A stretch of DNA of 33,155 nt from Anaerovorax odorimutans (GCA_016841185.1 JAENZQ010000034.1:1-33155); one strand, 5' to 3'; positions 1 through 33,155 are shown, counted from the stretch's first letter. Notes: a model not told the origin generated them from the letters alone. Numbers and translations are program-made.

Positions 1-73
1 TAACAAATACGGGCTCGCTTCCTTGTGTGCCGGAGGCGGAATGGGTACAGCAGTAGTAGTAGAAATTAAATAA
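1..73 (+). CDS. Acetyl-CoA acetyltransferase (thiolase), C-terminal end only
   Basis: Only the last 23 codons are in the window (codons in frame from base 2, stop TAA at 71-73). They read NKYGLASLCAGGGMGTAVVV and then EIK. The CxGGGMGTA stretch is the C-terminal active-site loop of thiolases, whose cysteine acts as general acid/base in thiolysis or condensation of acyl-CoA. The next gene begins 18 bases later on the same strand, so the two are probably co-transcribed. A thiolase beside a CoA-transferase, an aminotransferase and an alcohol dehydrogenase fits an amino-acid fermentation ending in cleavage of a 3-ketoacyl-CoA. Chain-length specificity cannot be judged from this fragment. Confidence 0.85.
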   Translation, partial: NKYGLASLCAGGGMGTAVVVEIK

Positions 74-91
74 ACAAGGCAGGAATGATTT

Positions 92-1450
92 ATGTATAAA
101 TATAATGATTTATTAACGGAGTACAAGAATAAGCTGATTTCAGCCCGAAAAGCAGTACAGACTATCAAATCAGGAGACAGAGTTCATTATGGCCTTTTTA
201 ATGGTCTGGTAGTTGATTTGGATCGAGCGTTAGCTGAGAGGACCCATGAGCTTGAGGATGTGAAGATATGTACTACCATTTGGGCTTATCCGGAGCCTCC
301 TCAGATCCTGATTCAAGACCCGGAGGCCAGACACTTTAAATATCTCAGTACACATTTCAGCGGGCTTGACAGAAAAATGAACAAGCAAGGATGTTGCTGG
401 TATATCCCTGTGCAATTCAGAGAAAACACAAAATATTGGAATGAAAATGTTGGAGATATCGATGTTGCCATGCTTCAAGTGGCACCTATGGATAAATACG
501 GAAATTTCAATATGGGTCCGCAAGTTGCCGAATATTGGGGCATTATCGAAAGAGCAAAAACCGTTATTGTAGAAGTAAATGAAAAGCAACCTATTGCACA
601 TGGATACCAGTCAACAATAAATCTTTCGCAAATCGATCATATCGTTCATGGCAGTAATCCGGACATGCCTGTTATCAAGCCTAAAGAGCCGACAGAAACA
701 GATAAAAAAATTGCAGCTCAAATTGTAGAAAAAATAAAAACAGGAAGCACATTACAATTAGGCGTTGGCGGTTTACCCAATTATGTAGGGGCCATGATAG
801 CAGAATCTGATATCAATGATTTGAGTGTGCATTCCGAAATGTTTGTGGATGCTTACCTGAAGCTTTATATGGAAGGAAAGATTACCGGCAATAAAAACAT
901 CGATAAGGGTAAAATGGTCTATACCTTTGCACAGGGGTCGGAAGAGCTATATGACTTTATTGATAATAATCCCATCTTATGCGTTGCGCCGGTGGATTAT
1001 GTCAATGCTCTGGAGACCATAGCTGCCAATGATCAGGTAGTATCCATCAACAGCTGTCTTCAGGTGGACTTGTTTGGGCAGGTCAATTCGGAATCGGCAG
1101 GCTGGCAGCATATCGGAGGAACAGGCGGTCAACTGGACTTTGTAATGGGTGCTTTTAAATCCAAAGACGGCCAAAGTTTTCTTTGTACACCATCGGTAAG
1201 GAAAAATAAGGATGGAAAAATGGAATCGCTGATCACTCCGAGATTACCGGAAGGCTCTATTGTAACGGTTCCCCGGTCTGCAACTCATTATGTGGTCACA
1301 GAATACGGAATGGTTAATTTAAAAGGGAAATCCACATGGGAAAGAAGCGAGTTGTTGATATCCATTGCACATCCGGATTTTAGAGAAGAATTGATTAAAG
1401 AAGCAGAGTGCATGGGGATCTGGAAAAATACAAGTAAAATCTCTATTTAA
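92..1450 (+). CDS. CoA-transferase of the acetyl-CoA hydrolase/transferase family (4-hydroxybutyrate / 5-hydroxyvalerate / butyrate type)
   Basis: Cytoplasmic enzyme of 452 residues, the usual length for AbfT or butyryl-CoA:acetate CoA-transferases. It moves CoA between a short-chain acyl-CoA, usually acetyl-CoA, and a carboxylic acid through a glutamyl-CoA intermediate. The CoA-binding loop LGVGGLPN lies near residues 223-230, the catalytic glutamate is E249 in VHSEMFVDAY, and the glycine-rich oxyanion loop GGTGGQ is at about 342-347. RBS aaggcaggaatg precedes the ATG. The neighbours (thiolase, class III aminotransferase, iron alcohol dehydrogenase) match the order of reactions in 4-aminobutyrate or 5-aminovalerate fermentation, in which a hydroxy acid is activated by CoA transfer. 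Family assignment is firm; the acid used is inferred from context only. Confidence 0.9.
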   Translation: MYKYNDLLTEYKNKLISARKAVQTIKSGDRVHYGLFNGLVVDLDRALAERTHELEDVKICTTIWAYPEPPQILIQDPEARHFKYLSTHFSGLDRKMNKQGCCWYIPVQFRENTKYWNENVGDIDVAMLQVAPMDKYGNFNMGPQVAEYWGIIERAKTVIVEVNEKQPIAHGYQSTINLSQIDHIVHGSNPDMPVIKPKEPTETDKKIAAQIVEKIKTGSTLQLGVGGLPNYVGAMIAESDINDLSVHSEMFVDAYLKLYMEGKITGNKNIDKGKMVYTFAQGSEELYDFIDNNPILCVAPVDYVNALETIAANDQVVSINSCLQVDLFGQVNSESAGWQHIGGTGGQLDFVMGAFKSKDGQSFLCTPSVRKNKDGKMESLITPRLPEGSIVTVPRSATHYVVTEYGMVNLKGKSTWERSELLISIAHPDFREELIKEAECMGIWKNTSKISI

Positions 1451-1468
1451 TAAAAGGAGGATCATAAA

Positions 1469-2734
1469 ATGAAGTATCAGGACTATAAAGAATATTTAAG
1501 CCCTGTATTGGCTAAAGCATCAGACCTGGTCATGAAAAGCGGGAAAGGGTGCTACATGACAACCGTAGAAGGAGAAGAGTATCTGGATTTTGTACAAAGC
1601 ATAGCGGTTAATGCTTTAGGTCATTGTCATCCAAAAGTGACAGAAGCAGCAAAAGGGCAAATCGACAAGTTGATTTCAGGTTCCTTCAATCTGGTAAATT
1701 ATGAAGAAACGTTGAAATTGGCTGAAAGAATTTCAAGAGCTGCTCCCGGAGAATTGAATGTGACATTTTTCAGCAATGGTGGTGCGGAAGCAACAGATGG
1801 TGCAATAAAACTGGCCAAAAGTGCTACCGGAAGACCGGGTATCATATCATTCAAAGGCTCTTTTCATGGCAGGACAGTGGCAGCCACTGCAGTGACAGGA
1901 TCCAATTCAAAATACAGAAAGAATTATGAACCTATGATGCCTTCGGTATATTTTACCTCATATCCATACTGTTATAGATGCCCTTATGGTACAACATGTG
2001 ATGAATGCTCACTTCAGTGCATGAGAGAATTGAATGAAATATTTGAAAACCTTATTACACCGGACAGCGTAGCGGCTATTATCATGGAACCGGTACAAGG
2101 TTAAGGCGGTTATATTGTTCCGCCTAAGAAATATATACAGAAAATCAGAGAAATATGTGATGAGCATGGTATTTTATTAATATTTGATGAAATACAATCC
2201 GGCTATGGCAGAACCGGCAAAATGTTTGCATCTGAACACTTTGATGTGTTTCCGGATATCATGACTGTTGGAAAAGCAATTGCCGGCGGTTTTCCTATGT
2301 CAGCCATTATCAGTAAAAAAGAGATTATGGACAAATGGCCTGTAGGAACTCATGGGACGACTTTTGGCGGACATCCTGTCTGTGCGGCAGCAGCCAATGC
2401 GGTTTTGGATGCATTCGAAAGCGATAATATTTTGGATAACTGTAATAAAATGGGCGGTTATTTAAAAGAACGGCTTGGAGAAATGAAATCCAAATATCCG
2501 GTAATCGGAGATATCAGAGGATTAGGCTTAATGGTAGGTGTAGAGTTGATTAAAGAAGACGGCAGTATCAATCCTCAAGCCAAGGATGCAATGCTTAAAT
2601 ATTGTAAAGAAAATAAATTACTGATGCTGGGCTGCGGAAAGAATGTTATTCGATTCTGTACTCCTTTAAACATAAAAAAAGAAGATTTAGATAAGGGATT
2701 AGCTATTTTTGAAGATGGGTTAAAAAGCCTGTAG
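1469..2734 (+). pseudogene. Class III (omega-amino acid) aminotransferase interrupted by an in-frame TAA
   Basis: PLP-dependent transaminase of the GabT/5-aminovalerate transaminase type, expected to convert an omega-amino acid and a 2-oxo acid to a semialdehyde and an amino acid. The frame is continuous from ATG 1469 (RBS aaaggagg) to TAG 2732-2734, 421 codons including one internal stop, TAA at 2102-2104. Upstream it ends EPVQG; downstream it continues GGYIVPP in the same frame. The family reads EPVQGEGG, so a conserved Glu codon (GAA) has become TAA by one base change. Everything else looks intact: a Cys-rich segment CYRCPYGTTCDEC, the FDEIQSGYGRTG motif, and the PLP lysine (K269 counting through) in TVGKAIAGGFP. 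It is either a fresh nonsense mutation or a base-call error. A restart at ATG 2222 would lack the large-domain front half and is unlikely to be active. Confidence 0.9.
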
Positions 2735-2747
2735 GAGGGATAGTCTC

Positions 2748-3908
2748 ATGAAAGATTTTCAATTTCGTATGCCTGCAAAGATCATGTTTGGGGTTGGAGC
2801 AAGCAAAAATTTACCTGAAGTTGCTAAAAACTTCAAGGCAAAAAAAATATTTCTTTTGACTGGGCCCCATATCGTAAAAACAGACATAATTAAATCCATT
2901 AAGGAAAGCCTTGACGAAGCAAAAGTAGAATACCAGGTATTTTCTGATATCGTAACAGATCCGACCATTGAAGTTGTGGATAAAACAGCAGGGATCTTGA
3001 GGGAAAGCGGTGCAGATTTAGTTGTTGCAGTAGGCGGCGGAAGCCCTATGGATACGGCAAAAGCCATTTGTATGCTTCAGACCAATGAAGGCTCTGTGAA
3101 AGACTATCTGTTTGGCGGTTCTAAAACTGTTACAAATCCATGTATGCCATTGATTTGTATACCTACTACTGCCGGAAGCGGCAGCGAAATGACAGCAGCT
3201 ACAGTTATCACAGATACAGAAAATGAGATAAAGCTGTCTGTTACACATGAATACTTAGTACCGAAGATTGCATTGATCGATCCTGAACTTCAGGTTGGCA
3301 TGCCTCAGAGTGTTACTGCTTCAACAGGAATGGACGCTCTGACTCATGCTATAGAAGCGTATGTTTCATTAAATGCGAATCCCCTTAGTGATATGTATGC
3401 TCTTTATGCTATTGAAACCATTGGAAAGAATCTGAGAACGGCTGTATCAAACGGCAATGATATTGAAGCCAGAAGCAATATGGCCATTGCCAGTTCTATT
3501 GCGGCAACCGCATTTTTAAATGGTGGACTTGGTGTGGTTCATGGTATTGCCCAGGCAATGGGCGGAGTAGCACATGTGTCTCATGGTATCGCTAATGGTC
3601 TTATTCTTCCCTATGCCATGGAAAGAAACTATGTCGGAAATCTTGAGAAGTTTAAAAATATTGCTATTGCTTTGGGAGAGAACGTTGAAGAGTTATCTCT
3701 TCGCGAAGCTGCCCGGAAAGCTGCCGAAGCAGTATTTGAACTGGCAAAGGATATAAGAATTCCAATGAAATTAAAAGAAGTTGGCATTACAGAAGATCAT
3801 TTTCCTGTAATCATACAGGGAACAATGAACTATAGATTATTGGCAATAAATCCTTGCAAGCTTAAAGAAAAAGACATAGAGGATATATTATTAAAAGCCT
3901 ACAAGTAA
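2748..3908 (+). CDS. Iron-containing (group III) alcohol dehydrogenase, probable hydroxy-acid/semialdehyde reductase
   Basis: Cytoplasmic NAD(P)H oxidoreductase of 386 residues, the standard length of the Fe-ADH family. The dinucleotide motif GGGSPMDTAKA is at about 96-106. Putative metal ligands are D196 and H200 (STGMDALTHAIEAY), H265 (GVVHGIAQ) and H279 (HVSHGIANG). RBS aggaggga lies just before the ATG, 13 bases after the broken aminotransferase. In this context it most likely reduces the semialdehyde released by the transaminase to a hydroxy acid, as 4-hydroxybutyrate dehydrogenase or 5-hydroxyvalerate dehydrogenase does; the upstream CoA-transferase would then activate that acid. Lactaldehyde or propanediol dehydrogenases share the same motifs, so the substrate is inferred from the neighbours. 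Confidence 0.88.
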   Translation: MKDFQFRMPAKIMFGVGASKNLPEVAKNFKAKKIFLLTGPHIVKTDIIKSIKESLDEAKVEYQVFSDIVTDPTIEVVDKTAGILRESGADLVVAVGGGSPMDTAKAICMLQTNEGSVKDYLFGGSKTVTNPCMPLICIPTTAGSGSEMTAATVITDTENEIKLSVTHEYLVPKIALIDPELQVGMPQSVTASTGMDALTHAIEAYVSLNANPLSDMYALYAIETIGKNLRTAVSNGNDIEARSNMAIASSIAATAFLNGGLGVVHGIAQAMGGVAHVSHGIANGLILPYAMERNYVGNLEKFKNIAIALGENVEELSLREAARKAAEAVFELAKDIRIPMKLKEVGITEDHFPVIIQGTMNYRLLAINPCKLKEKDIEDILLKAYK

Positions 3909-3938
3909 TTTTTCTCCCCCTTTAAGATATTTCCTTCA

Positions 3939-3968
3939 ATCCCCATAGCAATATACTGCTTTGGGGAT
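3939..3968 (+). promoter_or_regulatory. Intercistronic hairpin whose 3' arm abuts a Shine-Dalgarno sequence
   Basis: ATCCCCA (3939-3945) pairs with TGGGGAT (3962-3968). After a T-T mismatch, AGCA (3947-3950) pairs with TGCT (3957-3960) around a 6-base loop. No T-run follows; instead gaggaggga begins at once, so the element is not a classical terminator. It lies in the only sizeable gap (about 130 bases) between the alcohol dehydrogenase and the first amidohydrolase. It could protect mRNA ends or tune translation. A related hairpin precedes dctQ. Confidence 0.55.
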
Positions 3969-4037
3969 GAGGAGGGAAATATGATGAGTAAAATGACTTT
4001 GCATAACAATATTAAAAAATATAAGGAAGGGATTATA

Positions 4038-5630
4038 ATGTTTGCCGAAAAAAAATTCTTGAATGGGGATATTTATTCCATGGCAAAAGAAGGTGAGATA
4101 TTTGAAGCTTTTGCAATCCGAGACGGAAAAATAGTTGCCGTGGGCACCAATGAAGAAATAATGAAGATAGAAGCTGATGAAACCATTGACTTAAAATATA
4201 AGACAGTCCTGCCGGGATTTATAGATACACATCAACATGTTTTATCCTATACCGAAGGGCTGCAGGCTGTTAACTTGAGAGAATGCAAATCCTATGAGGA
4301 AGTAAGAAAAAAACTTGAAGAAAGAGCAAAAATTACACCGGAAGGTAAGTGGATCAAAGGTACTTCTTTTAATCATGAACAATGGGAAACTCCGGTTTTA
4401 CCAACACGAAAAGATTTAGATGATATAACCACCAAACATCCAATCTTAATCAGCAGATATTGTATGCATGTACATGTAGCCAATAGTTTAGCTCTTAAAA
4501 AAGGCGGTATCTCCAAAGATTTTATTCCTACTGCAGAAAATTCTGTGGAGATGGATAAAAAAGGAGAGCCTACCGGAGTACTTTGGGAAAACTCTGTTAC
4601 GCCGATATTGAATGCCATTCCTAATCCTCTGCCGACTTTTGAGGATAAGAAAGAAGCAGTCAGAAAAGTCTGCGAAGATATGTCTTCTTATGGGATAACA
4701 GGGGTTACCCCGATTCAGGGTAAGTTTTGTGACGCCATTGAAAATATAGGCATTTATCAAGACCTGGACAAAGAAGGGCGGCTGCCGGTACGTGTATATG
4801 TTTCTTTTGATGAGTTTCCGCCTTTTGGGATGAAATCTGGATTTGGAAATGAAATGGTCAAATATGGATTTTATAAAATATACAGTGACGGCTCCCTTGG
4901 TTCCAGAGCAGCAAAATTATTTGAACCTTACAGCGATATGCCTGAAACTACAGGCGTCTTGAATTATTCTCAGGTGCAAATCACTGAAATGGTAAGAGAA
5001 GCTTATAACAAAGATCTGCAAATTGCCATACATGCTATTGGAGATAAGGGATTGGATATTGCTTTGAAAGCAATCGAAGAAGTGTATTATACAGATCCAA
5101 AACCAAATCAACGCTTCAGGATTATTCATGTAATGGTTGTAAACAAAGATCTCATTGAAAGAATGAAAAAACTTCCCCTGGTCTTGGATATTCAGCCTAA
5201 ATTTGTATCCTCAAATGTAAGGTGGTCAGAAGAGCGATTAGGAAAAGAAAGGGCTAAATTGGCGTACCCATGGAGAACTTTACTTGATGAAGGTTTTATT
5301 ATTACAGGAAGTTCAGATTGCCCTGTTGAGCCCTATAATCCTTTTCTCGGGATTTACGGAATCGTTACAAGAAAGGATCTGGAAGGTTATCCGGAGCAGG
5401 GGTGGTATGCAGAACAAAGAGTGACTGTATATGAAGCCGTTGAAATGTATACAAAGAATGCTGCCTATGCATCATTTGAAGAGGATCTGAAAGGAACGAT
5501 TTCAGAAGGAAAATTGGCAGATTTTGTTGTATTGGATAGAGATCCCTTTAAAATTGATTCTGATGAGCTGAAAGACGTTAAGGTAGAAAAAACTTTTTTA
5601 GGCGGAAAAGAAGTATTTTCAGCCCAGTAA
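4038..5630 (+). CDS. YtcJ-type metal-dependent amidohydrolase (Amidohydro_3), copy 1
   Basis: Predicted cytoplasmic metallo-hydrolase of 530 residues acting on an amide or similar bond; the substrate is unknown. The first metal-binding motif is GFIDTHQHVL with H65 and H67. Further family landmarks are RYCMHVHVANS, IHAIGDKGLD and the late aspartate in SSDCPVEPYNPF. The start was set at ATG 4038 (RBS aaggaagg) because the product then aligns residue for residue with the tandem copy (both 530 aa, YSM at residues 13-15). An upstream in-frame ATG at 3981 with a strong RBS ggaggg would add 19 residues (MMSKMTLHNN onward) that have no counterpart. No signal peptide is seen. The next gene, 30 bases on, is a paralogue. 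Confidence 0.87.
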   Translation: MFAEKKFLNGDIYSMAKEGEIFEAFAIRDGKIVAVGTNEEIMKIEADETIDLKYKTVLPGFIDTHQHVLSYTEGLQAVNLRECKSYEEVRKKLEERAKITPEGKWIKGTSFNHEQWETPVLPTRKDLDDITTKHPILISRYCMHVHVANSLALKKGGISKDFIPTAENSVEMDKKGEPTGVLWENSVTPILNAIPNPLPTFEDKKEAVRKVCEDMSSYGITGVTPIQGKFCDAIENIGIYQDLDKEGRLPVRVYVSFDEFPPFGMKSGFGNEMVKYGFYKIYSDGSLGSRAAKLFEPYSDMPETTGVLNYSQVQITEMVREAYNKDLQIAIHAIGDKGLDIALKAIEEVYYTDPKPNQRFRIIHVMVVNKDLIERMKKLPLVLDIQPKFVSSNVRWSEERLGKERAKLAYPWRTLLDEGFIITGSSDCPVEPYNPFLGIYGIVTRKDLEGYPEQGWYAEQRVTVYEAVEMYTKNAAYASFEEDLKGTISEGKLADFVVLDRDPFKIDSDELKDVKVEKTFLGGKEVFSAQ

Positions 5631-5660
5631 GGTAATATCAGAGAGAAACGGAGGAAGTTC

Positions 5661-7253
5661 ATGTTATTGGATAAATGTATCATTAATGCAAAAGTATATT
5701 CTATGGAAAAAGAAGATTCAGTATTTGAAGCATTTTCAATATATGACGGTAAAATAATCGAATGCGGATCTAATGAAGAGATTTTAAAAAATCCGGCAAA
5801 AGAAGTAATAGATATAAAAGGAAAAACTATACTCCCCGGCTTTATTGATGCCCACCAGCATCTTTTGTACTATGCTCAGCAGATTCAGACGATCAAACTT
5901 TCAGATACAAAGTCATGGGACGAAGTAAAAGAGATTCTTAAGGAAAAAGCCTCTAATACGCCAGAAGGCGAATGGATTCATGGTGTGGGGTTTGACCATC
6001 AAGCCTGGCCTGATTGTTCTCTGCCGACAAGAAAAGAATTGGACGAAATATCAAAAGAGCATCCTATTATGATAGACAGATATTGTCTGCATGTGCATGT
6101 TCTTAATTCAGAAGCTTTACGAGTTGCGGGAATAACCAGAGATTACAAACCAAAAGTAGATAATACAATGCAGGTTGATGAAAATGGTGAGCCTACAGGA
6201 ATTCTTTGGGACAGTGCCATAGCACCGGTATTGGATATTCTTCCCAATCCCTTGAATAGTTTCGAAGCAAAAAAAGAAGCAATTGCCTCAATACTAAAAG
6301 ATATGAATAGATATGGCATTACCGGTACGCAGCCTACTCAAGGGAAAATAGTTGATTCGGAAGAATTTATAGGGATCTATCAGGATCTGGAAAAAGAAAA
6401 TCGTTTGACTGTCAGAATGTATGTTAATTTTGACGAACTACCATGCTTTGGAATAAAAACCGGATTTGGCAATGAGAAAGTCAAGTATGGTTTTTACAAA
6501 ATATATAACGATGGCAATCTAGGTTCAAGGTCTGCAGCTATGTTAGAACCTTACAGTGATAAACCTGATGAAATAGGTATCCTGAATTACTCAGTTGAAG
6601 AAATCAATGAAATGTGCCAGAAGGCATATGATATGGACATTCAAATTGGGATTCATGCCATTGGAGACAGAGGGCTGGATGTTGCACTAAGAGCAATAGA
6701 GGAAGTATACAAAAAGAACCCCAAAAAGGATCCAAGATTTAGGATTATCCATGCTTATATTACAAACGAGAATTTAATTCAAAGAATGAAAAAATTACCA
6801 GTTATTTTGGATATTCAACCTAATTTTGTAGCGACTAATATTAAATGGTCAGAGGATAGGCTGGGTCCGAAAAGAGTAAAATATGCCTATCCCTGGAGGA
6901 GACTGATAGATGAAGGTTTAATCCTTGCAGCCAGCTCCGATTTACCGGTAGAGCATTATAATCCATTCTTTGGGATACATGCAATCGTAACAAGAAAAAA
7001 TCGTGATGGATTTCCTGAAGACGGCTGGTACCCTGAGCAAAGAGTGACACCTTATGAAGCCATAGAGATGTATACAAAAAATGCAGCTTTTGCCTCTTTT
7101 GAAGAGAAAATAAAAGGGACAATCTCAAAAGGCAAGCTGGCCGATTTTATCGTTTTGGATCAGGACCCATTTAAGATTGATATAGATCAATTGAAAGATG
7201 TAAAAGTAGAAAAAACATTTTTAGGAGGTGAAGAAGTTTTCTCAATATTCTAA
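5661..7253 (+). CDS. YtcJ-type metal-dependent amidohydrolase (Amidohydro_3), copy 2
   Basis: Tandem paralogue of the preceding gene, again 530 residues, with long blocks of identity along the whole length (for example MYTKNAA, DVKVEKTFLGG, GTISKGKLADF). H65 and H67 lie in GFIDAHQHLL; RYCLHVHVLNS, IHAIGDRGLD and SSDLPVEHYNPF are all kept, so it should be active. Differences cluster near the active site: SSDCPVEPY in copy 1 is SSDLPVEHY here, and FRIIHVMVVN is FRIIHAYITN. That suggests a different substrate range rather than simple dosage. RBS acggagga sits about 7 bases before the ATG. The TRAP transporter begins 46 bases downstream, so its cargo may be the substrate of these enzymes. No signal peptide is visible. 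Confidence 0.87.
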   Translation: MLLDKCIINAKVYSMEKEDSVFEAFSIYDGKIIECGSNEEILKNPAKEVIDIKGKTILPGFIDAHQHLLYYAQQIQTIKLSDTKSWDEVKEILKEKASNTPEGEWIHGVGFDHQAWPDCSLPTRKELDEISKEHPIMIDRYCLHVHVLNSEALRVAGITRDYKPKVDNTMQVDENGEPTGILWDSAIAPVLDILPNPLNSFEAKKEAIASILKDMNRYGITGTQPTQGKIVDSEEFIGIYQDLEKENRLTVRMYVNFDELPCFGIKTGFGNEKVKYGFYKIYNDGNLGSRSAAMLEPYSDKPDEIGILNYSVEEINEMCQKAYDMDIQIGIHAIGDRGLDVALRAIEEVYKKNPKKDPRFRIIHAYITNENLIQRMKKLPVILDIQPNFVATNIKWSEDRLGPKRVKYAYPWRRLIDEGLILAASSDLPVEHYNPFFGIHAIVTRKNRDGFPEDGWYPEQRVTPYEAIEMYTKNAAFASFEEKIKGTISKGKLADFIVLDQDPFKIDIDQLKDVKVEKTFLGGEEVFSIF

Positions 7254-7299
7254 AGCAAATAATATTGTTTATAATTAAATGTAAAAAGGAGAGGAACAA

Positions 7300-8334
7300 A
7301 TGAAAAAACTATTAACAATTCTTCTGGCGTTAATGATGATTATGAGTTTTGCACTTACAGGCTGCGGTGGCCAAGAGGCGGATGCGCCTTCAGATGAAGG
7401 AGCTACAGCAGATGATACTGTTTATACGGTAAGAGTTGCTTATGTAGTGGCTGAATCACATGCTTCCCACATTGTTATAAGGGATATATTTAAAAAAGAA
7501 TTAGAAGAAACAGGTAAATTTAGAGTCGAGCTATATCCAAACGGACAGTTGGGTGGAGACCGACAGGCAATTGAAGCAGTTGGTCTTGGAAATCTGGAAA
7601 TGACTATGTGTGGAGAAGCTGCCATTTCCGGTTTTGTTCCTGAATTTGAACTGGTTGGGCTTCCATACTTATTCACTTCATTAGATTCAGCACATCAGGC
7701 CCTTGACGGAGAATTCGGACAGGCATTGGATGAAAAGCTTTTATCACAAAATATTGTCAATTTAGGATGGGCCGAAGTCGGATTCAGAAATATCACCAAC
7801 AGTAAGCAAGAAATCAAATCTCCTGCTGATCTGGAAGGCATCAAAATCAGAACGATGGAAAATCCACTTCATATTGCATACTTCAAGGCATTAGGTGCAA
7901 ATCCTACTCCGATGGCTTTCAACGAATTATTTACAGCTCTCCAACAGGGAACTGTAGATGCTCAGGAGAATCCTACTGCACTTACCTATAATTCAAAATT
8001 CTATGAAGTACAGGATTATATGACAGTTAGTGAACATGTTTATACTGCAGCACCATTTTTAGCCAACAAGGATTTTCTTGACAGTCTGCCTGAAGATTTA
8101 AAAACAAAATTAGTTGATACGGCTGTAAAAACAGTAGAGGCTCAAAGAGAATTGATTAATCAACAAAATACAGATTTTGAAGACAAAATGGCAGATGAGG
8201 GCGTAGCCATCACGAAACTTACTCTTGAAGAAAAAGCAGAATTCAAAAAAGCTGCAGATGAACAAGTATATCCGCAAGCTATAGAAAAATACGGTGATGA
8301 ATTAATCAATTTGGCTCAGAAATATAATCAATAA
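7300..8334 (+). CDS. dctP: TRAP transporter solute-binding lipoprotein, DctP family
   Basis: Extracytoplasmic binding protein of 344 residues that captures an organic acid and hands it to the DctQM membrane unit; TRAP uptake is driven by an ion gradient, not ATP. The N-terminus MKKLLTILLALMMIMSFALT is a lipoprotein signal peptide with lipobox LTGC (lipid-anchored C22). Typical DctP signatures follow: YPNGQLGGDRQAIEAVGLG, GLPYLF, FRNITNSKQEIKSPADLEG with IRTMENP, and a family-typical arginine in KIRTMENP. RBS aaaaggagagg precedes the ATG. It is the first gene of a complete TRAP set; context suggests the ligand is a carboxylate-bearing amide, lactam or omega-amino acid derivative, but ligand identity is not readable here. 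Confidence 0.95.
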   Translation: MKKLLTILLALMMIMSFALTGCGGQEADAPSDEGATADDTVYTVRVAYVVAESHASHIVIRDIFKKELEETGKFRVELYPNGQLGGDRQAIEAVGLGNLEMTMCGEAAISGFVPEFELVGLPYLFTSLDSAHQALDGEFGQALDEKLLSQNIVNLGWAEVGFRNITNSKQEIKSPADLEGIKIRTMENPLHIAYFKALGANPTPMAFNELFTALQQGTVDAQENPTALTYNSKFYEVQDYMTVSEHVYTAAPFLANKDFLDSLPEDLKTKLVDTAVKTVEAQRELINQQNTDFEDKMADEGVAITKLTLEEKAEFKKAADEQVYPQAIEKYGDELINLAQKYNQ

Positions 8335-8352
8335 TTGAAACTGTATGTTTAT

Positions 8353-8381
8353 TGAGCGATCATCATAATGATGATCGCTCA
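8353..8381 (+). promoter_or_regulatory. Perfect intercistronic hairpin between dctP and dctQ
   Basis: TGAGCGATCATCAT (8353-8366) and ATGATGATCGCTCA (8368-8381) are perfect reverse complements with one central base, so about 12 base pairs with a 3-5 base loop would form in RNA. The bases after it (gtaaaaag) lack a T-run. Such a hairpin just after a binding-protein gene commonly stabilises the upstream mRNA or partly blocks read-through, giving more binding protein than permease. Confidence 0.7.
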
Positions 8382-8391
8382 GTAAAAAGTC

Positions 8392-8411
8392 TATCCCGTT
8401 TTTTGGGGATA
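8392..8411 (+). promoter_or_regulatory. Small hairpin directly upstream of the dctQ ribosome binding site
   Basis: TATCCC (8392-8397) pairs with GGGATA (8406-8411) around a T-rich 8-base loop. The 3' arm is directly followed by tggaggg, the Shine-Dalgarno sequence of dctQ. The segment from TTTGGGGAT to GGAGGGAAATATGA is almost the same as that in front of position 3981, where a hairpin also ends in GGGGAT. The T-run is in the loop, so it is not a terminator. Confidence 0.45.
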
Positions 8412-8422
8412 TGGAGGGAAAT

Positions 8423-8908
8423 ATGAGGCTATTAAAATTAATAAATGGAAAATTTGAAGAAATTTTTTTGGTAGTCATATTGGTAATTATGGTAGTTTTA
8501 GTATTTTTGCAGGTGTGTATGCGATATGTATTCCAGGCATCTTTGTCATGGAGTGAAGAACTTGCAAGATATATGTTTTTATGGATTATATGGGTAGGAG
8601 CAGCTTATGCTACCAAAGAAGGTTCACATATCAGCCTCGATATTATTACAAGCAGACTACCAAGAAAAGGACAAATACTGACTAATGCTCTTAAATATAT
8701 AATATGGATCGCTTTTACGATTTTTCTTGCTTATATTTCATGGCAATTAACATTCATCATTTTTGAAAGAGGTCAGGTATCTGCTGCCATGAGAATCCCC
8801 ATGGGTTTCGCATATGCATCTATACCAACCGGTATTACTTTGATGCTGATCAGGCTTATTCAAAATGGTATAAAGGTATTTAAAGAAAGGGGGCAACAGA
8901 ATGGGTAA
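8423..8908 (+). CDS. dctQ: TRAP transporter small membrane subunit, DctQ family
   Basis: Integral membrane protein of 161 residues with four predicted transmembrane helices, the usual size of DctQ. Family landmarks are FLQVCMRYVFQASLSWSEEL near the N-terminus and ARYMFLWIIWVGAAYATKEG with HISLD following. ATG 8423 was chosen because ggaggg at 8413-8418 serves as its ribosome binding site; an in-frame ATG at 8411 overlaps that site. It overlaps dctM by 8 bases, which points to translational coupling. DctQ bridges the binding protein and DctM in the inner membrane complex. Confidence 0.93.
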   Translation: MRLLKLINGKFEEIFLVVILVIMVVLVFLQVCMRYVFQASLSWSEELARYMFLWIIWVGAAYATKEGSHISLDIITSRLPRKGQILTNALKYIIWIAFTIFLAYISWQLTFIIFERGQVSAAMRIPMGFAYASIPTGITLMLIRLIQNGIKVFKERGQQNG

Positions 8909-10190
8909 CGGTGTAATATTAATTTTTATTCTATTAGGATTCTGCATGAGTATTGGTGTCCCTATAGGAGTTTCTTTAGGGGTAGCGACAGCAGTCACCA
9001 TGGCTCTGACGACAAACCTGAAACTTCTGACCATTTCTCAAAGTTGCTTTGGTGGATTGGACTCCTTTCCTCTTATGGCCATCCCTTTCTTTATTTTAGC
9101 CGGAAACCTTATGAAGTATGGAGGGATTTCGCGACGTCTGCTGGATTTTTCCGAAAGTATTGTGGGGTCTATCCGTGGAGGCCTTGGAATGGTAACCATT
9201 TTATCTTCCATGTTTTTTGCTGCAATATCGGGCTCGGCACCGGCAACTGTAACAGCCATTGGCTCTATTACCATTCCTGAAATGAAGAAAAAAGGATATG
9301 ATGTTGGATACTCGGCAGCCTTAACTGCATCAGCCGGAACCATAGGCGTTATAATTCCGCCCAGTATTCCTTTTGTAATCTATGGTGTTGTCAGCGGGGC
9401 TTCCATAGGCGGGCTGTTTATGGCAGGAGTCATTCCGGGAATACTAATTGGTGCCGGATTGATGGCTGTAAATTACTTTGCATCCAAAAAATTTGGGTAC
9501 GGAGGAAATACAGATAAATTTTCCATTAAAAAAGCAATAAATAAATTCAAAGATGCGGTCTTTGCACTGCTATGCCCGGTCATTATTTTAGGCGGAATTT
9601 ACGGCGGTATCTTTACACCGACGGAATCTGCCGTAGTAGGTATTGTATATGCACTTATAGTAGGTACGTTTATATATAAAGAACTTAAATTAAAAGATGT
9701 TTATATTGCTTTTAAAGAAACGGTATTGATCAATGGGTCGACGACTTTTATGGTTGGATTATCATTGGCCTTTGCCAGCTATCTGACAATGGCACAAGTA
9801 CCGGTCACTATTGCAAAAGGGATGTTAGGCATATCGGATAATCCCATTGTTATTTTCCTGATGCTCAATGCATTGTTATTGGTGATCGGATGTTTTATCG
9901 ATAATATATCCTCTTGCGTTATATTAACACCGATATTGCTTCCTATTGCGGTAAAGATGGGCATGGACCCCATCCAATTCGGTGTTGTTATGACGGTCAA
10001 TTTAGCGATAGGGTTTATTACACCGCCATATGGTGCTAATTTATTCTTTGCTTCTGCCGTAGCCCATACATCCGTCGAGAGAATCAGCAGTAAAATTATT
10101 TATTTCATAGTGGTCATGCTTGCTATTTTATTTGCACTTACTTTCATACCGGCACTTTCAATGTGGCTGCCGAATCTATTGATGAATTAA
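8901..10190 (+). CDS. dctM: TRAP transporter large permease, DctM family
   Basis: Transport channel subunit of 429 residues with about 12 hydrophobic segments. DctM signatures include FGGLDSFPLMAIPFFILAGN, ISGSAPATVTAIGS, SAGTIGVIIPPSIPFVIYGV, the TPTESAVVG motif and NLAIGFITPPYGANLF. RBS aaggggg is 7 bases before ATG 8901, inside the end of dctQ. Together with DctP and DctQ it completes a Na+- or H+-dependent TRAP importer. The set lies between two amidohydrolases and an aminotransferase, so the cargo is probably fed into the same pathway. Confidence 0.95.
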   Translation: MGNGVILIFILLGFCMSIGVPIGVSLGVATAVTMALTTNLKLLTISQSCFGGLDSFPLMAIPFFILAGNLMKYGGISRRLLDFSESIVGSIRGGLGMVTILSSMFFAAISGSAPATVTAIGSITIPEMKKKGYDVGYSAALTASAGTIGVIIPPSIPFVIYGVVSGASIGGLFMAGVIPGILIGAGLMAVNYFASKKFGYGGNTDKFSIKKAINKFKDAVFALLCPVIILGGIYGGIFTPTESAVVGIVYALIVGTFIYKELKLKDVYIAFKETVLINGSTTFMVGLSLAFASYLTMAQVPVTIAKGMLGISDNPIVIFLMLNALLLVIGCFIDNISSCVILTPILLPIAVKMGMDPIQFGVVMTVNLAIGFITPPYGANLFFASAVAHTSVERISSKIIYFIVVMLAILFALTFIPALSMWLPNLLMN

Positions 10191-10200
10191 GAAAAAGTAT

Positions 10201-10218
10201 AGTAAAAGTAAAAGTAAA
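10201..10218 (+). repeat. AGTAAA hexamer repeat, three copies
   Basis: Three exact AGTAAA units follow an AGTAT stub just after dctM. Nothing else of note lies in the 77-base gap before the next gene apart from its RBS (aaaggagag). A more degenerate array of the same hexamer type is present at 15615-15644. Confidence 0.7.
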
Positions 10219-10267
10219 AGGATGAAAAAAGACATAATTTGAAACCATTTTTAAAGGAGAGAAAGAA

Positions 10268-11617
10268 ATGATAAACAGAGAAAAACTTACAACTCAATTT
10301 GAGAAAGAAATCAAGCTTTTTGAGGAACTTCATCCTAAATCAAAAGAGATGTTTCTTGAAGCAAAAGACAACCTTCTTCAGGGCGTGCCCCTTAACTGGA
10401 TGGTTCGATGGATGGGCGGCTTTCCGCTTTTTATATCCAGTGCAAAAGGAAATCATCTAACCTGTGTTGATGGTCATGATTATATTGATTTCTGTTTAGG
10501 AGATACAGGCTCATTGGTAGGTCATGGTCCGGAAGCATCTGCAAAAGCTATTTTTGAACAATTCAAAAAAGGAGCTTCTCATATGCTCCCTACAGAAGAT
10601 GCTATTTGGAATGGGAAAGAACTTCAGCGCAGATTTGGCATGAAATACTGGCAATTTTCCACAAGTGCAACGGATGCCAACAGATTTGCTACTCGAATTG
10701 CACGACGTGTCACAAAAAGACAGAAAATAGTTGTTTTTAATTACTGCTATCACGGAACGATAGATGAAACCATTGCATTATTATCTGAGGGTGGAAGAAC
10801 AGTGGTAAGAAACGGGAATATCGGACCTCCCGTTGATCCTGCTATTACTACTAAGGTCGTAGAATGGAATGATGCTTCGGCTCTTGAAGAAGCTTTGAAA
10901 GATAGAGATGTTGCTGCTGTGCTGGCAGAGCCGGTTATGACAAATATTGGAGTAGTTTTTCCTGACCCTGGTTTTCATGATACCATGAGAAAACTGACCA
11001 AGAAGTATGATACTTTACTTATTATCGATGAAACACATACAATGTGTGCCGGCGTAGGGGGGTATACAAAAGACAACAATCTCGAGCCTGACATGGTAAC
11101 ATTGGGTAAATTTATTGCATCCGGTGTTCCGGCAGGTGCCTATGGAATAAGCGAAGAAGTAGGAAAAAAAGCAATCGCTGAAATCGAATCAGAATTCGGC
11201 GTTGCAAAAGGAATCGGCGGCACCCTTGCCGCTAATGCATTGACAATGGCAGCGATGAGAGCGACTTTGGGTGAAATCTTAACAGAAGAATTCTATAAAA
11301 GAAATACGCCTCTTGCAACAAAATTTAATGAAGGTGTGCAAAATGCCATTGATGAGTTTGGCATTCCTTGGAGTACTACTCAGCTTGGTTGCAGGACGGA
11401 ATATATTTTCCAGAAAGAGCCTACCAGAAATGGCTCGGAAGCGATGGCCGCAAAAGATAATGATCTGGATTGGTATATGCATATCGCATGTCTCAACAGA
11501 GGAGTAGTTATGACACCTTTCCATAATATGGCCCTCATTACCAATGCTACAACAGAAAACGATATCAATAAGCATACTGCAGTATTCAGAGAAGTTGTTC
11601 AAAATATTATGGATTAG
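10268..11617 (+). CDS. Class III aminotransferase of the glutamate-1-semialdehyde aminomutase-like group
   Basis: PLP enzyme of 449 residues. Substrate/PLP landmarks are FCLGDTGSLVGHGPEA (about 76-91), the STSATDANRFATRIAR segment in place of the usual GTEATMxAIRLAR, NYCYHGTIDE, the aspartate D254 in LIIDETHTMC, and the Schiff-base lysine K281 in VTLGKFIASGVPAGAYG. HemL itself is about 430 residues and sits in heme loci; no heme gene is nearby, so this is more likely an amino-acid aminotransferase or aminomutase of the catabolic block. RBS aaaggagag. It could perform the transamination lost by the interrupted aminotransferase at 1469-2734, though the two belong to different subgroups. A terminator follows. 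Confidence 0.85.
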   Translation: MINREKLTTQFEKEIKLFEELHPKSKEMFLEAKDNLLQGVPLNWMVRWMGGFPLFISSAKGNHLTCVDGHDYIDFCLGDTGSLVGHGPEASAKAIFEQFKKGASHMLPTEDAIWNGKELQRRFGMKYWQFSTSATDANRFATRIARRVTKRQKIVVFNYCYHGTIDETIALLSEGGRTVVRNGNIGPPVDPAITTKVVEWNDASALEEALKDRDVAAVLAEPVMTNIGVVFPDPGFHDTMRKLTKKYDTLLIIDETHTMCAGVGGYTKDNNLEPDMVTLGKFIASGVPAGAYGISEEVGKKAIAEIESEFGVAKGIGGTLAANALTMAAMRATLGEILTEEFYKRNTPLATKFNEGVQNAIDEFGIPWSTTQLGCRTEYIFQKEPTRNGSEAMAAKDNDLDWYMHIACLNRGVVMTPFHNMALITNATTENDINKHTAVFREVVQNIMD

Positions 11618-11632
11618 AAAATATAGGAATAA

Positions 11633-11666
11633 CGGGCCAGTTGGACAAATCCTCTGGCCCGCTTTT
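11633..11666 (+). terminator. Rho-independent terminator ending region A
   Basis: CGGGCCAG (11633-11640) pairs with CTGGCCCG (11654-11661), with a further GGA/TCC pairing near the loop, followed by CTTTT. It lies 16 bases after the aminotransferase stop and separates the catabolic block from the exporter gene. Confidence 0.88.
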
Positions 11667-11701
11667 AGATTTCAATAATATCCACACAATAAGGAGTTAT
11701 T

Positions 11702-12571
11702 ATGAAAATAGCCGTTAGTCCTAAACTTGCTGCAATTTTTGCTGTTTTCTGTTTTTCGATGACATCCATCATTATTAAGGTGCTAAATGCATCGGCGATT
11801 ACTATTATTTTTTACAGAGAATTATTTAGTGTTATGATTGCATTCGTTCTTTATCTTGTTTCATATTCTTCTGATAATAGTAGTGTATCCTTAAGGGCAT
11901 ATATGTACAGTGCTCTTGCAGGAGTTGTCTTTGCCGTATATATTGTATCATGGGTATTTTCAGTCAGGAACACTACAATAGCCTGTGCTACGGTAATCAG
12001 TGATATTCACCCTGTTTTTGTGGTTGCAATTATGTATTTAATATTTAAAGAAAAACTGAAAAGAACATCATTAATTGGTATTGCTATGGCGATAATGGGG
12101 TGTGCCATTATTTTTGCATCTGACTTATTCGGATTTGGGAATGGACTTACAGGAAATTTATTTGCCCTTCTCACAGCACTGTCCACCGGTATATTTCTCA
12201 TAATCGGTTCAGTAGTAAGAAAAGAAATGTCTGCGATTCAATATCTTTTGCATTATAATGTTTCCTGTTTTATTACTGTTGGAATCGTGGCAATATTGAC
12301 TGAAACGCCGTTAACAGGGTACCCTCTTAGTGAATACTTCTTTATATTTTTACTTGCATTTGTGGTTACCATCATGGGGCACGGTGTAATGGGGTGGTCT
12401 TTAAAATTTTTGAAACCATCATTTGTATCGCTTGCGTTTTTATTGGAGCCGGTTTTTGCAGGCGTAATCGCATTTTTACTATTTTCCGAACTGCCTACGA
12501 TTCTACAGACTATTGGCTGTATCGTAATCATGTCAGGAATATATTTGTATAATAAATATGAAGAAAAATAA
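11702..12571 (+). CDS. EamA/DMT-family transporter
   Basis: Membrane protein of 289 residues with ten predicted helices in two EamA repeats (about residues 8-135 and 150-285), the typical drug/metabolite transporter layout. Landmarks are IIIKVLNASAITIIFYREL in the first repeat and LKPSFVSLAFLLEPVFAGVI with LLFSELP in the second. RBS aaggagttatt precedes ATG 11702. Family members usually export amino acids, metabolites or drugs; nothing here fixes the substrate. It stands alone after a terminator; being next to amino-acid catabolism, a role in amino-acid efflux is possible but unproven. Confidence 0.88.
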   Translation: MKIAVSPKLAAIFAVFCFSMTSIIIKVLNASAITIIFYRELFSVMIAFVLYLVSYSSDNSSVSLRAYMYSALAGVVFAVYIVSWVFSVRNTTIACATVISDIHPVFVVAIMYLIFKEKLKRTSLIGIAMAIMGCAIIFASDLFGFGNGLTGNLFALLTALSTGIFLIIGSVVRKEMSAIQYLLHYNVSCFITVGIVAILTETPLTGYPLSEYFFIFLLAFVVTIMGHGVMGWSLKFLKPSFVSLAFLLEPVFAGVIAFLLFSELPTILQTIGCIVIMSGIYLYNKYEEK

Positions 12572-12653
12572 AAAGCGGTTTTAGAATCCGAGTCTCTGGC
12601 ATAGTATTGCAATAGGAAGATATCATTTTTAAGCGGTTGAAAAGAGGGATACA

Positions 12654-13883
12654 ATGGATAGAGAAGAGCTCATACTGAATCCGGTTAAGCAGTATTTCAA
12701 TGCATGTTATAAAATGATTCAAACGGGAAATTACATAAATACGTCACAATATTTTATTTTTAATAAACATACACTTATACCTCAAAGGCTGATTCAGAAT
12801 AGATATAAACTTTACAAAGCATTTGATCTTGAGATAAAAGATTATCGGGTAAATCTTGAGGTTGCAGAAGTAAAAAACTATAAAAACTGTGTTGCTGCAA
12901 TTGTTATCGAGAATGCGGAATATAAATATAAGCATGTTCCGGATGATATTATTTCTAAAATCTCTGATATTGAATATTACATAGAAATAAAAAAAATAAA
13001 CGGAAGATGGAAAATCGCATACATGGATTCCAATAAAGACGATTACCAATTGGCAAAAGATAAAATCAGTCAATATATGGAGGCGAAGCCATATCCGGTA
13101 ACAAGCAATAGAAAGAGTCCGGCAGATACAGAATTGGCATGCATTAACAATATTTTTGATAATATGGATGACGATATAAGTCGAATAAGGGAAATAATGA
13201 CAAATATTGATACACAGCGTAATGCTGATGGATGGATAAAAAGAATGAATGCAACTGTAAACAGAAAAGGCACATTCCCTTATGACACCAATAGAGGAAT
13301 AGAATATGCCAGAAAATTTTCCATTTATTCGCAGATTCCTGACGACGAAAAATTATTTTACTATGCATATAACGGAGGCGATTGTACAAATTTTATTTCT
13401 CAATGTGTATGGGCAGCCTATGGAGGATATATCAAAGAGGATATAAAAGGAACAAAAAAGAATATTTCTAAAAAGCGCAGAATGGTTTATACAGGAAACT
13501 TGAAAAATTCATGGTATGGGACCCTGCCGGAAGGAGGAGGTACACCTTACTGGGAAAATGTCAATAATTTCTTTAATTATGTGACTTCTCCGAAAGAAAT
13601 TGGTCCAAAGGGCACTGTATATGGTAGCGGAAAACAAGCTGATTTCAATTTGAATCATGTGGCACCGGGAGATGTCATTCAGTTCTGGCCGGAAGGAAAG
13701 GAAAAATGGTACCACTCTGTTTTTGTTACAGGTATATATTCCAATGACAATACGTCTCATATTTTTGTATGTCAGCATTCTATGGATGTAAAAGACCGTC
13801 CTCTCATTGAACTGCTTAACTGGAATACTAATAAAGGCCGGATAAGAGGCATAAAATTTGATTATGGAGTATTTAGCAGCTGA
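12654..13883 (+). CDS. Amidase_6 domain protein (putative cysteine amidase) without a signal peptide
   Basis: Protein of 409 residues. The N-terminal part (1 to about 150) is a small alpha/beta region of unclear function. A linker leads to an Amidase_6 domain (about 213-405) related to CHAP/NlpC enzymes: NGGDCTNFISQCVWAAYGG with probable nucleophile C244, and HVAPGDVIQFWPEG followed by the probable catalytic H354 in WYHSVFV. Related proteins of spore-formers are often linked to the cell wall, but this N-terminus (MDREELILNP) has no hydrophobic segment, so the protein appears cytosolic or leaves by another route. RBS gaggg before ATG 12654. It converges with the chemoreceptor gene. Function is not established. 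Confidence 0.8.
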   Translation: MDREELILNPVKQYFNACYKMIQTGNYINTSQYFIFNKHTLIPQRLIQNRYKLYKAFDLEIKDYRVNLEVAEVKNYKNCVAAIVIENAEYKYKHVPDDIISKISDIEYYIEIKKINGRWKIAYMDSNKDDYQLAKDKISQYMEAKPYPVTSNRKSPADTELACINNIFDNMDDDISRIREIMTNIDTQRNADGWIKRMNATVNRKGTFPYDTNRGIEYARKFSIYSQIPDDEKLFYYAYNGGDCTNFISQCVWAAYGGYIKEDIKGTKKNISKKRRMVYTGNLKNSWYGTLPEGGGTPYWENVNNFFNYVTSPKEIGPKGTVYGSGKQADFNLNHVAPGDVIQFWPEGKEKWYHSVFVTGIYSNDNTSHIFVCQHSMDVKDRPLIELLNWNTNKGRIRGIKFDYGVFSS

Positions 13884-13886
13884 ATT

Positions 13887-13951
13887 CAGACTCCAGACTG
13901 CGGACCCCAGACCGTGAACTAATCCATACTCCATAATCCATACTCCACACT
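13887..13951. repeat. Degenerate heptamer tandem array
   Basis: Seven-base units run through most of the gap between two convergent genes: CAGACTC, CAGACTG, CGGACCC, CAGACCG, TGAACTA, then after two bases CCATACT, CCATAAT, CCATACT, CCACACT. The array has no T-run and no long stem, so it is not a clear terminator. Read on the other strand it gives AGTGTGG/AGTATGG units, resembling the AGTGTG/AGTATA array at 15615-15644 on the far side of the chemoreceptor gene. Confidence 0.7.
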
Positions 13952-13962
13952 CCGAATTGAAT

Positions 13963-15495
13963 TTACAATTTCGAATTAATCAGATCGATGAGATCCTGTC
14001 GGGAACCTTTAGTAAGGACTACTACATCAATGTGCTCGAAAACCTTTTCAGAAGCATAGAACTTTCCGTTAAAAAATGTATCGGATATATAGTGTCCCAC
14101 AGATTCATCGCCGTAAACATAGTCGATATCACCGACATTCAGTGCATTGAAGCTTTCTTTGTCAGCATCGAATTCTACAAGGATCGCATTGTTGTTTCTT
14201 AATATCTGATGTGAGTTGCCTACACCGCCTTTTATGACGCCGACTTTTTTATTAGCCAAATCAGGTGCGGATTCTTTATTGAATGAAAAGACTACACACT
14301 TGAAATGTGCATAGGGTTTACTGACAATATACCCCTGATTCATAAATGCATCATTAGGCCAGCCCATGTTGAGTAGGCCGTCAATGACATCTCTTTTAAA
14401 CAGATCAATAACCTGAGTCCAGGACCTTCCTAAAAACCCCATATTTATATTGAGGGCATTAATCTTATCTACACTGATACCAAAGGACTTGCCGTTTTCC
14501 GTATAGACCCAGGGTTTATAATTATTTGAGTGTCCCAGGATATTTTTATCTTTATGTAGCTTTGTAGATTCAATTAATACATCATCGGCAATCAAATTAT
14601 AATTGTTTTCCAGATCAACGAGTGATTGATTGAATTTGGAAAAGCCTTTAAGTAATTTATCCATATTGTTTACATTCTGGTCAATATTATCCGATGTGGT
14701 TTCCACGTTATTGATGACTTTCCCCAGCCGTTTGCTTTCTTCAATACTGTTTTCAACCATATTTTTAAATATATCGGTAGAGTCGTTTATATTGCTTATA
14801 TTCTCAGTCAATAGGGTTTTGAAACTGTGGAATTCCGTCTGTATAACGGAATTTTTTTCTGCAGCCTCAGAAGAAGAGCTTTCAAATTCCTTTAGCTTCA
14901 GGTTGACATCTGCAATAGAGCTGGTAATATTCTCAGAAGCATCTTTACTGTTTTTTGCCAGCTTTCTTACTTCTTCTGCCACCACAGCGAAGCCCTTTCC
15001 GTATTGCCCGGCTCGCGCTGCTTCTATGGCTGCATTTAAAGCGAGCAGGTTTGTGTGACGGGCAATATTTGCAATGGTGTTGGTTGAATCATTTATGTTC
15101 TTGATGGAATCAATAATGTCATTGATAGAAGAAGACATTATTATAAATTTAGATTGGAAAGTTTCAAAAACCGTATCGAGATTGTTTAATATTTCGATTA
15201 TTTTATCTAAATCCTGGGATGTTGTTTCAAAATTAGTTAAAGCTTTTTTTCCATCTGTAGACATGGTTTCAATGAAAGTTGCAGATGTTTTGGCTTCATC
15301 TTTTGTTTGCTGAAAATCTTTGTTTAGAATTCTTAAAGACTCAATAGCGGTTTTTAATTGCTGGCCAAATAAAAGGATGCTGTCTTTGTTGGACTGAAAG
15401 TCCAGGGTGGATAATTTCTGATTCAGGTCGGTTAAAAAGGCTTCAAAATTGTCGGGAGATGTTTGGGTTAACGGATTGTTTTCGTTATTATACAT
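13963..15495 (-). CDS. Soluble methyl-accepting chemotaxis protein with C-terminal solute-binding-protein domain
   Basis: Protein of 510 residues with no membrane segment and no signal peptide. Residues 20-310 are a long coiled coil containing the chemoreceptor signalling tip (about 141-185: [20 protein letters not shown], then [16 protein letters not shown]), the part that binds CheA and CheW. Residues about 318-508 resemble a bacterial extracellular solute-binding protein family 3 domain: [74 protein letters not shown]. The sensor domain is thus inside the cell and at the C-terminus, the reverse of classical receptors. RBS ggagg lies before the ATG. It likely senses an intracellular small molecule such as an amino acid. 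Domain calls are firm; ligand is unknown. Confidence 0.87.
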
Positions 15496-15614
15496 ATAGT
15501 TTCCTCCGCTTCAGTAATCTGATGATACTATTAGATTAGAACTACATTAAAAATAGTTTATCATTAAATTACAAATTTTTCAAATAAAGTTGGAGAAGTA
15601 TGTCGATGGGTGCA

Positions 15615-15644
15615 AGTATAAGTGTGAGTATAAGTAAAAGTGGT
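15615..15644. repeat. Degenerate hexamer tandem array (AGTRTR)
   Basis: Five consecutive six-base units: AGTATA, AGTGTG, AGTATA, AGTAAA, AGTGGT. It lies upstream of the chemoreceptor gene, and related units in opposite orientation lie past that gene's end (13924-13951). The function is unknown; slipped-strand expansion of a simple repeat is the plainest explanation. Confidence 0.65.
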
Positions 15645-15705
15645 GTAAGAAAAAGACAGAGGTTAGAGCAAAAAATATAGATGAATCAATGAATATTGAT
15701 CACGG

Positions 15706-15734
15706 TTGTCTATTACGTGTTTAATTGTTATAAC
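15706..15734 (+). promoter_or_regulatory. Sigma-A-type promoter for the metal ABC transporter genes
   Basis: TTGTCT at 15706-15711, a 17-base spacer, then TATAAC at 15729-15734: four of six and five of six matches to the housekeeping consensus with ideal spacing. An ACCGGT palindrome within TATAACCGGTATA overlaps the -10 and could be an operator. It faces the genes at 15828 and 16485. Confidence 0.55.
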
Positions 15735-15780
15735 CGGTATAAATAAGAAAAAGAATTCAAAAACTAAGCGAGGAATAATA

Positions 15781-15807
15781 ATGAACAAAAGTCAAATAAC
15801 AATGTAG
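15781..15807 (+). other. Nine-codon open frame upstream of the metal ABC ATPase
   Basis: ATG at 15781 after gcgaggaataata (a plausible weak RBS) reads MNKSQITM and stops at TAG 15805-15807, 20 bases before the ATPase start. It may be a leader peptide, the stub of a deleted binding-protein gene, or chance. Only the frame and RBS support it. Confidence 0.25.
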
Positions 15808-15827
15808 CTTAAAATAAAGGAGCGGGA

Positions 15828-16475
15828 ATGGAACTTATTCATTTTAAAAATATAAATATGTTTTATCAGAATATATGTGCATTGCGAGATGTGAATCTGA
15901 CAATAAAAAAAGGAGATTATGTCAATATAACCGGACCAAACGGCGGAGGGAAAACCACTTTGTTGAAAATGATTACAGGGATGGTGAAGCCGTCATCAGG
16001 TAATATATCTATGAAAAAGGATTTAAAGATCGGATATGTTCCCCAACATACCCTGTTTGACAGATGGTTTCCTATTAAAGTAAAGGATGTTGCAATGATG
16101 GGGATGCTGAATAAACCCAAAAAGTACTTTCATCAATTTACCGAAGAAGAAGTAAAAAAAACTGAAGAAGTGATGGATTGCCTTAATATATTAACTATTC
16201 AGGATGCCCAGATTACCGGCCTTTCGGGCGGGCAGCTTCAGAAAGTCTTGTTTGCAAGAGCTGTTTTAACGAATCCGGATTTATTGGTATTGGATGAACC
16301 CACTTCGAATTTAGATTCAGAATCCAAAGATATGATGAATACTTATTTAGACAAGATAAGCAAGGAAGTAACTATTGTTAAAGTCACTCATGAAGAAAAT
16401 ATATCCGGATCCGTCAATAAAAGAGTCTATGTAAGTCAGGATGTAAAAGTAAATGCAGCGGCCGGAAGAAAGTAA
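15828..16475 (+). CDS. Metal (zinc/manganese-type) ABC transporter ATPase, ZnuC-like
   Basis: Cytoplasmic ATPase of 215 residues for a cluster 9/manganese-zinc-iron importer. Walker A GPNGGGKTTL (about 38-47), Q-loop YVPQHTLFD, signature LSGGQLQKV, Walker B LLVLDEPTSNLD and H-loop VKVTHEE are all present, so ATP hydrolysis should be intact. The FDRWFPIKVKDVAMMG stretch after the Q-loop is typical of the ZnuC/MntB/TroB group. RBS aaaggagcggg precedes ATG 15828. The permease starts 9 bases after its stop. No solute-binding lipoprotein gene (ZnuA/TroA) accompanies the pair. Zinc against manganese cannot be decided from sequence. Confidence 0.88.
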   Translation: MELIHFKNINMFYQNICALRDVNLTIKKGDYVNITGPNGGGKTTLLKMITGMVKPSSGNISMKKDLKIGYVPQHTLFDRWFPIKVKDVAMMGMLNKPKKYFHQFTEEEVKKTEEVMDCLNILTIQDAQITGLSGGQLQKVLFARAVLTNPDLLVLDEPTSNLDSESKDMMNTYLDKISKEVTIVKVTHEENISGSVNKRVYVSQDVKVNAAAGRK

Positions 16476-16484
16476 GGGAGTATT

Positions 16485-17303
16485 ATGATCGAAGCTTTTA
16501 AATATACCTTTGTACAGAATGCGGTAATAGGTGCTGTCCTTGCAAGTATTGCCTGCGGCATTATCGGAACGATCATTGTTGAGAAAAAACTGGTGATGAT
16601 GAGTGGTGGGATTGCCCACAGTTCTTTTGGAGGTATCGGGCTTGGTTACTATTTGAGCATTGAACCTATTATCGGAGGACTGTTCTTTTCCATTATCACA
16701 TCTGTCGGTATTGTTCAAATAAAGAGAAAGACAAATGTTAATTCAGATACCATTATAGGTATATTCTGGGCAATTGGTATGGCATTGGGGATTTTGTTCA
16801 TAGCATTGACTCCGGGGTACCCTCCGGATATGACCTCCTATCTTTTTGGAGATATATTGACTATTTCCCGATGGGATGTTTTATTTATGCTGATTATGGA
16901 TACTCTGCTGCTTTTTATTATTTCATCTTTATTTCATTACTGGCGTGCCTATTTGTTTGACGATGAATTTTCCAAAATCATCGGTATTCCTGTTAGATTA
17001 TACGAATACATTTTATTTATACTTATTGCCTGTGTTATTGTCTTATTGATTAAAATAGTAGGTATCATTTTAGTTATTGCTCTTTTGACCCTGCCTCCTG
17101 CCATTTCTAAAATGTTTTCAGAAAGTTTGAAAAAAATGATGATCCTATCCGTATGGTTGGGCATCGTATTTTGCATTACCGGATTTACCATATCCTATCT
17201 CTATGACATTCCTTCCGGTGCCACCATTATCTTGGTTTCAGGGACATTCTATTTTATCAGTATTATACTGGGAACGGAGAACGCCATTTTGAATAAGAAG
17301 TGA
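16485..17303 (+). CDS. Metal ABC transporter permease, ZnuB/TroC-like
   Basis: Membrane protein of 272 residues with eight or nine hydrophobic helices, normal for ABC-3 family permeases. Family landmarks are VEKKLVMMSGGIAHSSFGGI near residues 26-45, SDTIIGIFWAIGMALGILFI, and YLFGDILTISRWDV, then LIKIVGIILVIALLTLPPAI. RBS aagggag precedes ATG 16485. It pairs with the ATPase just upstream to form a metal importer; the binding protein must be encoded elsewhere. An 11-base tandem duplication covers its stop codon. It converges on azlD, with about 60 bases between the two. Confidence 0.88.
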   Translation: MIEAFKYTFVQNAVIGAVLASIACGIIGTIIVEKKLVMMSGGIAHSSFGGIGLGYYLSIEPIIGGLFFSIITSVGIVQIKRKTNVNSDTIIGIFWAIGMALGILFIALTPGYPPDMTSYLFGDILTISRWDVLFMLIMDTLLLFIISSLFHYWRAYLFDDEFSKIIGIPVRLYEYILFILIACVIVLLIKIVGIILVIALLTLPPAISKMFSESLKKMMILSVWLGIVFCITGFTISYLYDIPSGATIILVSGTFYFISIILGTENAILNKK

Positions 17304-17312
17304 ATAAGAAGT
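17291..17312 (+). repeat. Perfect 11-base tandem duplication over the permease stop codon
   Basis: GAATAAGAAGT occurs twice back to back (17291-17301 and 17302-17312). The stop TGA (17301-17303) straddles the junction, so the duplication may have created the present C-terminal residues NKK. Confidence 0.8.
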
Positions 17313-17366
17313 AGGCAGGGAGAGATCAGAAGAAGTTGTTATCTTCGTTTCTAAATTGGATCTTGT

Positions 17367-17675
17367 TTATAGCTGTAAAACCAATAATGCTGTTATAACG
17401 GATGCCATTACGGACAGAACAAGCCCTCCTTTAGATAGATAAATCGAGCACATACCTGCAGCAATAACACCGATAAGAGTTGCTAATCGAATTTCCGGTG
17501 AGGTTTCCATGATACCGCGAACGATCAAGGCACTTAAAGCCGTATAAGGAATATAGAGTAAAAAGCGTTTTATTAAAGGATTAATAGGACGTTCAGTCAT
17601 GATTATAAGGGGTAGCAGTCGTGGCAGATAAGTGACTGCTGCCATTCCAAAAATTAAAGGTAACAGGCTTTTCAT
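17367..17675 (-). CDS. azlD: Branched-chain amino acid exporter small subunit, AzlD family
   Basis: Membrane protein of 102 residues with about four helices, the usual size of AzlD. Typical segments are TYLPRLLPLIIM near the N-terminus and FLLYIPYTALSALIVRGI. RBS gaggagg precedes the ATG, which overlaps the end of azlC by 4 bases (ATGA), so the two are translationally coupled. AzlC and AzlD together form a two-part exporter of leucine, isoleucine, valine or their analogues. Neighbouring amino-acid breakdown genes fit a role in relieving amino-acid excess. Confidence 0.93.
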   Translation of the reverse strand: MKSLLPLIFGMAAVTYLPRLLPLIIMTERPINPLIKRFLLYIPYTALSALIVRGIMETSPEIRLATLIGVIAAGMCSIYLSKGGLVLSVMASVITALLVLQL

Positions 17676-18388
17676 ATTTTTTCCTCCTCTTTTGGTTCAT
17701 CTTTTAAGAAAAGGACCCCTGCTCCGGAAGAGAGTATAATGGTTGCCACAAGACGCCAGGATGGTGGTATAATATTGAAATAGGATATAATAACATATAG
17801 GAGTCCGGAAAAGGCAGCCAGAAATAGGACCGGCAGTGATTTTTTTGCTTCCGGTGCCAACAAAGCCATGAACATACCGTAAAGGCCGATTCCCAGACTG
17901 CTTTGCAGTGCTGTAGGAAGTATGGTACCTACAAGATATCCTGCTGCTGTACCTGTTACCCAGGAAAAATAGGTAAGACCATAAAAAACCAGCAAAAACG
18001 GAGTGCGTAATTCTGTTTTAGTTAAGGAGGTAACAGAAAATGACTCATCTGTTACACCAAAGGCGATAAAGAAAAGCCACGGTCTTTTAATTTTTTTTAA
18101 TCTTACTGATAAAGAAGCACTCATCATTAAATGTCTCAGATTAAGAAGAAAAGTTGCAATGATGATATTACCCGTGCTGATGCCGGCTTTCAAGAGGTCA
18201 AGAGCCATGAACTGACTGGCGCCGGCAAAAACAAATATGGAAAAAAAGTTAGTGTCCCGCATGGAAATGCCTATATTTTTAGAGAGAAGCCCAAAAGCCA
18301 TCGCCACAGGAAAATAACCCAATATGAGGGGAACAGATGTAATCATGCCTCGTTTTATACTTTTTGAAAATGGTTCTTGTTCAGTCAT
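17672..18388 (-). CDS. azlC: Branched-chain amino acid exporter large subunit, AzlC family
   Basis: Membrane protein of 238 residues with seven or eight helices. Signatures are KRGMITSVPLILGYFPVAMA with FGLLSKNIGIS, the FAGASQFMALDLL motif, LLNLRHLMMSASL and FGVTDESFSV. RBS ggagg lies 7 bases before the ATG on this strand. It is divergent from an XRE-cupin regulator across a 181-base gap with an inverted repeat and a spaced direct repeat, which suggests that this regulator controls it. The exporter pair removes branched-chain amino acids or related compounds from the cytoplasm. Confidence 0.95.
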   Translation of the reverse strand: MTEQEPFSKSIKRGMITSVPLILGYFPVAMAFGLLSKNIGISMRDTNFFSIFVFAGASQFMALDLLKAGISTGNIIIATFLLNLRHLMMSASLSVRLKKIKRPWLFFIAFGVTDESFSVTSLTKTELRTPFLLVFYGLTYFSWVTGTAAGYLVGTILPTALQSSLGIGLYGMFMALLAPEAKKSLPVLFLAAFSGLLYVIISYFNIIPPSWRLVATIILSSGAGVLFLKDEPKEEEKI

Positions 18389-18438
18389 TTGTTAACCTCC
18401 AGAGATATAAATCATCTATTCTATCATAACACTAATCA

Positions 18439-18474
18439 TACCGCAGGTTTTAGAATAAAGAAAGAATTGCGGTA
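18439..18474. promoter_or_regulatory. Spaced inverted repeat between azlC and the XRE-cupin gene
   Basis: TACCGCA at 18439-18445 and TGCGGTA at 18468-18474 are exact reverse complements separated by 22 bases. The position between divergent genes and the two-to-three-turn spacing suit a pair of half-sites for a DNA-binding dimer. As RNA it would be a weak, large-looped stem, so a terminator is less likely. Confidence 0.45.
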
Positions 18475-18485
18475 CAGATATCCGT

Positions 18486-18515
18486 ATGTTATATTGATAT
18501 TAATAGGATGTTATA
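18486..18515. promoter_or_regulatory. Direct repeat ATGTTATA with 22-base period
   Basis: ATGTTATA occurs at 18486-18493 and again at 18508-18515. The 22-base period is about two helical turns, so both copies face the same side of DNA, as binding sites of a helix-turn-helix regulator often do. It lies 55-84 bases before the XRE-cupin start codon, within its likely promoter. Confidence 0.4.
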
Positions 18516-18569
18516 ACAATTTAGTTTGATTATACAATTACATTTGGTAAAAAGCAAGGAGTTTATTGG

Positions 18570-19124
18570 ATGAAAGATTTAAATACCGTTGTAGCAGGTA
18601 ATTTGAAGCGAATCAGGGCAGAAATGAAGTTAAGTCTTGAAAAAGCAGCGGAGATAACAGGCGTCAGCAAGGCCATGCTGAGACAGATCGAAACAGAAGA
18701 ATCCAGTCCGACAGTCAATACCATCTGGAAGATCGCTTCCGGTTTAAAGATCCCGTATACTTCTATTATTAATATGCCGCAGCCGGATACGGTCGTAGTA
18801 ATGAAGTCCAATACAGAGCCTCAAATAGAAGATGGCGGAAGATACAGAGTATATTCCATTTTTCCTTCCGAACATGGACGGAAGTTTGATGTTTTTATGT
18901 TGGAATTGGAGGAGGGCGGATACTTTGCTTCCGGGTCTCACGGCCCTGAGACTGAGGAGTTCATCACGGTTTATGAAGGTGAATTAATGATCACTGTTGA
19001 AGATAAAGAATATCATATAAAAAAAGGAGATTCCATCAAATTTAAATCGGATAGAGACCATGCCTATCAAAATTCATCAAATCAATTGACACGATTAAGC
19101 ATGGTGATTTATTATGGGTTTTAA
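18570..19124 (+). CDS. XRE-family transcriptional regulator with C-terminal cupin sensor domain
   Basis: DNA-binding regulator of 184 residues. An XRE helix-turn-helix occupies about residues 7-62 (LKRIRAEMKLSLEKAAEITG, SKAMLRQIETEESSPTVNTI). A small cupin_2 barrel spans about 105-182, with HGPETEEFITVYEGELMITV and the GDSIKFKSDRDHAYQN motif, likely to bind a small molecule. RBS caaggag precedes ATG 18570. Such XRE-cupin proteins often control amino-acid exporters or catabolic genes; its divergence from azlCD makes that operon the most likely target. A PucR-type regulator follows after a 27-base gap. Confidence 0.9.
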   Translation: MKDLNTVVAGNLKRIRAEMKLSLEKAAEITGVSKAMLRQIETEESSPTVNTIWKIASGLKIPYTSIINMPQPDTVVVMKSNTEPQIEDGGRYRVYSIFPSEHGRKFDVFMLELEEGGYFASGSHGPETEEFITVYEGELMITVEDKEYHIKKGDSIKFKSDRDHAYQNSSNQLTRLSMVIYYGF

Positions 19125-19151
19125 AAATTGATATATTAAAAGGTGAGAATT

Positions 19152-20300
19152 ATGTCCATAACGGTAGAAGAAGCTTTAAATTTAAATGCTATGAAAACAG
19201 CTGAAGTGGTTGCCGGCAAAGATGGGCTGAGCCGGTTGATTCATCGTGTCAGCGTGTCGGAATGCCCCGAATTTGAAAGCATTGCCCATAAAAACTGGGA
19301 GGAAGACTCTTTGTTCCAGCCCGGTGACTTTTTTATTACAAGTTTTTATTCCATAAAGGACAACGAGGATCAGATGATGAAAACCGTTGAGCTATACAAT
19401 CGGTATCAATCCAGCGGATTATGCATCATCGATTTGTACCTGAAGGAGTTGCCGGCTCAAATAAATGAATATGCCAATATGATGGGGTACCCTATTATTT
19501 TCATAAACAGCAAAGTGGCTTATGCGGAACTGATCAGCGAGATCATGGAGTGCATTTATCTGAAAAGGGAACATAAATTGTTCAGCATGACCATCGATAA
19601 AATCAGAAAAGCCAACAATCCAGGCGATATAAAGAAAATGGCTTTCAGCATAAATAAACTCTTTAAAGAAAAAAGCATAGGAGCCTATATTTCGGAAGGC
19701 ACCCATCAGGATGCGGTTAATCAATATCTGAATAAAATCAATGATCAGAAGGCCCATATTGCTGTTAAATATAAACAAGGGGTTTTGATATTATACACTT
19801 GGGAGCAGGATGAAATAGACATTGCCGGAATAAAGGAAGAATTAGCCGTTTTTACCGGTATTCGAACCGGTATCAGTCAAATACATGAACATGTTCATGA
19901 CTTAAATAAGTCCATTAATGAGGCCATGATTGCTGCAGCATTTGCAGAGATACATTGCCATAGTGTTGTGGAGTATGAAGAACTGGGAATCTATAAATGG
20001 TTGTATCTTTTAAGAGAATCCGACGAATTGAAAGAGTATAGCAATACGGTAATCAAATCTTTATCGGATTATGATAAAAATAATAGTACCGAATTGCTTA
20101 AAACAGCCGGTATATACATCGACAATGACGGTGATTTCAAGAAGACTGCTAAGGTCATGTTTCAGCACGAAAATACCATAAGGTATCGGATCGCGAAAAT
20201 AAAAAGCATTTTGAAAATGAATAACAGAAACATAGAATTTTATGAAAAATTGTCCATAGCGGTTAAAGCAAAAAAAATGGAAAGTCTAAAAATAAGATGA
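19152..20300 (+). CDS. PucR-family transcriptional regulator
   Basis: Regulator of 382 residues. The N-terminal PucR ligand-sensing domain (about 1-125) begins with SITVEEALNLNAMKTAEVVA; the C-terminal PucR helix-turn-helix (about 320-375) shows LLKTAGIYIDNDGDFKKTAK and HENTIRYRIAKI. ATG 19152 was chosen because aaaggtga sits 7 bases before it; a GTG at 19143 lies within that RBS. PucR proteins activate purine, hydantoin and amino-acid-derivative degradation in Gram-positive bacteria, and PucR genes are common beside DUF917 genes, two of which lie downstream. It is therefore the leading candidate regulator of the operon that starts at 20481. A terminator overlaps its stop. Confidence 0.9.
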   Translation: MSITVEEALNLNAMKTAEVVAGKDGLSRLIHRVSVSECPEFESIAHKNWEEDSLFQPGDFFITSFYSIKDNEDQMMKTVELYNRYQSSGLCIIDLYLKELPAQINEYANMMGYPIIFINSKVAYAELISEIMECIYLKREHKLFSMTIDKIRKANNPGDIKKMAFSINKLFKEKSIGAYISEGTHQDAVNQYLNKINDQKAHIAVKYKQGVLILYTWEQDEIDIAGIKEELAVFTGIRTGISQIHEHVHDLNKSINEAMIAAAFAEIHCHSVVEYEELGIYKWLYLLRESDELKEYSNTVIKSLSDYDKNNSTELLKTAGIYIDNDGDFKKTAKVMFQHENTIRYRIAKIKSILKMNNRNIEFYEKLSIAVKAKKMESLKIR

Positions 20301-20327
20301 AGTGGCGTTAGCCACTTGTTATTTTTC
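20300..20327 (+). terminator. Rho-independent terminator after the PucR-type gene
   Basis: AAGTGGC (20300-20306) pairs with GCCACTT (20311-20317) around loop GTTA, followed by GTTATTTTTC. It starts in the stop codon and separates the regulator pair from the ABC importer operon. Confidence 0.85.
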
Positions 20328-20422
20328 TATAGGGCGTCTGTTTTTAAAAAAATATAAAAAAGAGGGCATATTTTTGTATTTATTTCAAAAGGCGAGAAGT
20401 AGAAGTCAACAGAATTTTATAG

Positions 20423-20464
20423 TATAATTAAATTTACTATTATAGCGCTTTAATGTACTAAATT
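20423..20464 (+). promoter_or_regulatory. Promoter -10 and overlapping dyad upstream of the peptide importer
   Basis: TATAAT at 20423-20428 is an exact -10; the -35 is weak (TAGAAG, 17 bases upstream). Directly downstream lies an imperfect dyad with ends AATTTA (20431-20436) and TAAATT (20459-20464) around a central AGCGCT, covering the likely transcription start. The position fits an operator for the neighbouring PucR-type protein or another regulator. Confidence 0.5.
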
Positions 20465-20480
20465 AAAAGGAGAGGGAAAA

Positions 20481-22076
20481 GTGAAAATACATATGAAAAG
20501 AAATTTGATGCTTTTACTTGTTATGATTTTGTTGGTAAGCCTTGCTTTTTCAGGCTGCGGCGGAGGTACCGGCAATGGTGATGAAGAACAGCAGCAACCG
20601 GTCAGTATCGCTTACTATGCAACCAACAGTGAGCCTATTTTGGATTGGGACCCGTCGGTCATGTTTTCCAACGGAATTATTGTACTCAATAATATCTATG
20701 AAACATTATTGAGATATGATGCGGTAAACAATGAAATTATTCCGGTTCTTGCAGAGTCATACGGTAAATCCGACGACAGTTTGGTTTGGACATTTAATAT
20801 CCGTCAAGGTGTTAAATTCCACGATGGTACCGATTTGAATGCCGAGGCTGTGAAGTATTCTATCGATAGAACCATGAGGATAAATAAAGGTGCTTCCTAC
20901 ATCTGGGCTGCCGTAAAAGAAATCAATGTGGTAGATGAGTATACCGTAGAATTTGTTCTGAATTATCCTGCTCCCATGGATTTGATTGCATCAACCGGAT
21001 ATGCGGCTTTTATTTATTCACCGGCGTCCGTTACATCTGATGACAGTGAATGGTTCAGTTCCGGCCAGGAATGCGGGACAGGTCCGTATATGCTTCAGAG
21101 TCAGGTTCCCGGAGACGAAGTTGTATTGACGAAATACGAAGAATACTGGAGCGGCTGGGAAGGCGAGCATTTTGACAAAGTAGTTATCAAGAAAGTTACA
21201 GAGACTTCTTCCAGAAGACAGATGATTGAGAAAGGTGAAGCCGATGTCACCATCAACCTTCCATATGAAGATGTCGAAGCGATGAAAGATAATGAAGATG
21301 TAACCATAGAGCTTGAAAACTCTTATATTAACGTTGCTTCATACTTCAATACGCAGAAAGCACCGTTGGATGACAAGCTTGTTCGACAGGCTTTGTCCTA
21401 TGCATTTCCATACGATGATGTGGTAGAATTTGTTTTAGGCGGTTATGGAACACAAGGCAGAGGTCCTGTGCCAAAAGGCTTATGGGGACATGGAAAGACA
21501 TTGAAACAATATACTTATGATCTTGATAAAGCGAAAGAATTATTAGCTGAAGCAGGCTATCCGGATGGCGGTTTCTCATTGCTGTACACATATATGTCCG
21601 GAGATGAAGAAGAAAAGAAAACAGCTCAGCTCTATAAAGCGGAATTGGCTAAAATAGGCGTTGATCTGGAAATCAGGGGAATGCCTTGGGACAGTCAGTG
21701 GGAAATGTCCAAAGGAGATCCTGAAGGAAGACAGGATATGCTGGTTATGTATTGGTGGCCCGATTATCCAAGCCCTGTAAGCTGGCTGTACAATTTATAC
21801 CATTCGGAAGAAGAGCCCTTATTTAACTTGGGATATTACAGCAATGAACAGGTGGATGCATTGATCGAGGAAGCGGATCAGAAAAGCGCATCTGATATTG
21901 CCGAAGCTGAAGAATTATTTGTTCAGGCACAGGAAATTATTGTGGATGAAGCACCTGCTATTTTCCAATATGATAAAATCAATGTCTGGGTAGAAAATAA
22001 TACATTCAAAGGACATGTTCCAAACCCTGCATACCCCAATGTGGTATTCTTCTACAATACTTACAGAGGTGAGTAA
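20481..22076 (+). CDS. Oligopeptide/dipeptide-type ABC transporter substrate-binding lipoprotein (SBP family 5)
   Basis: Extracytoplasmic binding protein of 531 residues, normal for the DppA/OppA family. The signal peptide (MKIHMKRNLMLLLVMILLVS onward) ends in lipobox FSGC, lipid-anchored at C26. Family signatures are LAESYGKSDDSLVWTFNIRQ with GVKFHDGTDLNAEAVKYSID, then GTGPYMLQS and, later, VRQALSYAFPYDDVV. GTG 20481 is the chosen start, with aaggagaggg in front; ATG 20493 is an alternative. The permeases follow after a terminator-like hairpin and 260 bases, so the lipoprotein is probably made in excess. Family members bind peptides, nickel, opines or glutathione; downstream peptidases favour peptides here. 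Confidence 0.93.
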   Translation: MKIHMKRNLMLLLVMILLVSLAFSGCGGGTGNGDEEQQQPVSIAYYATNSEPILDWDPSVMFSNGIIVLNNIYETLLRYDAVNNEIIPVLAESYGKSDDSLVWTFNIRQGVKFHDGTDLNAEAVKYSIDRTMRINKGASYIWAAVKEINVVDEYTVEFVLNYPAPMDLIASTGYAAFIYSPASVTSDDSEWFSSGQECGTGPYMLQSQVPGDEVVLTKYEEYWSGWEGEHFDKVVIKKVTETSSRRQMIEKGEADVTINLPYEDVEAMKDNEDVTIELENSYINVASYFNTQKAPLDDKLVRQALSYAFPYDDVVEFVLGGYGTQGRGPVPKGLWGHGKTLKQYTYDLDKAKELLAEAGYPDGGFSLLYTYMSGDEEEKKTAQLYKAELAKIGVDLEIRGMPWDSQWEMSKGDPEGRQDMLVMYWWPDYPSPVSWLYNLYHSEEEPLFNLGYYSNEQVDALIEEADQKSASDIAEAEELFVQAQEIIVDEAPAIFQYDKINVWVENNTFKGHVPNPAYPNVVFFYNTYRGE

Positions 22077-22096
22077 TTAATAGCAATAGAATCTTT

Positions 22097-22120
22097 AGGG
22101 GGGCTGTAAGTCCCCCTTTT
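22097..22120 (+). terminator. Terminator or attenuator between binding protein and permease genes
   Basis: AGGGGG (22097-22102) pairs with CCCCCT (22112-22117), loop of 9 bases, with TTTT ending at 22120. It sits 20 bases after the lipoprotein stop. No strong new promoter was recognised before the permease gene, so partial read-through is expected. Confidence 0.75.
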
Positions 22121-22163
22121 AAGTAGTACCATGAGCAAAGATATATGATTAAGATCCATTACG

Positions 22164-22187
22164 AAGATTTTGCTTGGGCAAAATCTT
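22164..22187 (+). promoter_or_regulatory. Second hairpin in the binding-protein/permease gap
   Basis: AAGATTTTGC (22164-22173) and GCAAAATCTT (22178-22187) are a perfect ten-base stem with loop TTGG. There is no immediate T-run. It may add to RNA stability or attenuation together with the terminator-like stem 44 bases upstream. The rest of the 260-base gap holds a TTGACA at 22213 without a fitting -10. Confidence 0.6.
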
Positions 22188-22336
22188 TGGAGTCTTTTAA
22201 AATTAGGGCTTATTGACAGCCTGTTTAAGAGCTGTTCGGTAGTGCTTATTAAAATATTGAATTAGAAAACTTATATTAATAATGAAGATTATTTAATATC
22301 TGACATAGATATCCTTAAGATAAAGGAGCAGAGGAA

Positions 22337-23347
22337 ATGAAAAAATATATTCTTCGCAGAATTCTGCTTGGGATTATCGTACTTTTCGGCGTTATTGCCA
22401 TAACTTTTACCATTACCAGAGTTATACCTTCCGATCCGGCAGCCAAATGGGTCGGGCCAAGAGCTACACACGAACAAATACAGGAAGCCCGAATTGAGCT
22501 TGGGCTGGATCAGCCTTATATCATCCAGTTTGGCAAGTATATTTCGGACCTGCTTCATGGAGATCTGGGATACTCGTTGAGGAGCCATCAGCCTGTTGCA
22601 ACGGAATTAAAGAATTATATTCCTGCAACAGTAGAACTGGTTCTTTTGGCTACTTTACTGGCCATTATTTTAGGGATTCCATTGGGGATCTATTCTGCAA
22701 AATATAAAAACAGATGGCTGGATCATCTGAGCCGTCTTTTCTCGGTAGGTGCAGTATCCCTGCCCACTTTCTGGGTGGCCTTGTTTTTGCAGCTTATCTT
22801 CTTCAGTAAGCTTGAAATCCTTCCACTCGGAGGGAGGATCAGTACCAATATTTCTATTATGTATGAATTACCCAATATAACCGGAATGCTTCTGTTTGAC
22901 AGTTTGGTCACAGGAAAATTTATGATTTTCAAAGATGCTTTCCTCCATATGATACTGCCGGGAATTACGGTAGCCCTGTATCCTATAGGGCTGGTAGCAC
23001 GGATGACCCGGTCTGCACTGCTGGAAATATTAAACGAAGAATACATTGTAGCATCCAGATCTTATGGATTGCCTGAAAAAACGGTTTTATGGATATATGC
23101 ACTGAAAAATTCACTGGGCCCTACCTCTACGGTAGTGGCATTATCCGTAGGATATACATTAATGAATACATTTCTTGTAGAAGCGATCTTCAGTTGGCCG
23201 GGAATCGGCAGATATATTTCTGATGCAGTTATCGGATTGGATTATCCCGCAATAATGGGAGTAACTATTTTTTCGGCAGTGGTTTATCTGGCGCTGAATT
23301 TGATTGCCGACATTATCATTGCATTGGACCCGAGGGTCAGAGTTTGA
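22337..23347 (+). CDS. Peptide-type ABC transporter permease, DppB/OppB family
   Basis: Inner-membrane subunit of 336 residues with six hydrophobic helices. DppB landmarks are YILRRILLGIIVLFGVIAIT at the N-terminus, the DPAAKWVGPRATHEQIQEAR segment and LGLDQPYIIQFGKYI. The ATPase-contact loop reads RMTRSALLEILNEEYIVASR, followed by GLPEKTVL, and the tail has EAIFSWPGIGRYI. RBS aaaggagcagagg precedes ATG 22337. The partner permease begins 13 bases after its stop. It forms the translocation pore with that partner, powered by the fused ATPase downstream. Confidence 0.93.
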   Translation: MKKYILRRILLGIIVLFGVIAITFTITRVIPSDPAAKWVGPRATHEQIQEARIELGLDQPYIIQFGKYISDLLHGDLGYSLRSHQPVATELKNYIPATVELVLLATLLAIILGIPLGIYSAKYKNRWLDHLSRLFSVGAVSLPTFWVALFLQLIFFSKLEILPLGGRISTNISIMYELPNITGMLLFDSLVTGKFMIFKDAFLHMILPGITVALYPIGLVARMTRSALLEILNEEYIVASRSYGLPEKTVLWIYALKNSLGPTSTVVALSVGYTLMNTFLVEAIFSWPGIGRYISDAVIGLDYPAIMGVTIFSAVVYLALNLIADIIIALDPRVRV

Positions 23348-23360
23348 TAAGGAGACGGAC

Positions 23361-24254
23361 ATGTTAACGAAATTATTTTCTTCAAAACTGATGGAACCTA
23401 AGTTAAAAGAAGCAAAGTTTTCTTTGTTTCTTTTGAATCGAAACAAACTGACGAAAATTTCCCTGATTATAGTTTTGTTATTGATTCTGATCGCTGTTAT
23501 TTCTCCCTGGATTGCACCTTATCCCGGGCATACTGATTTGGAAGTCAATCCTCAGGATAAGCTGCTGCCTCCTTCGAGCCAGTATTTTTTCGGTACGGAT
23601 GAACTGGGGAGGGATATATTCAGCAGAGTCATATTTGGCACCCGAATATCTTTAAATACGGCCCTCGTTGCAGTAATTTTATCTTTGATCATCGGGATCC
23701 CTCTGGGAGCTGTGGCAGGTACCATTGGCGGTAAAATTGATGAATTGATCATGAGAATAACCGATATATTTCTAAGCTTTCCGCCTTTGCTATTGGCCAT
23801 CGCCATTGCTGCAGTTTTAGGCCCTTCTTTACAGAATGCTATGATTGCGATTGCCATATCCTGGTGGCCCTGGTACACCCGTTTGGTACGGGGACAGGCA
23901 ATTTCTCTGAAAGAAAGGCAGTTTGTCAAGGCTGCCGAAGCCATCGGGACTTCTCAAAATAAAATCATATTTAAACATATTATACCCAATTGTATTTCAC
24001 CGGTAATTGTTCAGGCTTCCATGGATATGGGCGGTGTGATTCTTACGATTTCTTCTTTGAGCTTTCTGGGCCTTGGCGCTCAGGCACCAACGCCTGAATG
24101 GGGGCTTATGATCAGTACCAGCAGAAATTTCTTTTTAAATGCCTGGTGGTACAGCATTTTCCCCGGAATTGCCATATTTATTACTGTTCTTGCCTTCAAC
24201 TTATTAGGGGACGGGTTAAGAGAGATACTTGATCCCAAGACAAGAAAGAATTAG
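23361..24254 (+). CDS. Peptide-type ABC transporter permease, DppC/OppC family
   Basis: Inner-membrane subunit of 297 residues with six hydrophobic helices. An N-terminal FLLNRNKLTKISLIIVLLLI segment leads into the first helix; then FGTDELGRDIFSRVIFGTRI, the EAA loop QFVKAAEAIGTSQNKIIFKH, and LSFLGLGAQAPTPEWGLMIS, all typical of DppC. ATG 23361 was chosen: ggag is 8 bases before it and it falls just past the dppB-like stop, whereas an in-frame ATG at 23304 would run 44 bases into the preceding gene without an RBS. It pairs with the upstream permease. Confidence 0.93.
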   Translation: MLTKLFSSKLMEPKLKEAKFSLFLLNRNKLTKISLIIVLLLILIAVISPWIAPYPGHTDLEVNPQDKLLPPSSQYFFGTDELGRDIFSRVIFGTRISLNTALVAVILSLIIGIPLGAVAGTIGGKIDELIMRITDIFLSFPPLLLAIAIAAVLGPSLQNAMIAIAISWWPWYTRLVRGQAISLKERQFVKAAEAIGTSQNKIIFKHIIPNCISPVIVQASMDMGGVILTISSLSFLGLGAQAPTPEWGLMISTSRNFFLNAWWYSIFPGIAIFITVLAFNLLGDGLREILDPKTRKN

Positions 24255-24266
24255 GGGGACAGAATA

Positions 24267-26057
24267 ATGACGAAAAAATACTTTGAAGTCAACAATTTAA
24301 AAGTAAATTATAATACCTTTGAAGGGACAAAGATTGTCTTGGACATCGACCATATTGGCATAGAGAAGGGAGAAGCCTATGGTTTAGTGGGTGAAAGCGG
24401 TGCCGGTAAAACCGTACTGGCTTTGACCATATTAAGACTTCTTTCAGTACCTCCCGGAGAAATCGTCAGCGGAGAAATCTTGATAGATGGTGAAAATTTG
24501 CTGGAAAAGACGGAATCGCAGATGCGGGAAATTCGCGGGCGTAAGATTGCTATGATCTTTCAGGATCCTATGTCTTCACTGAATCCGGTATTCACTGTAG
24601 GCTACCAGATGTTGCAGGTCATAAAAATCAATCAGAAAGCAACAGAAAAGGAAGCGGTGAAAATCGCTGTTGAGATGATAGAACGGGTTAAACTGCCTGA
24701 TGCTGAAAATATCATGAGTAAATATCCCCATGAATTGAGTGGAGGCCAGAGGCAAAGAGTTATTATTGCAATGGCCTTATCATGCGGTGCACAATTTATT
24801 ATTGCCGATGAACCAACGCGAAATCTGGATGTTACCATTCAGGCAGGAATACTCAAGCTTTTGAAAGAGCTTCAGGAGCAGTTCAACGTTACTGTTTTAT
24901 TTATTGCCAATAATTTGGGGCTGGTTTCTGCGGTGTGTGATGAGATGGGCATTCTTTATAACGGCAGGATCATTGAAAGAGGGTTTATTAATAAAGTGAT
25001 GACAAATCCTCAGCATGACTATACAAAGACTTTGTTAAGTGCAGTGACTCAATCTCAAAACGAGAAGAAAAAAGACAAAAGCTCAAACAGTAACGATGAA
25101 ATTTTGAAAGTAAGTCAATTGAAAAAATATTTTCCTGTTAAAAAGGGGTTTTTAGATAAGGAAAGCTTATTTGTAAAAGCAGTAGACGGAGTGGATTTTG
25201 GAATAAATAAAGGAGAGGTGTTTGGCGTTGTAGGTGAATCCGGATGCGGCAAATCCACATTGGTTAACACCATACTATTTCTGCATGAACCTACTGAGGG
25301 GAAGGTTATTTTTGACGGTAAAGATATATACAGTCTTAAAAAGAATCATTTAAGAAAAGCAAGAAAAGATATTCAGATTGTATTCCAGGATCCATTCTGG
25401 TCTTTAAATCCCAGATGGCTTGTAAAAGATATAATCGGCGAACCTCTTCAGGTACATGAAAATCTGTCTGCGGAAGCATATGTGGACAGAGTGGGTGCAC
25501 TTTTGGAAATGGTCGGGCTTCCGAAAGAAGGGGCTTTTAAGTATCCTCATGAATTCAGCGGTGGGCAAAGGCAGAGAATCGCAATTGCCAGGGCATTATC
25601 GGTAGAACCAAAACTGGTGGTTCTGGATGAACCTACATCATCCATCGATGTGCTTTCACAAGCTCAGATTCTGGATCTGCTTTATGAGTTGAAGGAAAAA
25701 ATGGGATTGACGTATATATTGATTTCACATGACTTAAGTGTGGTTCATTATATGTCGGATAAAATCATTGTGATGTATCTTGGCAAAATTGTTGAATACG
25801 GGAAGGCCGAAGAAGTATTTAAAGATCCCTTACATCCCTATACGGTTGCATTGTTTAATGCCATTCCCGATTTGAATACACAAAGTGTTAAGGAACTGGC
25901 AACGCTTAAAGGGAATGTGCCAAGTGCAATAAATTTGCCGCAGGGCTGCAGATTTCATCCAAGGTGTGACAAAGCGACGGAGCGTTGTAAAAGCATTGAG
26001 CCTGAAGCTTTATATGTAGACGGGCGTATTGTAGCATGTCATTTGTTTTCGAAATGA
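24267..26057 (+). CDS. Fused double ABC ATPase for the peptide importer (DppD-DppF type)
   Basis: One 596-residue protein carries both nucleotide-binding domains that Dpp/Opp systems often make separately. Domain 1 (about 5-260): Walker A GESGAGKT (43-50), Q-loop MIFQDP, signature LSGGQRQRV (157-165), Walker B FIIADE with E182. Domain 2 (about 278-560): Walker A GESGCGKST (323-331), FSGGQRQRI, Walker B VVLDE with E455, H-loop H488 in ISHDL. In domain 1 the H-loop reads FIANNL where FITHDL is expected, so the switch histidine is replaced by N215, and the D-loop reads TRNLD rather than TTALD. The C-terminal Cys-containing tail RFHPRCDKATERC is normal for DppF. RBS aggggga. It energises the upstream permeases. 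Confidence 0.93.
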   Translation: MTKKYFEVNNLKVNYNTFEGTKIVLDIDHIGIEKGEAYGLVGESGAGKTVLALTILRLLSVPPGEIVSGEILIDGENLLEKTESQMREIRGRKIAMIFQDPMSSLNPVFTVGYQMLQVIKINQKATEKEAVKIAVEMIERVKLPDAENIMSKYPHELSGGQRQRVIIAMALSCGAQFIIADEPTRNLDVTIQAGILKLLKELQEQFNVTVLFIANNLGLVSAVCDEMGILYNGRIIERGFINKVMTNPQHDYTKTLLSAVTQSQNEKKKDKSSNSNDEILKVSQLKKYFPVKKGFLDKESLFVKAVDGVDFGINKGEVFGVVGESGCGKSTLVNTILFLHEPTEGKVIFDGKDIYSLKKNHLRKARKDIQIVFQDPFWSLNPRWLVKDIIGEPLQVHENLSAEAYVDRVGALLEMVGLPKEGAFKYPHEFSGGQRQRIAIARALSVEPKLVVLDEPTSSIDVLSQAQILDLLYELKEKMGLTYILISHDLSVVHYMSDKIIVMYLGKIVEYGKAEEVFKDPLHPYTVALFNAIPDLNTQSVKELATLKGNVPSAINLPQGCRFHPRCDKATERCKSIEPEALYVDGRIVACHLFSK

Positions 26058-26077
26058 AAAGCATAAGGAGGGTTATT

Positions 26078-27184
26078 TTGAAAAAGCTTACACTTCAGGA
26101 AGTTAAGGATATTTTAGTGGGATGTACCATTTTGGGGACCGGAGGCGGAGGAAAACTTGAAACAGGTATTGATATCGCAGAATCGGATTATGCTGAGGGA
26201 TTGGCGTATATCATGATGGATTTTGAAGAGATAAAAGATGAAGCACTGTTTGCCTGCCCTTATTTTTGCGGTTCCATCGGTCCAGAAGAAAGAAATGATA
26301 ATTACAGCAAATATCAAAAATCAGATGAACTGGAAACGGTTTTTTCCACAAAAGCATTAGAAAGGTTTTTAGGAAAAGAAATCAACGGGATTGTATCTGT
26401 GGAATACGGAGGATCCAATACTGCTGTTGCCATGTCAACAGCTGCAAGGCTTGGAAAGCCCATTGTTGACGGAGATGCAGCAGGAAGGGCAGTTCCGGAT
26501 CTTCAGTATTCCACTTTTTATGTTACCGGAAAACCCATTTATCCTTTGGCTGTTGCAGATGCCATCGGAGATGTAGCGGTTTTAGAAAAAGTCGTCGATG
26601 ATTTCAGAGCAGAAGATATGGTTCGTGCTTTAGCTGTGGTCAGTGGTGATAAAATCGGGATGACAGATCATCCTTGCCTCGGAAAAGACCTTAAAAACTC
26701 CATCATACCTCATGCCCTTTCATTTGCAGGTCGGGTGGGCAGAGCACAAAGATCAGCAAATGAACAGGGTAAAAATCCTATTGATGAAATTATGGCAGCA
26801 GGAAAAGGATACCGACTTTTTGAAGGAAAGGTAGCAATGGATTCTCAATGGAAAAATAAAGCGGGATTTACCATAGGGACCATTGATATTCAAGGAATGG
26901 AAGGATATAAGGGGAAAGAGGCTCAAATTTGGTTTAAAAATGAAAACATCATGTTCTATATAGACGGTAAAGCGAGAGTGACGGCACCGGATCTGATCTG
27001 TGTAGTAGAAAAAAATACAGGATATCCCATAAACAATCCTTTTTGCAAGAAAAATATGGAAGTAACGGTTTTGGGATTCAAGGCGCCTCATTTTTGGAGA
27101 CAGGGAAAGGGACTTGAGATTTTGAATCCAAGAGAATTTGGATTCGATATCGAATATATTCCCATTGAAGAGCAATACGAATAA
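26078..27184 (+). CDS. DUF917 family protein, copy 1
   Basis: Cytoplasmic protein of 368 residues in the DUF917 (S-methyl thiohydantoin desulfurase-like) family. TTG 26078 is the chosen start: aaggaggg lies 5 bases before it, and the product then aligns without offset with the paralogue two genes on (GCTILGTGGGG at residues 15-25 in both). Other landmarks are CGSIGPEE, VEYGGSNTAVAMSTAARLGK, DGDAAGRAVPDLQ, GDVAVLEKVVDDFRAEDMVR and APDLICVVEKNTG. Glycine-rich N-terminus and the DxDxAGR motif suggest a nucleotide- or substrate-binding role, but biochemistry is poorly known. Family members commonly sit in hydantoin or amino-acid-derivative loci with PucR regulators; here they flank a peptidase-like enzyme instead. 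Confidence 0.88.
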   Translation: MKKLTLQEVKDILVGCTILGTGGGGKLETGIDIAESDYAEGLAYIMMDFEEIKDEALFACPYFCGSIGPEERNDNYSKYQKSDELETVFSTKALERFLGKEINGIVSVEYGGSNTAVAMSTAARLGKPIVDGDAAGRAVPDLQYSTFYVTGKPIYPLAVADAIGDVAVLEKVVDDFRAEDMVRALAVVSGDKIGMTDHPCLGKDLKNSIIPHALSFAGRVGRAQRSANEQGKNPIDEIMAAGKGYRLFEGKVAMDSQWKNKAGFTIGTIDIQGMEGYKGKEAQIWFKNENIMFYIDGKARVTAPDLICVVEKNTGYPINNPFCKKNMEVTVLGFKAPHFWRQGKGLEILNPREFGFDIEYIPIEEQYE

Positions 27185-27213
27185 TTCAGTGTTTTAAGTA
27201 GGGAGGCATATAA

Positions 27214-28254
27214 ATGGCGAAGTTTTACGAATATGAACTGGGTAAAGCGGCAGATATATTGGTTAATAAGATTTTTAAATTGAAAGAGGGAGAAACATTT
27301 ATCATTACTGCTGATACGGAATCCGATGAAAGAGTGGTGACAGCAACGGCAAGAAGTGCTTTTTCCGCAGGTGCCAAACCCATGGTGATATGGCTGGCAT
27401 CGCCTTTGGGCGTAGGAAAAGCAGCCGACCCCATGCTGCCGGTAGCTTCTCTGACAGCGGCATTAAAACATGCAGATGCATGGGTCGAATTTAATAATCA
27501 ATGGCTGTTGTATTCCACGCCTTTTGAAAAAGCCATGGAGGAGAACAAAAAGTTAAGATATTTGTGTCTTGTGGGAATGGACGTGGATATGATGGTAAGG
27601 ACCATCGGAAGAGTCGATAAGGAGAAACTTTCCCTGTTCCTGAAAAAAATATCCTCAAGGACAGGAGAAGCAAAAGTTATGAGAGTGACGACTCCAGCGG
27701 GGACGGATGTATCCTTTGAAATAGAACCTAAAAATACACTGGCATGCGATGACGGCAGTGCCCATCAACCGGGGATCTATATGCTGGCCGGGCAGATCAA
27801 TGTCATTCCAAGATGGGAAACCATAGAAGGAACCATTGTGTTTGACGGTGCTTTATCTCCTCCCTGTGGGATGCTGGAGCATCCCGTTACGCTAAAGGTT
27901 GAAAAAGGGAAAGTCATAGGAATTTCAGGCGGCAGACAGGCTCACCAGTTTTCAGACTGGCTTTCAGGCCACAATGATCCGAACATGTTCAGGATGGCAC
28001 ATATTGCTTATGGGTTCAACCCCGGAGCAAAACTGACAGGCAATATTCTTGAAGATGAGCGGGTATGGGGTGCCACCGAATGGGGATTAGGATATGTCAG
28101 CCCTCTTGAAGCTCCCCCTGACGGTATCAATGCCGTATCGCATTCAGACGGGATCTGCCTGAAATCATCTGTATGGCTGGATGGTATGAAAATAATGGAC
28201 AATGGTGTAATTACAGATGAAGAACTTAAAGAAATGATAAAGGATATTATTTAA
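27214..28254 (+). CDS. M29 aminopeptidase / NicX-like metalloenzyme
   Basis: Protein of 346 residues related to the M29 (AmpS, aminopeptidase T) fold, which also includes the ring-opening 2,5-dihydroxypyridine dioxygenase NicX. Likely metal-binding residues are H263 in MAHIAYGFNPGA and the H-x-D pair H310/D312 in VSHSDGICLK; glutamates in WETIEG (about 202-205) may assist. Size fits the shorter NicX-like branch better than classical AmpS (about 410 residues). In an anaerobe an oxygenase is unlikely, so hydrolysis of a peptide or cyclic amide is the better guess. RBS gggaggca precedes ATG 27214. It lies between two DUF917 genes with gaps of 29 and 20 bases, so the three probably act together. 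Confidence 0.8.
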   Translation: MAKFYEYELGKAADILVNKIFKLKEGETFIITADTESDERVVTATARSAFSAGAKPMVIWLASPLGVGKAADPMLPVASLTAALKHADAWVEFNNQWLLYSTPFEKAMEENKKLRYLCLVGMDVDMMVRTIGRVDKEKLSLFLKKISSRTGEAKVMRVTTPAGTDVSFEIEPKNTLACDDGSAHQPGIYMLAGQINVIPRWETIEGTIVFDGALSPPCGMLEHPVTLKVEKGKVIGISGGRQAHQFSDWLSGHNDPNMFRMAHIAYGFNPGAKLTGNILEDERVWGATEWGLGYVSPLEAPPDGINAVSHSDGICLKSSVWLDGMKIMDNGVITDEELKEMIKDII

Positions 28255-28274
28255 ATTAAAGGGGAAGTATAAAT

Positions 28275-29384
28275 ATGAAAATATTGAGCAGACAGGAATT
28301 ATATGATATTTTGTACGGATGTACGATTTTAGGTACCGGAGGAGGCGGAGGCCTTCAGGAAGGGCTGGACCTGATCGGTAAAGCTTTAGAACAGGGAAAA
28401 GCGTTCAAACTGGTAAGCTTTGACGAGGTTGATGATGAAGCTTTAATCGGGACACCCTATATGTGTGGTGCCATATCACCTGAAACCGAGGAAGAAAGAA
28501 AAAAATACGAAGGTCTGCCGAGGATAAAAGATCATTCGGCCCTCAAAGCTATGGAGGCCATGGAGGATTATTATAAAGAAGCTTTCTATGGTGTAGTTTC
28601 CACGGAACTGGGCGGCGGTAATACTGCAGTAGCTTTTTATACAGGGGCTATGTCGGGAAAATACATTATAGATGCCGATCCGGCGGGGCGCTCGGTACCG
28701 GAACTTCAGCATTCAACATACTTTATTCATGATCTGCCCATTTATCCTCTTTCTGTGGCCAATGATTTTGGGGATGTGGCTGTTTTTAAAGAAGTTGTGG
28801 ATGATTTCAGAGCTGAAGCATTGGTTCGTGCATTGGCTGTGGTAAGCAATAATAATGTCAGCGTCGTTGATCATCCTGCCAGGGCTAAAGACCTGAAGAA
28901 TGCCATGATTAAAGGGGCCATTTCTTATGCTCTTGACATCGGCAGGGCTTATCGTCTCTCAAAAGAAAAAAATGAGGACATTGCGGCTAAAGTATCAGAA
29001 GCAGGGAATGGCCTTTTAAGGTTTAAAGGAAGAGTATCAGATTTTAATTATAAGACTGAAGACGGCTTTACCATTGGAGAAGTTTTTATTGACGGAACAG
29101 GTGAATATAAAGGAAGCACCTACAGAACCTGGTTTAAAAATGAACATATTTTTTCTTGGCTTAACGGAGAGGTAGATGTGACGGTTCCGGATCTGATATG
29201 CATGATCTGTGAAGATACGAAAGAGCCGGTCACCAATCCCAATTATGAAGCAGGAATGAATGTTGCTGTGTTTGCACTTCCTGCACCGGCAGAATGGACG
29301 ACACAAAGGGGATTGGAGGTCTTTGGACCAAAGAGCTTTGGAAAGGACATAGAATATATTCCTTTGAAGAAAAAGATTAAATAA
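28275..29384 (+). CDS. DUF917 family protein, copy 2
   Basis: Paralogue of the gene at 26078, 369 residues, co-linear from residue 1. Shared landmarks: GCTILGTGGGGG (15-26), CGAISPETEEE, VSTELGGGNTAVAFYTGAMS, DADPAGRSVPELQ, YPLSVANDFGDVAVFKEVVD, VRALAVVS, VPDLICMICEDT and the closing FGKDIEYIPL. Differences such as DGDAAGRAVPD against DADPAGRSVPE suggest divergence for separate substrates or a heteromer rather than redundancy. RBS aaaggggaagt precedes ATG 28275. It is part of the same transcript as the M29-like enzyme and the dipeptidase that begins 13 bases later. Confidence 0.88.
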   Translation: MKILSRQELYDILYGCTILGTGGGGGLQEGLDLIGKALEQGKAFKLVSFDEVDDEALIGTPYMCGAISPETEEERKKYEGLPRIKDHSALKAMEAMEDYYKEAFYGVVSTELGGGNTAVAFYTGAMSGKYIIDADPAGRSVPELQHSTYFIHDLPIYPLSVANDFGDVAVFKEVVDDFRAEALVRALAVVSNNNVSVVDHPARAKDLKNAMIKGAISYALDIGRAYRLSKEKNEDIAAKVSEAGNGLLRFKGRVSDFNYKTEDGFTIGEVFIDGTGEYKGSTYRTWFKNEHIFSWLNGEVDVTVPDLICMICEDTKEPVTNPNYEAGMNVAVFALPAPAEWTTQRGLEVFGPKSFGKDIEYIPLKKKIK

Positions 29385-29396
29385 GAAGGTGGTTAT

Positions 29397-30794
29397 TTGG
29401 AAATTTCTAAATGGGTCGAATCTTATAAAGAAGATGTTATTAAAGATTTGAAGGGCCTTCTGGCAATCAGAAGCGTTGAAGAAAAAGCAAGTGATGAAAA
29501 ACCTTTTGGAGAAGGTCCGTATCGTGCTCTTCGCTACATGCTTGATTTAGGAGCATCCATGGGATTCAAAACAAAGAATGTAGATAATTATGCGGGTCAT
29601 ATCGAGTATGGGGACGGAAATGAAATTATAGGCGTTTTGGTCCATCTGGATGTTGTTCCGGAGGGAGAAGAACCATGGGTATATCCTCCTTATTCCGGAG
29701 AAGTTCACGAAGGCAGGATATATGGCCGGGGGGCTATTGATAACAAGGGGCCTGCTGTTGCCGTCCTTTATGCACTGAAAGCGTTAAAAGAAAGTAATCT
29801 CCCTTTAAATAAAAAAATTCGGTTGATCCTGGGAACCAATGAAGAGTCAGGTTGGGGCGGTATCCATTACTATCTTAAAAACGAAAAAGCACCGGATATG
29901 GCCTTCAGTCCGGATGCGGATTTCCCGGTCATTCATGCGGAAAAGGGCATTCTGATTTTTGATCTAGTTAAAGATTTTTCATTTCAGCCTGACAAAGGGT
30001 TGGTATTAAAAAGCATAAAGGGCGGAAATGCACCTAATATGGTGGCGGATAAATGTACTGCAGTATTAAAAAATGAGAATATGAACAATGTGCTTCAAGA
30101 ACTGAGTAACTTTACTGAGATAACCGGTTATCACCTGACTTCAAAAATAGAAGGGGATTTGATTACCATTGTTTCAACAGGAAAGTCTGCCCATGGTGCG
30201 ACACCGGAGAAAGGGATTAATGCTATTTCTCAGATGATGTTGTTTTTAGCTCAGCTTGAATTTATTAATTCCGACATCAATGATTTTATAAGATTTTATG
30301 CGGAGCATATCGGAATGGAATATAACGGTGAGTCTTTCGGGTGCGAATTTGAAGATGAAGTGTCCGGTAAACTGACTTTTAATGTAGGTATGATCGAGGC
30401 AGATGAAAAAAAGGGCAGGATAACTGTCAATATCCGATACCCTGTTACCATAGACAGCGAAGATGTCTTTAAAGCATTGAAAAGCAAAACCAAGAAAAAG
30501 ATATTTGAGATCATTCATGGTGAGGATATGAAGCCCAAATATTTGCCCAAAGACCATGAGTTAGTAAAAACACTGATGAATGTCTATCAGAAACATACCG
30601 GGGATTATGACACAGCTCCTATTGCCATAGGCGGGGGAACCTATGCAAGAGCCATTGAAAAGGCTGTTGCTTTCGGACCGGTATTTATCGGTCAGGAGGC
30701 ATTGGAGCATCAAAAGAACGAGTATATAGAAATCGATTTGCTGATAAAAGCTGCAAAGATTTTTGCGGATGCCATGTATGAATTAGCTAAATAG
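29397..30794 (+). CDS. M20 family dipeptidase, PepV-like
   Basis: Cytoplasmic zinc dipeptidase of 465 residues, the typical PepV length. Metal ligands and catalytic residues in order: H83 and D85 in LVHLDVVPEG, D115 in GRGAIDNKG, the general-base glutamate in GTNEESGWGG (149-150), D173 in FSPDADFPV, and a late histidine in ALEHQKNEYIE. A lid domain occupies about 190-370. The start is TTG 29397 with RBS aaggtgg 4 bases upstream; the first residues (MEISKWVESYKEDVIKDLKG) match PepV beginnings. It would split dipeptides delivered by the ABC importer or released by the upstream enzymes. It ends the operon before a strong terminator. Confidence 0.92.
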   Translation: MEISKWVESYKEDVIKDLKGLLAIRSVEEKASDEKPFGEGPYRALRYMLDLGASMGFKTKNVDNYAGHIEYGDGNEIIGVLVHLDVVPEGEEPWVYPPYSGEVHEGRIYGRGAIDNKGPAVAVLYALKALKESNLPLNKKIRLILGTNEESGWGGIHYYLKNEKAPDMAFSPDADFPVIHAEKGILIFDLVKDFSFQPDKGLVLKSIKGGNAPNMVADKCTAVLKNENMNNVLQELSNFTEITGYHLTSKIEGDLITIVSTGKSAHGATPEKGINAISQMMLFLAQLEFINSDINDFIRFYAEHIGMEYNGESFGCEFEDEVSGKLTFNVGMIEADEKKGRITVNIRYPVTIDSEDVFKALKSKTKKKIFEIIHGEDMKPKYLPKDHELVKTLMNVYQKHTGDYDTAPIAIGGGTYARAIEKAVAFGPVFIGQEALEHQKNEYIEIDLLIKAAKIFADAMYELAK

Positions 30795-30823
30795 TTGAAA
30801 ATATCTGTTTTTGACCTACTCAT

Positions 30824-30874
30824 AATCAATTAGGGGCCAATATCTGAATTTGGATTTGGTCCTTAATTGATTTT
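30824..30874 (+). terminator. Strong long-stem terminator after the dipeptidase gene
   Basis: AATCAATTA (30824-30832) pairs with TAATTGATT (30864-30872), continuing inward as GGGGCCAA with TTGGTCCT (two G-U pairs), 17 pairs in all, followed by TTTT including the stem end. It ends the importer-DUF917-peptidase operon. Confidence 0.8.
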
Positions 30875-30915
30875 AAAATTCTATTAATTTGATTTGTTCT
30901 TTTATATAAAAATTT

Positions 30916-30924
30916 TGATATAAT
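30916..30924 (+). promoter_or_regulatory. Extended -10 promoter for the GPH symporter gene
   Basis: TGATATAAT matches the extended -10 form TGnTATAAT exactly. A weak -35 (TTGTTC at 30894-30899) is 19 bases upstream. It follows the terminator and is about 60 bases before the symporter start, so the symporter has its own transcript. Confidence 0.6.
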
Positions 30925-30985
30925 GGACATATACCATAAATTGTAAGCGAGTATGAGAATCGAAATAATTAGAGGATTTTAAAAA

Positions 30986-32419
30986 ATGGCTGAGTACAAA
31001 AAAATATCAATGGGTACAAAATTTGGATACGCGGCTGCGGCTTTGGGAGATGCCTGCAGTTATACATTTATAGGTGCATTTTTGTTATTCTTCCTAACAT
31101 CGGTTGTCGGGATAAATCCAATCATAGCAGGTACCATCGCAGCTATTGGCGGTATATGGAATTCGGTATGCAGTCCTGTTATAGGGTATGTATCCGACAA
31201 ATCGGTTTCAAAATACGGAAGAAGAAGACCATTTTTATTAGCTGCAGCCTTTCCTCTTGGTATTTCAATCGTCATGCTGTTTAGTAATATGGATTTGAGT
31301 GAAACTCTCAAGGTGTTGTACTATGGTGCATTCGTCATCATTTTTTGGAGTTCGTTTTCATCCTTTTATGTACCTTATCTGGCTTTTGGAGCAGAGATCA
31401 CCGGTGATTACAGCGAAAGAACGGTTCTAAGATTTTACGCTTATGTTTTTAATTTTATTGGTGCGGTCATTGGTGTGGTTTTTCCGACATTTCTTGTTGA
31501 TTATTTATGCAGCAGAGGAGCTACTACAGAGAAAGCCTGGCAGAGTGCAGCAATGATCGTATGCATATTTACCACAGTCTCAATTTTAGTGACATGGTAT
31601 TGTACAAAAAATAAAGAGAAAGTCAGAGACAGGGTACCTATAGAAAAGAAAAATCAGACATCTGTATATTCTTTTATGTCTTCAATGATAAAAGAATATT
31701 GGGAGATACTGCAACTTAAACCGATCAGGTATCTGATCGGAGGGAGCATATTTTATCTTGTTGCCGGAACGATGGTGAATTCTGACCGCATGTATTTTTT
31801 GACTTACAATTTAGGTATGGACCCGGGCGTGGTTTCAAGGGTTTATTTGGTTGCTTCAGTATCAGGGGTTGTATTTTCACCATTTATTATTGGCTGCAGC
31901 AATATTTTGGATAAGAGAAAAGCATATATCTTATGTTCGGCAGTTTCTTTTACCGGAATAATTATTGCGTGGATTACAGGAATACATTCCTTTTGGGGTG
32001 TTATAGCGTATTCTTTTATTTTCTCATTAGGGAACAGTTGTTATTGGCAATTGTTTCCTGCAATGATTTATGACGTCTGCGAGGTAGATGAGCTTGTTTC
32101 GGGTCAGAGAAGAGAAGGAATCATTATGTCGGTGCAGTCTTTATCGGAAGCACTTTCAAGTGCTGTAGCAGTTCAGATTTTAGGTATCATCTTGGGATTA
32201 TCCGGTTTTGACGGGGATGTTTCAGTACAGGCAGAGTTGACTTTAGGTTGGATCAGTAATTGTTTTACGATTATTCCTGCTGTTTTTATGCTGCTGACTA
32301 TTGTAATGGTTATAAAATATCCGATTACTAAGAAAAGGTATATCTTGATGCAGCTTGCTCTTGAGAAGAGAAACAAAGGGGAAGAATATGAGGCAGAAGA
32401 ATTAAAAAAACTTATATAG
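30986..32419 (+). CDS. GPH-type cation symporter (MFS superfamily)
   Basis: Membrane protein of 477 residues with 12 predicted helices. The GPH (glycoside-pentoside-hexuronide:cation symporter) signature is clear: SPVIGYVSDKSVSKYGRRRP at about 54-77, with LGDACSYTFIGAFLLFFLTS in helix 1 and the ISGVVFSPFIIG-like segment in the second half. Family members couple Na+ or H+ to sugar uptake, but related clades carry other solutes; the neighbours here are peptidases and amidohydrolases rather than glycosidases. RBS agagga is about 9-10 bases before ATG 30986, a wide spacing. A lipoprotein amidohydrolase begins 135 bases later, so it may import the product of that surface enzyme. Confidence 0.88.
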   Translation: MAEYKKISMGTKFGYAAAALGDACSYTFIGAFLLFFLTSVVGINPIIAGTIAAIGGIWNSVCSPVIGYVSDKSVSKYGRRRPFLLAAAFPLGISIVMLFSNMDLSETLKVLYYGAFVIIFWSSFSSFYVPYLAFGAEITGDYSERTVLRFYAYVFNFIGAVIGVVFPTFLVDYLCSRGATTEKAWQSAAMIVCIFTTVSILVTWYCTKNKEKVRDRVPIEKKNQTSVYSFMSSMIKEYWEILQLKPIRYLIGGSIFYLVAGTMVNSDRMYFLTYNLGMDPGVVSRVYLVASVSGVVFSPFIIGCSNILDKRKAYILCSAVSFTGIIIAWITGIHSFWGVIAYSFIFSLGNSCYWQLFPAMIYDVCEVDELVSGQRREGIIMSVQSLSEALSSAVAVQILGIILGLSGFDGDVSVQAELTLGWISNCFTIIPAVFMLLTIVMVIKYPITKKRYILMQLALEKRNKGEEYEAEELKKLI

Positions 32420-32469
32420 ATATTATCATTTTGTTGCCTTTGAAGTAAATTTGATTGACTTGTACTTTT

Positions 32470-32495
32470 TATAAATATAATGCCATATATTTATA
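32470..32495. promoter_or_regulatory. Inverted repeat over a -10 element upstream of the lipoprotein amidohydrolase
   Basis: TATAAATAT (32470-32478) and ATATTTATA (32487-32495) are exact reverse complements around 8 bases. A TATAAT (32476-32481) lies in it, with TTGACT at 32455-32460 only 15 bases upstream (short spacing). A repressor bound here would block the promoter; the AT-rich makeup makes chance pairing possible. Confidence 0.45.
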
Positions 32496-32554
32496 AAAGG
32501 CTATTAAAATGTCTTAGCTATGTATTATAAAAATACAAGGGAGGGGACAATTTG

Positions 32555-33155
32555 ATGAATTACAGAAGATTACTAGTTTTTTTAATGCTTTTTCTTTTAT
32601 TACTTCTTAGTGCCTGTGCTCAGGAAGCAGGCGAAGAGACTCTGGAAACAGCAGATATGATTTTAACCAACGGTACAATTTATACTGCAGACCAAGAGGA
32701 TACCATTGCTGAGGCAATTGCGGTGAAAGACGGCAAAATAATTTTTGTGGGCACGGCAGAAGGAGCAGAAGACTATCAGGGTGAGTCCACTCAAGTGGTT
32801 GATCTGGGAGGAGGAATGCTGCTTCCGGGTATGATTGACAGCCATCTTCATGCTCCTGGGACAAAACTTACAGAACTTTATTGCATTGACTTAAATGGGA
32901 TCCTTAGGCTGGAAGAAACTTTAAAGACTATAGAAACTTATATTCAAAATAACCCTGACATGGAAATCTATTATGGCTCAGGATTTTCGATAGGTGCTTT
33001 CAGCGGAGAAGAAGCCGCCAAGGGACCTAAGAAAGAAAGGCTGGATGCGATTTGTCCTGACAAGCCTGTTATCCTTAATTCGTATGACGGGCATGTTACT
33101 TGGATGAACAGTAAAGCTTTTGAGGAATTTGGTATTACTAAGGATACTCAGGTAC
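32555..33155 (+). CDS. Lipoprotein YtcJ-type amidohydrolase (N-terminal 200 residues; continues beyond window)
   Basis: The frame is open from ATG 32555 (RBS gggagggg, 8 bases upstream; TTG 32552 is an alternative) to the end of the window. The N-terminus has a basic start, a leucine-rich core and lipobox LSAC, so the mature enzyme should be lipid-anchored outside the cell. Then ADMILTNGTIYTADQ, AIAVKDGKIIFVG and LLPGMIDSHLHAP with the first HxH metal motif mark the Amidohydro_3 (YtcJ) family, the same as the two cytoplasmic copies at 4038 and 5661 but clearly diverged. It probably trims an amide-containing substrate outside the membrane, whose product the neighbouring symporter may take in. 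Confidence 0.87.
   Translation, partial: MNYRRLLVFLMLFLLLLLSACAQEAGEETLETADMILTNGTIYTADQEDTIAEAIAVKDGKIIFVGTAEGAEDYQGESTQVVDLGGGMLLPGMIDSHLHAPGTKLTELYCIDLNGILRLEETLKTIETYIQNNPDMEIYYGSGFSIGAFSGEEAAKGPKKERLDAICPDKPVILNSYDGHVTWMNSKAFEEFGITKDTQV

What the first reader, a model, noticed from the sequence alone, without database searches (positions are those of the whole stretch)
26078..29384. DUF917 - M29/NicX-like enzyme - DUF917 sandwich in a peptide-uptake operon
Two co-linear DUF917 paralogues flank a small metalloenzyme whose H263, H310 and D312 resemble the metal triad of NicX and part of the M29 site. DUF917 is usually reported near hydantoinases, which are absent. The trio sits between a peptide importer and a dipeptidase under a PucR-type regulator. 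A reasonable hypothesis is a three-protein system that opens a cyclic or modified peptide (hydantoin, thiohydantoin or diketopiperazine) before the dipeptidase finishes it. This is the best candidate here for an undescribed system.
Basis: inference. Interest (0 to 1): 0.65.

Follow-up and report, generated by a model that had tools for sequence, protein, structure and literature searches.

The report
Likely anaerobic cyclic-peptide degradation operon
A conserved gene set in oxygen-avoiding bacteria and archaea pairs a peptide importer with an altered metallopeptidase-like protein, two related DUF917 proteins and a dipeptidase, and most likely imports and opens small ring-shaped peptides or hydantoin-like compounds, a step for which the literature I could search names no clear gene in anaerobes.

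Summary
The window holds DUF917-A (26078-27184), a NicX/M29-fold protein (27214-28254) and DUF917-B (28275-29384), tightly spaced on one strand between an Opp-type importer and PepV. The trio is not a one-off. DUF917-A and -B are two separate orthologous groups that recur around the same NicX-like orthologue in Bacillota, Synergistota and Spirochaetota. NicX-like genes lie near DUF917 about 20 times more often than chance predicts. The wider set also contains cyclodipeptide-oxidase pairs, hydantoin-racemase homologues and, in gut Clostridia, a compact NicX-like/PucR/NCS1-permease/PepV operon. NCS1 permeases carry small N-heterocycles and PepV cleaves linear dipeptides, so the enzyme between them should open a ring. 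Best explanation: uptake and hydrolytic opening of cyclic dipeptides or hydantoin-like rings, then PepV. This is inference from anatomy; no activity is shown. New detail: the NicX-like family is two paralogue classes that exchange two M29 metal-ligand positions (H263/E289 versus E263/H289), often encoded side by side. An O2-dependent NicX-type reaction is unlikely in this apparently anaerobic genome. The CDO/DUF917/racemase neighbourhood was already noted in PMC11055893; the NicX-like partner, the A/B pair and the ligand swap I found nowhere described, within a limited literature search.

The parts
18570..19124 (+). XRE/cupin-type regulator; membership uncertain
   Evidence: ORF; next to pucR on the same strand; no family scan was run on it
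19143..20300 (+). PucR-family regulator
   Evidence: PF07905 79 bits and PF13556 54 bits; PucR genes recur next to relatives of the NicX-like gene
20481..22076 (+). family-5 substrate-binding lipoprotein of the importer
   Evidence: PF00496 331 bits; PDB relatives include dipeptide-, oligopeptide-, haem- and nickel-binding proteins
22337..23347 (+). OppB/DppB-type permease
   Evidence: ORF; orthologues in 38 related loci
23361..24254 (+). OppC/DppC-type permease (start taken at an internal ATG)
   Evidence: ORF; orthologues in 36 related loci
24267..26057 (+). fused OppD-OppF ATPase in one chain
   Evidence: two PF00005 and two oligo_HPY domains
26078..27184 (+). DUF917-A (S-Me-THD-like paralogue A)
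   Evidence: PF06032 140 bits, PF20906 192 bits; A clade; fold like 2o3i, Z 39.8
27214..28254 (+). NicX/M29-fold metalloenzyme, H-type (Q194, H263, E289, H310, D312)
28275..29384 (+). DUF917-B (S-Me-THD-like paralogue B)
   Evidence: PF06032 137 bits, PF20906 198 bits; B clade
29397..30794 (+). PepV-type Mn dipeptidase (M20, Sapep family)
   Evidence: NF005591 585.8 bits over cut-off 435; TIGR01887 543.7 over 208
30986..32419 (+). GPH-type MFS_2 symporter; membership uncertain
   Evidence: PF13347 239 bits; not recurrent in related loci

Best explanation
The operon 19143-30794 is a PucR-regulated catabolic unit for small cyclic amides, most likely cyclic dipeptides (2,5-diketopiperazines) or related hydantoin-like derivatives. 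The Opp-type importer brings the compound in. The NicX/M29-fold protein, a metal-dependent hydrolase derived from the M29 aminopeptidase fold, opens an amide bond of the ring. The two DUF917 paralogues act on variants of the ring before or with it (for example on imidazolidine-type or S-substituted rings, as in their named relatives the thiohydantoin desulfurases). PepV then splits the linear dipeptide into amino acids for fermentation. Shown here: gene identities, fold, tight spacing, recurrence of the set, conserved candidate metal ligands and above-chance association. Inferred: operon transcription, substrate, order of steps, hydrolytic chemistry, and any physical complex.
For: (1) Association: of 27 strong NicX-like hits in 14 other genomes of the phylum, 16 lie within 10 kb of DUF917, against about 0.7 expected. 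(2) DUF917-A and -B are distinct orthologue groups (support 98/93 and 100/99) kept around the same NicX-like orthologue in Bacillota, Synergistota and Spirochaetota. (3) In the closest relatives (L030, L031, L041; 66-69% identical NicX-like) the same PucR-SBP-OppBCDF-NicX-DUF917B row is preceded by a PF00881 + PF19585 pair, the two subunits of cyclodipeptide oxidase. PF19585 is rare (11 loci in 10 of 398 genomes), and 9 of the 11 lie within 10 kb of NicX-like or DUF917. (4) Nine of 80 loci have NicX-like + NCS1 permease + PepV and no DUF917 seen. In Blautia and a Roseburia MAG these form one compact operon with PucR. The NCS1 protein is related to cytosine permease and to hydantoin permease Mhp1. 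A permease family for N-heterocycles plus a dipeptidase implies a ring-opening step, and the NicX-like protein is the only enzyme left. (5) M29 fold (Z about 25), invariant H310/D312 and nearly invariant E282. (6) Bacterial cyclo(Gly-Leu) breakdown was reported as hydrolase then dipeptidase, with the first enzyme unclear (PMC3852281).
Against: No activity is known to me for any H-type NicX-like protein. The H-type has lost the M29 acidic ligand (Q194 instead of E), so a working dinuclear peptidase site is not assured. The window genome lacks the cyclodipeptide oxidase, so the link to diketopiperazines comes through relatives. Racemases and desulfurase-type DUF917 point as much to hydantoins as to diketopiperazines. 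Family-5 binding proteins also bind non-peptides. NCS1 specificity cannot be read from sequence. PepV copies beside some relatives score just under the NF005591 cut-off.
Confidence: 0.5

Rival explanations
1. Linear-peptide scavenging: the NicX-like protein is simply a divergent M29-type aminopeptidase working with PepV on imported linear peptides, and the DUF917 proteins are unrelated passengers.
For: M29 fold; Opp-type importer with dipeptide-binding relatives; PepV is a true dipeptidase family; many archaeal loci have NicX-like beside Opp genes without DUF917.
Against: DUF917-A/B linkage is far above chance and old. NCS1 permeases, cyclodipeptide-oxidase pairs and racemases recur. The H-type replaces three M29 ligand positions.
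Confidence: 0.2
2. Hydantoin-type pathway proper: DUF917-A/B hydrolyse a hydantoin or thiohydantoin ring to an N-carbamoyl compound and the NicX-like protein or the M20 enzyme removes the carbamoyl group, replacing ATP-dependent hydantoinase.
For: DUF917 relatives are named thiohydantoin desulfurases; hydantoin-racemase homologues recur; Mhp1-related permeases; HyuA absent from the genome.
Against: Window DUF917 proteins score 65-79 bits against equivalog cut-offs of 440-450. The M20 enzyme is PepV, not a carbamoylase, by its best model. DUF917 is missing from many loci that keep the rest.
Confidence: 0.2
3. Oxygen-dependent ring cleavage: the NicX-like protein is a dioxygenase of pyridine-diol-type rings, as NicX is.
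For: Best fold and sequence match is NicX, with its His/His/Asp positions kept.
Against: No haem-copper oxidase found while PFOR-type genes are many, so the host looks anaerobic. Relatives come from lineages generally known as anaerobes, including Blautia, Thermococcus and Flexilinea. E289, absent from NicX, is kept in 86 of 88 H-type proteins.
Confidence: 0.03

Closest known systems
Non-CDPS cyclodipeptide-oxidase neighbourhoods (PMC11055893)
   Same: DUF917, hydantoin-racemase and AroM homologues, OPT and peptide ABC importers and peptidases near CDO genes; hydantoin-like substrates suggested.
   Different: That paper, in the passages read, does not name the NicX/M29-like protein or the A/B paralogue pair; the window version has no CDO.
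NicX, 2,5-dihydroxypyridine 5,6-dioxygenase (PDB 7cn3)
   Same: Whole fold (Z 35.3) and the His/His/Asp metal positions.
   Different: 21% identity; the H-type adds an almost invariant E289 where NicX has a hydrophobic residue; apparently anaerobic hosts; peptide-type neighbours.
M29 aminopeptidases AmpS, AmpT, PepS (1zjc, 2ayi, 4icq)
   Same: Fold (Z about 25) and the His-x-Asp pair at 310/312.
   Different: H-type has Q194, H263, E289 where M29 and the E-type paralogues have E, E, H; shorter chain; below the Pfam M29 cut-off.
S-methyl-thiohydantoin / thiohydantoin desulfurases (NF058532, NF058529)
   Same: Same two-domain DUF917 family, matched over nearly the full length.
   Different: Scores far below the equivalog cut-offs; two different paralogues side by side.
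ATP-dependent hydantoinase / 5-oxoprolinase HyuAB
   Same: A ring-opening role is proposed here too.
   Different: HyuA absent from the genome; no ATP-dependent ring-opening enzyme in the operon.

Membership tests
DUF917 / S-Me-THD-like (PF06032 + PF20906) | both domains over curated cut-off in each protein | tested here: met
   140/192 bits and 137/198 bits against 27
Thiohydantoin desulfurase (NF058529, NF058532) | equivalog cut-off 440-450 bits | tested here: not met
   65.6-79.1 bits
Thiohydantoin desulfurase (NF058529, NF058532) | desulfurase activity | not testable with these tools
   needs enzyme assay
M29 aminopeptidase | Pfam M29 cut-off | tested here: not met
   24.4 bits against 27, first 60 residues only
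M29 aminopeptidase | E / E / H / H / D metal-ligand set (ligand identities from memory) | tested here: not met
   window protein has Q194, H263, E289, H310, D312; E-type paralogues keep the M29 set
M29 aminopeptidase | fold | tested here: met
   Z 23.6-25.1 to AmpT, AmpS, PepS over 310-316 residues
NicX dioxygenase | His/His/Asp metal triad (identity from memory) and fold | tested here: met
   H263, H310, D312 aligned with 7cn3; Z 35.3
NicX dioxygenase | O2-dependent cleavage of 2,5-dihydroxypyridine | not testable with these tools
   host looks anaerobic, which argues against it but does not test it
PepV dipeptidase | NF005591 equivalog cut-off 435 | tested here: met
   585.8 bits; the stricter TIGR01886 model (632) is not reached, 436 bits
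Cyclodipeptide-oxidase gene cluster | nitroreductase PF00881 + DUF6092 PF19585 pair | tested here: not met
   PF19585 absent from the window genome; pair present in close relatives L030, L031, L041
ATP-dependent hydantoinase HyuAB | PF01968 subunit | tested here: not met
   no match in the genome; 6 of 14 controls rang

The most novel reading that the evidence does not exclude
The H-type NicX-like family is a previously unrecognised ring-opening hydrolase for cyclic dipeptides in anaerobic bacteria and archaea, made from the M29 peptidase fold by exchanging the ligands at two metal-site positions. It often works with an E-type sister encoded next to it and with a conserved DUF917-A/B pair that handles modified rings.
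Probability: 0.3. Interest if true: 0.75.

Novelty: new variant of a known kind. Interest (0 to 1): 0.55.

Why it matters
Cyclic dipeptides are abundant in nature, but little was known about their breakdown, and the first enzyme of cyclo(Gly-Leu) hydrolysis was reported as unclear (PMC3852281, 2013; later work outside the open library may exist). If right, this gives a concrete gene family to test in cultured gut bacteria such as Blautia, gives a setting for the DUF917 proteins and for cyclodipeptide oxidases in anaerobes, and offers a clear case of a metal site rewired between two sister enzymes.

Tried and rejected
A fold link between DUF917 and a known enzyme class: only the uncharacterised 2o3i matches (Z 39.8); the rest is below Z 5 and uninformative. 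One DUF917 copy as a dead subunit: no support, since both keep E107, D129, R135, N286, E287 and D303. Chance neighbours: rejected. A genome-wide file for own scripts was not available. Literature: DUF917 occurs in 4 open papers, of which 3 were opened and only the CDO paper bears on function; 'thiohydantoin desulfurase' in none; M29 with NicX in none. A paper on a reductive uric acid pathway was checked and describes different enzymes. Plasmid relatives in Proteobacteria are distant, at most 33% identity.

Full report
WHAT IS THERE. DUF917-A starts at a TTG at 26078 behind AAGGAGG and ends at 27184. The NicX/M29-like gene runs 27214-28254 and DUF917-B 28275-29384. Gaps are 20, 29, 20 and 12 bases, each with a purine-rich site. 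Upstream on the same strand are a PucR-type regulator and an Opp-type importer with a fused D-F ATPase. Downstream is PepV. The DUF917 proteins carry both S-Me-THD domains well over cut-off, but stay at 65-79 bits against the 440-450 bit cut-offs of the named desulfurases: family yes, that activity not shown.

THE MIDDLE PROTEIN. By sequence it is closest to NicX (E 1.7e-12 alone; 3e-35 by profile, with PepS 8e-12 and AmpS 1e-6). Its model (pLDDT 95.7) aligns to NicX at Z 35.3 and to M29 peptidases at Z about 25. In 114 family members the residues at 263 and 289 change together. 88 H-type proteins have H263 with E289 (86) or Q (2); 26 E-type proteins all have E263 with H289. H310 and D312 are invariant. 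Position 194 is Q in 85 H-type and E in all E-type proteins; this E lies in the 'GE.Y.AP' motif that aligns with 'EEVFTAP' of M29. So the E-type keeps the M29 ligand set (ligand identities from memory) and the H-type exchanges two positions and loses one acid. The two classes split once on the tree (SH-aLRT 99). At 19 places in the loci fetched, H and E genes follow one another in this family on one strand; in 15 of them the gap is 11-90 bases. NicX itself has His/Leu/His/Asp at positions 263/289/310/312 by the printed alignment, so the window protein lies between M29 and NicX.

RECURRENCE. 80 named loci were read with my own ORF calls and homology labels. An importer gene occurs in 39, DUF917 in 28, racemase-like in 27, nitroreductase in 23, PucR in 19, PF19585 in 14, NCS1 in 14 and PepV in 13. 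These 80 are the best matches to the NicX-like query, many are contig ends, and the counts are lower bounds. A and B orthologues directly flank the NicX-like gene in L033 (Acetomicrobium, with PepV just before) and L075 (Spirochaetaceae) and, with racemase-like genes inserted, in L029 and L032. In L056 and L086, A lies before the importer and B after the NicX-like gene. The DUF917 tree separates A (9 rows, 98/93) from B (15 rows, 100/99). In an even sample of 398 genomes of the phylum, 16 of 27 strong NicX-like hits lie within 10 kb of DUF917 against 0.7 expected, and 17 of 121 weaker ones against 0.6 (the expectation assumes 2.8 Mb genomes and random placement, and hits within one genome are not independent).

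LINK TO CYCLIC AMIDES. The nitroreductase + PF19585 pair is the two-subunit cyclodipeptide oxidase described in PMC11055893, which also reports DUF917, hydantoin-racemase, AroM and transporter genes near non-CDPS oxidases. In L030, L031 and L041, whose NicX-like proteins are 66-69% identical to the window's, that pair opens the same operon. In the 398-genome sample 9 of 11 PF19585 loci lie within 10 kb of a NicX-like or DUF917 gene (counted by eye from the listed places). The window genome itself has no PF19585, but its second locus on C26 has PucR-like, DUF917, an NCS1 permease and an E-type protein in a row.

THE REDUCED SET. In Blautia, a Roseburia MAG and Lutispora the NicX-like gene sits with PucR, an NCS1 permease and PepV, and no DUF917 was seen nearby (families; the L084, L091 and L103 PepV copies fall slightly below NF005591). 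The Blautia permease resembles cytosine permease first and hydantoin permease Mhp1 second. N-heterocycle import plus linear-dipeptide cleavage leaves ring opening for the NicX-like protein. This is my main argument for its role, and it is inference: NCS1 substrates cannot be read from sequence.

OXYGEN. No haem-copper oxidase subunit was found (8 of 14 controls rang), and PFOR-type genes are many. An O2-using NicX reaction is therefore unlikely, though not excluded.

VERDICT. The proposed function is plausible, better supported than before, and untested. I rate it a new variant of the cyclic-amide (hydantoin/diketopiperazine) catabolic clusters already noticed around cyclodipeptide oxidases.

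Noticed in passing
window 1469-2734: An aminotransferase-like reading frame is split into two ORFs (1469-2104 and 2222-2734): a frameshift in the assembly or a broken gene.
   Followed up: no
L023 (G000:C26) 5826-11261: Second locus in the same genome: PucR-like regulator, DUF917, NCS1 permease and an E-type NicX/M29-like protein in a row.
   Followed up: partly
L025 8656-15387 and L026 2670-9688: Distant E-type NicX/M29-like proteins between two small membrane proteins and a pyroglutamyl-peptidase-like gene, with an 1100-aa unknown protein nearby: perhaps a pyroglutamate route.
   Followed up: no
L034, L035, L036, L038, L042 (Terraquivivens and an uncultured archaeon): H-type and E-type NicX-like genes in tandem (gaps 24-43 bases), in four of the five facing an importer operon: a possible two-subunit enzyme.
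   Followed up: partly
L017 6656-8164: A 503-aa protein with a C-terminal AroM domain and an unassigned N-terminal half of about 280 residues, recurring beside DUF1177 and DUF917.
   Followed up: no
window 3981-7253 and 32552-33155: Two paralogous amidohydrolase-like proteins in tandem and a third, lipoprotein-like one (Amidohydro_3) cut by the contig end.
   Followed up: no
NZ_LR594668.1 (L108) 6829-9053: Variovorax sp. SRS16, from linuron-contaminated soil, has a 33% identical NicX-like gene overlapping an M20 peptidase gene and followed by a ring-hydroxylating dioxygenase.
   Followed up: no
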